A model generated the notes under the pieces. It made no database searches, had not been told where the DNA came from, and worked only from the letters and a program-made list of their open reading frames with translations. Shown here in pieces: positions 1-64,000 of a DNA stretch of 64,000 nucleotides (position 1 is its first letter; every line of letters starts with the position of its first letter). Made by a program: the position numbers and the translations under genes. This stretch comes from Frigidibacter mobilis (GTDB taxonomy: Bacteria > Pseudomonadota > Alphaproteobacteria > Rhodobacterales > Rhodobacteraceae), in the NCBI RefSeq assembly GCF_001620265.1, contig NZ_CP012661.1, positions 1,736,001 through 1,800,000 on the forward strand, written 5' to 3'.

Positions 1-1
1 C

Positions 2-661
2 AACCTGGCACGGCATGGCATCACGCTGCCACACAGCCAGGTCATTCCCTCGGGCGTTGCAACGGACCTGTTCGTGCCGGGCGACAAGCAGCCCGGCAGC
101 TTTCTGGCGGTGGGCCGGCTGATCGACAAGAAGGCCCCCGACATCACGCTGCGGGCCTTTCTGGCCGGCGCGGCAGAGCACCCCCATGCTCGGCTCGGCA
201 TCATCGGCGAGGGCCCGATGCTCGAGAGCCTGCGCCAGCGCATCGCCGCCTGCGGTATCGGCGAACGCGTCACTCTGCACGGGGCGCTGCCCCATGAGCA
301 GGTACGCGAGATGCTGGCCCGCACCGAGGTGTTCGTTCAGCACTCGCTGACCGATGCCAAGGGAAATACCGAAGGCCTGCCCACCGCCGTGCAAGAGGCG
401 CTGTCGGCAGGCTGCATCGTGCTCTCCACCCGCCATGCCGGTATCCCCGAGGCGGTGATCGAGGGCGAGACCGGTTATCTGGTGGCAGAGCATGACGAGG
501 TAGGCTTTGCCAGGTTGATTCGCGGCGTGCTGGACGGCAGCCTGCCGGTGCAGGGCATGGCTGGGCGGGCGCGAGCCCTGGCGGTGGAGCGCTTCGACAA
601 TGGCCGCCTGCTGGCGCTGCTGGAACAGCGGCTGGAGGCGCTGATGCCGCCCGCCCCCTGA
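2..661 (+). CDS. Glycosyltransferase family 4 (GT-B), 5' end cut by window edge
   Basis: The reading frame is open from base 2, so the N-terminal domain lies outside the window. What is visible is the C-terminal GT-B half. There is a hinge-like SGVATDLFVPGD, then the nucleotide-sugar domain opening with FLAVGRLIDKKAPD, and the EGLPTAVQEALSAGC segment holding the family's conserved E-x7-E region. The protein probably moves a sugar from a nucleotide donor in exopolysaccharide or LPS assembly. A GT25-type gene follows on the opposite strand, which fits a surface-polysaccharide neighbourhood. Family is fairly sure; donor and acceptor cannot be read. Confidence 0.85.
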   Translation, partial: NLARHGITLPHSQVIPSGVATDLFVPGDKQPGSFLAVGRLIDKKAPDITLRAFLAGAAEHPHARLGIIGEGPMLESLRQRIAACGIGERVTLHGALPHEQVREMLARTEVFVQHSLTDAKGNTEGLPTAVQEALSAGCIVLSTRHAGIPEAVIEGETGYLVAEHDEVGFARLIRGVLDGSLPVQGMAGRARALAVERFDNGRLLALLEQRLEALMPPAP

Positions 662-704
662 CCGGGCTTGGCTCTGCCGAAACCCGGCGGCCCCGCGCCC
701 AGGG

Positions 705-1502
705 TCAGCCGGTCTGCGCTGGCCCGTCGCGGAGCCGCAGAGCCCGTTTCTTGGCCCAGAACCTGCGCCAGTATGCGGTGGTCAGGTAGCGGGTCCTGGG
801 CTTGGACCGGCGCTGCGCCTCCAGGATCAGGCGTGCGGCGTCGATATTCGACAACACGCCCTTTTCCGGGTGGCCGACAAGGCGCGGCATCACCAGGGCC
901 GCGCCCAGATCCTCCAGGGGCAGCGGCCAGTCCGCGACATTGCAGACCGGATCCGTCGCCCGCAGCAGCGCCTGCGCCGCGGTCCGGTCCAGCGTATAGC
1001 CGGTAGCCAGATCGGGCGTCTGCGCCAGCCGATGCGCCACAAGCCCCGGCCCCAGCGGCACCGGGGTCCGCCAGACATAGGCGGCCCCATAATCCAGCAG
1101 CAGCATCGGAAACTCGGCATAGGCGCCGCTGTGCACGAAGGCGGCAAAGGCCGGCCCGACCTGCGCATCATCTTCCAGCACGATGCAGCCCGGTTCGTTC
1201 CGGGCGATGATGGTCTCATAGATCTTGCGATGCGACATCGAGCAGGCGAATTCGGCATCCGTCAGCGGCCGCAGCCGGCGGCGGTCGGCGGCGACGCGGT
1301 CGATCCGCGCCTCAAGCTCCGGGCTCAGCCCGGCGCGCCCGTCGATGCCAAAGCTTAACTCGTAGGTCAGGCCAAGCTCGTCCAGGCGCTGCATCAGGGG
1401 CGCTCGCCGCGCGGCGTCGCTTTCGAGTGTGATGATGCGAATGGGCCAATGTGGCTGGGTCATGTCGTCGGCGCTTGGGGTGGATTGCGAGTTGGTTAGC
1501 AT
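705..1502 (-). CDS. Glycosyltransferase family 25 (LPS-type)
   Basis: 265 residues. The family's start strand is present (PIRIITLESDAARRAPLMQRL), followed by a conserved block with SMSHRKIYETII and the acidic ILEDD-like motif written here as CIVLEDDAQV, which would bind the metal and nucleotide sugar. GT25 members add galactose or glucose to LPS core or O-chain. I kept the first ATG (1502) because GGAG lies just upstream; a second ATG at 1463 would drop a disordered N-terminus. It converges on the GT4 gene. Specificity unknown. Confidence 0.8.
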   Translation of the reverse strand: MLTNSQSTPSADDMTQPHWPIRIITLESDAARRAPLMQRLDELGLTYELSFGIDGRAGLSPELEARIDRVAADRRRLRPLTDAEFACSMSHRKIYETIIARNEPGCIVLEDDAQVGPAFAAFVHSGAYAEFPMLLLDYGAAYVWRTPVPLGPGLVAHRLAQTPDLATGYTLDRTAAQALLRATDPVCNVADWPLPLEDLGAALVMPRLVGHPEKGVLSNIDAARLILEAQRRSKPRTRYLTTAYWRRFWAKKRALRLRDGPAQTG

Positions 1503-1562
1503 GGCTCCGTCCGGGTAGAAACAGGGATTTCCTGACGCATGGCGCAGGCGGCGGCGGCACGC

Positions 1563-2734
1563 TCAGCGTACCACGCGCAGTGTCTCAAGCCCGTGAAAGT
1601 GATAAAGATCCGCATAGCGCGGTTTGCCCTTCAGCCGCATCCCCGGCAGCCGCGCAAACAGGATCGGCAGCGCCACCTGCAGCTCCAGCCGCGCCAGCGG
1701 CGCGCCGATGCAGAAATGCGCCCCGCCACCGAAGGCCAGGTTCGGCTTCACCAGCCGGTCCGGCATGAACCGCCCGGGCCGCTCCCAGACCTGCGGATCG
1801 CGGTTGCCGCCCGCCAGCAGGCAGCCGATCCGGCTGCCGCGGGCGAAGGCGTGCCCGGCAATCTCCATATCCTCATGGATCCAGCGCCAGAACAGGTGCA
1901 GCGGCGGATCGAAGCGCAGGATCTCCTCGACCAGCGCCTCGATCCGGTCCGGCGCCAGCGCCTCGGGCGCCACCTTTGCCTCGAGCAGCGTCTTGACCCC
2001 ATTGCCAAGGGTATGCACCGTCGCCTCATGCCCGGCATTGAGCAAGAGGATGCAGGTCGAGATCAGCTCCTCGGGCGACAGCGCATCCCCCGCCGCGATC
2101 AGGTGGCTTATGAGGTCATCGCCCGGGGTCCGGCGCCGCAGGGCCACAAGCTCCCGCAGGTAGCCCGAAAACGCGATCGCCGCGGCAACGGCGGCGTCTT
2201 CGGTGGCCCGGTCGCGCCGCGCCTGATACATGCCCACCATCGCGTTCGACCAGGCCAGAAGCTCTGGCGCGCGCGCCTCGGGCACCCCAGCAGCCGGGCG
2301 ATCACGATCACCGGCAGGTGTTGCGCAAAGCCGGCCAGCAGGTCCACCGGCCCCTCGGGCAGCGCGTCGATCAGCCGGTGGCTCAGCGCCGCGATCTCGG
2401 GCGCCAGCCCCGCGATCCTGCGCGAGGTGAAGGCGCGCAACACTTGCGCGCGCAGCCGCGTCTGCTGCGGCGGGTCCAGCTCCAGCATCGAATGCGCCTC
2501 GATGGCGTAGAACGGCGCGAGGTGCGGCGGGATATCCGGCGCAAACTCCGCCGGTGGCGCCCGCCCCAGCCGCCGGTCGCGCAAGATCGCCCCGATGGTC
2601 GCGGCACTGGCCGAAACCGGCAGGCCGTAATCCTCCCACATCACCACCGCGCCCGCGGCGCGGACCCGTTCATAGAACGGATAGGGGTTCTGCACGAAGC
2701 CCGGATCGGTGGGGGACTGCTTCAGACACTGCAT
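1563..2734 (-). CDS. Cytochrome P450, frameshifted
   Basis: A haem-thiolate monooxygenase read in two frames. The N-terminal part (from 2734) ends in ARLLG; the rest resumes as VPEARAPELLAWSN. One missing G in a GGGG run near 2285 explains the break exactly, since adding it gives ARLLGVPEARAPE. The downstream frame holds the I-helix oxygen-binding motif AGHEAT, the ExxR motif EEILRF and the haem loop FGGGAHFCIG with the cysteine ligand. The total of about 390 residues is normal for a soluble bacterial class I P450. No ferredoxin or reductase gene is adjacent. Substrate unknown. Probably a functional gene with a sequence error. Confidence 0.85.
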
Positions 2735-2770
2735 GAAGATCGCCCTGCAAACTATCGGAATCGCTTGGTT

Positions 2771-3517
2771 TCAGGCGGTCTCCAGCGCGGTGACGATGCC
2801 CCCGAAATCCACCGCCTTCAGCGAGGCGCCGCCCACCAGCGCGCCATCCACATCCGGGATCGCAAAGATCTCGGCGGCGTTCGACGGCTTGACGGACCCG
2901 CCGTAAAGCAGCCGGAACATATCCCCCTCATCGCCGAACCGCGCCACCAGTTCGGCGCGCAGGAAGCCATGAACCTCGGCGATCTGGTCATTGGTCGGGG
3001 TGCGGCCGGTGCCGATGGCCCAGACCGGCTCATAGGCGATGACCGTGGTGGCCCCCGTCGCCGCATCCGGCAGCGACCCGGCCAACTGCCCGCCGATCAC
3101 CGCCAGCGTAGAGCCGGCATCCCGCTCGGCTTCCGTCTCGCCGACGCAGACCACCGCCACGAGGCCCGCCGCATGGGCGGCCTCGGTCTTGGCGCGCACC
3201 ATTGCATCGGTCTCGGCATGGTCTGCCCGCCGCTCGGAATGACCCAGGATCACATGGCTGGCCCCGGCATCGGCCAGCATCGCCGCCGAAATGTCGCCGG
3301 TATGCGCGCCCGATGCTATGGCATGGCAATCCTGCCCGCCAATGGCGATTGCGGCAGCGCCGGGCCGGGCGGCCATGCGGGCGATCAGCGTGGCGGGCGG
3401 GCAGATCAGCACATCGCAGGCGGGCGCGGGAAATGCCGCCGCCAGCGCATCGAACTCGGCCAGCGAGGCCGCCATGCCGTTCATCTTCCAGTTGCCTGCC
3501 GCCAGTTTCCGCCGCAT
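2771..3517 (-). CDS. tpiA: Triosephosphate isomerase
   Basis: Interconverts dihydroxyacetone phosphate and glyceraldehyde 3-phosphate in glycolysis and gluconeogenesis. Visible landmarks: AAGNWKMNG with the catalytic lysine at the N-terminus, ILGHSERR with the electrophilic histidine, [10 protein letters not shown] with the catalytic glutamate, and the phosphate-binding GGSVKPSNA near the C-terminus. 248 residues from the ATG at 3517, the family length. I prefer this start because AGGAG sits 7 bases upstream, whereas the ATG six bases earlier abuts it. It lies upstream of the P450 on the same strand with a 36-bp gap. Confidence 0.96.
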
Positions 3518-3610
3518 CGCCATTCTCCTCTGTCCCGGGTCGTGCACAGACTAGGCAAGCCGGGCGGGCTTGGAAATGGGCAAATGCAGCTGCAGCGATC
3601 AGGCCCCGGA

Positions 3611-3968
3611 TCAGGCCGCCGGCTCGTCCTTGAAGCGGATCGACTCGCCGCAGCCGCAGGCTTCGGCGACATTGGGGTTGTTGAACTTGAAGCCCGCCTC
3701 CAACAGCGAGGTTTCATAGTCGATCTCGGTCCCGAACAGGAACATCTGCGCCATCGGGGCGATCATCACCCGGGCGCCATCCTGTTCCACCACCTCGTCC
3801 ATCGGGCCGGGCTCTGCCGCGATCTCCATCGTGTATTCCATCCCCGCAGCCGCCCTTCTTGACGCCGATGCGCAGGCCATGCGCGCCGTCCTTCGCCATC
3901 AGCCGCGCGATCTGGGCGGCGGCGGCGGGGGTGATGGTCACGGGCGATTGGCCGGGGATGCCGAACAT
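3611..3968 (-). CDS. IscA/HesB-type iron-sulfur assembly protein, frameshifted
   Basis: A-type Fe-S carrier of about 118 residues in two frames. The first frame runs ITPAAAAQIARLM to VKKGGCG; the second resumes at GMEYTMEIA and ends with EACGCGESI. The three conserved cysteines (GGC and the CGC pair) bind the cluster. The break near 3849 fits loss of two bases (one GC unit) that would restore the usual GGCAGMEYTM. The family delivers Fe-S clusters to apoproteins; a SufT-like gene lies 1.5 kb away. Whether it is SufA-, IscA- or ErpA-like cannot be decided here. Confidence 0.8.
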
Positions 3969-4019
3969 GGGTTTGGTCCTTCTGGTGTCGCCCCAACATA
4001 GGGCGCAGATGCCGAAATC

Positions 4020-4726
4020 TCAAGCCAGCGCTGCCACAAGCCGCAAGGTGGCGAGCGCGGCAAGGATCGCCCAGCCGAAACTCGCCAGCGTGCCGATGAT
4101 GACATATTCCGAGACCGCCCGGTCTGCGGCGGTGGTGACGGTGCCGAAGCGCAGGATGGATTTCGCGGCGATCAGGAAGCCGATGGCCTCGGGCTGGCCG
4201 GCGGTCATCAGCACGAAAATCAGTCCGCGCTCCAGCAGGCCGATGACCTGCCCGCCCTTCGGCAGCCCCTCGGGCGGATGCGCGGCGGCAAGGCCCGCCA
4301 TCAGCAGCCCCACCGCAAAGCCGCCCGCGCGGGTGGCAAGGATCAGGCCGGCGAGCCACAGCAGGGCGGCCAGCGCGGCGCCGGCATCCGGCAGCAGCCC
4401 CGGCCAGGCTCCGCTGGCCCACAGATCCGGCATCAGCACCGCTGCCAGCGCCAGCGTCGCCAGATGCGCCGCCTGATCGCCCAGGAAGGCGCCAAGCCCG
4501 GCGGCAGGCGCAGCTTCACCGCGTCGATCAGCAGATGCGCGGTGGCCAGTGCCAGTAGCCCCGGCGCCGCGACCTGCCCGGTGGCGGCCTGCGCGGTGGC
4601 CAGCACCAGTGCCGTATGCAGCAGCAGCACGCCGGGGCGGCGCTTGTGGCGCACCATCCAGCCGCTCTGCAGCACGAAATCGGCAAGGATATGGGCGATC
4701 AGCAGGGCGGCGAAGGTCTGGATCAT
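4020..4726 (-). CDS. DUF3307 membrane protein, frameshifted
   Basis: Integral membrane protein of about 235 residues read in two frames. The N-terminal frame starts with ALLIAHILADFVLQS, which is typical of DUF3307, and continues to LRLPPGL; the second resumes GAFLGDQAAHLATLALAAVLMPDLW and carries the C-terminal helices. One missing G near 4497 explains the break. The start codon overlaps the stop of the upstream satD-like gene as ATGA, so the two are translationally coupled. DUF3307 and SatD proteins are often neighbours; the function is not established. Confidence 0.75.
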
Positions 4727-5358
4727 GGGGCCTCTCTTGCGCTGCGGTCGTCTTCCCAGGCGGTGAGGGCGTCGCGCAGGCTCTGCACAGAGCCTGCCGA
4801 GAGGCGATAGCTGACAGCTTGCGGGCTGATGCCGAGCTTTTGCCCGATCTCCTCCAGCGTCGGCGCCGGGTAGGGCAGCGCCAGGGCTGCCGCCTCGGCC
4901 TGCGGCCGGGTCCAGCGCAGTGCGATCTCCTCGATCAGCGCCACGATGATCTCGTCCCGAGAATCCACGTCGCTTCCCGCAATGGCAAAGCGGCGGGTGC
5001 GGCGCATCTGGTCCAGCGCGCGCCCCGAGGCGGTCAGCGCCGCCCCCCGCGCATCCGACAGGTCGGCGGTGCCGGGGCTCTCCACCGCGCCAAGGCCGAT
5101 GGCGATGCGGGTGTTCAGCAGGCTTTCGGTGGCGCGCAGGCGGGCGTGAAGATAAATCGCGGCGCGCAGGGCCAGCGCGGCATCGGTGCGGATCTGCCAG
5201 CCATCGCCGCGAAACCGCGTGAAGCGGGCGCTGGCGCGCTGCCAGCAGGCGATCTCATCGGCAGCCGCGGCCAGCCGCCCCATCGTCGGCTCCAGCGCCT
5301 CGGGGGCGTCGGTGGAGCCGATCAGGTCTCCGGTCAGGATAGCGACGGATCCGGTCAT
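4723..5358 (-). CDS. SatD-family protein with C-terminal helix-turn-helix
   Basis: 211 residues. The N-terminus VAILTGDLIGS is the hallmark of the SatD family. The C-terminal 60 residues contain a clear helix-turn-helix (TLEEIGQKLGISPQAVSYRLSAG). The gene heads a two-gene unit with DUF3307 (4-bp overlap). Three palindromes lie directly upstream of the ATG, the first beginning 2 bp away. The HTH and its own upstream repeats suggest autoregulation. That leaves almost no room for a separate ribosome-binding site, so the start may be leaderless. Biochemical role not known. Confidence 0.75.
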   Translation of the reverse strand: MTGSVAILTGDLIGSTDAPEALEPTMGRLAAAADEIACWQRASARFTRFRGDGWQIRTDAALALRAAIYLHARLRATESLLNTRIAIGLGAVESPGTADLSDARGAALTASGRALDQMRRTRRFAIAGSDVDSRDEIIVALIEEIALRWTRPQAEAAALALPYPAPTLEEIGQKLGISPQAVSYRLSAGSVQSLRDALTAWEDDRSAREAP

Positions 5359-5360
5359 GT

Positions 5361-5438
5361 ATCAAGCCTAGAGGCTTGATCGGCCGTTCGTCAAGTCCTG
5401 AGACTTGATATTCAAAGGATCAAGCCCCAAGGCTTGAT
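5361..5438 (-). promoter_or_regulatory. Three palindromic operator sites upstream of satD
   Basis: Three 20-bp sites share the form ATCAAGYC-N4-GRCTTGAT at 5361-5380, 5390-5409 and 5419-5438. Sites 1 and 3 have perfect 8-base arms; site 2 has one outer mismatch. Their centres are exactly 29 bp apart. They fill the gap between the satD-like start codon and the stop of the next gene upstream, so they must cover the satD promoter. Confidence 0.75.
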
Positions 5439-5444
5439 CTGACA

Positions 5445-5822
5445 TCACATGAACCCCAGCTCCAGCCGCGCCTCGTCGGACATCATGTCCATCCCCCATT
5501 GCGGCTCCCAGGTCAGCTGCACGTTGACCATCTTCACCCCGTCCAAGGGCTCGATCGCCTCGGCGACCCAACCGGGCATCTCGCCGGCCACCGGGCAGCC
5601 CGGCGCGGTCAGGGTCATGATGACGTCGACCTCGTTCTCGGCATTGATCTCGATGGTATAGACCAGCCCCAGATCATAGATGTTCACCGGGATCTCGGGG
5701 TCGAACACGGTGCGGCAGGCCTCCACCACATTGTCATAGAGCGGATGGTCGGTGCTGGAGGGCTTGATCAGCGGCGTGCCTTCAAGCGGGTCGGCAATCG
5801 GGTTGGAGGCTTCGGCGGTCAT
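5445..5822 (-). CDS. sufT: SufT/MIP18-family (DUF59) iron-sulfur assembly protein
   Basis: 125 residues starting MTAEASNPIADP. The DUF59 core is clear: TVFDPEIPVNIYDLGLVYTI, then the conserved cysteine in MTLTAPGCPVAGEMP, and the C-terminal WEPQWGMDMMSDEARLELG. This family helps Fe-S cluster maturation, and the alphaproteobacterial version is usually called SufT or a SUF system protein. Length and the conserved cysteine match. The longer open frame upstream of this ATG only covers intergenic repeats and is not coding. Confidence 0.88.
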   Translation of the reverse strand: MTAEASNPIADPLEGTPLIKPSSTDHPLYDNVVEACRTVFDPEIPVNIYDLGLVYTIEINAENEVDVIMTLTAPGCPVAGEMPGWVAEAIEPLDGVKMVNVQLTWEPQWGMDMMSDEARLELGFM

Positions 5823-5928
5823 GGCACTCTCACTGGGTTGTTGAGGGATTATATAGGGAATGCCCGCGCCCCGGTCCAGTGCCGCCGGCGATGCCCTCCG
5901 TGCGCGCGCCTTGCCCCTTCTTGCTGGG

Positions 5929-6013
5929 ACAAATATCCTCGGGGGGCCCGGCGGGGCAGAAGGCCCCCCGGCTTGCGTCAAGAGCGGCGGGGCAGAAGGC
6001 CCCCCGGCTTGCG
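5929..6013. repeat. Intergenic repeat cluster: ATATCCTCGGGGG motif plus a 27-bp direct repeat
   Basis: Between sufT and the RimB-RimK gene. The motif ATATCCTCGGGGGG is followed by two identical 27-bp units (5951-5977 and 5987-6013) at a 36-bp period, each able to fold GGGG-CAGAAGG-CCCC. The ATATCCTC motif recurs at 51631 and 61408, so it is a dispersed intergenic element of this genome. Confidence 0.7.
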
Positions 6014-6027
6014 CCAGCCGCCGCGCC

Positions 6028-7446
6028 CTACGCCCCCGGTTCGCGCCGCTTGCGGGCCGGGGCCGGGCGAACGCGCTTCTCGATCTCTTCGTAAAGGATC
6101 TGCGCGACATTGCGGCCCGAGGCGCTTTCCACGCCCTCGAAGCCCGGCGAGGAATTGACCTCCAGCACCTTCGGCCCGTCATCGGAGCGCAACAGGTCCA
6201 CTCCCGCCAGCCCCAGCCGGAAGGCGCGGGCGGCGCGCAGCGCCACCTCGCGTTCCTCGCGCGTCAGCTTCACCGGCTCGGCCCGCCCGCCCTGGTGCAG
6301 GTTGGAGCGGAACTCGCCCGCCGCCGCCACCCGGCGCATCGCCGCCGCGATCCGCCCGCCGATCACCAGCGCGCGCACATCCTCGCCGCCCGCCTCGCGC
6401 ACGAATTGCTGCACCAGGAAATCGGCCTTCAGCCCGCGAAACGCCGAGATCACCGATTGCGCGGCCTTGCGCGTCTCGGCCAGCACCACCCCGCGTCCTT
6501 GCGTCGATTCCAGCAGCTTCACCACCAGCGGCGCCTGGCCCACCAGGTCGATCAGGTTGCCGGTATCCTTGGGCGATGAGGCGATGGCCGTCACCGGCAT
6601 CGGCACCCGGTGGCGGGCCAGCACCTGATGGGCCATCAGCTTGTCGCGGCTGGCGAGAATCCCGTCCGAGGGGTTGACGACGAAGGTGCCCGCCGACTCG
6701 AACTGGCGCAGGATCGCGGCGCCGTACGCGGTGACGGACACGCCGATGCGCGGCACCACCGCGTCATAGCGCGGCAGGCGCTGGCCATCATACCAGACGG
6801 CCGGTTCGGCGGCGTTGATCGCAAGGTAGCAGCGGGTGGTATCGAGCACCTCGACCACATGGCCGCGCGCCTCGCCTTCCGTCACCAGCCGGCGGGTGGA
6901 ATAGGCGCCGCCCTCGCGCGAGAGCACGGCGATGCGCAGGGTGCGGGGCGGGGCTGCGGTCTTCATCGCGGCAGAGTGGTAGACCTCGTATCCCAGCAGC
7001 GGCTGCACGAAGCTCTCTTGCGGGCGCACCGTTACGTCCTCGCCAAGCGCCTGGCGGCCGATCAGCATCCGGTAGGCCATCGAGCCACGGTCGGTCAGCG
7101 TCACCTCCACCGGCCAGCGCCGCTCGCCGATCTGCAACTCGGTGCGGATCACATAGCGGTAGTCCATCTCGCCATTGGACGAGATCACCTCGCGCCGGTC
7201 GATGGCGCGGGCCGAGCAGGGGATGGTCACGTCATTGCGCCCCGGGATCGGGTGGATGGCGAAGCGCACCTTGGGGGCGTTGATCGGGCCGAACGGCTCG
7301 ATATCGAAGGCGTGCAGCGCCGAGGTGCGCGCTCCGGTATCGACCTTGGCCTTCAGCGCCGGCAGGCCGAGGCCGGGCAGCGCCACCCATTCCTCCCATC
7401 CCAGAAGGAAGGGGGCCTTGCCTTCGGGCTCTCGCATGTCCTTCAT
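6028..7446 (-). CDS. Fusion of RimB-type retropepsin-like protease and RimK-type ATP-grasp ligase
   Basis: 472 residues in two parts. Residues about 10-150 form a retropepsin-like zinc-protease/RimB domain: [16 protein letters not shown] carries the aspartate of the DTGA motif, followed by the paired strand RMLIGRQAL. From about 165 on is an ATP-grasp ligase: [50 protein letters not shown] and the metal-binding [13 protein letters not shown]. RimK adds glutamate residues to ribosomal protein S6, and RimB-type proteins trim or control this modification in Pseudomonas. Start chosen at 7446 behind GATGAGGA. Divergent from tgt. Confidence 0.85.
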
Positions 7447-7538
7447 GTCCTCATCCCTTGGGAGTGTCGGCTTGGATTCCCCCCAGAATCGTCTATCAGG
7501 AGGCGCCCCGTCCAGATGGCGGGCAGATGAGGCCCCAG

Positions 7539-8669
7539 ATGACGCAGAAGTTCGACTTCCATGTGACAGCGACCGACGGGGCCGCCCGGACGGGCAGGAT
7601 CCACACGCCAAGGGGCGAGATCCGCACCCCCGCCTTCATGCCGGTGGGCACGGCGGCGACGGTGAAGGCGATGCTGCCGGAAAGCGTGCGCGCAACCGGC
7701 GCCGACATCCTGCTGGGCAATACCTATCACCTGATGCTGCGCCCCACGGCGGAGCGGATCGACCGGCTGGGCGGGCTGCACCGCTTCATGAACTGGGACC
7801 GGCCGATCCTGACCGATTCGGGTGGGTTCCAGGTGATGAGCCTGGCCGCGCTGCGCAAGCTGACCGAGGAAGGCGTGCGCTTCAAATCGCATATCGACGG
7901 GTCGTCGCACTTCCTGACGCCCGAGCGCAGCATGGAGATCCAGCGGCTGCTGGGCTCCGATATCGTGATGTGCTTTGACGAATGCCCGGCGCTGCCGGCG
8001 ACGGATGCCGAGGTGGCCAGGTCGATGGCGCTGTCGATGCGGTGGGCGCAGCGCTCGCGCGATGCCTTCGGGGACCGGCCGGGCCATGCGCTGTTCGGCA
8101 TCATGCAGGGTGGCGTGACCCGCGAGCTGCGCGAGGAAAGCGCCCTCGCCCTGCGCGCCATCGGCTTTGACGGCTATGCGATCGGCGGGCTGGCGGTGGG
8201 CGAGGGGCAGGAGGCGATGTTCGGCGTATTGGATTACGCGCCGGGGATGCTGCCCGAGGACAAGCCGCGCTACCTGATGGGGGTGGGCAAGCCCGATGAC
8301 ATCGTCGGCGCGGTGGAGCGCGGCGTCGACATGATGGATTGCGTGCTGCCCTCACGCTCGGGCCGCACCGGGCAGGCCTTCACCCGGCGCGGGGTGGTGA
8401 ACCTTCGCAACGCGCGGCACATGGATGATCCGCGGCCCCTGGACGAGCAGTGCACCTGCCCGGCCTGCCGCAGCTACAGCCGCGCCTATCTGCACCATGT
8501 GCTGCGCAGCCAGGAGATCATCGCCTCAATGCTGCTGACCTGGCACAACCTGCATTACTATCAGGAGCTGATGGCGGGGCTCAGGGGCGCGATTTCCGAA
8601 GGGCGGCTTGCGGCTTTCGTGGCTGCGTTCCACGCGCAGCGGGCGATGGGCGATATCGAGCCGGTGTAG
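7539..8669 (+). CDS. tgt: Queuine tRNA-ribosyltransferase
   Basis: Exchanges the wobble guanine of GUN-anticodon tRNAs for the queuine precursor preQ1. 376 residues from the ATG at 7539, which has GAGG six bases upstream. Motifs: [11 protein letters not shown] (substrate aspartate near residue 93), [22 protein letters not shown], the catalytic-aspartate region [17 protein letters not shown], and a zinc site [16 protein letters not shown] near residue 305. Complete, and convergent with the ExoD gene: its stop codon touches that gene's stop. Confidence 0.96.
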
Positions 8670-9326
8670 TCACCCCAGCAGCCCGACCGCCAGCGAGACG
8701 GCGCCGCCGACAAAGCCGAGGCCGATCAGCACCAGCAGCCCGTCGCGCACCAGCAGCCCCAGCGTCATCGCCGAGATGGCGGCGCCGAGGATCGAGGAGG
8801 TGAAGGGCAGCAGCTCCAGCGCCGGCATCACCCCGCCGCACAGGATGCAGGCCGCCTGCACCAGCTTGTCGAAGGGGCGCCGGGTGAGCCAGGGCATCCG
8901 GCGGCCCGTGTGCCTGTCGATCCAGCGGGCCGGTTTCTCGATGGCGGCAAGGGCCTTGTCGGTCTTGGGCCCGTCGAGCTTGCGGCGCAGGATCCAGCCC
9001 GGCAACCACAGGTGCCTGCGCCCGAACAGCATCTGCGCCGCGATCAGCGCGATGGTGATGCCGCAGACCGAGGGCAGCACCGGGATGCCGCTGGCCGGCG
9101 ACAGCACCAGCAGCGCCGGCAGCAGCAGCACCGGCGCGAAGGAGGCGGTGCCCATCGCCGAGATCACCTGCTCGACCTCGACCGGGCCCTCGTCCAACTC
9201 GCCGCGGGCCTTGCCGATCACCTCGCCAAGCGTGTCGGGCACGTCATCGGAGCTGGCCTGGTCCTGGTCCGGCCGGTGCTGGTCGGCCGCGGCGGGGTCC
9301 GCGGCGGGGGGGGCTTGTTCGGTCAT
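8670..9326 (-). CDS. ExoD-like exopolysaccharide synthesis membrane protein
   Basis: 218 residues from the ATG at 9326. After an acidic, Ala/Asp/Gln-rich N-terminus comes the ExoD domain: TLGEVIGKARGELDEGPV, ALLVLSPASGIPVLPSV with its proline-rich turn, then LWLPGWILRRKLD and a hydrophobic C-terminal half with two or three membrane segments. In rhizobia exoD affects exopolysaccharide output and alkali tolerance; its biochemical role is unknown. Stops immediately against tgt, tail to tail. Confidence 0.82.
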   Translation of the reverse strand: MTEQAPPAADPAAADQHRPDQDQASSDDVPDTLGEVIGKARGELDEGPVEVEQVISAMGTASFAPVLLLPALLVLSPASGIPVLPSVCGITIALIAAQMLFGRRHLWLPGWILRRKLDGPKTDKALAAIEKPARWIDRHTGRRMPWLTRRPFDKLVQAACILCGGVMPALELLPFTSSILGAAISAMTLGLLVRDGLLVLIGLGFVGGAVSLAVGLLG

Positions 9327-9566
9327 TCTCGCTCCATGCTTGAGGCACCCTGCCAACGGCTGGCAGCGGCGGGGGGTTCCGCCTGCCGGCGCCGGGCCAA
9401 TCTGCACAGCGGCTGTGCGCGCTGGCAAGAAGGCCATGAAATCGGCTTGAAACATGGGGCAGGGCGCGGGGCGGAGCAGGTGCCGCGCTGCGGCGCGGGG
9501 GCTTTGCGGGGGCGGTATGGCACCCTACCTCTGGGGGCAGACAAGCGCTCCCGAAAGGACCGACCC

Positions 9567-10658
9567 ATGACCGAAGCCCTGTTCACCCCCGCCCGGCTTG
9601 GCGACATCCAGGTCGCCAACCGCGTGGTGATGGCGCCGCTGACGCGCAACCGCGCCGATCCCGAAACCGATGCTCCGCATGATCTGCATGTGACCTATTA
9701 CCGCCAGCGCGCCGGTGCCGGGCTGATCGTGACCGAGGGCAGCCAGATCTCGCCCGAGGGCAAGGGCTATGCCTGGACGCCGGGGATCTACAGCCCCGCG
9801 CAGGTGGCCGGCTGGCGGAAGGTGACGGAGGCGGTCCATGCCGCGGGCGGCAAGATCGTGGTGCAGCTCTGGCATGTGGGGCGCGTCTCGCACACATCCT
9901 TGCTGGACGGAGCGGCGCCGGTGGCGCCCTCGGCCATCGCGGCGGGCAGCCGGACCTTCGACGGCAAGGGCTTTGTCGAGACCTCTGCCCCCCGCGCGCT
10001 GGAGGAGGCCGAGATCGCCCGCGTGGTGGAGGATTATCGCAAGGCGGCGATGGCGGCCGATGCGGCGGGCTTCGACGGGGTCGAGATCCACGGTGCCAAT
10101 GGCTATCTGATCGACCAGTTCCTGCGCGACGGCGCCAACAGGCGCAGCGACGGCTATGGCGGCAGCATCGAGAACCGCAGTCGTTTCCTGTTCGAGGTAC
10201 TGGATGCGGTGACGGGCGTGCTTGGCGGCGGGCGGGTGGGGCTGCGGCTGTCGCCTTTCTCGAATGCCAACGGGCTGACCGACAGCGACCCGATGCCGCT
10301 GTTCACCCATGTGGTGAAGGGGCTGAACCGCTATGGCCTGGCCTTCCTGCACCTGGTCGAGGGCCAGACCGGCGGCAGCCGCGACCTGCCCGAGGGCTGC
10401 AGCATCGAGGCGCTGCGGGCGCTGTTCGACGGCAAGTACATCGCCAATAACGGCTATGACCGCGAGATGGCGATCGAGGCGGTGGCGACGGGCCGGGCGG
10501 ATGCGGTGGCCTTTGGCAAGCCGTTCATCGCCAACCCCGATCTGGTGGAGCGCCTGCGCCGCAATGCCCCGCTGGCTGCGGGCAACACCGCCACCTATTA
10601 CGGCGGCGGGGCCGAAGGCTATACCGACTACCCGGCGCTGGCTGACGCGGCGGTGTGA
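9567..10658 (+). CDS. Alkene reductase, Old Yellow Enzyme family (NADH:flavin oxidoreductase)
   Basis: 363 residues. An FMN-dependent ene-reductase that uses NAD(P)H to reduce activated C=C bonds. Signature segments: VVMAPLTRNRA, GLIVTEGSQISPEGKGY, QLWHVGRVSH, the active-site HGANGYLIDQFLRDG with the His/Asn pair, RSDGYGGSIENRSRFL, and the C-terminal FMN-phosphate region FGKPFIANPDLVERL. Start at 9567 has AAAGGA upstream. Closest in style to NemA / N-ethylmaleimide reductases, but the substrate cannot be fixed. Stands alone. Confidence 0.92.
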   Translation: MTEALFTPARLGDIQVANRVVMAPLTRNRADPETDAPHDLHVTYYRQRAGAGLIVTEGSQISPEGKGYAWTPGIYSPAQVAGWRKVTEAVHAAGGKIVVQLWHVGRVSHTSLLDGAAPVAPSAIAAGSRTFDGKGFVETSAPRALEEAEIARVVEDYRKAAMAADAAGFDGVEIHGANGYLIDQFLRDGANRRSDGYGGSIENRSRFLFEVLDAVTGVLGGGRVGLRLSPFSNANGLTDSDPMPLFTHVVKGLNRYGLAFLHLVEGQTGGSRDLPEGCSIEALRALFDGKYIANNGYDREMAIEAVATGRADAVAFGKPFIANPDLVERLRRNAPLAAGNTATYYGGGAEGYTDYPALADAAV

Positions 10659-10815
10659 CCTGCCTGCCGCTGCGCGGGTGATCCTGCACAGCGGGGGCCG
10701 CGTATCCCTTGAGCCTCGCGCAGTTTTGCCTGCGCGGGGCCTGATCCGCTTGCAAAGCCGCTTGAACCCTGCGCGCGCAGCCGTCATTCTGGCGCGAACC
10801 ACCGCAGGAGCCCCG

Positions 10816-10846
10816 CTTGAAACGCCCCGCCACGGCCCCCAGATAT
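10816..10846 (+). promoter_or_regulatory. Candidate heat-shock (sigma-32) promoter of lon
   Basis: CTTGAA at 10816-10821 followed after about 15 bases by CCCCAGATAT resembles the alphaproteobacterial sigma-32 pattern (CTTGAA, then C-rich CCATAT-like box). It lies about 80 bp upstream of the lon start. A second CTTGAA lies near 10763. This is by pattern only. Confidence 0.4.
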
Positions 10847-10923
10847 TGGGTCTGAGACGCGGGGAGGGCCAAGCGCTGCCGATGACTGGGGCCAGCGCCC
10901 TCCTGCCGAGAAGAGGAATGAGC

Positions 10924-13335
<2,412 letters not shown>

Positions 13336-13352
13336 GCGTTGTGAGTTGAAGG

Positions 13353-13384
13353 AAGGCGCGTCCCTTGCGGGGCGCGCCTTTTTC
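13353..13384 (+). terminator. Rho-independent terminator after lon
   Basis: AAGGCGCG, a 12-base loop, CGCGCCTT and then a run of five T residues, starting 18 bp after the lon stop codon. Confidence 0.8.
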
Positions 13385-13757
13385 GTTGGGGTAGGGGACG
13401 GGTTCTGCTCCCCCGGTCTCTTGCCCGGGCGAAGGCCATCGCCTGCGCCACGCGCTCCTCGCCCGCCAAGTCGGGCGCTGGCCTCCCTCGGGTTTGTTTG
13501 GCCGATGCCACGGGTGGACAGGTCGCGCACGGGCGGGGCGAGACAGTGCCTCGCCTATTCCCGCCCGAACCAAGGTAGCGCGTGTTCGTCTGGGATGTGC
13601 CTTTTTCCGTGGCGCGGAAGAGGGTTGCGTGGAGCTTGGCGTTTGCAGTTCGCCCGCAATGCGAAAATTCACGAACCGAAGGGATTTTCTGGCGCAGGGC
13701 AAGGATTTGCGCTAGGCTAAACGTCAAAATCACCCTCACTCACAGGCGGATGCCCAG
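13385..13757. other. Intergenic region without recognisable gene
   Basis: About 370 bp between the lon terminator and the HU-like gene. Several overlapping frames are open because of high GC, but none shows a family motif or a good ribosome-binding site. The last 60 bp should hold the promoter of the HU-like gene. I see no RNA gene. Confidence 0.5.
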
Positions 13758-14237
13758 ATGACCAAGACGCCGACCAGAGCTGCCCCCGGACCGGCCGCGA
13801 AACCTGCGGCCAAGGCAGCGGCCAAACCCGCAGGCGCCCGCACCAAGGCCGCGGCCCGCACCAAGGCCGAGATGATCCCGGCCGAGCCGGTTCCGGCTGC
13901 GCCGGTGACCGAAGCTGCAGAGGCTGGTGCCGAAGCCGGCGCGGCCCGGACCCTGCGCAAGAAGGAACTGGTGGAGCGGGTGGTCGCCGCCTCGGGCGCC
14001 AAGAGGAAGATCGCCAAGCAGATCGTCGAAGCCACTCTGCAGGTGCTGGGGGAGGCGCTGGCGGCCGGTGAGCAGCTGGTTCTGCCGCCCTTCGGCAATG
14101 CCCACAAGACCCGCGAGAAGGACACCCCCTCGGGCGGCTCGACAATGACCGTGCGCCTGCGCCGGGCAGGCGCAAAGAAAGCCGGCGCCGAGGGCGAAGA
14201 AACCGGCAAAGAGGCTCTTGCAGACCCGGCGGAGTGA
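13758..14237 (+). CDS. HU-like histone-family DNA-binding protein with long Ala/Lys/Pro-rich N-terminal tail
   Basis: 159 residues. The last 95 form an HU/IHF-type fold: LRKKELVERVVAASGAKRKIAKQIVEATLQVLGEAL is the helical dimerisation part and GEQLVLPPFGN leads into the beta-arm. The usual RNP tip is replaced (KTREKDTPSGGSTMTVRLRR). The first 65 residues are low-complexity Ala/Lys/Pro/Thr, like eukaryotic H1 tails. Likely a nucleoid protein that binds DNA through both parts. Start at 13758 has GGCGGA upstream. tRNA-Val follows directly. Confidence 0.82.
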   Translation: MTKTPTRAAPGPAAKPAAKAAAKPAGARTKAAARTKAEMIPAEPVPAAPVTEAAEAGAEAGAARTLRKKELVERVVAASGAKRKIAKQIVEATLQVLGEALAAGEQLVLPPFGNAHKTREKDTPSGGSTMTVRLRRAGAKKAGAEGEETGKEALADPAE

Positions 14238-14256
14238 CGCTATTACCCCCGCCACC

Positions 14257-14331
14257 GGGTGATTAGCTCAGTGGTAGAGCGCTTCGTTCACATCGAAGAT
14301 GTCAGGGGTTCAAATCCCTTATCACCCACCA
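14257..14331 (+). tRNA. tRNA-Val (CAC)
   Basis: 75 nt with encoded CCA. The acceptor stem GGGTGAT pairs with ATCACCC, the D-arm is AGCTCAGTGGTAGAGC, the anticodon stem CTTCG/CGAAG encloses TTCACAT with anticodon CAC, and the T-arm holds GGTTCAAATCC. Decodes GUG. It lies 19 bp after the HU-like gene and may be co-transcribed with it. Confidence 0.97.
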
Positions 14332-14443
14332 TTATTTCCTGATCCGCATGATGCAGGCCTGCCCAGAGGGCGGGCCTGTCAGATTGGACATATGGCTGCT
14401 GCTTTTGACAAATACAGGCAAAGAGCCTGATTTGGAGAGGGCC

Positions 14444-15030
14444 TATGGCCGGGAGTGCCTTCAGATCAGCCACGGCACAGGATTGCGCCGATCTCGCTTT
14501 GCTGGCGGATATGGCGACCCGCCGCCTGAGCTCCCATCTTTAGGGGTATGGCGGCAGCTCCGGGGCAGTCAGCCTTCGAGCTTGGCCGCGCAACCATCCG
14601 AAACAACGAGGGTCATTTCACCTATTTCAAGAACTGGCGTGTGGCCGAAGTGAACGGTGCGCTTGCCGGCGCGCTGAGCGCTATGTCATCCCGGAACCGT
14701 CTGCTGCGGCTGTTCCTGCGCCAGATGTTGTCGAAGGGCTGAACGCGCTCAAGGCGATGGCCACCGGAACGTGGTATATTTCGGCTGCGGCCCTTCTGCC
14801 CGAATATCAGGGACAGGAGCTTGGAGGTGCCTTGCTGGGCGAGGCTGAAGCGTTGGCCACGCACTGCCGGCAATCCCCAACTGACGCTGATGGTCGGCAG
14901 CTTCAACAAGAGAGCGGATCAACTCTATCTGCGCAGCGGTTTCGCCGAACGGGGGGCGGCGCCCGTTCACGGCCTTTCCCGGGTCGGATATGCCCGGAGA
15001 GTGCATCTTGATGGGCAGAGACCTGGCGTG
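14444..15030 (+). pseudogene. Decayed GNAT acetyltransferase
   Basis: Three frames together spell a GNAT-like protein. The first frame runs SATAQDCADLALLADMATRRLSSHL and hits TAG near 14540; the second runs from about 14548 (FTYFKNWRVAEVNGALAG), the third from about 14690 (GTWYISAAALLPEYQGQELGGALLGEAEALA, with the acetyl-CoA loop QGQELGGALL), and the frame changes again near 14860 (SFNKRADQLYLRSGFAERG). At least three indels, including an inserted base that makes the TAG. This could be genuine decay, or the same sequence error seen elsewhere. End of the gene uncertain. Confidence 0.65.
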
Positions 15031-15228
15031 AGCAACAGCAGCGGGGGCAGGGGCGTAGCAGAGACGGTTGCCTCTGGCCGCGGCCGGGTTCCCCGCAGCC
15101 CCTCTGCTCTGGGGTAATGGCAAGGCAGGGGCAGCTTGCCGCCTGTGCTGTCCGTCTGTCGGGCACCGGCCAGCGAAAAGGGCGCTGCCTTTCGGCTGCG
15201 CCCCTTTCCATCCATCAGCCCCGGGAGA

Positions 15229-17219
15229 TCAGCTGCCCTTCGGCTTCCACGGTTTTGCGCCGCCGTCGGGGCGGTCGGAGCGGGTGCCGTATTTGGCGCC
15301 GGGCTTGCCGGGGCCCTTGCCGGCGGTGTCGGGCTTCGGCTTGGGTTTCGCCCAACCGGATTTCGCGGCATGGGGGCCGGCCGGGCCTTCGGCGCGGGCT
15401 GCGGCCTTGTGGCGGGGTTTGCGCGGGGTCTCGCCCGTGTCGGACGGGCCGGGGGCGGGCGTGGGGGACCAGCTGGTCGCCGGGGCCTTGCGCTCATAGG
15501 CGCGCTTTTCGCGCAGGGCGTCGGCCTGCTCGTAGCTGCGCTTCTCGCGGGGGGCGCCGTCCTCGCTGCGCGGCTTGCCCTCATAGGGCTTGCGCGCCGG
15601 ACGCGGGGCGGCGTCGGGGTTGCCGGGCAGGCCTTCCGGCGCCTTGGCCATCCGCGTCACCGGGATGCCGTCTTCCAGCGTCCCAGCCGCGCCGATGGCG
15701 CCGAAGAAGCGGTCTTCGGCACTGGCCGCGATCTGCACCGCGGTTTCCTCGCGGCCCACGCGGATCGCGCCGATATCGGTGCGGGTCAGGTCGCCCGAGC
15801 GGCAGAGCATCGGCAGCAGCCAGCGCGCCTCGGCCCGCTGTTCATGGCCGACAGGCAGCGAGATCCAGAAGCTGGGGCCGAACTCGCTGCGCTCGCGCTT
15901 GGCGCCGTCACCGGCGGGGCGCAGGTCTTCGGGGGCAGAGCGGCCGGCGGCCCAGAGCCGGTAGAAGCCGGCGGCGAGGGCACGGGGCGGCAGCGCCATC
16001 AGCGCGGCCAGGGCCTCGGTTTCCGACTCCTCGACCGGCGCGTGCAGGGCGGGGTCGGCGATCATCCGTTCGGCGTCACGGGCCAGCACCTCTTCGGCCG
16101 AGGGCGCCGGGCCCCAGATCGCGGCAATGTTCGCCCAGCCGAGCAGGCGTTCGGCCTTCTTGCGGGCGTTCACCGGCACGATCAGCGCGCTGGTGCCCTT
16201 GTTGCCGGCGCGCCCGGTGCGGCCCGAGCGGTGCAGCAGGGTTTCCTTGTTGGTCGGCAGGTCGGCATGTATCACCAGGTCCAGGCCTGGCAGGTCGATG
16301 CCGCGCGCCGCCACGTCGGTGGCGATGCAGACCCGGGCGCGGCCGTCGCGCATGGCCTGCAGCGCGTGGCTGCGCTCCTGCTGGCTCAGCTCGCCCGACA
16401 GCGCCACCACCGGGAAGCCGCGGTTCACGAAGCGCGCGGTCAGGTGGTTGACGGTGGCCCGGGTGCCGCAGAATACCAGCGCGCGGCTGGATTCATAATA
16501 GCGCAGCACGTTGACGATGGCATTCTCGCGGTCGCCGGGATCGACGGCAAAGGCGCGGTATTCGATATCCAGATGCTGTTCCCGCTCGGCTGCGGTCGAG
16601 ATGCGCTTGGCGTCGCGCTGGTAGCTTTTCGCCAACTGCGCGATCTCGGGGCGCACGGTGGCCGAGAACAGCAGCGTGCGGCGGTCGGGCGCGGCGGATT
16701 GCAGGATGAACTCCAGATCCTCGCGGAAACCGAGGTCGAGCATCTCGTCGGCCTCGTCCAGCACCGCGACCTTCAGCGCCGAGATGTCGAGCGCGCCGCG
16801 GCGCAGGTGGTCGCAGAGCCGTCCGGGGGTGCCGACGACGATATGGGCGCCGCGCTCCAGCGCGCGACGTTCGCTGCGGGCATCCATGCCGCCGACGCAG
16901 GAGGCGATGACCGCGCCGGCCGGGCATAGAGCCATTCCAGCTCGCGCCGGACCTGCAGCGCCAGTTCGCGCGTCGGCGCCACGATCAGCGCGGCAGGCAG
17001 GGCAGCAGGGCCGAAGCGGTGGTCCTCGCCCAGAAGGTCGGCGGCCATCGCCAGGCCGAAGGCCACGGTCTTGCCCGAGCCGGTCTGCGCGGAAACCAGC
17101 AGGTCGGCCCCTGCGACGGCCGGGTCCAGCACCGCCTCCTGCACCGGGGTCAGGCTGGCATAGCCCTTCTCGGTCAGGGCTTCGGACAATGCGGGATGGA
17201 TACCGTCGAATTCAATCAT
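15229..17219 (-). CDS. DEAD-box RNA helicase, frameshifted
   Basis: About 660 residues in two frames. From 17219: the Q-motif GYASLTPVQEAVL, motif I SAQTGSGKTVAFG, motif Ia APTRELALQ. After a one-base loss near 16924 it resumes as PAGAVIASCVGGMD, then TPGRL, DEADEML (DEAD box), SATV, ATDVAARGID and HRSGRTGRAGNKG. The C-terminus holds an RNA-binding, DbpA-like domain and a basic tail rich in Lys, Pro and Gly. Unwinds RNA in ribosome assembly or decay. Core motifs are intact once the frame is restored, so the gene is probably functional. Confidence 0.88.
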
Positions 17220-17422
17220 GGGGGGCTTTCGCTGAACGGGGCAGGGCGCGGGGGCCAGGAGGGGCCGCCGGGGACCGGCAGAAACGGAAAAAAGGGGGTG
17301 GCGCAGCTTGTGCGCGCTTCGCCCCTACACGCTTTGGCCGCGGATGTATAGTCGCAAACAGGATCGGGCGACCCGCGACGTGGCGCGGATCGCCCGGAAG
17401 CCGGGTGGCGGGACGGCGCGGA

Positions 17423-17626
17423 TCAGGGTTTGAGCGGGCAGGTGCTGAGGCCGAAGATCGAATAGAGCGGGCAAGTGCGCAGCAGGCCGGTCGCCAGCGG
17501 CACGATGCCGATCAGGTAGAGCCAGCTGTAGGGCGAGGCCGGCCCCAGGAAGAACCCGGCGATCAGCGCAAGGCCGACCACCACGCGCAGGATGCGGTCG
17601 ATGCCGCCGACATTGGTCTTGAACAT
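17423..17626 (-). CDS. DUF2892 (YgaP-like) small membrane protein
   Basis: 67 residues starting MFKTNVGGIDRILRVVVG, two hydrophobic helices, and a C-terminus TCPLYSIFGLSTCPLKP with two cysteine-proline pairs typical of DUF2892. The domain also forms the membrane part of the YgaP rhodanese and often stands alone near sulfur or peroxide response genes. Strong purine-rich site (AAGGGGGA) upstream of the ATG. A palindrome in the promoter region suggests control by a small repressor. Confidence 0.82.
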   Translation of the reverse strand: MFKTNVGGIDRILRVVVGLALIAGFFLGPASPYSWLYLIGIVPLATGLLRTCPLYSIFGLSTCPLKP

Positions 17627-17652
17627 GGTATGTCCCCCTTGGACAGATAATA

Positions 17653-17663
17653 TGCAAATTGCA
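17653..17663 (-). promoter_or_regulatory. Palindromic operator candidate upstream of DUF2892 gene
   Basis: TGCAA-A-TTGCA, an odd palindrome in an AT-rich patch 27 bp upstream of the start codon, with ATAT-rich flanks on both sides. YgaV/BigR-type ArsR repressors control such genes elsewhere; that link is an inference. Confidence 0.4.
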
Positions 17664-17815
17664 CTATATGATTTCCGGGGGGCGATGTCCTGCGCCAAAT
17701 CGGCCTCGCGCGCAGCCGGGTCAATCGGTCGCGCGCGGTTGCTTTTGGTTTGCGCGCACCCGCGCCGGACCATTCAGTTTGCGCGCAGTCGCGCGGGGGG
17801 GGCTTCAGCAGTGCT

Positions 17816-18688
17816 TCAGCCGCGGCTGCGCGCCTCGAAGCGGGGCAGCATCGCGGAAAAGTCCTTGCCGCGGCCATCTTCCGCCTCGACGAAGCTTTCA
17901 TAGAGCAGCGTCGCCAGCGCGCCCATCGGCGTATCGGCATCGGCGGACCCGGCCGCCTGCTGGCTGAGACGCAGGTCCTTGAGCATCAGTTCGGCGGCGA
18001 AGCCAGGCTTGTAGCCGTTGTCGGCGGGGCTGGTCGGGCCAACCCCCGGCGCCGGGCAATAGGCGTTCATCGTCCAAGAATAGCCCGAGGAGGTGGAGAC
18101 GACATCGAACATCTTCTGCCGGTCCAGCCCCAGCTTGTCGGCCAGGGCAAAGGCCTCGCAGGTGGCGATCATGGTGACGCCGAGGATCATGTTGTTGCAG
18201 ATCTTCGCCGCCTGGCCCGCGCCCGCTTCGCCGCAATGCACCGCCTTCTGGCCCATCACCTCGAACAGCGGCAGGGCCTTGGCAAACGCGGCATCGGGGC
18301 CGCCGACCATGAAGGTGAGCGTGCCGGCACTGGCGCCGCCAACCCCGCCCGAGACCGGCGCATCGAGCGCCGACAGCCCCGCCGCCGCCGCCTGCTCGGC
18401 CACCGCGCGGGCGCTGTCCACATCGACGGTGGAGCAATCGACCAGCACCGCGCCGGGGGCCATTGCCGGGATCACCTCGGCGGCGACGCTGCGCAGGATC
18501 GCGCCATTGGGCAGCATGGTGATGACCACTTCGGCATCCTTGACGGCACCTGCCGCGCTGATCGCGCCGGTGACGCCCGCGGGCATCGGGGTGGCGGGGT
18601 CATAGCCGGTCACGTCATGCCCGGCCTTTGCCAGATTGGCGGCCATCGGCGTGCCCATGTTGCCCAGTCCCAGAAACGCGATCTTCAT
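17816..18688 (-). CDS. mmsB: 3-hydroxyisobutyrate dehydrogenase
   Basis: 290 residues. Oxidises 3-hydroxyisobutyrate to methylmalonate semialdehyde with NAD+, the step before MmsA in valine breakdown. The N-terminal Rossmann motif is FLGLGNMGTPMA; the substrate site DAPVSGGVGGASAGTL and the catalytic-lysine segment GAGQAAKICNNM are in place, and the length is typical. Last gene of a four-gene valine operon on this strand, 12 bp after the hydrolase gene. The C-terminus looks complete. Confidence 0.93.
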   Translation of the reverse strand: MKIAFLGLGNMGTPMAANLAKAGHDVTGYDPATPMPAGVTGAISAAGAVKDAEVVITMLPNGAILRSVAAEVIPAMAPGAVLVDCSTVDVDSARAVAEQAAAAGLSALDAPVSGGVGGASAGTLTFMVGGPDAAFAKALPLFEVMGQKAVHCGEAGAGQAAKICNNMILGVTMIATCEAFALADKLGLDRQKMFDVVSTSSGYSWTMNAYCPAPGVGPTSPADNGYKPGFAAELMLKDLRLSQQAAGSADADTPMGALATLLYESFVEAEDGRGKDFSAMLPRFEARSRG

Positions 18689-18700
18689 GGTCTCTCCTCC

Positions 18701-19749
18701 TCAGAAGCTCAATCCGTCCGGCCCCAGCGGCGCCAGCAGCGCCTGCCGTTCCTCCGCTGTGACCGTGCCGAGCGCATGGCGCCAGCGCGGGCTGCGGTCC
18801 TTGTCGATGATCTGGGCGCGCACGCCCTCCAGAAAGTCGGTGTGGGCGACCGCGCGGAAGGTGAAGCGGAACTCATGGCTCAGCGCCTGCCGGATGCCGT
18901 CGGCGGGCGCTAGCATGTCCAGCAGGTTCAGCGTGCAGCCCATCGACAGCGGCGAGTTGCGCAGGATCGCCTTGCGGGCCTCTGTGGCCCAGGGCTCGGG
19001 GTGCGGCTCCAGATCATGCACGATTTGCGCAATATCCGTATCGGAAAACGCCGCATCTATCCCCGCCGCGGCCTCGGCCAACGGGCTGGCGGGGGCGGGC
19101 AGGGCGCGGGCGGCGACCAGTCCGGCATCGCCGGTGGTGCACAGATCGGCGATCAGCGCCGGCCAGTCCGCTTCGGGCAGGTAGTGATCGGCAAAGCCTG
19201 CGTGGATCGCATCGCCCGCCCCCATCCGCGCGCCCGTGAGGCCAAGGTAGCGGCCAAGCCGGCCGGGGCGCGGGCCAGCAGCAGGGTGCCGCCCACATCG
19301 GGGATCAGGCCGATGCCGCATTCGGGCATCGCCATCAACGTTGTCTCGCCGACGACCCGGTGGCTGACATGGCAGCCGATGCCGACACCGCCGCCCATCA
19401 CGAAGCCCTGCATCAGCGCGATGATGGGCTTGGGGTATTCCGCCAGCTTGGCGTTCATGCGGTATTCGTCGCGCCAGAAGTCGCGCCCGGCCGCGTCATC
19501 CCCGGCCTTGCCGGCGCGGTAGACCTCGGCAATGTCGCCGCCCGCGCAGAAGGCGCGCTCGCCCTCCGCATCGAGGATCAGCAGATCCACCGCCGGGTCA
19601 TCGCGCCACAGGTCGATCGCCGCCTCCAGCGCCAGCGCCATCGGGTGGCTGAGTGCATTGAGCGCCTTGGGCCGGGTCAGGGTGATGCGCCCGGCGCGGC
19701 CCTCGGTACGGATATGCAGGTCCTCGGTCATGTGCGGGCCTTCAGTCAT
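18701..19749 (-). CDS. 3-hydroxyisobutyryl-CoA hydrolase (enoyl-CoA hydratase family), frameshifted
   Basis: About 350 residues in two frames. The crotonase fold is seen in ITLTRPKALNALS, FCAGGDIAEVY, GFVMGGGVGIGCHVSHRV and MPECGIGLIPDVGGT. After RAPAGL the frame breaks near 19254 and resumes GRYLGLTGARMGAGDAIHAGFADHYL, continuing to the C-terminal hydrolase part (RNSPLSMGCTLNLL). One missing G restores AGLGRYLGL exactly. Releases 3-hydroxyisobutyrate from its CoA ester in valine catabolism. Its start overlaps the acyl-CoA dehydrogenase stop as ATGA, so the two are coupled. Confidence 0.88.
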
Positions 19750-20891
19750 TTTCGGGCCGCCAGCATCTCGCGCGCCACGATCAGCCGCATGATCTCGTTC
19801 GTGCCCTCGAGGATCTGGTGCACGCGCAGGTCGCGCACCAGCTTCTCGATGCCGTAATCGGCCAGGTAGCCATAGCCGCCATGCATCTGCAGGCAGTCAT
19901 TGGCCACGGCAAAGGCGGCGTCGGTCACGTACATCTTGGCCATCGCGCAGAACTTGGTCGCATCCGCCGCGCCGGCATCGAGCTTGGAGGCCGCCTGCCG
20001 CAGGAAGATGCGCGAGGATTGCAGCTTCACCTCCATTTCGGCCAGCCGGAATTGCAGCGCCTGGAACTGGTCGATGGAGCGGCCGAAGGCGCGGCGTTCC
20101 GCCATGTAGGCCAGTGTCGCATCCAGCGCCGCCTGCGCGCCGCCAAGGGCAGAGGCGGCGATGTTGAGCCGCCCGCCATCGAGGCCTGCCATCGCATAGG
20201 CGAAGCCGCGGCCCTCCTCGCCGATCAGGTTGGCGGCCGGCACCGGGCAATCGTCGAACTGCACCTGCCGCGTGGGCTGCGCGCGCCAGCCCATCTTGTC
20301 TTCCAGCCCGCCGAAGGAGAGGCCCGGCGTGCCCGCCTCGACGATGACGGTGGAGATGCCCTTGGGCCCGTCCTCGCCGGTGCGCACCATCGTGACATAG
20401 ACATCGGAATAACCGCCGCCCGAGATGAAGGCCTTGGTGCCGGTCAGGCGGTAGCCGTCATTGGTCTTCTCGGCGCGGGTGCGCAGGGCGGCGGCGTCGG
20501 AGCCCGATCCGGGTTCGGTCAGGCAGTAGGAGAAGATCTTCTCCATGCGGCACAGGGCGGGAAGCCATGTGGCGCGGGTCTCGGGGCTGCCGAACTTGTC
20601 GATCATCCCGCCGCACATGTTGTGGATTGACAGGAAGCTGCCGACGGCGGGGCAGGCCATTGCCAGCGCCTCGAACACCAGCGTTGCATCGAGGCGCGAC
20701 AGGCCCGAGCCGCCGACATCCTCGGACACATAGATGCCGCCAAGCCCCAGCTCCGCCACCTTGGGCCACAGCGCCTTGGGGATATCGCCCTCGGCCTCCC
20801 ATTGCCGGGCGAAGGGTGCGATATGTTCCTGGCCAAAGGCATGGGCCATGTCGAAAATGGCCTGTTGCTCCTCGCTGAGCGCGAAATCCAT
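19746..20891 (-). CDS. Acyl-CoA dehydrogenase, probably isobutyryl-CoA dehydrogenase
   Basis: 381 residues from MDFALSEEQQAIFDMA at 20891. FAD-dependent alpha,beta-dehydrogenation of an acyl-CoA. Motifs: YCLTEPGSGSDAAAL and the flavin-binding TGTKAFISGGG; LDGGRLNIAASALGGAQAAL; QMHGGYGYLADYGIEKLVRD; and RVHQILEGTNEIMR with the catalytic glutamate in the EGTNEIM segment. Its place between mmsA and the 3-hydroxyisobutyryl-CoA hydrolase points to isobutyryl-CoA as substrate (inference from context). Some longer frames upstream are not coding. Confidence 0.9.
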   Translation of the reverse strand: MDFALSEEQQAIFDMAHAFGQEHIAPFARQWEAEGDIPKALWPKVAELGLGGIYVSEDVGGSGLSRLDATLVFEALAMACPAVGSFLSIHNMCGGMIDKFGSPETRATWLPALCRMEKIFSYCLTEPGSGSDAAALRTRAEKTNDGYRLTGTKAFISGGGYSDVYVTMVRTGEDGPKGISTVIVEAGTPGLSFGGLEDKMGWRAQPTRQVQFDDCPVPAANLIGEEGRGFAYAMAGLDGGRLNIAASALGGAQAALDATLAYMAERRAFGRSIDQFQALQFRLAEMEVKLQSSRIFLRQAASKLDAGAADATKFCAMAKMYVTDAAFAVANDCLQMHGGYGYLADYGIEKLVRDLRVHQILEGTNEIMRLIVAREMLAARK

Positions 20892-21021
20892 GACAGCCTC
20901 CCCTCCGTCGGTTTTCAGTGATGTAGCGGGCGAACCTTGCAGGAATTTTTCAAGGCCGCTGCGAGGGCTGGCGCTGGTCCAGCCCTGCGCGTTCTTGCTG
21001 CGGACTGATCCGCGAAGCGGA

Positions 21022-22521
21022 TCAGTCCATCGCCTTGAAGTTGAACGCGGCGCCCTCCTTGAGGCCCGAGGGCCAGCGCGCGGTGACGGTCTTGGTGCGC
21101 GTGTAGAAGCGGAAGGCATCCGGCCCGTGCTGGTTCAGGTCGCCGAAGGCCGATTTCTTCCAGCCGCCGAAGGTGTGATAGGCCAGCGGCACCGGGATCG
21201 GCACGTTGATGCCGATCATGCCCACGTTCACCCGGTTGGCAAAGTCGCGCGCTGTGTCGCCATCGCGGGTATAGATCGCGGTGCCGTTGCCATATTCATG
21301 GTCCATCGCCAGCTTCAGCGCCTCTTCGTAGCTTTGCGCGCGCACGGTCGACAGCACCGGCCCGAAGATCTCTTTCCGGTAGATGTCCATGTCGGGGGTG
21401 ACGTGATCGAACAGGTGGGGGCCGACGAAGAAGCCGTCCTCGTAGCCCTGCAGGCTGAAGTCGCGGCCATCGACCACCAGTTTCGCGCCCTGCTCGACAC
21501 CGCTTTCCACCAGCTTGAGGATATTGGCCTTGGCGGCGGCAGTCACCACCGGGCCGTAATCCACATCATCGCCGGCGGTCCAGGGGCCGACCTTCAGCCG
21601 CTCGATCCGCGGGATCAGCTTCTCGATCAGCGCATCGGCGGTGGCGTCGCCCACCGGCACCGCGACCGAGATCGCCATGCAGCGCTCGCCCGCCGCACCA
21701 TAGCCGGCGCCGACCAGCGCATCGGCGGCCTGGTCGAGATCGGCGTCCGGCATGATTATCATGTGGTTCTTGGCGCCGCCGAAGCATTGCACGCGCTTGC
21801 CGTTCGCGCAGCCGCGCGCATAGATATACTGCGCGATCGGGGTCGAGCCGACAAAGCCGATGGCCTGCACGGTGTCATTGTCCAGCAGCGCATCGACAGC
21901 TTCCTTGTCGCCGTTGATGACCTGCAGCACGCCGTCGGGCAGGCCCGCCTCCTGGAACAGCGCCGCCAGCATCAGCGGGACCGAGGGGTCACGCTCCGAC
22001 GGCTTGAGGATGAAGGCATTGCCCGCGGCCAGCGCCGGGCCCATCTTCCACAGCGGGATCATCGCGGGGAAGTTGAACGGGGTGATGCCCGCGGCCACGC
22101 CAAGCGGCTGACGCAGCGAATACATGTCGATGCCCGGGCCGGCGCTGTCGGTGAACTCGCCCTTCAGCAGATGCGGGGCGCCGATGCAGAACTCGATCAC
22201 TTCCAGCCCGCGCTGGATGTCGCCCTTGGCATCGGGGAAGGTCTTGCCATGTTCCGAGGACAGTTTCTCGGCCAGCTTGTCCATGTCGCGGTTGATGAGG
22301 CGCACCATCTCCATCATCACGCGCGCCCGGCGCTGCGGGTTGGTCGCGCCCCACTTCACCTGCGCCTCGGCGGCATCGGCGATGGCGGTGTCGATTTCGG
22401 ACGTGCTTGCCAGCGCCACCTGCGCCTGCACATCGCCGGTGGCGGGGTTGAAGACATCGGCAAAGCGGCCCGACGTGCCCGCCACAAGCTTGCCGTTGAT
22501 CCAGTGACCGATGGTTTCCAT
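21022..22521 (-). CDS. mmsA: Methylmalonate-semialdehyde dehydrogenase (CoA-acylating)
   Basis: 499 residues. Converts methylmalonate semialdehyde to propionyl-CoA, the last step of the valine branch. The start METIGHWINGKLVAG is typical. PFNFPAMIPLWKMGPALAAGN and FVGSTPIAQYIYARG are aldehyde-dehydrogenase NAD-binding segments, GGAKNHMIIMPDAD and YGAAGERCMAIS carry the catalytic cysteine. First gene of the valine operon; a LysR gene diverges from it across 106 bp. Confidence 0.94.
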   Translation of the reverse strand: METIGHWINGKLVAGTSGRFADVFNPATGDVQAQVALASTSEIDTAIADAAEAQVKWGATNPQRRARVMMEMVRLINRDMDKLAEKLSSEHGKTFPDAKGDIQRGLEVIEFCIGAPHLLKGEFTDSAGPGIDMYSLRQPLGVAAGITPFNFPAMIPLWKMGPALAAGNAFILKPSERDPSVPLMLAALFQEAGLPDGVLQVINGDKEAVDALLDNDTVQAIGFVGSTPIAQYIYARGCANGKRVQCFGGAKNHMIIMPDADLDQAADALVGAGYGAAGERCMAISVAVPVGDATADALIEKLIPRIERLKVGPWTAGDDVDYGPVVTAAAKANILKLVESGVEQGAKLVVDGRDFSLQGYEDGFFVGPHLFDHVTPDMDIYRKEIFGPVLSTVRAQSYEEALKLAMDHEYGNGTAIYTRDGDTARDFANRVNVGMIGINVPIPVPLAYHTFGGWKKSAFGDLNQHGPDAFRFYTRTKTVTARWPSGLKEGAAFNFKAMD

Positions 22522-22600
22522 AGTGTCCTCCCGAAGTTCTGGTTGGCGCCACCATAGGCTTGCATTTCTGCTGCGCAAAGCGTCAGTTTCTCAAAATCGT

Positions 22601-22616
22601 TTTGCAAATGTGCAAA
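22601..22616. promoter_or_regulatory. Palindromic site in the mmsA-lysR divergent promoter
   Basis: TTTGCA-AATG-TGCAAA, with perfect 6-base arms, 12 bp before the LysR start codon. A related half site, TGCGCAAAG, is at 22571-22579. LysR regulators usually bind such dyads between divergent genes, so control of the valine operon is plausible. Confidence 0.45.
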
Positions 22617-22627
22617 GGTGGGCGGGG

Positions 22628-23530
22628 ATGGCGGATTGGGATGACCTGCGGATCTTTCTGGCCGTGGCCCGCAGCGAAAGCCTGTCGGGCGCGGGGCGGG
22701 GGCTGCGGCTGGATGCGGCCACGGTGGGGCGGCGCATCGCCCGGCTGGAAGAGGCGCTTGGCCATCCGCTGTTCCTGCGCTCGGCCCAGGGCTACCGGCT
22801 GACCGAGGCGGGCGGGCGGCTGATCCCCCATGCCGAGGCGGCAGAGCGGGCGATGGCCAGCGCGGCCGAGGATCTGGCGGGGGCCGCGGCGGGGCTCAGC
22901 GGGCAGATCCGGCTGGGGGCGCCCGATGGCTGCGCGAACTACCTGCTGCCGCAGGTGACGGCGGCGATCTGCGATGCCAATCCGGGGCTGGAGGTGCAGA
23001 TCGTGGCGCTGCCGCGGGTGTTCAACCTGTCGAGGCGCGAGGCCGACATGGCCGTCGCCGTCAGCCCGCCCGAGGCGGGGCGGCTGACCGTGCAGAAGCT
23101 GACCGACTACCGGCTGAGTCTTGCGGCGGATGCGGAATACCTTGCCGCGCATCCGGCCATCACCCGCCGCGAGGGTCTGCAGGCGCATCGGCTGGTGGGC
23201 TATATCCCCGACATGATCTTCGACAAGGAGCTGGATTATCTGGCGGAACTGGGGGCGGGGGCGGTGCCGCTGGCGTCGAACTCGGTCTCGGTGCAACTGA
23301 TGTGGCTGCGGGCGGGGGCGGGCATCGGCATCGTGCATGATTTCGCCATGCCCTTTGCGCCGGGCCTGCGCCGGGTGCTGGCCGGGCAGGTGGCGCTGAC
23401 CCGGGCCTTCTGGCTGATCCGCCACGCCGATGACCGAAGGTCCGACCGCATGACCCGCTTTGCCGAGGCGCTGACCCAGGGCCTGCGCCGCGAGGTGGCG
23501 CGGCTGGAGGCGCTGGCGGCGGGGCAGTAG
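22628..23530 (+). CDS. LysR-family transcriptional regulator
   Basis: 300 residues. The N-terminal winged HTH starts DWDDLRIFLAVARSESLSGAGRGLRLDAATVGRRIARLEEALG, the standard LysR arrangement. The effector domain begins about residue 90 with LSGQIRLGAPDGCANYLLPQV. Divergent from mmsA, so it probably controls valine degradation in response to a pathway intermediate; this is inference from position. Start 22628 follows a GGCGGGG sequence. Confidence 0.88.
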   Translation: MADWDDLRIFLAVARSESLSGAGRGLRLDAATVGRRIARLEEALGHPLFLRSAQGYRLTEAGGRLIPHAEAAERAMASAAEDLAGAAAGLSGQIRLGAPDGCANYLLPQVTAAICDANPGLEVQIVALPRVFNLSRREADMAVAVSPPEAGRLTVQKLTDYRLSLAADAEYLAAHPAITRREGLQAHRLVGYIPDMIFDKELDYLAELGAGAVPLASNSVSVQLMWLRAGAGIGIVHDFAMPFAPGLRRVLAGQVALTRAFWLIRHADDRRSDRMTRFAEALTQGLRREVARLEALAAGQ

Positions 23531-23844
23531 CCCCTTGCTTTTTTGCCCGGAATCAAGGCGCCTTGGCGCCGCCGGGCAGCGCCCGTCCGCCCCCTCGGGC
23601 GGGCGCTATCCCACCGTCCCGCCTAGAGATTCGGTGGAAGCTGGCCGCACCATAAAGTGCCTAGAACCCCTGTTGCTCGCCCACCCGGCGGACAGGCGCT
23701 GCCCTAGGACAGAGAATGTTGTCCCCCTCCGCCGACCAAACTCAGCCGAAAGGCTGCCCCTGCGCCCGCTGCCCTTGACAGATTGTCGCACCCGGCGGAC
23801 GCTGTCCCCCCGAGGAGGCGCGTAATTGGGTAGAGGAGGACTCG
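23531..23844. other. Intergenic region, lysR to CBS-domain gene
   Basis: About 310 bp. Just after lysR there is a GC-rich hairpin (AGCGCCCG at about 23577 pairing with CGGGCGCT near 23600) without a T-run, a possible weak terminator. The rest shows no gene; the last 25 bp hold the AGAGGAGGA ribosome-binding site of the next gene. Confidence 0.45.
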
Positions 23845-24279
23845 ATGCTTGTTCACCAGATTCTGAAATCGAAAGCCGATGACGGCGTGGTCACCGTGGC
23901 GCCGGGCTGGAGCCTTGCCGCGGTTGCCGAAGTGCTGTCGGCCCGCCGCATCGGTGCGGTGATCGTCTCGCCTGACGGCAAGGCGGTGCATGGCATCCTG
24001 TCCGAGCGTGACATCGTGCGCGAACTTGGCCGCCGCGGCGCCGGCTGCCTGTCGGACCCGGTGGAGGCGGTGATGACCCGCGCCATCGTGTCGTGCCGGC
24101 GCGAGGACGACGCCGTCGACGTGATGGAGAAGATGAGCGCCGGGCGCTTCCGCCACATGCCGGTGATGGAGGGCGAAGAGATGGTCGGCCTGATCTCGAT
24201 TGGCGACGTGGTCAAGGCGCGGCTGTCGGAGCTGTCGATGGAGCGCGAGGCCTTGGCCGGGATGATTATGGGCAACTAG
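23845..24279 (+). CDS. CBS-domain protein
   Basis: 144 residues made of two CBS repeats: the first spans VTVAPGWSLAAVAEVLSARRIGAVIV to GILSERDIVRELG, the second IVSCRREDDAVDVMEKMSAGRFRHMPVM to VGLISIGDVVKARL. Such stand-alone tandem CBS proteins sense adenine nucleotides and are common in alphaproteobacteria. Excellent ribosome-binding site. Precedes coaD by 140 bp on the same strand. Partner protein unknown. Confidence 0.9.
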   Translation: MLVHQILKSKADDGVVTVAPGWSLAAVAEVLSARRIGAVIVSPDGKAVHGILSERDIVRELGRRGAGCLSDPVEAVMTRAIVSCRREDDAVDVMEKMSAGRFRHMPVMEGEEMVGLISIGDVVKARLSELSMEREALAGMIMGN

Positions 24280-24419
24280 GGTCACCGGCCCCGCAAACTG
24301 CCCCGCCAAGGCTGCGCTGCAACGCGGCGCTTGCATTTGGCGGGGCAATATAGTTGCGTGCTGAAAATTCGGGCGCGGCGCGAAGACTTCGGTCCGGCCC
24401 CGCCAACTGGAGGGACAGT

Positions 24420-24923
24420 ATGCGCATCGGCCTTTACCCCGGCACCTTCGACCCGGTGACGCTCGGGCATATCGACATCATCGAGCGGGCCTCGCTGCTG
24501 GTGGACCGGCTGGTGATCGGCGTTGCCATCAACCGCGACAAGGGGCCGCTGTTCACGCTGGAAGAGCGGGTGGGCATGGTCGAGGACGAGATTGCCCGCA
24601 TCGCCCAGAAGTCGGGCACCGAGATCGTGGTGCATCCGTTTGAGAACCTGCTCATCGACTGCGCCCGCGACGTGGGCGCCAGCGTCATCATCCGCGGGCT
24701 GCGGGCGGTGGCGGATTTCGAATATGAATTCCAGATGGTCGGCATGAACCGGGCGCTGGATGCCGGGGTGGAGACCGTGTTCCTGATGGCCGATGCAAGG
24801 CGGCAGGCGATCGCGTCCAAGCTGGTGAAAGAGATCGCCAGGCTGGGGGGCAACGTGTCGCAATTCGTGCCGGCGCCGGTGGTGGTGGCGCTGGCCGAAC
24901 GCTTCAACCGCGCGCCGCGCTGA
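24420..24923 (+). CDS. coaD: Phosphopantetheine adenylyltransferase
   Basis: 167 residues. Transfers AMP to 4'-phosphopantetheine, the fourth step from pantothenate to coenzyme A. YPGTFDPVTLGHIDII contains the TxGH-type nucleotidyltransferase motif, IIRGLRAVADFEYEFQM is the phosphopantetheine-binding loop, and ISSxxVKE is replaced by IASKLVKEIA. Length typical. The ATG at 24420 follows GGAGGG. Its 3' end overlaps the antiporter gene by 20 bp, tail to tail. Confidence 0.96.
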   Translation: MRIGLYPGTFDPVTLGHIDIIERASLLVDRLVIGVAINRDKGPLFTLEERVGMVEDEIARIAQKSGTEIVVHPFENLLIDCARDVGASVIIRGLRAVADFEYEFQMVGMNRALDAGVETVFLMADARRQAIASKLVKEIARLGGNVSQFVPAPVVVALAERFNRAPR

Positions 24924-27596
24924 GCGGCTCGCTGCCTGCCTCGGCCGCGTCCGCCGGGGCGGCGGTCGCGGCGGGTTGGGGCTCGGCGGGCCCCGGATCT
25001 GGCGGCAACCCCTCGGGCGCCGGCTCTGACGCGAGCTCCTGCGCCTCGACCTCGGCCACCGTCGCGGCCAGGGCGGCGGCGGTCGCGGGGGCGCCGGCGG
25101 CGCTGGCGAACAGCGCCGGGTCCAGCTTCACCCCGCGGCGGGCGGCACTCTCCAGCACGGCACCGCGCAGCGGCGCGCTTTTCTCCAGCAGTTTGCGGAA
25201 GCGCGCCTCGTCCAGCGCCAGCAGCGTGCAATGGGTGATCGCCACCACCTGCGTGCGCCGCCGCATCCGGGCCAGCAGCGCCAGCTGTCCGAACATTTCG
25301 CCGCGGCCCAGCCGGTGCCTTGTGCCTGCGGTCACGGTTTCCACCGCACCCGAGGCGATGAACCACACCTGCCGGGGGATGCCGTCGCGGTGCAGGATCA
25401 CCTCGCCCGGAGGCACGTAGATGGTGCGCAGCCGCTTGGCCAGCATCCTGCGCGAGCTTTCATCGAGGTCGGAAAACAGCGGGAACTGCGCCACCAGGTC
25501 GGATTTCTGCAGCTTCAGATCCAGCGTGGGGCGCGCGGCAAGCGTACCGCGCCGGCGGGCGATCTCATCCCCCAGCGTGGCGCGCAGCTCGGGCCCGATC
25601 AGCCCGTCTTCGGTCAGCGCGTCATATTCCCGCTCTTCCAGCTGCAGCGTGGTGCGCCGGATCAGTCGGCGTTCCAGCATCTCGGCATAGCCGGGGAATT
25701 GCAGGCGCAGGCCTTCCAGCTCCTTCTGGGTTTCCTCGGCGCGGCGGTCCAGCAGCTCATGCAGCAGGTCGGCGACGCGGCGGCCGTGGATGCGGCGGAT
25801 GCGGTCGTTGATGAAGCCGTGCAGCTGCGGCAGGATCATCCCCAGCGTTACCAACATTTCAAAGCGGTCTTCGGTCAGCCGCGCCAGCGGCCGGCCAAGG
25901 CCGGCGCGGTTGTGCAGCCCCTCGGCAAGACGATAGCGCCAGCCGGTCGCCAGGTTGATCCGCGCCGCAGAACGATAGGCGCTGCGCCCGCCTGCCCGGG
26001 TGGCCTCGATGATCCGGTCGGCGCCGGCCAGCAGCCGTTCGGCCAGTTCCGGCGGAATCACCTGCTGGCGGAACTCTTCCAGGATCAGGTCGCGCTCGCG
26101 CCCGGCCAGCGCCACCAGCCCCAGCGTGATGCGGTCGCGGTCCTGGATCTCTTCGGTGCCATCGGCGCGGCGCACGGCGGTATCGAGCCGCTCGCCGAAG
26201 CGCTTCGCCTCGTCGCGCACGATGTCGCGGTTCAGGCCGAAGTCGCGGGCGGTTTCGGCCACGCCCTCGCGCACCGTCTGCAGCGCCACGGCGATCACCT
26301 GGTTGCCAAGCGCGGTGTCCAGCGGCGAGAGCTTGTCGAGCCCCAGCCAGGCGATCACCCGGCGCAGGCTGGTGCCCTGCACGATCAGCGTGAACAGCGT
26401 GAAGCCGGTGGCGAGGATGCCGACCTGGCGCTTGATGTCGGGCGGGACCAGCCGGCTTTCGGTGACGGCCAGCGCCAGCGCCAGCGTGACCGCGCCGCGC
26501 AGCCCGCCCCAGAGGATCGCCACCGGTAGGGGCGCTCCACCTTGGGCGAAACCCGCAGCAAGGTCAGCAGCGGCAGCACGATGAACAGGATCACCGCCCG
26601 GGCGACAAAGGCCGCCACCACCACGACGGCGATCAGCACCAGATCGAAGGCGCGCACATCCGACAGCAGCCTCGGGATCAGCAAGGCCGCCAGGACGAAG
26701 ATCAAGGATCCGGCCCAGTGGGCCAGCAGGTCCCAGGTGTCGCGCAGGCTGGCGGTCAGCGCGGGGGGGAAGCGGCCGGGGGCCAGCAGGTTCAGCATCA
26801 GCCCCGCCGCCACCACCGCGATCACGCCCGAGGCGTTGAGCTGCTCGGCGCCGACATAGGTCAGATAGGGCAGGGCGACGCTGACCGAGACCTGCCCCAG
26901 CGGATGCGCCGGCATCCGCGCGATGATTTCCACCGCCACCCGCGCCGTCAGCGCTCCCGCCAGGATGCCACCCGCCACGATCCACGGGAACCGCATCAGC
27001 CCGGCCACAAGATCGGGATCCTGCTGGCCGACGGTGACAAAGCCCAGGAACAGCCCGAACAGCGCGATGGCGGCGGCATCGTTCAGCAGGCTCTCGCCCT
27101 CGACGATCCGCGCCAGCCGCTGCGGGGCAGGGGTCGCCCGGAAGATCGAGACCACGGCCGAGGGGTCGGTGGTCGAGACGATGGCGCCGATCAGCAGGCA
27201 GGCCGCCAGCGGCAGCCCGGCAAAGGGCATCAGCGCAAAGCCGATCACCACCGTTGCCACCACCACCGCGACCACCGCCAGCACCAGCACCGGCACCCAG
27301 TCATCAAGCAAACGCCGCAGGTTCAGCCCCAGAGAGACCTGGAACACCAGCGTCGGCAGGAACACATAGAGAAAGACGTTGGACCGGATCGGCAGGTTGA
27401 GGATCGCCAGCGCCACCGGGTTCAGCGCGTCGGTCAGGTCGGTGCGCCAGAAAAACGTCGCCGCGACGCCGATGGACACGCCCATTGCGGCCAGGATCAC
27501 CGAATAGGGCAGCCGCAGCTTTGCCGCCAGCGGCTCGCTGAGGCCGATCACCAGAAACAGTGCGGCGACGATGGTGATGATGACGACCAATTCCAT
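24904..27596 (-). CDS. CPA1-type sodium/proton antiporter with C-terminal cyclic-nucleotide-binding domain, frameshifted
   Basis: About 895 residues in two frames. The N-terminal 360 residues are the membrane exchanger, with 11-12 helices and the ion-binding STTDPSAVVSI and EGESLLNDAAAIALF motifs. A missing C near 26524 breaks the frame inside ERPYPVAILWGGLRGAVTLALALAV, which is a conserved helix. After the membrane part follows a long helical cytoplasmic region, then a cNMP-binding domain (FPLFSDLDESSRRMLAKRL, PPGEVILHRDG, GEMFGQLALL) and an Ala/Pro-rich tail. Likely pH or salt homeostasis gated by a cyclic nucleotide. Confidence 0.87.
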
Positions 27597-27691
27597 GCGT
27601 CATCAGTAGCTAGGATGGGATCGCCGGGAAACCTTCGCGCCGATAAGTTTTCGTTACCGGCGCGAAATATTTGGCAAAATTCCGGCTCAGG

Positions 27692-28696
27692 TCAGAGCAG
27701 CTTGCCCATCGCCACGGCCGTGTCGCTCATCCGGTTGGAGAAGCCCCATTCATTGTCATACCAGGTCAGGATCCGGCAGAAGTTGCCCTCCATCACCCGG
27801 GTCTGGTCCAGCGCGAAGGTCGAGCTGTGGGGATCATGGTTGAAGTCGATCGACACGTTCGGCAGGGCCGTCACGCCGAGGATGCCCTTCAGCCGGCCTG
27901 CGGCGGCGGCCTTGATCGCCTCGTTGATCTCCTCGATGCTGGTGGGGCGGGCAGCCTCGAAGGTCAGGTCGACGACCGACACGTTCGGGGTGGGTACCCG
28001 GATCGCCACGCCGTCGAGCTTGCCCTTCAGTTCCGGCAGCACCTCGCCCACGGCTTTCGCAGCGCCGGTGGAGGTGGGGATCATCGACAGCGCTGCCGCG
28101 CGGCCGCGGTAGAGATCCTTGTGCATGGTGTCCAGCGTCGGCTGGTCGCCGGTATAGCTGTGGATGGTGGTCATGAAGCCCTTTACGATGCCGATGCTGT
28201 CATGCAGCACCTGTGCTACCGGCGCGAGGCAGTTCGTGGTGCAGGAGGCGTTCGATACGATGGTGTCGGCGGCAGTCAGCGTCTTGTCGTTCACTCCGAA
28301 CACGATGGTCTTGTCGGCGCCTTTCGACGGGGCCGAGACCAGCACCCGGCTGGCGCCGTTTTCAAGGTGGATCGCCGCCTTTTCACGGTCGGTGAAGATA
28401 CCGGTGCACTCCATGACGATATCGACATGGCCCCAGGGCAGTTCGGCCGGGTTGCGCAGAGCCGTCACCTCGATGGGACCGCGGCCCACGTCGATGCTGG
28501 TCGCGGTCGTCGTCACCTCGCCCGGAAAGCGGCCATGCACCGAATCAAAGCGGATAAGATGGGCATTGGTTTCCACCGGGCCCAGATCGTTGATCGCCAC
28601 CACCTCGATATCGGTGCGCCCGGATTCCACGATTGCGCGCAGGACGTTGCGCCCGATCCGGCCAAAACCGTTGATTGCCACCTTCACCGTCATCAT
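27692..28696 (-). CDS. gap: Glyceraldehyde-3-phosphate dehydrogenase, type I (first copy)
   Basis: 334 residues. [14 protein letters not shown] is the Rossmann motif, [13 protein letters not shown] has aspartate at the NAD-selective position, and [12 protein letters not shown] carries the active-site cysteine; the substrate loop is [21 protein letters not shown]. With aspartate at that position the enzyme is likely NAD-dependent and glycolytic (inference). Two ATGs in a row at 28696 and 28693 are both possible starts behind AGGAG. A second gap gene lies upstream on the same strand. Confidence 0.94.
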
Positions 28697-28800
28697 CCGT
28701 CTCCTCTGGCCAAGCCGCCGGTTTGCGGGTGCCGGTGCGGCCCCGCTGTTTGCGCTAACATCTTGATAGCGCGGGAAAGGTCAACCGGAGAGTAGCGGGG

Positions 28801-28944
28801 CTAGCGCCAGAAGGCGAGGTATTCGATGAGGTTCGCCAGCCTGAGGCCAATGAACAGCGGCAAGCCGCCGCCGAAGGCAAGAGCATCTACTAGAAAAGCC
28901 AGCAAGATCAGCGCCCCAAGTGCGATGGCGAGTGTGTTGGTCAT
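28801..28944 (-). CDS. Small 47-residue membrane protein between the two gap genes
   Basis: A short frame, MTNTLAIALGALILLAFLVD then a glycine-rich turn, ending ANLIEYLAFWR. One transmembrane helix at the N-terminus, an amphipathic C-terminus with a Trp-Arg end. No strong ribosome-binding site, but I recall short proteins ending in xxLAFWR beside gap in related Rhodobacterales, and the frame is neatly bounded between both genes. It could be a small membrane partner; function unknown. Confidence 0.65.
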   Translation of the reverse strand: MTNTLAIALGALILLAFLVDALAFGGGLPLFIGLRLANLIEYLAFWR

Positions 28945-28974
28945 GGTCGGGGGCGCAACGCCCCCCGGGCTCCT

Positions 28975-29979
28975 TCAGTGCAGGAGCCGCCCCATCGCCG
29001 CGGCCACATCGGCCATCCGGCAGGAGAAACCCCATTCATTATCATACCATGCCAGCACGCGGACGGTACGCCCGCCCACGACCTTGGTCTGGTCCGGGGC
29101 GAAGATAGACGAATAGGGCGTGTGATTGAAGTCGATGGAAACCTTCGGCTCGGGATCATAGGCCAGCACCATGCCCATGTAGCCATTCGCGGCCTCGCGC
29201 ACCACGCGGTTGACCTCATCCACCGTCACCTCGCGCCCTGCCTCGAAGGTCAGGTCCACGGCCGAGACGTTGGGGGTCGGCACCCGGATCGCCGAACCGT
29301 CGAGCCGGCCTTTCAGCTCGGGCAGCACCTCGCCGATGGCCTTCGCGGCGCCGGTCGAGGTGGGGATCATCGCCATCGCCGCGGCGCGGGCGCGGTAGAG
29401 GTCGCTGTGGCGGCGGTCGAGCGTGGGCTGGTCGCCGGTGTAGCTGTGGATCGTGGTCATGATCCCGCGCTCGATGCCGATAGCGTCATTGAGCACCTTG
29501 GCCAGCGGCGCCAGGCAGTTGGTGGTGCAGCTTCCGTTCGACACCACCAGATGCTCGGCCGTCAGGCTGCGATGGTTGACGCCGTAGACCACCGTCTTGT
29601 CGGCGTTCTTGGCCGGGGCCGAGACCAGCACCCGCTTGGCGCCGCGGCCAAGGTGTACCGCTGCCGCCTCGCGTTCGTTGAACTTGCCGGTGCATTCCAG
29701 CACCACGTCGCATCCTTCCCAGTCCAGCTCGGCCGGGTTGTAGGTCGACATCACCTCGATCGGGCCGCGGCCAAGGTCGAGTGTCTTGCCCTCGACCCGC
29801 ACCTGTCCCGGGAACCGGCCATGCACCGAGTCGTATTTCAGCAGATGGGCGTTGGTCTCGATCGGCCCGGTGGCGTTGATCTTGACCACCTGCACGTCAT
29901 TGCGCGCCGCTTCGGCGATGTGCGCCAGCGTGCAGCGCCCGATGCGGCCAAAGCCGTTGATTCCGATGGTGACGGTCAT
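28975..29979 (-). CDS. gap: Glyceraldehyde-3-phosphate dehydrogenase, type I (second copy)
   Basis: 334 residues. Same architecture as the first copy: [14 protein letters not shown], active-site [47 protein letters not shown]. It differs at the cofactor-selecting spot: INATGPIETNAHL has alanine where the first copy has aspartate. Loss of that acid usually permits NADP binding, so this copy may work in the gluconeogenic direction (inference). Start at 29979, where GAGAG lies upstream. Well diverged from its neighbour, so not a recent duplicate. Confidence 0.94.
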   Translation of the reverse strand: MTVTIGINGFGRIGRCTLAHIAEAARNDVQVVKINATGPIETNAHLLKYDSVHGRFPGQVRVEGKTLDLGRGPIEVMSTYNPAELDWEGCDVVLECTGKFNEREAAAVHLGRGAKRVLVSAPAKNADKTVVYGVNHRSLTAEHLVVSNGSCTTNCLAPLAKVLNDAIGIERGIMTTIHSYTGDQPTLDRRHSDLYRARAAAMAMIPTSTGAAKAIGEVLPELKGRLDGSAIRVPTPNVSAVDLTFEAGREVTVDEVNRVVREAANGYMGMVLAYDPEPKVSIDFNHTPYSSIFAPDQTKVVGGRTVRVLAWYDNEWGFSCRMADVAAAMGRLLH

Positions 29980-30221
29980 GTCGCGCTCTCCCCGTTTTGG
30001 GTGGCCCGTGAGGGGCTGGTCCTGGGTCGCCTTGGCGCGAGAGAGTTCGCACCAGTCCTGTTCGGGATTCGTATACCAACGTGTGCACCTGCAGAAAACC
30101 CGTGAAATCAGGATGTTAGCGGAAACATCTTCTGGTGGCGCTAACGTGGGCACCGCGCGCCGCCCCTTGCTTCGCACAGGGCATCAAGTAGGGTCGCGCA
30201 AGGCACAGAAGGACGGGCAGG

Positions 30222-31196
30222 ATGAGCGGATTGCTGGCGCTTCTCGATGATGTGGCGACGATTGCCAAGATCGCGGCGGCCTCGCTCGACGATGTGGCCG
30301 GGCAGGCGGCCAAGGCCGGGGTCAAGGCGGCGGGCGCGGTGATCGACGATGCCGCCGTCACCCCCAAATATGTCCACGGCTTCCCGGCGGCGCGCGAATT
30401 GCCCATCATCGGCAAGATCGCCCTCGGCTCGATCCGCAACAAGCTGCTGATCCTGCTGCCCGCGGCGCTGATCCTGTCGACCTTCGCGCCCTGGGCGATC
30501 AACCCGCTCTTGATGATCGGCGGCGCCTATCTGTGCTTCGAGGGGGCCGAGAAGGTGCATCACTGGCTGCTCCCGCCCGCGCATCACGATGTGCCGCTGG
30601 ACGAGCCGGTGGCCGACGCCGCGCATCTGGAGGCGGGCAAGGTCGCCGGGGCGATCAAGACCGATTTCATCCTCTCGGCCGAGATCATGACCATTGCCCT
30701 CTCTGCGATCCCCGACAGCAGCCTGTGGACCGAGGCGGCGGTGCTGGCCGTGGTCGCCATCGGCATCACCGCGGCTGTCTATGGCGGGGTGGCACTGATC
30801 GTGAAGGCCGATGACATCGGTCTTCACATGGCAAGAACGGGGCGGCTGGCCGCCACTCGCGCCACTGGCCGCGGCATTGTTCGGGGGATGCCGGTGTTCA
30901 TGCGCGTGCTCTCGGTCGTGGGCACCGCCGCGATGATCTGGGTCGGCGGCTCCATCATCGTGCATGGGCTGGAAGGCTTCGGGATCGGTGGCCCCGGCCA
31001 CTGGATCGAGCATATGGCCGGGATTGCGGCTGCCGCAGTCCCGGGGGCGGCGGGGGCACTGCACTGGGCAACGACCGCGCTGTTCGACGGCATCCTCGGG
31101 CTGGGGCTCGGCCTGCTGCTGATCCCGGTGGTGGCAAAGGCCATCGCTCCGGCGATTGCCGCGCTGAGCGGCAAACCGGCGGCCGGGGGGCATTGA
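30222..31196 (+). CDS. DUF808 (YedI-like) membrane protein
   Basis: 324 residues. Starts MSGLLALLDDVATIAKIAAASLDDVAGQAAKAGVKAAGAVIDD, the conserved DUF808 opening, followed by DDAAVTPKYVHGFPAARELPIIGKIALGSIRNKL and about six hydrophobic segments. Predicted inner-membrane protein; no experimentally known role that I can name. Monocistronic; reads rightwards, divergent from the gap cluster. Confidence 0.9.
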   Translation: MSGLLALLDDVATIAKIAAASLDDVAGQAAKAGVKAAGAVIDDAAVTPKYVHGFPAARELPIIGKIALGSIRNKLLILLPAALILSTFAPWAINPLLMIGGAYLCFEGAEKVHHWLLPPAHHDVPLDEPVADAAHLEAGKVAGAIKTDFILSAEIMTIALSAIPDSSLWTEAAVLAVVAIGITAAVYGGVALIVKADDIGLHMARTGRLAATRATGRGIVRGMPVFMRVLSVVGTAAMIWVGGSIIVHGLEGFGIGGPGHWIEHMAGIAAAAVPGAAGALHWATTALFDGILGLGLGLLLIPVVAKAIAPAIAALSGKPAAGGH

Positions 31197-31334
31197 GGCG
31201 GGTTTGGGCGCCCGTCAGCCGGGGTTGCTCATTGGCAGTCTTCCTGAGGAACCTGAAACGCGCCGCCAGGACAAGCGCGACGGGCTCTGACCCGCATGGC
31301 AGTTAAGCAAATATTCGCATGTAATCTCTAGGAG

Positions 31335-31359
31335 AGCTCCTGTACCCCGTTGAGGAGCT
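31335..31359 (+). promoter_or_regulatory. Hairpin that covers the ribosome-binding site of the chemoreceptor gene
   Basis: AGCTCCT (31335-31341), 11-base loop, AGGAGCT (31353-31359). The right arm contains the AGGAG Shine-Dalgarno sequence of the ATG at 31364, so folding would hide it. Confidence 0.45.
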
Positions 31360-31363
31360 GTAG

Positions 31364-32454
31364 ATGTTTCGCGCCTTTTCTCGCCGTGTTGCACCTACAA
31401 ATGATGAAGATCATTTTCTGGTTGCAGCTCTGAATCGTGCTCAGGGTATGATATGGTTCGACCTGGACGGAACCATACTCGACGCCAATGACAACTTCCT
31501 TTCCATCGTCGGGTATCAGCGCGACGAAGTTCAGGGGCAGGCGCATCGTATTTTCGTGGCGCCCGACCACGCCGCCAGTTCTGAATATGACAAGTTCTGG
31601 AAAAAACTGTCCAGTGGTGAACCCATCGCCGATACTTTCCTGCGCATCGGCAAGAATGGAAAGCGGATCTGGCTCGAGGCTTCGTACAATCCCATCTTCG
31701 ACGCAGATGGCAAGCCCGTAAAGGTGGTCAAATTTGCGATTGATGTCACTGAAGCCAAGGAGAAAGCCGCCGATGCCGCCAGTCGGCTAGACGCAATCTC
31801 CAAATCCTATGCCGTGATCGAATTCGATCTGCAAGGAACCATCCTAACCGCCAATGAGAATTTCCTGAAGACGATGGGATATCGCCTCTCGGATATCCTG
31901 GGCCAGCATCACAGCCTGTTCATGCCCAGGGAGACCATTGGCACAGCGGCCTATCACGCGTTCTGGGAAGACCTCAGACAAGGCACGCATAAGGTGGGAG
32001 AGTTCAAGCGCATTGACAGGAGCGGCGCGACCCGCTGGCTTCAGGCCAGTTACAGTCCGATCCTCGATGCCTCTGGCAAAGCCTACAAGATCGTGAAATA
32101 TGCTTCCGATATTACCCAGGAAAAAGACCGAGCCGCGGAAAATGCCGGGCAGATGGCGGCAATTTCCAAGGTGCAGGCGATCATTGAATTCGATCTGGAA
32201 GGCAAGATCCTTGCGGCAAATGAAAATTTCTGCGCCACGATGGGATACTCCATCGACGAGATTCGCGGCCAGCGCCATGCCATTTTTGTTGAACCCGGGT
32301 TTGCAAATTCTGAGGATTACCGATCCTTCTGGCAAAAACTGCGGCAGGGCGAATTCCAGTCCGGAGAATTCAGGCGCTTGGGCAAAAACGGCGGCGAGGT
32401 GTGGATCCAGGCGAGCTACAATCCGATCCTCGACAGCGACGGACGGCCATTCAA
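31364..32454 (+). pseudogene. Soluble PAS chemoreceptor, 5' part (interrupted by IS1380-family element)
   Basis: Three successive PAS domains of about 120 residues: ALNRAQGMIWFDLDGTILDAN..., SKSYAVIEFDLQGTILTAN..., SKVQAIIEFDLEGKILAAN..., each followed by a PAC motif (ASYNPIFDADGKPVKVVKFAIDVTEAK). No membrane segment, so cytoplasmic. The coding frame is cut after DSDGRPF at the insertion site and reads into the IS for about 15 residues to a stop at 32500. Resumes at 34123. The uninterrupted gene would be a methyl-accepting protein of about 680 residues. Confidence 0.88.
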
Positions 32455-34122
32455 CCGACATTCCCCAAGTGGCCTGCCGCTTGACTTCAAGATCGCCTGA
32501 TTTTGCTCGCTGGGCAAGCGTTTTTCGCCCCGAGCGGTGTCTGTCGTCGCGCAAACGGCCGAAGTCGGGTGGATCAAGCCTCGAACCCGCAGCATTCTGG
32601 CCCGGCAGAGCCGCTTTTCCGCGCGGCAGACGGACCTGTCCTGCCGCTTTCGTTCAGCTTGGGCATGGATCGTGGTCATGCGCATGACGGAGGCGTTCGA
32701 AGACGGCGGATGGCGGCAAGGACGGCCCGCACCATCGGGCCGGTGACGGCGACCTCGGCCAACTGGAAGGTAATGGCGCGGGCGTGGCGGACGACGCGGG
32801 CGCCGATCTTGATCAGCTTGAGTTGCAGGCTGGTCAACGACCAGTCCGCCATGGCCTCGGGCAGTTCGATGCAGCGCAGGAAGGTTGCCAGGTTGTAGGC
32901 CAGCGCGTGCAGTTGCAGCCGCACCTCGTTGTGCCGGAACTTCCGGCATGACAGCCGCGTCCAGCGAAAGGCATATTTGCCTTCCTTGATGTGCTGCTCT
33001 GCGGTGCCGCGCTGGTTGTAGAACCTCACCACCCAGTCTGGCTCCATCGGCAGGTTGGTGACGATGAAGCCGACTTTGGGGAACAGCTCGCCCGGATGCC
33101 ATTCGATCTTGGCGATGACGCGGCGCGGCTTGTCCAGGACGCCGCCTGATACTCGAAGTCCTCGAAGAACCGTTTGACCTTGGTCAGCGAAGGCCGTCCC
33201 ACGGGCCGTGTCAGCCGATGCGCGATCTTCTCGCGCAAGACGGCGTTGGCGGGCAGACGGATGGCGTAGAAGAACCTGGCTTCTTCCAGCCGCATATAGA
33301 TCGCGGGATCGCGTAGGCAGCGTCGGCCCGGAAGAAGCGTCCACCAAGGTCGCGGCCAGCATATCGGGCAATGACGGGATCAAGGACATCCGCCAGCCAT
33401 CGGCGCTGTGGACATTGCCGTTACGCAGGGCGCAGCGCTCCAGCATGCCAAACTGGTTGAACAAGAAGATGGGGTGATAGCAGGTGCAGTCGAAATGCCC
33501 GTTCCAGGCAGCACCTTCCTGATCGCCGTGGGTGGGGCTGACCGAGCTGTCCATGTCCAGCACGATGTATTTCAACCCGTTGCGGTCATGAAACCGGTCG
33601 ATCCATTGGCCGTTCAGATCGGCCAGCGCCGCCCGGTTCGCGGCCAGAGCCAGCGTCTCGGTCTCGAACCGTCCCATCTGCGATGCCGAAGCAGCTTGCG
33701 CCTCGACGGCCCTGCCGCCAACGACCTGACGCATCACGGGATCGAGGGCCAAGCGGTCGGCATCGTTCACATCCTCGTATCCGGCCAGTCGTCCGAACAC
33801 CGATTGCCGGAACAATCCGTCAAGCCGATGGAGCGTGTTCTTCCCGGTGCGGCTGTCTCGCAGCGCCTCCGACGCCAGATTGGACAGGCCGAGCACGTCA
33901 TCAAGCTCGCGCATCACCAGCAGGCCACCGTCTGAACTGATCTGCGCACCACGGAACTCCAGACGCACACGGCGGTCGAAATCAACCCGATCTCCCCGCG
34001 CCAAGCCCGCACCCTCCAGGTGATCCATGAAACGCGCCCCTCGCAGCCGTCAACGCCATGATTTATATGCGAAATATCACGATTACGACAGCGAAATCAG
34101 CGACTTACTTGGAGAATGTGGG
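32455..34122 (-). mobile_element. IS1380-family insertion sequence, 1668 bp
   Basis: The ends are imperfect inverted repeats: CCGACATTCCCCAAGT at the left and CCCACATTCTCCAAGT read inward from the right (14 of 16 match). Both flanks carry TTCAA (32450-32454 and 34123-34127), a 5-bp target duplication. Removing the IS and one TTCAA joins DSDGRPF to KIVKYATD without a gap, so the insertion is recent. One transposase gene on the minus strand. Confidence 0.92.
32676..34028 (-). CDS. IS1380-family transposase, frame-disturbed
   Basis: About 450 residues with a DDE-type core. The N-terminal half is typical ([62 protein letters not shown]). Between about 33130 and 33330 the expected sequence ([40 protein letters not shown]) lies in other frames, so at least two compensating indels separate the two ends, which share one frame. 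The C-terminus ([28 protein letters not shown]) has the catalytic glutamate region. Active only if the indels are sequence errors. Confidence 0.85.
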
Positions 34123-35067
34123 TTCAAGATCGTCAAGTACGCCACGGATTCGACGCCGCGCAGAAAGGCAATCGACGCGATGCAGCTTGCGCTGTCCGAG
34201 CTGGCCGGCGGCAATCTGGCCGCGCAGATTGTAACGGCATTGGCCGATGAGTTCGACAGCCTGCGGCAGAACTTCAACATGGCAAGCGAGCAGCTGAGTT
34301 CGGTGATGTTGGGGGTGGTGGAGCATACTGCCACGATCCAGAATGAGACCGCGGAAATCAGCCAGGCATCTGATGACCTGAGTCGCCGGACCGAGCAGCA
34401 GGCTGCGACACTGGAGGAAACCGCCGCGGCGATAGACGAACTGACGGCATCGGTGCGCTCTGCCTCCGAGCTGAGCGCCCTGGCCAGCAAGATGGTTGCC
34501 GATGCCAAGCAAAGCGCCGAAAAAAGTGGTGTGATCGTCCGTGATGCCGTGAAGGCGATGAACGAGATTGCCGACAGTTCCAGCAAGATCTCGAGGATCA
34601 CCGGCGTCATCGACGAGATTGCCTTCCAGACTAACCTGCTTGCGCTGAATGCCGGTGTCGAGGCGGCGCGGGCCGGCGAGGCCGGGCGCGGCTTTGCGGT
34701 CGTCGCCTCGGAAGTGCGGGCGCTGGCGCAGCGCTCTTCCGAGGCCGCACGCGAGATTGCCGAGCTGATTGCAGCGTCATCCAGCCAGGTCACCCGCGGT
34801 GTCGGACTGGTCGGGCAGGCCGGGCAGGCGCTGGAAGTGATCGACGCGGCGGTTTCACAGATCCATCTGCGGGTCGCCGAAATCGCCACGTCATCGCGGG
34901 AGCAGGCGACCGGCCTTGCCGAAATCAACCTGGCGGTCAACCAGCTGGATCAGGTGACCCAGCAGAATGCCGCAATGTTCGAGCAAACCAATGCGGCGAC
35001 GGCGAATCTCACTCGTGAAGCTGTTGAACTCGCGCGGAGCACCTCCTTGTTCCGCACGGGATCGTGA
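34123..35067 (+). pseudogene. Methyl-accepting chemoreceptor, 3' part
   Basis: Continues the PAS receptor after the IS. From [19 protein letters not shown] it leads to a short linker ([14 protein letters not shown]) and a coiled-coil signalling domain with the hairpin tip region [41 protein letters not shown], the most conserved segment of chemoreceptors and the CheA/CheW contact site. The C-terminal end carries [16 protein letters not shown], a methylation-type helix. The open frame upstream of 34123 is IS sequence. Confidence 0.9.
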
Positions 35068-35105
35068 TCTACTCCCCAACTCTTGGACAGATATCCGGCT
35101 GATTT

Positions 35106-35366
35106 AGGCCATGTTGACAAAAGGGATTCACAGGGCGTTCTGATTGTGTTTCAAGCTGGTATCATCCCGATGCGAAAGTCACGAAAGCTGCGCGTGGCTG
35201 TGGACCGCAGGCTCTACCGGCTGCGGGACCTCGTCGAGCGATGCTTCAACAAGCTGAAGAACGCCCGCCGCGTCGCTACCCGTTACGACAAGACCGCTGA
35301 AAGCTTCCTCGGCTTCATCGACATCACATCGATCCGACTCTGGCTCGCCATTTGTCAACATGACCT
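35106..35366 (+). mobile_element. 261-bp mini insertion sequence (deleted IS5/IS427-type)
   Basis: Ends are near-perfect inverted repeats: AGGCCATGTTGACAAA at the left and AGGTCATGTTGACAAA read inward from the right (15 of 16). TTAG and CTAG sit at the two borders, in line with the YTAR target of IS427-type elements. Only the last part of a transposase remains inside, so it could move only with help from a full-length relative. Confidence 0.75.
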
Positions 35367-35397
35367 AGCGACGCAGCCGCACCGTACTGTAATTTGA
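35135..35397 (+). pseudogene. C-terminal fragment of IS5-family transposase
   Basis: The frame spells IIPMRKSRKLRVAVDRRLYRLRDLVERCFNKLKNARRVATRYDKTAESFLGFIDITSIRLWL in which the ERCFNKLK segment and the RVATRYDKTAESF segment are the end of DDE transposases of this family, including the glutamate. The N-terminal two thirds are missing. Lies inside the mini-IS; the last residues run over its right end. Confidence 0.8.
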
Positions 35398-35480
35398 ATC
35401 TGGGAAGCCGCACTGCTGGACTTCTACCTCGTGCAACTTACACTCACCGCATGGGCAAACGCGCAAAGACAAGAATCATC

Positions 35481-36257
35481 CTATTTGTTCAGTCCCGGCA
35501 TCTGGTTGATCGGGTCGACGATGTATCGATGTGGCTCTGATGTCCCGATTTTGCAGATGTATTCGTAGGGCGTGAGACCGTTCAGGGTCTTCAGCCTGCG
35601 TGCGAAGTTGTAGGCTGCGAGGAAGTCGGCAAGGTGCGTCCGCAGCTGGTGGTGGTTTTCGGAGTGGAACCGTTTCACCGTCGCCTCTTTGATCGTGCGG
35701 TTCATCCGCTCAACCTGACCGCCGCTCGGGAAAACAGTCCCCCGGACTGTTTTCCGGTCCTCGCAGCTCCACGGATGGTTGGGTTTGGTCAGCCGGTGCT
35801 CGATGCCGTTCGCTTCGCAGATCATGTCGAAGCGCATCGGCCGGGAAGTGATGGTGTTGCGGTTCCTGGGTTGCTCTGCGAACTGGATGCCATTGTCGGT
35901 CAATATTGTGTGGGCCTGATACGGCACGGCTTCGAGCAAGTGCTGCAGGAACTCCCAGGCTGTCTTTCTGTCAGCCGTTGCAACGAGTTGAGCGACGGCG
36001 AACTTTGACGTCCGGTCGATGCCGACGAAGAGATAGAGCTTGCCCTCGGCGGTCTGCACCTCGGCGATGTCGATATGGAAGAACCCGATGGGGTAGCGCT
36101 TGAACTTCTGCCGTGCAGGTTTGTCCCCTTCGACATCCGGCAGGCGCGAGATGCCATGTCGTTGCAGGCACCGGTGAAGGGCTGACCGCGTCAGGTGAGG
36201 GATCGACGGCTGCAGGGCATAGAGGCAGTCATCCAGCGGCAGCAGCGTGTGGCGCCG
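35481..36257 (-). pseudogene. IS481-family transposase, N-terminally truncated, with palindrome insertion
   Basis: Homology starts abruptly at RRHTLLPLDDCLYALQ and continues in frame through PHLTRSALHRCLQRHGISRLP, YPIGFFHIDIAEV and TAEGKLYLFVGIDRTSKF (first catalytic aspartates), ILTDNG, VERMNRTIKEATVKRF and TPYEYICK. The HTH N-terminus is missing. Between KPNHPW and GQVERMN about 15 residues are inserted in frame, encoded by DNA with a perfect 12-base palindrome at 35729-35755. A dead element. Confidence 0.85.
35729..35755. repeat. 27-bp palindromic repeat inserted in the IS481 transposase
   Basis: GGAAAACAGTCC-CCC-GGACTGTTTTCC, perfect 12-base arms with a 3-base loop. Such GGACTGTTTTCC palindromes look like a small dispersed palindromic element. 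The insertion keeps the reading frame of the host gene. Confidence 0.7.
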
Positions 36258-36390
36258 GGCCGAAGTGGCAGGGCCGAAGCATTGCGATCAGTCGGTGAGT
36301 GCGCGAGTAGCTTACCCCATCAACCCCGACACAGCACGGCAGCCCGACTCCGGCTGCGCGGTGCAGGGACTGTCCCACCCGGTCCCAAGG

Positions 36391-36420
36391 AAGGGCGATG
36401 CTTCGGCGTCGCCCTTTTCC
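36391..36420 (+). terminator. Strong hairpin terminator with TTCG loop
   Basis: AAGGGCGATGC-TTCG-GCGTCGCCCTT (11-bp stem, one G-T pair, stable UUCG tetraloop) followed by TTCCTTTC. Lies between the IS481 remnant and a small plus-strand gene; which transcript it ends is unclear. Confidence 0.65.
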
Positions 36421-36488
36421 TTTCATACCAACCGACAGAAGCCGGGCGCAGCCGTATCAGCTTAGGGTAACAACCCGAGTCTTGCCCC

Positions 36489-36677
36489 ATGTCCGCCCCC
36501 GTCACCCTGTCCGACCTTCAGAAGATGCACCGCATGGCTGCCGCGCTTGTCGTTGCCGATCCGATCTATTTGCCGATATTCGAGCGGATCGAACATGAAC
36601 TTGCGACCTATGAGGCGAAGACCGATGCCGTCAGCCGCGCCCATGCTGTCGCTGCCCGTCACAAGGCTGCGGCCTGA
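36489..36677 (+). CDS. Small hypothetical protein (62 aa) beside the integrase
   Basis: MSAPVTLSDLQKMHRMAAALVV..., helical, no Cys, ends AVAARHKAAA. The amino-acid mix looks like a real protein (mixed charged heptads, coiled-coil tendency), and it converges with the recombinase gene, overlapping it by 19 bp. No ribosome-binding site better than a weak CCCC-rich leader. No known family. It could belong to the same mobile element as the recombinase. Confidence 0.5.
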   Translation: MSAPVTLSDLQKMHRMAAALVVADPIYLPIFERIEHELATYEAKTDAVSRAHAVAARHKAAA

Positions 36678-37951
36678 AGCAGGCTCTGCTTCTGTTCCAG
36701 CGTGGCCCCGTCACCATAGCGTTCGCGTGTCAGCCGATGGCCGAACAGGTCGCGCCTGATCCGGTCATCAATCCCGGCAGCCAGCATCCGGTCTTCAAAG
36801 GCATGGCGCAGTGAGTAGAGGGTGTGATCGTCGCTTTCCATCAGGCCGTTGTCGCGCATGAACTTGTTGACGGTGGCCGACAGGCTGGCGCTGTTCTGCT
36901 GGTAGCGCGGAAAGCCACCGGGGAAGGCCCGCAAGGCTTCCAGCGACACGCCCAGCAGGGGCACGGTGCGTTTGGCATACTTGCTCTTGACCTGCCGCCC
37001 CTCGGGCTCAATCGAGATGTGGGGAACATTGTGGTCCAGCCGGGTCGTGTTCGCTGTCAGCGCCGCCAGCTCCGAGGGGCGGCAGCCGGTGTTCACCATG
37101 ACAAGCAAGATCGCTCTGGCCTCGGGGTTCAGCCCGTCCAGCGCGCCTTCCTTCAACAGCTTTTCCTTGATCCACTTGACCGAGAACGGCGGGCGCTTCT
37201 TGGCATCGCCTTCCTTGAAGGAGAGATCGGTAAGCGGCAGCACCAGCCCGAGACGCTTCATGCGGTTCACAGTCTTCAGCACGTCGCCGAGGTGGATCAG
37301 GTCTTTGTTCGCGCTGTTCGGGGTCAGGTCTTCCTCGTCCAGCCGTTCCATCCACCAGTTGCGGAAGTTCAGCATGTCGTCGCCGGTGATGTCCTTGATC
37401 GCCTTGTCACCCACGACCGCGATGAAGTTCTTCACCGACTTCATCCGTGGATTTTTCCAGCGCCGAAGCAGGCCCTCGGACTTGCCAAGGGTCTTGTCCT
37501 TCGCCAGCGTCCAGTAGAGTTCCAGCGCCTTGCTGACCGTCAGGGCTGGCTCTGTCGCGCCGCCAAGCAGGGCTGTTGCGTCCCGCATGTCCGGGCTGTC
37601 GGGTGTGTCCTTGAACCCCTGCACGGCGGCGAACCTGTCGCGCAACTCGACCAGTGGCAACTTGGCGGCCTGATCGGCGCGGACCTAGCGAAAGCCCCGT
37701 GCTTCGGCCAGATCGCGGGCGGCAGCGAAGCGCTGATCTGCATCGGTGCTGTCACCGGCCAGCTTGGCCTCCCATGCCGCGATCATGTGTTCCCAGGTCG
37801 CGGCCTCCTTGGTCCTTGCGACCGAAGGGGAATCCGTATGCAGACTGATCCAGACGAACTTGCGCGGTTCTACCGAGGCGTAGCGCTTGGGAACGCGCTT
37901 ATAGAGGTAGAGAGTGCCCTTCACGGACTTGTCGCGCGTGGTGATCGCCAT
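36659..37951 (-). pseudogene. Tyrosine recombinase (phage-type integrase) with in-frame TAG
   Basis: About 430 codons in one unbroken frame except TAG at 37685-37687, after DLAEARGF-R and before VRADQAAKLPLVELRDRF. Tyrosine (TAC or TAT) would fit at that place, so a single base change is enough. Core residues: NTGCRPSELAAL (first Arg), YAKRTVPL region, HTLYSLRHAFEDRM (His-x-x-Arg) and LFGHRLTRERYGDG (His and nucleophile Tyr). The N-terminal SAM-like domain begins LTVSKALELYW. Transcribed leftwards away from the attL repeat at 38090. Inactive unless the stop is suppressed or an error. Confidence 0.85.
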
Positions 37952-38260
37952 ACCCTTGCCTCCTGACTACACAGGGAAGGTGTAGCACAGTTTGTAATGC
38001 AAAATGTATAGCAGATTTTGGGCGGGTGTAGCGCATACCTAGCGAAAGCCGTTTAAAAACAACGTGCTAGCGCAGATAAAAAATTTGGTAATGGCGGAGA
38101 GACAGGCCGCCACGAACAAGTTGCCACCTGTGAACATGCATGGATATTTATACTGCTATTTCAAGTAAGTAGGTTGACGTCCTGTAATCATCGATTGCAA
38201 TCTGTAGCGATCTATAGCCATCTTTTGGGCAGGTAGTTGGATGGATAGGAGCGCGTTGGA
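37952..38260. other. AT-rich intergenic region between two integrase genes
   Basis: About 310 bp, clearly richer in A and T than the flanks. Holds the attL-like repeat (38090-38106) and should contain the divergent promoters of the two integrase genes. A 14-bp direct repeat, ACCTAGCGAAAGCC, occurs at 38037-38050 and again over the TAG of the left integrase (37683-37696). No gene seen. Confidence 0.55.
38090..38106. repeat. attL-like direct repeat (17 bp)
   Basis: AATGGCGGAGAGACAGG, identical to the 3' end of tRNA-Ser at 48168-48184. It lies 154 bp upstream of the P4-type integrase gene. After position 38106 the sequence departs from the tRNA. Confidence 0.82.
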
Positions 38261-39601
38261 ATGCCGAAAGTTGCTAAGGAACTGAAGCCCGCCGCCGTGG
38301 CCTCGCTTAGGCATGACGGCAGGGCCGGTCACGCCTTCCATGCGGTAGGCGGCGTGTCAGGATTGCTCTTACAGGTTACCGCAACGGGTGGACGATCATG
38401 GATCATGCGGGCACGGATCAAAGGTCAGCGCAAACACCTCGGGCTTGGCTCCTTCCCCGAAGTCTCGCTTGCTGAAGCGCGCCGCCGGGCCGCTGACGTT
38501 CGTGACGCGATCAGAACCGGGGCTGACCCTGCTGAAGCATGGCGCATCGGTGCAGCGGCGCGTGACCTGATGGCGAAAGGCTACGCGCAGGGCGAGGCAT
38601 GGGTGACCGCCCGAAACCAACGAGAGTCTGTCCAGTCAGGGGCGGTGGCTGCAATGAAGCTGAGCTTCAGCAAGGCTGTTGACGAATACCTGAAAACGAA
38701 GCTGACAGAGTTCAAGAACGACAAGCACCAAAAGCAATGGCGCAGCACACTGGACACCTATGCGCGTCCGATCATCGGGGAAACATCTGTTGATAAGATC
38801 ACAGTTCACGATATTGAACGAACACTGACGCCCATTTGGGATACGAAGACTGAAACAGCTTCCAGATTGCGTGGACGCATTGAAAACGTCCTTGCGTGGG
38901 CAACTGTGAAGAAACACCGGACGGGCGACAACCCGGCCCGCTGGAAAGGCAATTTGGACGCAGTCATGCCCAAGCCGTCCAAGGTCGCCAAGACTGACAA
39001 TCAACCCGCATTGCAACTGAAAGATGCGCCGGTATGGTGGAAAGCGCTGAAGAAACGTGGCGGAATGGGCGCTCGTGCACTGGAATTCTTGACCCTCTGC
39101 GCCAGTCGCTCGGGTGAAATACGCGGCGCTCGATGGGATGAATTCACCGATCTGGACGGCGACAACCCGATGTGGACCATTCCAGCCAGCCGCATGAAAG
39201 CCGGTGCTGAACACCGAGTTCCGCTATCCCCTGCCGCCGTTGCCGTTCTGGACGCTCTGCCACGCAGCCCGGAATCGCCTTTCGTGTTCTGGGCTGCGCG
39301 CGGCGGCATGCTTTCCGACATGACGATAAGTAAGGTCATGCGCGACATGCAGGAGGCCGCTATAGCGAAGGGCGAAAGCGGTTGGCTGGACCGCGTGAGC
39401 AAGCGGACTGCCGTTCCCCACGGGCTGCGCAGCACCTTCCGCGATTGGGTCGCCGAGAAAACCGACTATCCCCGCGACATGGCCGAAATGGCGCTGGCCC
39501 ACACAGTCGGGTCTGAGGTCGAGAGGGCCTATAGGCGCGGCGACATGCTCGAAAAGCGGCGCGCCCTCATGGTCGATTGGGCGACTTTCCTGAATGGATG
39601 A
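38261..39601 (+). CDS. P4-type integrase (tyrosine recombinase, DUF4102 N-terminus)
   Basis: 446 residues. The N-terminal domain (AVGGVSGLLLQVTATGGRSWIMRARIKGQRKHLGLGSFPEVSLAEARRRA) is the DUF4102 arm-binding domain of P4-family integrases. The catalytic domain shows all residues: CASRSGEIRGARWDE (Arg), RMKAGAEHRVPL (Lys), VPHGLRSTFRDWVAE (His-x-x-Arg), LAHTVGSEVERAYRRGD (His and Tyr). These enzymes use the 3' end of tRNA genes, in line with the repeats. Start has AGGAG 9 bases upstream. The next gene starts inside the last codons (ATGGATGA overlap). Confidence 0.94.
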   Translation: MPKVAKELKPAAVASLRHDGRAGHAFHAVGGVSGLLLQVTATGGRSWIMRARIKGQRKHLGLGSFPEVSLAEARRRAADVRDAIRTGADPAEAWRIGAAARDLMAKGYAQGEAWVTARNQRESVQSGAVAAMKLSFSKAVDEYLKTKLTEFKNDKHQKQWRSTLDTYARPIIGETSVDKITVHDIERTLTPIWDTKTETASRLRGRIENVLAWATVKKHRTGDNPARWKGNLDAVMPKPSKVAKTDNQPALQLKDAPVWWKALKKRGGMGARALEFLTLCASRSGEIRGARWDEFTDLDGDNPMWTIPASRMKAGAEHRVPLSPAAVAVLDALPRSPESPFVFWAARGGMLSDMTISKVMRDMQEAAIAKGESGWLDRVSKRTAVPHGLRSTFRDWVAEKTDYPRDMAEMALAHTVGSEVERAYRRGDMLEKRRALMVDWATFLNG

Positions 39602-40169
39602 CGATAAGCGGGCGCAGATCGATGCCGCACGGGCCGCAATGGGCTTCACAGGGCCTATCCCCGGAGCGGGCGAGGCGTTGCGCATGGTGCAGCGGCACGG
39701 GGATTTCTCGGGCATCAGGACGCGTCTCCAACTCGGGATTGCGTTGATGACCGAGGAACTAGCCGCGCTGGATCGGCTGGACAAGGGTGACAAAGCGAAG
39801 ACGGGCAGGAAAGACCCAGATGCAGCCTTTGAGACGATTGCCTGCCTGCGTTGGCTTATCGAAGTGGATGGCATGAGCGCGGCGACTGCCCGGAGCATCG
39901 TTGCCGAAATGATGGACACCACGCCCGGCGCGATCAAAGCTCGCGTGGCACGCGCGAAGGGCTTGGGCGAGAATATTGCGAGCCTCGCCTTCAATGTTCA
40001 TATGCAGCGGGGAATGCCGCCCGCCCTGTTGCGCGGTAGAACGCCAACGGGGCATTGCACCGCTTGCAAGCGTGTCCGCTGCAAATGCAGTCACTCGCCA
40101 CGTCCACCCTTCTTGGAAACGCCGGAAGGTGCGACCGTCACGGCCCTCTTGTCGCTCTGGTCGAGATAA
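39594..40169 (+). CDS. Hypothetical protein (191 aa) with Cys-rich C-terminal motif
   Basis: No family recognised. Helical N-terminal 150 residues (MTEELAALDRLDKGD, ETIACLRWLIEVDGMSAATARSIVAEMMDTTPGAIKARVARA, which could be a helix-turn-helix), then HCTACKRVRCKCSH, a possible zinc-binding knot of four cysteines and two histidines. Starts 8 bp before the integrase stop, so it is co-translated. Candidate directionality factor or element-specific regulator; this is guesswork from position. Confidence 0.7.
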   Translation: MDDDKRAQIDAARAAMGFTGPIPGAGEALRMVQRHGDFSGIRTRLQLGIALMTEELAALDRLDKGDKAKTGRKDPDAAFETIACLRWLIEVDGMSAATARSIVAEMMDTTPGAIKARVARAKGLGENIASLAFNVHMQRGMPPALLRGRTPTGHCTACKRVRCKCSHSPRPPFLETPEGATVTALLSLWSR

Positions 40170-40351
40170 TCGACCCTTGGGCGCGCCGTTGGATAGGTAG
40201 GGGCCGAATAGCCGTGCTTTATCTCGCGATTTCAACGCGCAACAGCGGACGGTCGCTCCGCCATGGAAAATGGGGTGCCCACCTGACTGTAGCGGGGCGT
40301 TAAAATCTGATCATACTGGGGGCATCAACTGCAAAGTACAGAGGATGCGAC

Positions 40352-40545
40352 ATGGCCCAAGAGCAACCAAAGAAGTACGTTTCCGTGAAGTTCCTTCAGG
40401 AAAGGTACGGAATCAGCAGAGAAACCGTGTATAAATACATGGCTGACTATAACTTTCCGAAACAAATCAAACTGACGCCCGGTGCAGCCGCTGGCTTCTG
40501 ACTGAAGTCGAATCTTGGGAAGCTGAAAGAGGCACATCGAAATGA
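40352..40545 (+). CDS. AlpA-like excisionase/regulator, frameshifted
   Basis: YVSVKFLQERYGISRETVYKYMADYNFPKQIKLTPG is a MerR-like AlpA helix-turn-helix. The frame then hits TGA, but the neighbouring frame continues SRWLLTEVESWEAERGTSK, which is how AlpA proteins end, so one base is missing near 40487. About 65 residues. AlpA switches on excision and integrase expression in P4-like elements. The stop overlaps the next start (ATGA). Confidence 0.8.
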
Positions 40546-40763
40546 AGCAAACGGGGGTGACAGAAGCTTTGAAAAAGAAATTTACACCTGAATCAGTAGA
40601 GATTCTTGTCACTTTGAAATCGGGTGCCAAGTTTCGGACAATGTGCGTGAAGTACGAATGGAATGAAGCATCTGGCAAGCTGATCATTTTCAGAGGCAAT
40701 CCATTTGCACCGAAGCAAATGTTCAAGAACACCGTTCTACATGTCGAGCAAATATCACCATGA
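40542..40763 (+). CDS. Hypothetical protein (73 aa) coupled to the AlpA-like gene
   Basis: MKQTGVTEALKKKFTPESVEI, beta-rich and basic (VTLKSGAKFRTMCVKYEWNEASGKLIIFRGN), ending EQISP. No family recognised. The ATGA overlap with the upstream gene's stop indicates translational coupling. AT-rich. May be a small DNA-binding or accessory protein of the element. Confidence 0.65.
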   Translation: MKQTGVTEALKKKFTPESVEILVTLKSGAKFRTMCVKYEWNEASGKLIIFRGNPFAPKQMFKNTVLHVEQISP

Positions 40764-41147
40764 AGAAACCGCCCGGCGTGTGCCGAGGCGGTCTGCTACC
40801 CGCGCGCCGGGAGAGGATTGACCCATTGGCGCGCCTTTAAATATTGCAGGCCTTCTCTCCCAATTGCAAGCCGCTTTCCTGTTGACCGGGAGTGCGAAGC
40901 AGTAATAATGTCAGGATACCGTTTGCGAAGCGATGAGATAGCCGAGGCAGGTGCGACTTTCCCCTAAAGGGACTGCTGCCCGGCACCTTCTCAGCACGGA
41001 ACGGTCGGATCGAGGGCGGATGCCCAGGACGGTCGCAAGGGTTGGATGACCCATGCCGGGGAAAACCCGGAGCACCGGGCCGGATGGTTCGACAATCGCA
41101 GAGGTTCGCACCTCTTATCTCATCAAATCAATAGTGGGAATTTCCCA
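40764..41147 (+). other. Structured non-coding leader upstream of the primase gene
   Basis: 384 bp without a gene. There are several short hairpins: ACCGCC..GGCGGT at 40768-40792, then a chain at GGGC-GGAT-GCCC (41014-41025), GGGT-TGGATG-ACCC (41039-41052), CCGGG-GAAAA-CCCGG (41056-41070), AGAGGT-TCGC-ACCTCT (41100-41115). The palindrome TGGGAA-T-TTCCCA (41135-41147) abuts the ATG. Could be an RNA leader, a small RNA or replication-origin DNA. Confidence 0.45.
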
Positions 41148-43569
41148 ATGAACAATCTTGCGCAGTCGCCAGTGGGCGACCCGTCGAGCTGTGACTTTAG
41201 TCAAGCACAAGCTTGGATACGCGCGCTGACCGGCAGTGAGTTTGAAGCCGTTTTCAACTGGCGATTCATCCATGATCAAGACAAGGCCCGCCCCGCAATC
41301 AAGCGGCGTGGAACGCTGTCGCAGATTTGGAATGAAGCCTGCCACTGGAACGCCGCCGGATATGGCGTGTTCGCGACCGTCAATGAAATGGACGGCACAG
41401 GTTATACCGCCGATAGTCAGCCGATCAAGGGCCAGTCAGGGGATATCGGAGAACACGTCCAAACGATCAGGGCCCATGTTGTCGATCTGGATAACCTGAA
41501 CGCTCTGCAGAACCTAGAGCGGGCGAAAAATCACTTCCCGCCGCCACAATTTGCCGTTCAGTCGTCGCCCGGAAAGGCACATGTTTATTGGGTATCACAT
41601 TACCCGGCGAACCTTGAAACCTACCGCAATATCCAGCGAAAATTGAGGCAACTCTATGACGGCGACAAAGCCGTTGTGGATGCAACGCGAGTGCTACGGG
41701 TGCCCGGCTTTCTGCACCAGAAAGGCCAGCCGCACCTTGTGACCTGCTACGCCCTGCCCGGATATGGAGTCCCCCTCCTACAAGGCGCACTGGCGGCCTC
41801 TGTGGCCCATGTGAACGCCCCGGACGAAGGCGGCGGACGGCACTCACTGGGCACAGCCGATCTCGCAGCCCCATCGGCTGACTGGGCGCGCTATGCACTG
41901 GATTCCATGCCCGTTGATGGCATGTCGCATCCGGAGTTCATATCGTTCACAGCCGCATGGAAGCAGGCGGCATGGGCGTTGCTTGACCACAATGAAGCGC
42001 GGCAACTCTGGCTGCAATGGTGCGAACGGTTCGGTGCAGAGTCCAAAGGAACCGATTACAATCTGAAGCACTGGGAGAGCATCACCGAAACAGAGTTGGG
42101 TTGGCGCAGCCTTCTACGGCAGAACCCAAACCTGAACGCTCAGTTTATGTTTCAGGGCGCAAACTATAGCCCCGTTATAAGGCCACGGCTCGCCGAACCC
42201 GGTCCGATACCAACTGCATCGCACCGCTCTGCGGTCACAGCTTGGGAAGACGGAAAGCACCCGCTGTCAGATCAATTTGGAACCATACTGACAGCGGAAG
42301 AATGTGCTGAGTGGTTTTCCGGCTGCGCGTTTATTTCTTCGACCGGCGAAATGTTCACACCTTTTGGAATGCTAAAGCAAACCGCATTTAACGCGAAGTA
42401 TGGAGGAAAGAGGTTCATAATTAACCCAACCGGAGCGCCAGCCGACGAGGCGTGGAAAGCCGCAACCCGTTCCGTTTACTGGACCGTCCCAAAAATTGAC
42501 ACACTAAGGTTCATACCAAGCCAACGCTTTGCGGAGATTCGGCAGGATGAATTGGGGCGAATGTCATTGAATATATACCGCCCTGCGACCATTGAGAAGG
42601 TGAGTGGTGATCCCGCGCATTTCTTGCACCATCTTTCTTTGGTGTTGCCCAATGAAGGCGATCAGAAAATTCTACTAGACTATCTAGCGCACAACGCTAA
42701 GTTTCCCGGCTATAAAATCCCTTGGCGCCACTTATTCAGTCGGCTGAAGGTATCGGCAAGGGTGTTTTTAAACATGTTATGCAGCACGCAATAGGGCATA
42801 GCTACACATATTTTCCGAACGCGAAGTTGCTGAACGATAGCGGATCGAAATTTAACGCGTGGATGGATCAGAAGCTATTCTTCATCGCTGACGAAATTAG
42901 AACCGATGAAAAACGCGACATGGTGGAAGTGCTAAAGCCCATCATTTCCGAAACGCAACTTGAAATTCAAGGCAAGGGCACCAACCAAGTGCAATCGGAC
43001 AACCCCGGCAACTGGATGTTTTTTAGCAACCACAAGGACGCGATTCCGGTGAACGATAGCTCACGGCGCTTCGCTACCTTCTATAGTCCGATCCAGTCCT
43101 ATAGCGACCTTGAAGCGCGACAGATGGACGACTCATACTTTCGCTGGCTGTTCGACTGGTTGGGTGTGGGCACTCACCGCACCGGCCTGAAAATCGTGGC
43201 AAACTACCTACTCGACTACCCGATTGAACGCGGTGCGATCCCTATGCGCGCCCGCGCACGTCAAGTCACGCGGAAGCGGTCAGGGTGAGCCTTGGGCCAA
43301 TTGCGTCTGCGATCATGGACGCGATAGAAGGTGAAGAACCGGGCTTCCGTGGCGGATGGATCAACCGCGACCTTGCGCGTGAACTGATGAAACGGGACTA
43401 CTCGACGCAGGTCATCACCAAGGCGATCACAGAAGACCTTGGCGGGCTCTACATCGGGCGTCACAGCACGCCGGTCTTTCAGGAGCGGGGCCGGAAACCC
43501 CGTCTGTACCGGATAGGGGAATGGCGGGCGATGCAGCATTACATGGCTGATCAGGGCTACCCGGTGTGA
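41148..43569 (+). CDS. Primase / SF3-type helicase (DUF5906) replication protein, two frameshifts
   Basis: About 807 residues when three frames are joined. N-terminal part: bifunctional primase-like fold with THVVDLDNL-type acidic motif (RAHVVDLDNLNALQN) and QSSPGKAHVYW. The central part ends KIPW; a missing G near 42727 leads to APLIQSAEGIGKGVFKHVM, the P-loop of SF3 helicases, then FFIADEIRTDEKRD (Walker B) and DSSRRFATFYSP. A missing C near 43252 leads from IPMRA to RTSSHAEAVRVSLGPIASAIMDAIEGEEPGF, a winged C-terminus. Replicates the element. The piece starting at the GTG at 43285 is therefore not a separate gene. Confidence 0.85.
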
Positions 43570-43590
43570 ATTTTCGATTTTTCTTGAGAA

Positions 43591-43638
43591 ACGAACTGAC
43601 GGGCGACGCGACCCGTCAGTTCGTTTGGTCTTTTGGTC
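43591..43638 (+). terminator. Terminator after the primase gene, merging into the first repeat of an iteron array
   Basis: ACGAACTGACGGG, 8-base loop CGACGCGA, CCCGTCAGTTCGT: a perfect 13-bp stem 21 bp after the stop codon, then the T-rich TTGGTCTTTTGGTCTTTTT. The tail is the first copy of the repeat described next. Confidence 0.8.
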
Positions 43639-43847
43639 TTTTTCTGGTCCGCGTAAAGCATTGTAAATGCTGTCAGAAGCCCAGCTACCCAAAAAGCCCA
43701 AAAATGTGCTGTATGCCGCACAAGGACGGGGTGGAGGGTAACCCCTCGTTTCTGTATCTCTCTATATTTTTGGTCTTTTGGTCTTTTGGTCTTAACTTAT
43801 TAAGATCAACTACTTAACGGGACCAAACCGTGGACCAAAAGACCAAA
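43624..43847. repeat. Iteron-like array of TTTTGGTC units in both orientations
   Basis: The 15-mer TTTGGTCTTTTGGTC occurs at 43624-43638, 43769-43783 and 43777-43791 and inverted at 43833-43847. The middle cluster is three exact tandem TTTTGGTC octamers (43768-43791), a further single GACCAAA lies at 43821. The stretch between 43756 and 43810 is AT-rich. Position next to the replication gene suggests an origin or an operator array. Confidence 0.7.
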
Positions 43848-44082
43848 CCGGAATTTTCCGATCAATCCCCAGGAATTTTTTCGGCCGCGTCCCTATGTGC
43901 GCGCTGTGCACCACGGCAAGCACCAGCGGACGCCCCCTCCGCCATGGTGTTCAAGATTCAGATTGTTTCAGTGGGTCACTGGGAGTCCCCAAGGCCCTAC
44001 CTGTCATAGTGCCTATCCAAAATGACGATGGGGCGCACCAGCACCCCAACACAGATAGCGGTCAACGACCGCAGCAGCGTCT
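43848..44082. other. No gene recognised
   Basis: Frames here are open only in short runs and show no family motif. It may contain the lost N-terminus of the recombinase remnant that follows, in broken frames. Sequence is GC-richer than the array to its left. Confidence 0.4.
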
Positions 44083-44199
44083 GTGGCGCGTCGGGTTGGC
44101 ATGACCCCATTGCGCGGCCCTGTGGCGCTGCCGGAACGCAGGGATGCCATGGACAGATGGCGCGACCACGGACGCGGCACAGCAAGCCCCCAGAGGCGC

Positions 44200-44472
44200 G
44201 CTGATAGGCACCATGGCCGCGATGGCAGGGACGCAGGCAGAGAGGCGCAGCGGGCTGCAACAGCCCATGCCAGGACGGAAAGGGCGACGGCATACCGGGG
44301 GCGCAAACCGTCCTTCAATCGCAGGCAGTTCGACGCAGCCGAAGCACTGCTGGCCAGCGGTGCCCCGATTGCCCAGATCGCCAAGCTGTGCGGCGTGAGC
44401 CGTCAGACCGTCCACAGGTTCAAGACCGATCCGGCAGGGTGTATTGCAGCGCTGGATCGTTGGAATCTTTGA
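44200..44472 (+). pseudogene. C-terminal remnant of a serine-recombinase-like protein
   Basis: The end of the frame reads EAQRAATAHARTERATAYRGRKPSFNRRQF, then DAAEALLASGAPIAQIAKLCGVSRQTVHRFK, the hinge and Hin-type HTH at the end of resolvases and invertases. The N-terminal catalytic domain (with the serine) is not present in any frame upstream. Probably a remnant of a transposon or inversion system in the element. Other frames across this stretch are shadows. Confidence 0.6.
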
Positions 44473-44591
44473 TTCACTGCCGGTTCATTTGAACAGCACT
44501 TTGCAGTGTAACTGGGGACTGATTATAATTTCAGTCTAAGAATAGCTCCAAATTCAGATGCAATCTACAATTACATTTATTGAATAAATTT

Positions 44592-44620
44592 TTGTCAACT
44601 CCTTTGCCAATCCTTAGTAA
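44592..44620 (+). promoter_or_regulatory. Promoter candidate for the 250-aa gene
   Basis: TTGTCA, 17 bp, TAGTAA in an AT-rich 200-bp region, about 50 bp before the start codon. Followed by a full AGGAGG ribosome-binding site at 44660-44665. Confidence 0.5.
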
Positions 44621-44671
44621 ATAGGCCTTTATGGAGGCGTCGAATCGCAAAGCTTAACAGGAGGCAAAATA

Positions 44672-45424
44672 ATGCCGGAATTTGAACTTACGATCACTGG
44701 TGGCGGCGAAGCCGGATCAGGATTTATCGCTTCAACGCCGAAAGGCAAAGCAAGTGTCTATTGTATTGCCGCGCTCTCCGCCGAATTTCGAGAAATTGGC
44801 GCACTTGAAAAGTTGCTCTCTAGCACAATGAATCATCTTCAGGGTCGCAGTCTCGACGGGTATACTGGTAAGGCGTTCGCATTCGAGGTTGAAAATCAAC
44901 TTACGCAGATGCTGCCGACGCTGTCCGCTGCGATTTCCAGCGCTCAAGAACAAAACACCAAGCACGCAACCCGGCGCATTCAAATGCTGACATTTAATAT
45001 GGAAGCGCAACCCAACCAATTTATGCGCGCCGAACTGCGTAGTTGGTTCATGTCGCATGACATGCCAAACCGAATCCGATTGTTGAACAGTGCAGACTAC
45101 GCACTTGCCGTTTCTGTGCTTGAGGGTGGGAATGTCCTTGCAGGCATTGATGACCAATTGTGGAATCATTTTCTTGACCACGCTGCGGCTCTAATTTTTA
45201 TCAAAAAGGTTGCTTTGGATAACGGGTTCCGATTGAAGCCCACTGAAGAAAACTTGACCGCTCTTGGAACCGATCACCGTGCAGTTATGGATGCTGCGAA
45301 TGAAGCTGTGAAGCGTTACCATGCCGAAACTGAGTTGCTAAAACTTGCGGAAGTTTACCTCCAAAGTGTCGTGCGCGCGCTCATGCTGATCACCAACAAA
45401 TCCTTCGATGAAATTGTGTTCTGA
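44672..45424 (+). CDS. Unknown protein of the element (250 aa)
   Basis: No recognised family. AT-rich coding, unlike the chromosome. Starts MPEFELTITGGGEAGSGFIAS with a beta-rich N-terminus, then mostly helical (LEKLLSSTMNHLQG, ENQLTQMLPTLSAAISSAQEQ, ELLKLAEVYLQSVVRALMLI). No membrane segment, signal peptide or cysteine cluster. Has its own promoter and perfect AGGAGG, so it is expressed on its own terms, as cargo genes usually are. A role in defence or helper interference is conceivable but not shown. TGATG overlap with the next gene. Confidence 0.75.
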   Translation: MPEFELTITGGGEAGSGFIASTPKGKASVYCIAALSAEFREIGALEKLLSSTMNHLQGRSLDGYTGKAFAFEVENQLTQMLPTLSAAISSAQEQNTKHATRRIQMLTFNMEAQPNQFMRAELRSWFMSHDMPNRIRLLNSADYALAVSVLEGGNVLAGIDDQLWNHFLDHAAALIFIKKVALDNGFRLKPTEENLTALGTDHRAVMDAANEAVKRYHAETELLKLAEVYLQSVVRALMLITNKSFDEIVF

Positions 45425-45619
45425 TGAAACAGGCGGTGATTCCAGCGCGAGCGGTGATCACCGCCGCACAGCTTCAGTCCGAATTTTCGATCTACCCGCA
45501 ACTGAGGTATTCTTGGACAAAAACGCGAAATTTTCCCGCCCCATTGCAGGCGGGGGTTTAATCAGGCCGCTGTTATCGGGTGGTTGCGGGAAAATGGCTG
45601 GACGGTGGAGGTTGTATAA
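45424..45619 (+). CDS. Small unknown protein (about 65 aa), frame-disturbed
   Basis: First frame MKQAVIPARAVITAAQLQSE, ending AGV then TAA at 45559. One G too many in the GGGGG run near 45555 would restore FNQAAVIGWLRENGWTVEVV, ending TAA at 45617-45619, directly next to the GTG of the following gene. Coupled to the gene before by TGATG. The C-terminal AAVIGWLRENGWTVEVV has a helix-strand look. A competing 71-codon frame over the same bases is less likely. Confidence 0.55.
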
Positions 45620-46054
45620 GTGACAGATAAGCCGCAAAATTTCCCAACCAATAGCGATGGTTGGAGTCCCGAGCGTGGTGAAGGCGGTCGCTTCCTGCCG
45701 GGCCAAGGTGGACGACCAAAAGGGTCGAAAAATCGGTTCGCTGCGACCACAATGCAGGAAATTAAAAACCTAAAAGATGCCGCCATGACTGCCCTTGCCG
45801 CGCAAGTTGTGGCTGGCAATATGGATGCCGTTAAATTCATCCTGGAGCGGATTGTTGGTCGCCACAGGATGATTGAACTGGACGGCGGAACACCGGCTGA
45901 CGTGACAAATGCACTGGTTAACGGTGAAATTTCCAGCGAGGAAGCCAAGGCAATTGCGACTGTGGTCGAAAAATTGCGCCGGGTGGAGGATTTGGACGTT
46001 CTCGCCGCAAGATTGGAAGAACTAGAACGCCTTTTGAAAGGCGACTCGCTGTGA
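45620..46054 (+). CDS. DUF5681-containing protein (terminase-small-subunit-like)
   Basis: 144 residues with GTG start. GGRFLPGQGGRPKGSKNRFAATTMQEI is the DUF5681 motif, a basic DNA-binding sequence common in phage and satellite genes just before packaging modules. The rest is helical and acidic (EISSEEAKAIATVVEKLRRVEDLDVLAARLEELERLLKG), a likely oligomerisation coil. Could direct packaging or DNA recognition. Coupled to the next gene by GTGA overlap. Confidence 0.75.
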   Translation: MTDKPQNFPTNSDGWSPERGEGGRFLPGQGGRPKGSKNRFAATTMQEIKNLKDAAMTALAAQVVAGNMDAVKFILERIVGRHRMIELDGGTPADVTNALVNGEISSEEAKAIATVVEKLRRVEDLDVLAARLEELERLLKGDSL

Positions 46055-46341
46055 GACGTATCCTGAAATCGGTTCAATTTCTAGATGCCGCAATATCGGA
46101 AATTCGAGCGAATATGCCGCCCGATCCGTTGGCCGGGTTAACCGATAAGCAGCGCGCCATGGTTCGACGATACAGGGACAGTACCGACGCGGTTGATCAG
46201 TACATCAACTGCATAGAGGGCACTGGCCCGCTAGCAGCTTTGTCGGTCGGTGGCAGGATAACTGCAAACTGTACCGATGCCGAAGCCCAGGACGCATATC
46301 AGAAGCTGCTGGACGTGCGCCCGCAACTCGAAAGAAACTGA
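46051..46341 (+). CDS. Hypothetical protein (96 aa)
   Basis: GTG start overlapping the stop of the DUF5681 gene. MRRILKSVQFLDAAISEIRANMPPDPLAGLTDKQRAMVRRYRDSTDAV..., helical, soluble, no family recognised. Part of a tightly packed run of small genes in one operon from 44672 to 47075. Confidence 0.65.
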   Translation: MRRILKSVQFLDAAISEIRANMPPDPLAGLTDKQRAMVRRYRDSTDAVDQYINCIEGTGPLAALSVGGRITANCTDAEAQDAYQKLLDVRPQLERN

Positions 46342-46342
46342 A

Positions 46343-46786
46343 ATGAAACTGAACTGCACTATCTGGTTTGCTCCAATTCGCACGGTCATTGACCTGTCGT
46401 CTGAGACGTTTTATGCCGCCACGTCTTGTCCGCCCGAAGCTCTTAAAATTGATTTGATGGCTGTTGAACCTGACACGGACGTATCGCGGGTTGAGTCTAT
46501 GATGGACGGTGATTGCAAGCCTGTGAATGTCCTGTGGTTGTCCGGTATCGACACTGTTTCAATGATGGCAGTGTTAAAGATCACCGGACGCCTCAACAAA
46601 GGTCGGCGGTTCAATCGCCTGTTCTATACTAACCCATCGGAAGGCCTGAAAACGATCACCCGCCTTGCGTTCAAACTGCCCGCGCAAGGTGAGAACGAAT
46701 ATTTTAAGATGCGCCAGTATCGGAACAGCCCTGACTTGTGGACGGCCTTGCAAGACGCTGCATCGATGAACCATGCCCGTCATTAG
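46343..46786 (+). CDS. Hypothetical protein (147 aa)
   Basis: ATG at 46343 one base after the previous stop. Mixed alpha/beta: MKLNCTIWFAPIRTVIDLSS, DLMAVEPDTDVSRVESMMDG, KTITRLAFKLPAQGENEYFKMRQYRN. No family recognised. AT-richer than the core genome. Overlaps the next start by 14 bp. Confidence 0.65.
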   Translation: MKLNCTIWFAPIRTVIDLSSETFYAATSCPPEALKIDLMAVEPDTDVSRVESMMDGDCKPVNVLWLSGIDTVSMMAVLKITGRLNKGRRFNRLFYTNPSEGLKTITRLAFKLPAQGENEYFKMRQYRNSPDLWTALQDAASMNHARH

Positions 46787-47075
46787 GCTGAAACGGAACG
46801 TTCCGGGGGATGCAGTCGGCTGTCAGGCTCTATGGACTGCCGTGGTTGCGCGAGCGCTGCTTGATCTGACCAGCCCGCAAGAACTTGAGCGCATCGCCGC
46901 CGACCGCTGGTTTCGCCGTGGTGCCGATCTGCATCGCATATGCAGTCTAGCCGGGCTTGATGGCTCTGCTGTGCGCGAAGCATACCTTGCGGGGCGGTTC
47001 AATGCGGCGGCATTGGTAGGGCGCGATGCTGACGGCCAGCGCCGGACCCGACATCGGGTGCGGGAAGCAGTTTAG
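46773..47075 (+). CDS. Hypothetical protein (100 aa)
   Basis: MPVIRLKRNVPGDAVGCQALWTAVVARALLDLTS, then ELERIAADRWFRRGADLHRICSLAGLDGSAVREAYLAGRF, which looks like a small helix-turn-helix. Last gene of the rightward operon; the following gene converges on it. No firm family; it may be a regulator. Confidence 0.65.
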   Translation: MPVIRLKRNVPGDAVGCQALWTAVVARALLDLTSPQELERIAADRWFRRGADLHRICSLAGLDGSAVREAYLAGRFNAAALVGRDADGQRRTRHRVREAV

Positions 47076-47088
47076 CAGGAACTTCGCT

Positions 47089-47915
47089 CTATCTATACTG
47101 AGACAGGAACTCCAAGTTTGGAAGGCCGGGCATTGTTAGTTGTGAGCCGGCACGCTCCAATACTCTTGAATTCTTGATGGATTTTGCAAGCGGATTGATA
47201 AAATCATCCCCATCAGTCGCAAACGTTACGACCGTAAGCGAACCATGAAATGTCATGAATGAACCGATGATGCTGCGAAAGTCGGTATTATAGTTTAGCG
47301 AAAACTGCTTTCCTGAGACCTTGGCTCCTTGCTCCAGTTGCCCAAAGCCCGGCATGATAGATAGTATTTTGTGATATCCGACGTCCGGCATCCCCTGATT
47401 TAGATACCATTGTGTGAATATTAGGCCATTCATTTCAATAGGCCTACCTATATAGGTTGCAAACGCCGCCATTGCCATTTTAGCGGAAAATACATCTAGA
47501 TGGGCGCTGGTGGCGGGCCATCTGCATGCACCTTCATTACTGGATGCAACAGCCCGTTACGTTTGAGCATCGTCCATTCAGCGTTCTTCTTAAATAGGTT
47601 CAGTTCGTCCCCACATTTGGGCATGCCTAAAAATAGCGGGGATTATATGTTTGGTTTGCTGAAGTTTCCAATCGCTCACGCTGATAGGCTCAATTAATGC
47701 CATCAGTTGCGCAACCGCATCGGCCCGCGGCTTCCCTCGTTGCAACGGACGCAGCAAGCGAACTCCCAACCGCTCGGACGGTCCTTGCCTCGGAAAACGC
47801 CGCGAGGCGGCATGTGTTCGATTGTGCTAGGATTCCTGTTATCGCAGTACACGCATCTTCCTGCACTACGCAGCATTTCCGCGCGGCTTCGACTTCGGTG
47901 GCTTGCTTCGCCCAT
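47089..47915 (-). CDS. HNH-like zinc protein, several frameshifts
   Basis: About 275 residues if frames are joined. From 47915: RCVYCDNRNPSTIEHMPPRGVF and EFACCVRCNEGSRG give two CxxC pairs and the His of an HNH-like fold. The frame then shifts near 47725 to ADAVAQLMALIEPISVSDWKLQQ, again near 47620 (KNAEWTMLKRNGLLHPVMKVHADG), again near 47505 (TSAHLDVFSAKMAMAAFATYIGRPIEM) and runs to 47089 (TQWYLNQGMP, FRSIIGSFMTFHGSLTV). The four pieces appear in the order expected of one family. At least three indels, so real decay is possible. Confidence 0.6.
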
Positions 47916-48167
47916 TCCACGCCCTTTGAGAACACATGGCGTTGGAGCTGTGCGCCCACCGCTGGCGCACAGTCTGGAACGCTGGCCAAGCTACCTCAAG
48001 CCTCTGTACAGTCGAAGGGCGGTTTCTTCATCAGTTTGTAGCCGTCTGATGTGTCAGGACGTGGCGAACTGTAGCTTTCTGCATTGTTCTTGGGTGGATA
48101 GGCAGGTGCGCAGGCAGCCTCGCGGCGCTCGTCTCAAGTTGTTGATTTTGCTGGATTTATTATGATG
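47916..48167. other. Non-coding end of the element
   Basis: About 250 bp between the HNH-like gene and attR. The upstream part should hold the leftward promoter of that gene. Nothing else recognised. Confidence 0.45.
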
Positions 48168-48184
48168 AATGGCGGAGAGACAGG
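48168..48184. repeat. attR-like direct repeat within tRNA-Ser
   Basis: AATGGCGGAGAGACAGG, same as 38090-38106. It covers the CCA end, the discriminator and part of the acceptor and T arms of tRNA-Ser, so integration keeps the tRNA functional. Confidence 0.82.
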
Positions 48185-48259
48185 GATTCGAACCCTGGGT
48201 GGGCTCTCACCCACAACGGTTTTCGAGACCGCCGCATTCGACCACTCTGCCACCTCTCC
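48170..48259 (-). tRNA. tRNA-Ser (CGA)
   Basis: 90 nt with a long variable arm, as serine tRNAs have. Reading the minus strand: acceptor GGAGAGG pairing with TCTCTCC, D-arm TGGCAGAGTGGTCGAATGC, anticodon stem CGGT/ACCG around CTCGAAA (anticodon CGA), variable arm GTGGGTGAGAGCCCAC, T-arm AGGGTTCGAATCCCT, discriminator G and encoded CCA. Its 3' end is the target of the integrative element. Confidence 0.97.
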
Positions 48260-48821
48260 GCGTCAGGGGTCTTCGTGGAGCGGGGATTTAGCGGTCTCGG
48301 GCGCCGTCCGCAACCGGATTTTGCGGATCGGTGCCGAAATTCGTGGCGGGTTCGGAGACGGGGCGCTGGCGGGCGGTGAAGGGTTGCCTGGCGGGGGCGG
48401 AACTGGCGCCCCTGCGTCTGTGTCTGCCACCGGCCCGGCCCTGCGTCCTGGCCCAGCGCCTGTCCCTAAACTGGCCCCCGCAACCGCCCCTCGCCCGCGT
48501 GCCCCTGGCGACAGGCGGTGCCAAGGGGCGGGGCAGGGCGCTGCGTGAAGGCGGCCGGTCGTACTTGCGGCGTAACGGCGACCGAGGCCCGCACGGGGCG
48601 GGCAGGGCGCGCCTGGGAGGCCAGCCGGGTCAAGGTCCCCGGCCTCCCCTCGCCGCCGGGGCTCCCTCCGCCCGGAGCGCGGCACGGGGCGGGCCCCCTC
48701 ACGCCGCGCTCACGACACTGTTCCTGCGCGGGCGCCGTCGCGGGGGGCGGGGCGCCTTGCATTCCGGGCTGCGGCGGATACCACTGGCAGGGTAATACCG
48801 GCGCCGCCCCGGAAGGACCCC
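48260..48821. other. Intergenic, no gene recognised
   Basis: 560 bp, very GC-rich. Several frames are open by composition only, with Pro/Arg/Gly-rich translations and no motif. It should include the promoter of the tRNA (reading left) and that of the DUF2059 gene. Confidence 0.5.
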
Positions 48822-49715
48822 ATGCCCGAACACGTCTCGCCCCATCGCCTGCGCCGTCTCGCCGCGCCGCTGACGCTTGCCGCCGCCCTTGCGGTGGTCG
48901 CTCTCGCCCCGGCCGCGGCGCAAACCCCGCCGGTCCCGGTGCAAGAGAGTCAGGCCGCTGCCGAGGCCGCGCGGCTGGTCGAGGCCCTGCAACTGCCGGC
49001 GCTGATGGAGATCATGCAGCGCGAGGGCGTGGCCTATGGCGAGGATCTGCGGGCCGACCTCTTCCCCGGGCAGGGCGGCGCCGAATGGACGCGCAGCGTC
49101 GAGGGGATCTATGCGCCGGACCGGCTGATGCCGCTCTTCACCCAGGTCTTCGACGCCGAGCTGGAGGGCGCCGACACTGCCGCGATGCGGGCCTTCTTCG
49201 AGGCCGGCCCCGGGGCGCGCGCGGTGGAACTGGAGATCGCCGCCCGCCGCGCGCTGCTGGATCCGGGCGTCGAGGAGGCCGCCGACCAGCAGCTGGAGGA
49301 GATGCTGGCAGGGCAATCGCCGCGGTTGCTGGCGATCGAGGAGTTCGCCGAGGCAAACGAGCTGGTCGAGATGAACGTGCTTGGCGGGCTCAACGCCAAC
49401 CTCGCCTTCTACCGCGGCATGATCGACGGCGGCGGGCTGCCGCAGGAAACCAGCGAGGCGCAGCTCCTGGCCGATGTCTGGTCGCAGGAGGACACGATCC
49501 GCACCGAGACACGCGACTGGCTCTATTCCTACCTGGCGCTCGCCTATGCTCCGATGTCCGATGCCGAGCTGCAGGCCTATGCCGATTTCTCGCGCGGGCC
49601 GGCCGGACGGGCGCTGAACCGGGCGCTGTTCGCGGGCTTCGATGCGGTGTTCGCCCGCGTCTCCTACGAGCTTGGCCTCGGCGCGGCGCGCTACCTGGCA
49701 GGGCAGGATATCTGA
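48822..49715 (+). CDS. DUF2059 exported protein
   Basis: 297 residues. N-terminal signal peptide: basic RRLAAPLTLAAALAVVALAPAAAQ, with cleavage after AAA-Q or so. The rest is helical; the DUF2059 part is near the C-terminus (YSYLALAYAPMSDAELQAYADFSRGPAGRALNRALF). Periplasmic, function unknown. Stands before rplU but with 230 bp between, which contain a separate promoter. Confidence 0.82.
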   Translation: MPEHVSPHRLRRLAAPLTLAAALAVVALAPAAAQTPPVPVQESQAAAEAARLVEALQLPALMEIMQREGVAYGEDLRADLFPGQGGAEWTRSVEGIYAPDRLMPLFTQVFDAELEGADTAAMRAFFEAGPGARAVELEIAARRALLDPGVEEAADQQLEEMLAGQSPRLLAIEEFAEANELVEMNVLGGLNANLAFYRGMIDGGGLPQETSEAQLLADVWSQEDTIRTETRDWLYSYLALAYAPMSDAELQAYADFSRGPAGRALNRALFAGFDAVFARVSYELGLGAARYLAGQDI

Positions 49716-49748
49716 CGCGGTATTGCGCCCGATCTCGACCTGCCACGC

Positions 49749-49777
49749 TTGACTTTGCCGGGGCGATCATGGATAAG
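49749..49777 (+). promoter_or_regulatory. Promoter candidate for rplU-rpmA
   Basis: TTGACT, 17 bp, GATAAG, about 170 bp upstream of rplU, leaving a long leader that may carry control of L21 synthesis. Confidence 0.45.
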
Positions 49778-49947
49778 CCCGCATCCCGGCAGGCCCTGAT
49801 GGGCCGGCCCGGGTATGAATTGACGACACCACCTTACGAAATGACGCCCCGCAAGGGGGCGCGCTGTCCGAAGGCGGCGGGGGAGCCCCGCCACGAACTC
49901 CCGCAAGATGGGGGCCGCAGGACGCGGATGACATGAAGGAATGACCC

Positions 49948-50403
49948 ATGTTCGCGGTCCTCAAGACCGGCGGCAAGCAGTACAAGGTTCAGGCGGGCGA
50001 TGTGCTCCGCGTGGAACGGCTTGCGGCCAATGCTGGCGATAAAGTCCAGTTCAACGACATCCTGATGCTGGGCGGCGAGACGCTGACCCTGGGCGTGCCC
50101 TTCGTGGCCGGCGCCGCCGTGCAGGCCGACGTGATCGACGAGATCAAGGCCGACAAGGTCATCACCTTCCACAAGCGCCGCCGCAAGCACTCCTCGCAGC
50201 GCACCCGCGGTCACCGCCAGAAGCTGACCCTGCTGCGCGTCACGAGCATCCTCGCCGAAGGTGCCGATGCCTCGGGCGTGATGGCTGCCGTTGGCGCGCG
50301 CACCAAGCTGCCGGCCGCTGACGTGGTCGAAGCCCCCGCCGCGGCCGAAGCCGCCCCCGCCAAACCGAAGCGCGCCAAAAAAGCCGCTGAAGCACAGGAG
50401 TAA
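49948..50403 (+). CDS. rplU: 50S ribosomal protein L21 with C-terminal extension
   Basis: 151 residues. The first 103 are normal L21 (MFAVLKTGGKQYKVQAGD, VITFHKRRRKHSSQRTRGHRQKLTLLRV). The last 45 or so are an Ala/Pro/Lys-rich tail ending AKKAAEAQE, beyond the usual end. Binds 23S rRNA near L20. In the standard order rplU-rpmA-...-obgE. The tail is charged and may be disordered. Confidence 0.96.
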   Translation: MFAVLKTGGKQYKVQAGDVLRVERLAANAGDKVQFNDILMLGGETLTLGVPFVAGAAVQADVIDEIKADKVITFHKRRRKHSSQRTRGHRQKLTLLRVTSILAEGADASGVMAAVGARTKLPAADVVEAPAAAEAAPAKPKRAKKAAEAQE

Positions 50404-50409
50404 TCGCTC

Positions 50410-50679
50410 ATGGCACACAAGAAAGCAGGCGGCTCTTCGCGCAACGGCCGCGATTCCGCAGGTCGTCGCCTCGGCATGAAACTGTTCGGCGGCCAGGCTG
50501 CGATTCCCGGCATGATCATCGCCCGTCAGCGCGGCACCACCTGGTGGCCGGGCGAGGGCGTGGGCATGGGCCGCGACCACACGCTGTTCGCCGTGGTCGA
50601 AGGCCGCGTGTCGTTCAAGAAGGGCCTCAAGGGCCGTACCTTCATCTCGGTTCTCCCGGTTGCGGAGGCGGCCGAGTAA
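50410..50679 (+). CDS. rpmA: 50S ribosomal protein L27
   Basis: 89 residues. [22 protein letters not shown] is the L27 N-terminus that reaches the peptidyl-transferase centre; the rest includes [27 protein letters not shown]. Complete and 6 bp after rplU. Confidence 0.98.
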
Positions 50680-50707
50680 GCCGAACCTTTACAATCTCGG
50701 ATGTAAA

Positions 50708-50740
50708 GGGGGATCGGCCGGCAGGGCCGGTCCCCTTCTT
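50708..50740 (+). terminator. Hairpin terminator/attenuator after rpmA
   Basis: GGGGATCGGCC pairs with GGCCGGTCCCC around a 5-base loop, followed by TTCTTCG. 29 bp after the rpmA stop. Some read-through into the small gene and obgE is possible. Confidence 0.6.
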
Positions 50741-50763
50741 CGTTTCAGGAAAGGCCCGTTATC

Positions 50764-50961
50764 ATGGGCATGATCGCAGAAACTTTCAGCCGCGTCGCGC
50801 TTGGCCAGGGCCTTGCGCCGCAGATCGCGGTCCAGCCGCGCCCGGCGCATAGCGCCCCCCGTGCCGTGGCAATGCGCTTGGCCGCGCCGATGCAGGGCGG
50901 ACCGCTGGCGTTGGCCGCGGTGCAGGGCCTCGTGGGGCTGCTCCGCGGGCCGAGGCCATGA
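50764..50961 (+). CDS. Small hypothetical protein (65 aa) before the acetyltransferase
   Basis: MGMIAETFSRVALGQGLAPQ..., ending LVGLLRGPRP. Basic, with a short hydrophobic stretch near the C-terminus (LALAAVQGLVGLL). The stop overlaps the ATG of the acetyltransferase (ATGA), which suggests real translation; AGGAAAGG lies upstream. No family recognised. Confidence 0.6.
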   Translation: MGMIAETFSRVALGQGLAPQIAVQPRPAHSAPRAVAMRLAAPMQGGPLALAAVQGLVGLLRGPRP

Positions 50962-51527
50962 CCGCCGCGCCGCTGGATGCAAGCCCGCAGCAGCTGTCCC
51001 CGCAGGTGATCCCGGCGGAGCGCTTCGTGTTGCGCCCGCTGCGCCGCTCCGATGCCGGGCTGATCTCGATGTACACCGCCGACCGCCGGGTCGCCGAAGG
51101 TACCCGCGCCATCCCGCATCCGCTGCCCCCCGGTGCGACTGAGGCCTTCATCGCCCGTGTCACCGGCACGCCGGCCCCGGGCGGCGCGCATGAGGATGTC
51201 TGGGCGCTGGACGGCTCGGCGCATGGCCTGGCCGAGGTGCTGGGGCTGGTCTCGCTCACCCATATGGAGCGCGACCAGTCCGAGGTCGGTTTCTGGGTGG
51301 CACCCGCCTTCTGGAACACCGGCTTCGCTTCCGAAGCGGTCGCGGCCCTGATCGCGGCCAACCCGCACCGCTCGCGCACCCTCTTCGCCGAGGTGTTCCA
51401 GGATGCCCCGGTCTCGGCCCGGGTGCTGTCCAACTGCGGCTTTGCCTATCTTGGGGATGCCGAAAGCTGGTCGGTCGCCCGCGGCGCCCGGGTGCCGACC
51501 TGGACCTATCTGCGCAAGATGGGCTGA
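50958..51527 (+). CDS. GNAT-family N-acetyltransferase (RimJ/RimL-like)
   Basis: 189 residues. ERFVLRPLRRSDAGLISMYTADRRVAEGTRAIPHPLP is the usual opening of RimJ-type enzymes; EVGFWVAPAFWNTGFASEAVAALIAA carries the acetyl-CoA loop, and RVLSNCGFAYLG is the C-terminal motif. Acetylates an amine of a protein or small molecule; the substrate is unknown. Coupled to the small upstream gene, upstream of obgE. Confidence 0.88.
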   Translation: MTAAPLDASPQQLSPQVIPAERFVLRPLRRSDAGLISMYTADRRVAEGTRAIPHPLPPGATEAFIARVTGTPAPGGAHEDVWALDGSAHGLAEVLGLVSLTHMERDQSEVGFWVAPAFWNTGFASEAVAALIAANPHRSRTLFAEVFQDAPVSARVLSNCGFAYLGDAESWSVARGARVPTWTYLRKMG

Positions 51528-51574
51528 CCGGGCAGGGGGCTTTGCGCCCCCCACGCTCTGCGGGCTCCCCCCGC

Positions 51575-51639
51575 AGGATATTTACAACAAGGCAAAGGGG
51601 CAGGGTCAGCTTCATCCTTTGCCTTGTTGTAAATATCCT
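51575..51639. repeat. 24-bp perfect inverted repeat with ATATTT motif
   Basis: Arms at 51575-51598 and 51616-51639 are exact inverse copies of 24 bases, beginning AGGATATTTACAACAAGGCA, separated by 17 bases. The right arm continues into CTCGGGGGG, the same motif as at 5934 and 61408. It can fold as a long stem between the GNAT gene and obgE, a possible bidirectional terminator or dispersed element. Confidence 0.8.
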
Positions 51640-51767
51640 CGGGGGGTGAATTGGCGCGGCACGCGCCAAGAGGGGGGCAGATGGCCCCCCTTCCTCCCTT
51701 ACCGCCCTGCGCAAGCCTTGATCCCTGCGCGCCAAGGGGCTATCGCCTGTTCCCGACCTTTATCTGA

Positions 51768-53923
<2,156 letters not shown>

Positions 53924-53992
53924 GCCGCTTCCGGGTTGCACTGCCCGCAGGGCGCGGACATGGTGGCAGGGTTTCTGCCAAGGGAGGGTCCG

Positions 53993-55258
53993 ATGAAGGA
54001 CATGGACAGCATTGCCGCCACGATGGAGGGGATCGGCCGCGCCGCCCGCGCCGCCGCCGCCGAGCTGGCCTTCGCCCCGGCCGAGGCGAAGGCCCTGGCG
54101 CTGACCGCGGCCGCCGCGGCCGTGTGGGACCGCCGCGCGCAGATCCTGGAGGCCAATGCCCGCGACCTTGCCTATGCCGCGGAAAAGGGCCTTTCGCCGG
54201 CGATGGTGGACCGGCTGGAACTGACCGAAGCCCGTATCGAAGGCATTACCCAGGGGCTGCGCGCCGTCGCGGACCAGCGCGATCCGGTGGGCGAGGTGAT
54301 TGCCGACTGGACCATGCCCTCGGGCATCAACATCCGCCGGGTGCGCACGCCCATCGGCGTGATCGGGGTGATCTATGAAAGCCGCCCCAATGTCACCGCC
54401 GATGCCGGCGCGCTGTGCCTGAAATCCGGGAATGCGGTGATCCTGCGCGGCGGGTCCGAAAGCTTCCACTCCAGCACCGCCATCCATGCCTGCCTGGTGG
54501 AGGGGGTGCGCCAGGCGGGCCTGCCCGAGGCGGCGATCCAGCTGGTGCCCACCCGCGACCGCGCCGCGGTGACGGAAATGCTGCGCATGGTCCGGCATAT
54601 CGACGTGATCGTGCCCCGCGGCGGCAAGGGGCTCGTCGGCCTGGTGCAAGCCGAGGCGCGGGTGCCGGTCTTCGCGCATCTCGAAGGCATCTGCCATGTC
54701 TATGCCGATGCGGGCGCCGATCTGGAGAAGGCCCGCCGCGTGGTGCTGAACGCCAAGACCCGCCGCACCGGCATCTGCGGCGCTGCCGAATGCCTGCTGA
54801 TCGACCGCGCCTTCTTTGCCAAGCATGGCCCGGTGCTGATCGAGGATCTGCTGGCTGCCGGTGTCGAGGTGCGGGCGATGGGCGAGCTGGCCGATATCCC
54901 CGGCACGGTGCAGGCCGCGCCCGAGGATTTCGGGCGCGAGTTCCTCGACAAGATCATCGCTGCGCGTCTGGTCGACGGGGTGGACGAGGCCATCGCCCAT
55001 ATCCGCACCTATGGCAGCCAGCACACCGAGGCGATCCTGACCGAGGATGATGCCGCCGCCGAGCGCTTCTTCCAGCGGCTCGATTCGGCGATCCTGATCC
55101 GCAATGCCTCCACCCAGTTCGCCGATGGTGGAGAGTTCGGCATGGGCGCGGAAATCGGCATCGCCACCGGCAAGCTGCATGCCCGCGGGCCCGTGGGGGC
55201 CGAGCAGCTGACCAGCTTCAAGTACCTGGTGGTGGGCGACGGCGCGATCCGGTCCTGA
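53993..55258 (+). CDS. proA: Gamma-glutamyl phosphate reductase
   Basis: 421 residues. Second step of proline synthesis, giving glutamate 5-semialdehyde with [51 protein letters not shown], and the catalytic cysteine in [13 protein letters not shown] (about residue 260). Start 53993 follows AGGGAGGG. 70 bp after proB, likely the same transcript. Confidence 0.96.
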
Positions 55259-55282
55259 CGGCGGGCGCGTGGGGCGGGGCGG

Positions 55283-55882
55283 TCAGAACCGCAGGCTGAT
55301 CTCGGTTTCGGTCAGATCGGCCTGCAACTGCCGGTTCTGCCGGGCGGCCTCCACCGGCATCAGGGCGAAATGCACCTGCGCCGGGCTCACCTCTGCCGGG
55401 TTGCCCTGTCCTGCCAGCACCGCCCAGAGCGCGGGATCGGCCTTGACCCGCAGCGCCTCGGCTCGCAGCACCCAGGTCGGCCCCAGCTGCTGCACGGTGA
55501 TCCGCCCGCCCCAGGGCAGGGCACTTTCCAGGCATTGCAGCCCCAGGAAGGCCAGCTTCACGGTGCGCCGCGCCTCGTCGCCCTCGGGCTGCCAGTCGAT
55601 CACCAGCTTGCCGCCGCGGGTCATGTCGGCGATCACCGCCAGAATCTCCGGCCGGCCCAGCCGGTGATCGGGGGCTGCCGCGCCAAAGGCGATGCGAAAG
55701 AACCGGATCCGCGCCTTGGCACTGGCCACGCTTTCCGCGATCAGCGCCATTTCCGGCCCCGCTGCGGTGCCTGCCATCGACAACAGCTCTACCCCGTTGC
55801 CGATTGCCCCCAGCGGGCTGATAAGGTCATGGCAGATCCGCGAGCCAAGCAGCGCGGTCAGGTCGGGGCAGTCATTCGGCAT
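55283..55882 (-). CDS. chpT: ChpT-like histidine phosphotransferase
   Basis: 199 residues. Passes phosphate from CckA to CtrA/CpdR in the alphaproteobacterial cell-cycle and gene-transfer circuit. LLGSRICHDLISPLGAIGNGVELL carries the phospho-accepting histidine (residue 18), followed by a four-helix dimer bundle and a degenerate ATPase-like domain. Length typical. The convergent placement after proA fits other Rhodobacterales. Called from motif and length. Confidence 0.85.
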   Translation of the reverse strand: MPNDCPDLTALLGSRICHDLISPLGAIGNGVELLSMAGTAAGPEMALIAESVASAKARIRFFRIAFGAAAPDHRLGRPEILAVIADMTRGGKLVIDWQPEGDEARRTVKLAFLGLQCLESALPWGGRITVQQLGPTWVLRAEALRVKADPALWAVLAGQGNPAEVSPAQVHFALMPVEAARQNRQLQADLTETEISLRF

Positions 55883-55922
55883 GGCGGATCCCGGGCAGAG
55901 ACGACAAGGAAGGACGGTCCCG

Positions 55923-56099
55923 ATGAATGCGATCCTCGAACCCGGAATGCTGGTGCGTCATCCGGGCCAGCCGGACTGGGGGCTGGGTCAGGTGCAGTCG
56001 CGGATCGGCGACAAGATCACGGTAAATTTCGAACATGCGGGAAAAGTCGTCATGGACGGGGCGCGGGTCGACTTGCTGCTTGTGCCAGATGCTCAATGA
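55923..56099 (+). CDS. DUF3553 protein (58 aa)
   Basis: MNAILEPGMLVRHPGQPDWGLGQVQSRIGDKITVNFEHAGKVVMD..., a small SH3-like barrel found as DUF3553 alone or at the end of UvrD-type helicases. Probably a nucleic-acid or protein-binding partner. Divergent from chpT by 40 bp, so they share a promoter region. AAGGA upstream of the start. Confidence 0.82.
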   Translation: MNAILEPGMLVRHPGQPDWGLGQVQSRIGDKITVNFEHAGKVVMDGARVDLLLVPDAQ

Positions 56100-56271
56100 C
56101 TTACCCGGGGCTGAATGTAAGAAAGCTAACACAACCCCTGCGCGTGTCAACCAGAGCTGCGGTGCAATGGCCTCCGCGTCGCGGTTGCAAATCGGGCCGC
56201 AGCCGCCTACAACCGCGCCACCTGCCCGGGGAGGGTCCCAATGACCGCCGGGCGCCGCAGAAGCAGGTGCC

Positions 56272-57072
56272 ATGACGCCCGACCCGACGATGCCCGAAAC
56301 CTCGCCTTTCGTGATCCGCCTGGCGATTGAAGACCGCGACCTTCTGGCCGCGCAGCGCCTGCGCTATGGCGTGTTTGTCGAGGAACTGGGCGGCGACGGG
56401 CCGCTGGTCGATCACGAACAGCGGCTGGAGCGGGACGAGTTCGATCCGATCTATGACCATCTGGTGCTGATCGACACCCGCCGCGATGCCGGCGCGCTGG
56501 ACCATGTCGTCGGCGTCTACCGGCTGCTGCCGGGCGAGCGCGCGGCAGAGTTCGGGCGCTTCTATTGCGACAGCGAATATGACCTGACCGCGCTGCGCGC
56601 CTCGAACCGGCGCCTGCTGGAACTCGGGCGCTCCTGCGTGCACCGCGATTATCGCGGCGGCCCGGCGATGTTCCTGCTGTGGAACGGGCTGGCGGACTAT
56701 GTGCTCGACCTTGGCATCGAGGTGCTGTTCGGCGTTGCCAGCTTCCACGGCACCGATATCGAGGCGCTGAAACTGCCGCTGTCCTGGCTGCACCACCACC
56801 ACCTCGCGCCCGAGGCGCTGCGGGTGAAGGCCTTGCCGGACCATGCGCAGCGGATGGATCTGGTGCCTGCCGATCAGCTGGACCGCAAGGCGGCGATGGT
56901 GGCGATGCCGCCGCTTATCAAGGCCTATCTGCGCCTTGGCGGCTTCGTGGGCGAGGATGCCTTCATCGACCGCCCGTTCAATACCACCGATGTGTGTCTG
57001 CTGATGGACACCACGGCGATGAGCGCCAAGCACAAGGGCTTCTACACCCGCAAGTTCGACGCGCGGGCCTGA
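56272..57072 (+). CDS. olsB: L-ornithine N(alpha)-acyltransferase (OlsB)
   Basis: 266 residues. Transfers a 3-hydroxyacyl chain from ACP to the alpha-amino group of ornithine, making lyso-ornithine lipid. QRLRYGVFVEELG and DEFDPIYDHLVLID near the start, VGVYRLLPGERA, ELGRSCVHRDYRGGPAMFLLWNGL and the C-terminal AMPPLIKAYLRLGGFVGEDAFID are typical of the family. Followed by olsA, 8 bp later. Confidence 0.9.
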   Translation: MTPDPTMPETSPFVIRLAIEDRDLLAAQRLRYGVFVEELGGDGPLVDHEQRLERDEFDPIYDHLVLIDTRRDAGALDHVVGVYRLLPGERAAEFGRFYCDSEYDLTALRASNRRLLELGRSCVHRDYRGGPAMFLLWNGLADYVLDLGIEVLFGVASFHGTDIEALKLPLSWLHHHHLAPEALRVKALPDHAQRMDLVPADQLDRKAAMVAMPPLIKAYLRLGGFVGEDAFIDRPFNTTDVCLLMDTTAMSAKHKGFYTRKFDARA

Positions 57073-57080
57073 CCGCACCG

Positions 57081-57911
57081 ATGGTTACCTGGCGCGACGA
57101 TGACACGCCCCCCGTGCCCCGGATCGGGGCGCTTGGCTGGCTGCTGGTTGCCCTGCGCGCGCCGGTGCTGCTGCTGCTGGTCTATGGCGGGTTCGTGCTG
57201 CTGCTGGCGCTGCGCCTGCCGGAACGCGCGCTCTGCGGCCTCGGCCGGCCGCTGACGCCCTGGATCAGCCAGGGGGTGTGCCGCGCCGCGCTGGCGATCC
57301 TCGGCATCCGGCTCAGGGTGCGCGGCAAGCCGATGCGCGACCCTGGCGGCATCGTCGCCAACCATTCCAGCTGGCTGGACATCGTCACCCTCAACGCCTG
57401 CGACCGGGTCTATTTCGTGTCCAAGGCCGAGGTGGCGGCCTGGCCCGGCATCGGCTGGCTGGCCCGCGCCACCGGCACCGTGTTCATCACCCGCGACCCG
57501 CGCGAGGCCAAGGACCAGCAGGCCCTGTTCGAGGCGCGGCTACGGGCCAACCACCGGCTGCTGTTCTTCCCCGAAGGCACCTCCACCGATGGCCGCCGGG
57601 TGCTGCCCTTCAAGCCCACCCTCTTCGCCGCCTTCTTTACCGGCGGGCTGGAGAGGGTGCTGCATATCCAGCCGGTGACGGTGATCTACCACGCCCCCCC
57701 GGGCCAGGATCCGCGCTTCCTGGGCTGGTGGGGCGACATGGCCTTCGGCCCGCATCTGCTGAAGTTGCTGGCCAGCCCCGGCCGCGCCCGGGCCGAGGTG
57801 ATCTTTCACCCGCCGCTTGCGGTTGCGGGCTATGCCGGCCGCAAGCAGCTTTGCGCCACCGCCGAAGCCGCGGTGCGCGCGCCGCTCACCGAGGCACTCG
57901 GTCAGCCGTAG
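57081..57911 (+). CDS. olsA: Lyso-ornithine lipid acyltransferase (OlsA, PlsC family)
   Basis: 276 residues. Adds the second fatty acyl chain. An N-terminal membrane helix (ALRAPVLLLLVYGGFVLLLAL) anchors it; the acyltransferase motifs are NHSSWLD (HX4D), FFPEGTSTDGRR, and a C-terminal VTVIYHAPPG block. Together with olsB forms the two-step ornithine-lipid pathway. Its last bases overlap the arginase gene (10 bp, tail to tail). Confidence 0.9.
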   Translation: MVTWRDDDTPPVPRIGALGWLLVALRAPVLLLLVYGGFVLLLALRLPERALCGLGRPLTPWISQGVCRAALAILGIRLRVRGKPMRDPGGIVANHSSWLDIVTLNACDRVYFVSKAEVAAWPGIGWLARATGTVFITRDPREAKDQQALFEARLRANHRLLFFPEGTSTDGRRVLPFKPTLFAAFFTGGLERVLHIQPVTVIYHAPPGQDPRFLGWWGDMAFGPHLLKLLASPGRARAEVIFHPPLAVAGYAGRKQLCATAEAAVRAPLTEALGQP

Positions 57912-58831
57912 CTGCGCGTCGGCCGGTCGAACACCTTGCGCCCCATCAGGCTGGCGACCAGATCGACCATCAGCCGCGCCGTGCGTCCGCGCTCGTCGAG
58001 GAACGGGTTCAGCTCCACAAGGTCCAGCGAGGTGACAAGCCCGCTTTCATGCAGCAGCTCCATCACCAGATGCGCCTCGCGGAAGGTGGTGCCGCCCGGA
58101 ACCGTGGTGCCCACGGCGGGCGCGATCGAGGGGTCGAGGAAATCGACATCCAGGCTGACATGCAGCATCCCGTTCGCGGTATGGACCCGCTCCAGAAACG
58201 CTCGCAGCGGCGCGACGATGCCATATTCGTCCAGCACCCGCATATCGGTGATGTCGATCTGCCCCGCCTGCAGCGCCGCATGTTCCTCGGGGTCCACGGA
58301 CCGGATGCCATAGAGGCAGATATTCTCCGCCGGCACCGGCGCGGGGAAATCGGGAAAGCCCTCGAACCCCTCGCGCCCGGCGATATAGGCCACCGGCGTG
58401 CCATGCAGGTTGCCCGATTGCGTGGTCAGCGGCGTGTGGAAATCGGTATGCGCATCCAGCCACAGCAGGAACAGCGGCCGTCCCGCCCCCTGCGCATGGG
58501 CCGCGACCCCGGCGACCGATCCCAGCGACAGCGAGTGATCGCCGCCCAGGAAGATAGGGAACCCGCCCTCGGCCAGCGCCGCCCGGCCCGCGGCCGCCAG
58601 CGCCTCGGTCCAGCCAAGCGTCTCGGCCAGCGAATGCACCGCGGGGTTGGCGCAGCTCACCTCGCGCAGCACCGGCAGCGCCACATCGCCCCGGTCCTCG
58701 ACCGCGTGGCCAAGATCGCCCAGCATCCGTGTCAGCCCCGCCACGCGGTAGGCCGCCGGCCCCATCAGACAGCCGGGGCGGCGCTGGCCCGAATCGACCG
58801 GCGCTCCGATCAGGTGGCAGTTGCGTTTCAT
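57902..58831 (-). CDS. Arginase
   Basis: 309 residues. Hydrolyses arginine to ornithine and urea with a di-manganese site: FLGGDHSLSLGS, LDAHTDFHTP, SLDVDFLDPSIAP and the substrate region SGNLHGTPVAYI are all present. The start at 58831 opens MKRNCHLIGAPVDSGQRRPG, the usual opening. It produces ornithine, the substrate of the neighbouring OlsB, so the three genes form a plausible functional set. Confidence 0.93.
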   Translation of the reverse strand: MKRNCHLIGAPVDSGQRRPGCLMGPAAYRVAGLTRMLGDLGHAVEDRGDVALPVLREVSCANPAVHSLAETLGWTEALAAAGRAALAEGGFPIFLGGDHSLSLGSVAGVAAHAQGAGRPLFLLWLDAHTDFHTPLTTQSGNLHGTPVAYIAGREGFEGFPDFPAPVPAENICLYGIRSVDPEEHAALQAGQIDITDMRVLDEYGIVAPLRAFLERVHTANGMLHVSLDVDFLDPSIAPAVGTTVPGGTTFREAHLVMELLHESGLVTSLDLVELNPFLDERGRTARLMVDLVASLMGRKVFDRPTRSYG

Positions 58832-59047
58832 GGCGGTCCTTTCCGAAATCAGCGTGGCAGCCCCAACATGGCCGCGAAACGCCGTCCGGGTGCAACCGCT
58901 TTTTGGGCTTCCGTGGCGCCCCTCGGGGGTGTGACGCGATGCCCCGTCCCGCCGGCCCGTGAGGGCTAGGCACGCAACAATATATCTCATATCTTGAATG
59001 TCTGGAAACGCGCTCTAATCCAGCCACATAGCAAGAACGGAGCCGCG
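58832..59047. other. Divergent promoter region, arginase and octaheme gene
   Basis: 216 bp. The right half is AT-richer (AACAATATATCTCATATCTTG), in line with a promoter for the cytochrome pair. No separate gene. Confidence 0.4.
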
Positions 59048-60721
59048 ATGCGCATATCGAAGCGGAGGATCGCCCTGCTGGTCATGGCGGTTCTGGCGGG
59101 CGGGCCATGCCTTGGCCAGTCCGGGGAGGAGACGGCGGCAACAGCCGCGCCCGCGGGCGCGGCTCGATCCCCCATGCCCTCCGCCAGCACTGCCGACCAT
59201 TCCAAGTTCAAGATCCTGCAGCAGTCCTTTGCTTCGGGCCCCGAGGTCACGCAAGCCTGCCTGTCCTGCCATACCGAGGCCTCGGACCAGGTGATGCACT
59301 CCCTGCACTGGACCTGGGATTACACCCAACCCGGCACCGGAACCCGGTTGGGCAAGGCGCGGGTCATCAACTCGTTCTGCGGCAATGTCGCGGCGAATGA
59401 ACAGCGCTGCACCTCGTGCCATGCCGGCTATGGCTGGGACGATGTGCGCCAGCCGGCCCCGACCAATCCCGCCCAGGTCGATTGCCTCGCCTGCCATGAC
59501 CGTTCGGGCCAATATGCCAAGGCCGACAACATGGCCGGCCACCCGCCGCTGGACCCGGTTCCCGCGGGCGCGAAAACCATCACCGGCGCCGATGCCTGGC
59601 CCGTCGATCTGACCCGTGCCGCGCAATCGGTGGGCCTTCCGGGCCGCGACAATTGCGGCAACTGCCACTTCAACGGCGGCGGCGGCGACAACGTCAAGCA
59701 TGGCGACCTGTCCTCGGCGCTGCTGAACCCCTCGCGCGCCACCGATGTGCACATGGCGGCCGACGGGCCCAACTTCACCTGCGAGACCTGCCATGTGTCG
59801 GACCGCCACAAGGTCGCCGGCAGCCGCTATGACGTGCTGGCCCATGATGACAAGGGCCTGCCCGCCCCGGGGATGGCCCGCGATGTCGCCACCTGCGAAA
59901 GCTGCCATTCCGCCAAACCGCACCCGGCCACGCTGATCGGGCTGAAGCTGAACGACCACGCCAGCCGCATCGCCTGCCAGACCTGCCACATCCCCGAATT
60001 CGCCCGCGGCGGCGTTGCCACCAAGACCCGGTGGGACTGGTCCACCGCCGGCCGCCTCAAGGACGGCAAGCCCTTCAGCATCGAGGGCTTCACCCAGTCC
60101 GATGGCGAGGCGCTGCACACCTATCTTTCCACCAAGGGCGATTTCGAATGGGCCGAGAATGTGGTGCCGGTCTATGCCTGGTTCGACGGGCAGGTGCATT
60201 ACACCACGCCCGAGACCACGATCGACCCCTCGTCCGTGGTCGAGATCAACAGCATCTCCGGCGCGCCCGGCGATCCGGCCAGCCGGATCTGGCCCTTCAA
60301 GCGGATGGAGGGGCGGCAGGCCTATGACACCCAGCTGAACCGGCTGGCCCATACCCAGGTCTGGGGCCCGAAGACCGACACCGCCTTCTGGACCAATTTC
60401 GACTGGGGCAAGTCGATCCAGGCGGCGATGGACTATGTCGGCGCCGAGTATTCCGGCCAGTTCGGCTTTGTCGACACGCATATGTACTGGCCGATCACCC
60501 ATATGGTCGCGCCGGCCTCGGAGGCGCTTGACTGCCAGTCCTGCCACGCGGCGGACGGGCGCCTGGCCGATGTCGCCGGGATCTACATGCCCGGCACCGG
60601 CACGCCGCTTGGCGGGCGCATCGGGCTTGCATTGCTGCTGGCGGCCCTGGCGGGCGTGGGCCTGCATGGCGCGCTGCGGCTGATCCGCAAGGATGACGGG
60701 AAAGGGTGCAATCATGGCTGA
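59048..60721 (+). CDS. Octaheme c-type cytochrome, tetrathionate-reductase (OTR) family
   Basis: 557 residues with a signal peptide (RRIALLVMAVLAGGPCLG). Eight CxxCH motifs: CLSCH, CTSCH, CLACH, CGNCH, CETCH, CESCH, CQTCH, CQSCH. The last is close to a C-terminal membrane helix (GLALLLAALAGVGLHGALRLI), so it is anchored in the membrane facing the periplasm. OTR from Shewanella reduces tetrathionate, nitrite and hydroxylamine in vitro. The gene overlaps the next one by 8 bp and likely passes electrons from its cytochrome b. Physiological substrate unknown. Confidence 0.9.
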   Translation: MRISKRRIALLVMAVLAGGPCLGQSGEETAATAAPAGAARSPMPSASTADHSKFKILQQSFASGPEVTQACLSCHTEASDQVMHSLHWTWDYTQPGTGTRLGKARVINSFCGNVAANEQRCTSCHAGYGWDDVRQPAPTNPAQVDCLACHDRSGQYAKADNMAGHPPLDPVPAGAKTITGADAWPVDLTRAAQSVGLPGRDNCGNCHFNGGGGDNVKHGDLSSALLNPSRATDVHMAADGPNFTCETCHVSDRHKVAGSRYDVLAHDDKGLPAPGMARDVATCESCHSAKPHPATLIGLKLNDHASRIACQTCHIPEFARGGVATKTRWDWSTAGRLKDGKPFSIEGFTQSDGEALHTYLSTKGDFEWAENVVPVYAWFDGQVHYTTPETTIDPSSVVEINSISGAPGDPASRIWPFKRMEGRQAYDTQLNRLAHTQVWGPKTDTAFWTNFDWGKSIQAAMDYVGAEYSGQFGFVDTHMYWPITHMVAPASEALDCQSCHAADGRLADVAGIYMPGTGTPLGGRIGLALLLAALAGVGLHGALRLIRKDDGKGCNHG

Positions 60722-61370
60722 ACGTCTGGTCAAGGTCTATTCGGTCTTCAACCGGGTCTGGCACTGGTCGCAGGTCGGCTCGATCTTCGTGCTGCTGTTC
60801 ACCGGGCTGCGGGTGATGGGCTTGCACAGCCTGATCCCGTTCAAGGCCGCCGTGGTGCTGCACACCGCCGCGGCGCTGGCGCTGCTGCTGCTCTGGGCCT
60901 TCGCAACCTTCTGGCTGTTCACCACCGGCGCCTGGCGGCAGTTCATCCCCACCCGCACGGGCCTGCGCGCCGTGCTGCGCTTCTACGCCTGGGGCGTGTT
61001 CCGCGGCGAGGAGCACCCCTACCAGAAGCGCCTGCGCCAGCGCCACAACCCGCTGCAGGCCGCCTCCTACCTCGCGCTGAAGCTGGTGCTGTTCCCCGCG
61101 ATCTGGAGCACGGGCATCGTCTACCTGTTGCACGGGGCCTGGATGCATCTCGACCCGGGCGGGCAGGGGCTGTGGCTGGTGGCGAACCTGCATGTCCTCG
61201 CGGGCTTCGCCATCGCCGCCTTCGTGGTGGTGCATGTCTACCTGCTGACCATCGGCCACGGCTTCCGCGAACATGTGCGCCCGATGATTACCGGCTTTGA
61301 AAAGGTCACCCTGACGCCCGAGCAGGAGGCCTATCTGCAAACCGACGAACCCGGTCGCCTGAAACCCTGA
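60714..61370 (+). CDS. Membrane cytochrome b (b561/thiosulfate-reductase type)
   Basis: 218 residues, ATG at 60714 inside the end of the octaheme gene. Four hydrophobic helices with histidines placed as haem ligands: VFNRVWHWSQVGSIFVLLFTG, AAVVLHTAAALALLLLW, VANLHVLAGFAIAAFVVVHVY. Would carry quinol electrons to the octaheme protein in the periplasm. The family covers several oxidoreductases, so the partner is inferred from the overlap. Confidence 0.88.
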   Translation: MAERLVKVYSVFNRVWHWSQVGSIFVLLFTGLRVMGLHSLIPFKAAVVLHTAAALALLLLWAFATFWLFTTGAWRQFIPTRTGLRAVLRFYAWGVFRGEEHPYQKRLRQRHNPLQAASYLALKLVLFPAIWSTGIVYLLHGAWMHLDPGGQGLWLVANLHVLAGFAIAAFVVVHVYLLTIGHGFREHVRPMITGFEKVTLTPEQEAYLQTDEPGRLKP

Positions 61371-61399
61371 CCGGAGAGAGCGGCCTTTCGTCTTCTTGC

Positions 61400-61420
61400 T
61401 GGCGGAAATATCCTCGGGGG
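61400..61420. repeat. Third copy of the ATATCCTCGGGGG motif
   Basis: CTGGCGGAAATATCCTCGGGG followed by GGTGCGGGGGGCGG and CCCCCCGCC, a short stem. Same motif as at 5934-5946 and 51634-51646, each time between a gene end and a neighbour. Confidence 0.6.
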
Positions 61421-61469
61421 GTGCGGGGGGCGGAAAGCCCCCCGCCTCTTCGCCTGGCCTGCAGACATG

Positions 61470-61496
61470 AAAAAAGGCGCCGGGACAGGGCGCCTT
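61470..61496 (-). terminator. Rho-independent terminator of the DUF882 gene
   Basis: On the minus strand AAGGCGCC, a 7-base loop, GGCGCCTT and TTTTTT, 31 bp after the stop of the exported DUF882 protein. A textbook shape. Confidence 0.85.
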
Positions 61497-61526
61497 CCTT
61501 GCCGTCTCGTCAGGGCCGCGAGAGGA

Positions 61527-62096
61527 TCAGCCGCCCCAGGTGCGAACCGGGCCGCAATCCATATGCACGAAGTTCGAGCGCGAGTATTTCCCGACGCCGC
61601 CAGCATTGCAGGCCGCGGCGGCCTTGTACATCTGCGACACCGACCGCGAAGTCAGCCGCAGGTCCGCCGCCTGACCCTTCATGTGCAGCGAGTTCTTCGC
61701 CACCCCGCTCGAGCGCGAGCGCAGCATGTTGTTGGTGGCCGGCGAGCGGTAGCCCGACAGCATCATGTAGGGCTCGCTCACCCCCATCAGCCGATGCGAG
61801 GCGGCGGCGATATCCACGGTGCGCGCGTCGATGTTCACCACCTGGTCATTGCGCCAGTCGCGCATGAAGTGGTTGATCTCGGCCAGGGCCTCGGGAATGT
61901 AGTTCCCGTCCAGCCAGTAGATCGTGTCAAGGCTTTCGCCGGTCCGGCCCGAATACATGCGGATCCGCCGCACATCGCCGGCCCCGCGCAGGAAGCCGAA
62001 AGCGTTGGAGTAGGTCGGCGCCGCCACAAGGGCTGTTGCCGCAAATACCCCGAGGATCCCGCGCCGCGAGACTCCCGTCGAAAGTGTCATAGTCAT
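61527..62096 (-). CDS. Tat-exported DUF882 protein (M15-like peptidase family)
   Basis: 189 residues. The start MTMTLSTGVSRRGILGVFAATALVAAP is a twin-arginine-like signal (SRRGIL plus a hydrophobic stretch). The body matches DUF882: YSGRTGESLDTIYWLDGNYIPEALAEINHFMRDWR, SGYRSPATNNMLRSRSSGVAKNSLHMKGQAADLR with the zinc-type His/Asp pattern, and NFVHMDCGPVRTWGG. Related to D,D-carboxypeptidase-like cell-wall enzymes; likely acts on peptidoglycan. It sits divergent from an L,D-transpeptidase, which also acts on peptidoglycan. Confidence 0.88.
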   Translation of the reverse strand: MTMTLSTGVSRRGILGVFAATALVAAPTYSNAFGFLRGAGDVRRIRMYSGRTGESLDTIYWLDGNYIPEALAEINHFMRDWRNDQVVNIDARTVDIAAASHRLMGVSEPYMMLSGYRSPATNNMLRSRSSGVAKNSLHMKGQAADLRLTSRSVSQMYKAAAACNAGGVGKYSRSNFVHMDCGPVRTWGG

Positions 62097-62399
62097 TGGT
62101 GCGCCTGTCCCGTCGCTTTTGACCGCTTTTGCAGCGGCTTGATGCCATGTCATCCCCAGATGCAGGGAATTTATGACACGCCCCGACTCATGTGCCAACC
62201 GCGCAAATGACGCAGAGGTGCTAACGGAAGGTTGATAGGCGAATTCCTGCTTAAAATAATTGCGCTTCTGGCCGGCTCGCCCCTGTTGCCCGAATGCGAC
62301 AGGCTTGCGCCTCCCCTTGGAGTTGTGAGTGGACAGCCGCCCGCTGTCCCCGCAAGACTCACCCGCAGAACAAGAAACGCAGCGGGGCAGGGTCGGCAG
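62097..62399. other. Divergent promoter region of DUF882 and L,D-transpeptidase genes
   Basis: 303 bp. The promoter for the rightward gene is listed separately; the left part must carry the promoter of the DUF882 gene. No further gene. Confidence 0.5.
62232..62260 (+). promoter_or_regulatory. Promoter candidate for the L,D-transpeptidase gene
   Basis: TTGATA, 17 bp, AATAAT, in a locally AT-rich stretch 140 bp before the start codon. Best sigma-70-like match I see in the region. Confidence 0.45.
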
Positions 62400-64000
62400 A
62401 TGCGGAATACCGGGCGGAATCACCACAGACTGGCAGGCGGCAGGCGGGCAGGGGCATTGCTCGCGCTGATGGCGGCGCTTGCGCTGGCCCCGCATCCGGC
62501 ATCGGCCACCGCCGAGACCGCCTTCAGCCCCTTCGCGCAGGGCGTGGCCGAGGCCGCGGGCACCGATGCCGCCATCGCCGACTTCTACCGGGCGCGCAGC
62601 TACGCCCCGCTCTGGACCACCGCCGCCGATGCCCCGCGCCGCGCCGCGCTTTTCGGCGCGCTCGACCGCGCTGCCGATCACGGCCTGCCCGCGCCGCGCT
62701 ATGATGCCGCCGGGCTGCGCAGCCAGATCGCCGCCATCCGCACCGAGCGCGACCGCGCCCGCGCCGAAGTGGCGCTGAGCCGCGCTTTCCTCGCCTATGC
62801 CCGCGACATCTCCAGCGGCGCGACAGAGCCGCGCAAGATCGACGCCGGCATCGTGCGCGAGATCCTCCGCCCCGATCCGGGCGCGACCCTTGCCGCCTTC
62901 GCCATCGCCGAACCCGCCGCCTTCGTCCGCGCGCTGGCGCCCGCCGCCCCCGAATATGCTCAACTGATGAAGGCCAGCTTCGACCTGCGCCGCGCCGCCG
63001 CCTCGGGTGCCTGGGGCCCGCGCGTCGGCGCCGAAACGCTCAAGCCCGGCGCCAGCGGCGGCCCCGTCGTGCAACTGCGCGACCGGCTGGTGGCGATGGG
63101 CTATCTCGGCCGCTCTGCCACGCAGGATTTCGACGCCTCGGTGCAAAAGGCTGTGCAGGCCTTCCAGATCGACCACGGCCTCACCCCCGATGGCGTTGCC
63201 GGCGCGATGACGCTGGAAGAGATCAACCGCAGCCCCGAAGACCGCCTCAAATCGGTGATCGCGGCGATGGAACGCCTGCGCTGGATGAACGGGCTGGACC
63301 TGGGAGAGCGCCACATCTGGGTCAACCTGCCGGACTTCACCGCAAAGATCGTCGATCACGGCAAGGTCACCTTCGAGACCGTCAGCGTCGTCGGCATGAA
63401 CCAGGGCGACCGGCGCACGCCCGAGTTTTCCGACCAGATGGAATACATGGTCATCAACCCCACCTGGAACGTGCCGCGCAGCATCACGGTCAAGGAATAC
63501 CTGCCGATGCTGCAAAAGAACCCCAACGCGGCCGGACATCTGAACATCGTGGATCGTTCGGGCCGGGTGGTCAGCCGCGGCGCGGTCGATTTCGCCCAGT
63601 ACAGCGCCCGCACCTTCCCCTTCGACATGAAACAGCCGCCGTCCAACTCGAACGCGCTCGGGCTGGTCAAGTTCATGTTCCCGAACCCGTACAACATCTA
63701 CCTGCACGACACGCCGTCGAAATCGCTGTTCGAAAAAGAAATCCGCGCCTTCAGCCACGGCTGCATCCGCCTGGCGCGGCCCTTCGACTTTGCCTATGCG
63801 CTGCTGTCCCGGCAGACCGATGACCCGGAGGCCGAGTTCCGGCGCCACCTGAACACCGGCGTCGAGACCTCGGTCTCGCTGCAGGTGCCGGTGCCGGTGC
63901 ATCTGGTCTATTACACCGCCTGGCCCACGCCCAAGGGCCATATCGAATATCGGCGCGACATCTATGGCCGTGACGCGGCGATTTTCGACGCGCTGCAATC
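62400..64000 (+). CDS. L,D-transpeptidase (YkuD/YcbB type), 3' end cut by window edge
   Basis: An open frame from ATG 62400 to the end of the window (533 codons seen). A signal peptide (RRAGALLALMAALALAPHPASA) leads into a helical YcbB-type domain (LWTTAADAPRRAALF), then a peptidoglycan-binding repeat (GPVVQLRDRLVAMGYLG, DASVQKAVQAFQIDHGL), then YkuD with VGMNQGDRRTPEF and MVINPTWNVPRSI, and the active-site FSHGCIRLARP (Cys near residue 453). Makes 3-3 cross-links or attaches proteins to peptidoglycan. Unbroken, so the frame is good. Confidence 0.93.
   Translation, partial: MRNTGRNHHRLAGGRRAGALLALMAALALAPHPASATAETAFSPFAQGVAEAAGTDAAIADFYRARSYAPLWTTAADAPRRAALFGALDRAADHGLPAPRYDAAGLRSQIAAIRTERDRARAEVALSRAFLAYARDISSGATEPRKIDAGIVREILRPDPGATLAAFAIAEPAAFVRALAPAAPEYAQLMKASFDLRRAAASGAWGPRVGAETLKPGASGGPVVQLRDRLVAMGYLGRSATQDFDASVQKAVQAFQIDHGLTPDGVAGAMTLEEINRSPEDRLKSVIAAMERLRWMNGLDLGERHIWVNLPDFTAKIVDHGKVTFETVSVVGMNQGDRRTPEFSDQMEYMVINPTWNVPRSITVKEYLPMLQKNPNAAGHLNIVDRSGRVVSRGAVDFAQYSARTFPFDMKQPPSNSNALGLVKFMFPNPYNIYLHDTPSKSLFEKEIRAFSHGCIRLARPFDFAYALLSRQTDDPEAEFRRHLNTGVETSVSLQVPVPVHLVYYTAWPTPKGHIEYRRDIYGRDAAIFDALQ

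Follow-up and report, generated by a model that had tools for sequence, protein, structure and literature searches.

A probably decayed 10.1-kb island in a tRNA-Ser gene of Frigidibacter mobilis and its likely place in an alphaproteobacterial family of satellite-like elements

What kind of mobile element occupies the tRNA-Ser(CGA) gene of Frigidibacter mobilis? In the window, a stretch of 64,000 nucleotides of this genome, identical 17-bp repeats at 38090–38106 and 48168–48184 (both plus strand) flank a 10.1-kb island. On the right, the repeat coincides with the 3′ end of an intact tRNA-Ser(CGA) gene (48170–48259, minus strand) detected by ARAGORN and Rfam, and the left repeat is a copy of that end. 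When up to 3 mismatches are allowed, the window holds only these two copies (mean of 0.21 in shuffled sequence; 2/100 shuffles reached two matches), and the same two alone occur in the whole genome at up to 1 mismatch. The GC content is 54.7% within the island versus 66.9% at 1–36600 and 68.5% at 48185–64000. The att pair and the tRNA gene bear out the original prediction of a discrete tRNA-integrated element, including its two identical repeats and an integrase lying 154 bp inside the left one.

This tyrosine integrase of 446 aa (38261–39601, plus) carries Arm-DNA-bind_3, Phage_int_M, and Phage_integrase domains over cutoff. It overlaps by 8 nt a 191-aa ORF (39594–40169, plus), which has no Pfam family over cutoff and shares 61% identity with the ORF at the same place in a relative from Paracoccus pantotrophus (L116). 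The AlpA-like regulator that had been predicted is present (40352–40540, plus; 85% over 39 aa to AlpA of L116, which scores 37.2 bits for PF05930 against a cutoff of 21), but not as an intact gene: from its ATG at 40352 it ends after 49 codons, and the similarity resumes in another frame. A 73-aa ORF from the ORF list (40542–40763, plus), with no Pfam or PHROG match, precedes the primase-helicase gene (41046–43569, plus). This gene, predicted as a primase-SF3 helicase, is also present in a broken form, in which PF16793 and PF19263 exceed their cutoffs in separate pieces. Compared with the single 739-aa ORF of L086, it is split among three frames, the breaks lying close to 42.7 and 43.2 kb, and its C-terminal part is encoded by the 94-aa ORF at 43285. 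The N-terminus is of the RepB_primase type and DUF5906 is over cutoff, while DUF3987 gave no Pfam match in the window primase. Because AlpA and the primase are frame-broken, this copy is likely unable to excise or replicate alone; judged from its reading frames, and barring sequencing errors at the breaks, it is probably dead.

Behind the primase lies an iteron-like array (43624–43848) with eight copies of TTTGGTC or its complement (listed repeats D1, I5, I16, and I17; no strand assigned). The 8-bp array exceeds 100/100 dinucleotide shuffles, which confirms the repeat array noted beside the primase, and it is a likely replication origin. Repeats at this position also exceed 100/100 shuffles in the related loci L086, L089, and L090. 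They are marginal in L087 (2/100 shuffles) and L092 (5/100), and not above chance in L088, where 10/100 shuffles reach the count, or L091 (26/100).

Downstream, an ORF with a resolvase-type HTH_7 domain (44083–44472, plus; PF02796, 40.4 bits, cutoff 23.8) resembles the HTH of Terminase_5 below the threshold (E 0.015). It is followed by a 250-aa protein (44672–45424, plus), predicted to be mainly helical, whose good model (pLDDT 88.9) matched nothing in PDB or BFVD at E ≤ 0.001; four other proteins, all metagenomic, matched its sequence at that threshold. The counterpart of this protein in L086 was tried as a head-tail adaptor and discarded as weak (E 0.011), as was a 105-aa ORF of L087 as a tail chaperone (E 0.013). 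A small HTH gene (45435–45619, plus) is probably also frame-broken, as its matches to the HTH proteins of L086 and L089 fall in two frames across 45.42–45.62 kb and are weak (E 2e-4 to 0.02).

The next gene encodes a DUF5681-like protein of 144 aa (45620–46054, plus). Homologues were found, and its PF18932 score (23.5 bits; 24.2 bits in the genome search) is below the curated cutoff of 27.5 bits; relatives in L152, L154, and L163 exceed this cutoff. Its predicted structure was too poor for searching (pLDDT 61.0, pTM 0.28). It overlaps a 96-aa ORF (46051–46341, plus) by 4 nt, and such an overlap of the DUF5681 gene with the next ORF was found in 8/11 islands. A profile search with the DUF5681 alignment found no relative in genome contigs or viral contigs, whereas the helicase alignment did find relatives. 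DUF5681 queries had no match in plasmids, and the L087 protein had none in phages; that of L152 matched one phage record, MT836812. A role as small terminase was considered because of the gene position in a Salmonella phage genome, where, in the accessible part of the report, the DUF5681 gene lies at 46,936–47,355 when oriented from the large terminase (PMC8954984). It was set aside: in L178, DUF5681 stands next to small and large terminase genes of that locus, and in phage Jersey, a possible relative of the Salmonella phage, the gene annotated as terminase has no Pfam match.

Toward the tRNA gene, there follow a 147-aa ORF (46343–46786, plus; 28% to a 154-aa ORF of L086, E 2.8e-6), which had no family match in scans including PHROGs, PADLOC, and Pfam, and a 100-aa ORF (46773–47075, plus) with no Pfam match, which an L116 ORF resembles at 38% over 68 aa. 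The last part, 47089–47915 (minus), holds HNH/PtuB-like gene fragments that appear to be cargo remains, as indicated by weak PADLOC and Pfam matches; the piece at 47703–47915 gave PtuB at E 2.3e-4 and HNH_5 at E 0.012, the latter under cutoff. The stretch at 47089–47478 was joined to it by eye as the rest of the gene.

This arrangement recurs in other alphaproteobacteria. Integrase, AlpA, primase-helicase, and iteron-like repeats are followed by a recurring block (250-aa-type protein, HTH, DUF5681 with its coupled small ORF, and an ORF of about 150 aa) and by variable cargo next to the tRNA. All six related loci of named genomes (6/6) have the order from primase to DUF5681, as does 1/24 IMG/VR loci. 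The other 23 IMG/VR loci, on contigs of limited length, had no DUF5681 beside the primase (blastp, E ≤ 1e-4) and were not counted as elements, having no integrase or DUF5681 match. L025, a 10.3-kb locus in tRNA-Phe with a related helicase, was not counted because portal- and terminase-like ORFs were seen by eye. The islands span about 8–13 kb where both ends were seen, and the next ORF overlaps int in 7/12 islands compared. Those of Palleronia and Mesorhizobium have tRNA ends with repeats, tRNA-Ser(CGA) adjoins those of Paracoccus shanxieyensis and Aquamicrobium, and DUF3987 is present in an island that occupies a site of this kind in P. versutus. The integrase of L116 is 79% identical to that of the window, and its clean joined empty sites occur in two other Paracoccus replicons, of P. 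ferrooxidans and P. versutus. The predicted clean empty site was hence found for this near relative but not for the Frigidibacter copy itself, for which it is not demonstrable because the left flank, made up of a second integrase and IS genes, lies in a rearranged part of the chromosome.

The nearest published plan found is that of the PICMI, the phage-inducible chromosomal minimalist islands of Vibrionaceae. The accessible part of their report (PMC10803314) gives the order int, overlapping gene, alpA, prim, with a gene overlapping int in 21/35 subfamilies, a 6.7-kb average size, integration next to fis as a hallmark, and no complete PICMI reported outside Vibrio. PICMI primases are of the DUF3987/DUF5906 type, and a virulent helper packages PICMI DNA as concatemers. 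Relative to these stated features, our island has int, an int-overlapping ORF, alpA, and a DUF5906 primase in the same order, is small, lacks a recognised capsid-remodelling gene, and has a cargo region beyond prim. Int, alpA, and prim thus occur together, though the latter two are broken in this copy, and the 8-nt overlap is a likeness of position. The island differs in lying at tRNA-Ser(CGA) rather than fis, in its alphaproteobacterial host, in its size of about 10 kb, in its extra block with DUF5681, and in a primase with a RepB_primase N-terminus and without DUF3987.

A P4/PICI-type plan had originally been proposed. Its integrase-AlpA-primase part stands, whereas the island showed no recognisable gene for packaging or capsid size of the P4 or PICI kind, and PICMI are nearer. 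Gram-negative PICI, which a helper phage induces, share, in their general picture, the small size, the specific att site, and the int-AlpA-primase plan; unlike them, the island has no recognised terS, ppi, or capsid-size gene, and Pfam and PHROGs gave no terS or ppi family over cutoff in the scanned island ORFs. The DUF5681 block is a possible unrecognised analogue of such packaging or redirecting genes. P4-like satellites carry psu, sid, delta, and epsilon; the island resembles them in its tyrosine integrase at a tRNA, AlpA, and primase-helicase, but has none of these four genes over a Pfam or PHROG cutoff in most of its ORFs and a different primase N-terminus. In agreement with the prediction, none of the models for capsid, tail, relaxase, or conjugation proteins was over cutoff in the ORFs scanned (Pfam; PHROGs for ten ORFs), nor were capsid, portal, or terminase genes of the cf-PICI kind; these scans covered most island ORFs. 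No description of alphaproteobacterial satellites with the island's plan was found in the literature searched.

We therefore regard the island as probably a decayed member of a family of small alphaproteobacterial islands that would work like PICMI and PICI phage satellites, a behaviour we infer by analogy. As in PICMI, infection by a helper phage would raise AlpA, upon which the integrase would excise the island; replication of the circle by the primase would start at the iterons. The island may then be carried in helper particles, which the DUF5681 block and, in some members, a tape-measure gene would adapt, and the cargo would protect the host. No HK97-type portal (PF04860; control positive in 4/14 genomes) was found in the Frigidibacter genome, which therefore has no resident helper of the HK97-portal type. 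In a tree without the split or distant L111, L114, and L115, one branch sets the element helicases apart from 21 phage rows, which was counted in favour of the satellite reading. Several points were counted against it. The support of that branch for one origin is only 78/79, some DUF5681 proteins have no integrase of the island type nearby (6/13 later-added loci), L163 carries a Mob_Pre gene, iterons are at chance in some members, and no packaging gene was recognised in the island.

Integrase, primase, and tRNA site also fit an integrative mobilizable element, which would excise, replicate, and leave by conjugation, its oriT being served in trans by another system, rather than in phage particles. 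In two relatives the island is on a megaplasmid typed with conjugation genes by PLSDB, and the Mob_Pre gene of L163 agrees with this. The scanned ORFs of the window island, however, gave no Pfam relaxase match, and the AlpA and primase-iteron plan together with virion-part cargo in relatives (a tape measure in L086; in L163 and L173, a neck gene as well as a tape measure; in L178, head completion and terminases) point toward phages, making this route unlikely.

A prophage that lost its structural genes would account for the several broken genes. The closest named-phage primase-helicase is that of Rigallicvirus (Rhizobium phage P106B), with 57% over the helicase piece. A second, prophage-type integrase with one in-frame stop (DUF6538 and Phage_integrase by Pfam; 36659–37951, minus) also adjoins the island, starting about 140 bp from the left repeat. 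Nevertheless, loci of several families, with uninterrupted primases, repeat this compact order and lack a full structural set; the gene set was not found solely as prophage remains, and DUF5681 was absent beside the primase in those 23 limited-length IMG/VR contigs. Rigallicvirus is a 56-kb phage, unlike the island, and neither the integrase nor the DUF5681 protein of the island found a match in the phage's locus (L098, from an IMG/VR contig of equal length). We thus judge this origin improbable. The second integrase, absent from the original prediction, probably belongs to a separate element at the same site; its relatives adjoin other tRNA-Ser genes in prophage-like loci. It is similarly improbable that a defence or cargo island is moved passively by generalized transduction or by the gene transfer agents that occur in Rhodobacterales, since the conserved integrase, AlpA, primase, iteron-like repeats, and coupled DUF5681 pair exceed what passive transfer needs, even with the HNH, PIN, and GmrSD-type cargo of relatives in its favour.

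Within the satellite reading, L086 has a full tail tape-measure gene with no other tail gene seen beside it, and L163 is likewise a tape-measure contig. The accessible part of PMC12987554 describes tape-measure genes borne by PLE and putative cf-PICI, beside which L086 may be a further satellite with its own tape measure. L086 resembles these in having that gene without a visible full tail set; the window copy differs from them in having neither tape measure nor capsid gene, and in its core. More tentatively, DUF5681 and its small partner may mark an alphaproteobacterial satellite class at tRNA 3′ ends, with a small module for replication (Rigallicvirus-like or other), single virion parts, and a common adaptor that would re-engineer the tails or packaging of different helpers. 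The named members, several with an uninterrupted primase, among them Palleronia marisminoris CECT 7066, Mesorhizobium albiziae DSM 21822, and Seohaeicola zhoushanensis KCTC 42650, are direct material for testing satellites in alphaproteobacteria and the role of the recurring DUF5681 block, and the family suggests a further way in which small defence cargo is likely to spread.

Among congeners, tRNA-Ser(CGA) is present in 4/4, with the other flank differing from that of the window. In genome G002, about 110 bp behind the tRNA seemed shared, at 83%, when aligned together with the tRNA; aligned with no more of the tRNA than its tip, the piece gave 66% over 131 columns.

The window island (38090–48184) is bounded by two 17-bp repeats (38090–38106 and 48168–48184), of which the right one is the 3′ end of an intact tRNA-Ser(CGA), and an integrase lies just inside the left one, all at the positions given in the original prediction. 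With up to one mismatch, the repeat occurs only twice in the 4.99-Mb genome; with up to three, the same two copies were found in the window, against 0.21 expected. The GC content of the island is 54.7%, compared with 66.9% and 68.5% for its flanks. The island is a discrete insertion at the 3′ end of the tRNA. Its first gene at the left end, the integrase, is overlapped by 8 nt by a 191-aa ORF. These are followed by AlpA, a regulator matching at 85% over 39 aa the AlpA of a Paracoccus island that itself scores above the PF05930 cutoff, and by a primase-helicase (RepB_primase and DUF5906). An iteron-like array (43624–43848) holds 8 copies of TTTGGTC or its complement, and its top 8-mer occurs 6 times, a count reached in 0 of 100 shuffles. 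Beyond the array, an ORF carrying an HTH_7 domain of resolvase type is followed by a 250-aa protein, a small HTH gene and a DUF5681-like protein, whose gene is overlapped by 4 nt by a 96-aa ORF; ORFs of 147 aa and then 100 aa lie 3′ of it, and weakly matching HNH/PtuB-like fragments on the opposite strand are last before the tRNA end. The DUF5681 match is below the Pfam cutoff, but the protein shows homology (31–43% identity) to the proteins in the same position at related loci.

Relatives were sought with an alignment of four helicases by a pattern scan, which is not exhaustive. It gave 188 pattern-matching stretches in the genome collection, 7 of them with an encoded relative (6 loci), and 24 loci in IMG/VR. 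A DUF5681 protein lay downstream of the primase in one of the latter and in all six genome loci, namely those of Paracoccus shanxieyensis, Mesorhizobium albiziae, Aquamicrobium defluvii, Seohaeicola zhoushanensis, Palleronia marisminoris and a Bradyrhizobium MAG. Searching with the window integrase placed an integrase upstream in 4 of these 6; the Paracoccus contig stops short of the integrase place, and the upstream integrase of Palleronia, recognized by eye, has only weak similarity to that of the window. The 250-aa protein was recognizable by blastp in the P. shanxieyensis locus (L086) and one other (L088); for the 147-aa ORF, blastp recognition was limited to L086. At the other loci both were assigned by position. 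The Palleronia island (10.1 kb) has 53-bp repeats at tRNA-Cys(GCA), and the Mesorhizobium island (13.2 kb) has 15-bp repeats at tRNA-Ser(TGA). Related islands at tRNA-Ser(CGA) itself, as in the window, were located in P. shanxieyensis and Aquamicrobium, with the other island end beyond the contig. No repeat paired with a tRNA was found at three related loci (L089, L091 and L092). In the helicase tree, one branch (support 78/79; 0 of 500 shuffles; present in 76% of bootstrap trees) sets the 8 element rows apart from 21 phage or viral rows, and the helicases of the element rows likely share one origin.

An island of P. pantotrophus pPAN3 is bounded by 15-bp repeats at tRNA-Ser(CGA) (8735 and 16298 of its locus, L116). 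Its integrase and second gene are 79% and 61% identical to those of the window, and AlpA and primase are present; a search for a DUF5681 protein there was negative, and its right part is broken up by an ORF that looks transposase-like by eye. Its flanks are joined, with the island absent, in P. ferrooxidans pFER4 and P. versutus pBEN, where the junction showed 87% identity over 113 aligned bases. P. versutus UW1 pTAV4 carries a different island of ~18 kb between pPAN3-type flanks at tRNA-Ser(CGA); its integrase is 55% identical and its primase is of the DUF3987 type. In P. denitrificans the right flank alone was matched within the stretch examined. The empty site sought for the element was thus obtained for the pPAN3 relative and not for the window copy, the left flank of which is rearranged. 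There, a second integrase (36659–37951, minus strand, one in-frame stop) starts ~140 bp from the island att site, so that the site probably held, or still holds, a prophage-type element in tandem with the island. Relatives of this integrase adjoin tRNA-Ser(GCT) in one congener (G002) and tRNA-Ser(GGA) in another compared genome (G004), in prophage-like loci where some ORFs were judged by eye to be portal-, capsid- or RecT-like. IS-type genes lie farther left, and cydBA-like genes (by eye), which follow tRNA-Ser in the congeners G001 and G002, are 212 kb off and inverted in the window genome (contig C1, ~1784170 and ~1996323). The chromosome is rearranged to the left of the island, and on account of these three features no clean empty site is demonstrable for the window copy. 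A 20-bp direct repeat (90%) lies at 37677–37696, at the in-frame stop of the second integrase gene, and at 38031–38050, before that gene. A ~165-bp repeat at ~23543–23705 recurs dozens of times in this genome and both congeners; an Rfam search of 20000–27000 gave no match.

Aligned to the 739-aa primase ORF of P. shanxieyensis, the primase of the window copy is spread over three frames. AlpA is split over two, and the small HTH is probably in two as well. If these breaks are real, this copy would make no normal AlpA or primase. A split between two frames likewise affects a chromosomal gene at ~24904–27596 (minus strand), whose counterpart in G001, a 948-aa ORF, is 95% identical; the cause there is either a real lesion or a sequencing indel, and sequencing indels are therefore possible as the cause of the island breaks. 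Among the flank comparisons, 4 of 34 were flagged as split, some due to antisense or overlapping ORFs.

For PICMI, the minimalist islands of Vibrionaceae, PMC10803314 states that excision requires int, the int-overlapping gene and alpA, that full replication requires prim, and that alpA expression by itself suffices for activation. By analogy, window-type islands would be excised by int, the overlapping gene and alpA and replicated by prim, with a phage as putative vehicle and the DUF5681 pair or tape-measure genes as putative adaptors of the particle. PLE satellites, according to PMC12987554, use a tape measure of their own in building chimeric tails. The PF04860 portal was not found in this genome (control positive in 4 of 14 genomes), hence there is no resident helper of that type. 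PICMI lie next to fis, whereas the window island lies at tRNA-Ser(CGA) instead. P4 satellites are marked by effector genes and PICI by packaging genes, and neither were recognized in the window island; the proposed P4/PICI-type assignment thus holds for the general plan but not for these genes. We infer that the island works like PICMI, PICI and P4 satellites, yet is a variant apart from each. The literature search gave no recognized description of such alphaproteobacterial satellites; the main SatelliteFinder, marine-satellite and jumbo-phage island-transduction papers fall outside its scope, so a prior listing is possible.

Virion-part genes occur in relatives. In P. shanxieyensis, an 831-aa tape-measure protein is the last gene before tRNA-Ser(CGA), and no further tail gene was seen from primase to tRNA. 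Neck and tape-measure genes lie near DUF5681 in the fecal record MT836812 (L163), which also has a Mob_Pre gene, and in the contig L173; head completion and small and large terminase genes do so in L178. No integrase was found on these three short contigs, which may be phage pieces. MmeI-type restriction-modification genes occur in the DUF5681-bearing IMG/VR contigs L174 and L178. In L175 and L180, DUF5681 stands beside long ORFs matching PHROG endolysin-labelled families, possibly virion enzymes.

The DUF5681 profile matched in 17 of 387 alphaproteobacterial genomes, including that of the window, and 13 loci from 12 of the 17 were compared. An integrase was detected by profile in 7 (5 being profile training rows) and by blastp in 6, with none in the rest. 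Repeats at a tRNA were present in three loci (4.7 kb, tRNA-Leu; 5.8 kb, tRNA-Arg; 11 kb, tRNA-Glu). A second IMG/VR scan, for DUF5681, gave at least 16 loci; of the 10 scanned by profile, 2 had an integrase. Two genomes of one genus (G562 and G622) gave 8 and 9 profile matches; their examined loci (L148 and L158) showed no integrase of the window type and represent another context of the protein. A 10.3-kb element at another locus (L025, 1728–12045) has a 42-nt repeat (98%) at tRNA-Phe, a DUF5906-type helicase, an integrase and, by eye, portal- and terminase-like ORFs, and resembles either a short prophage or a capsid-forming satellite.
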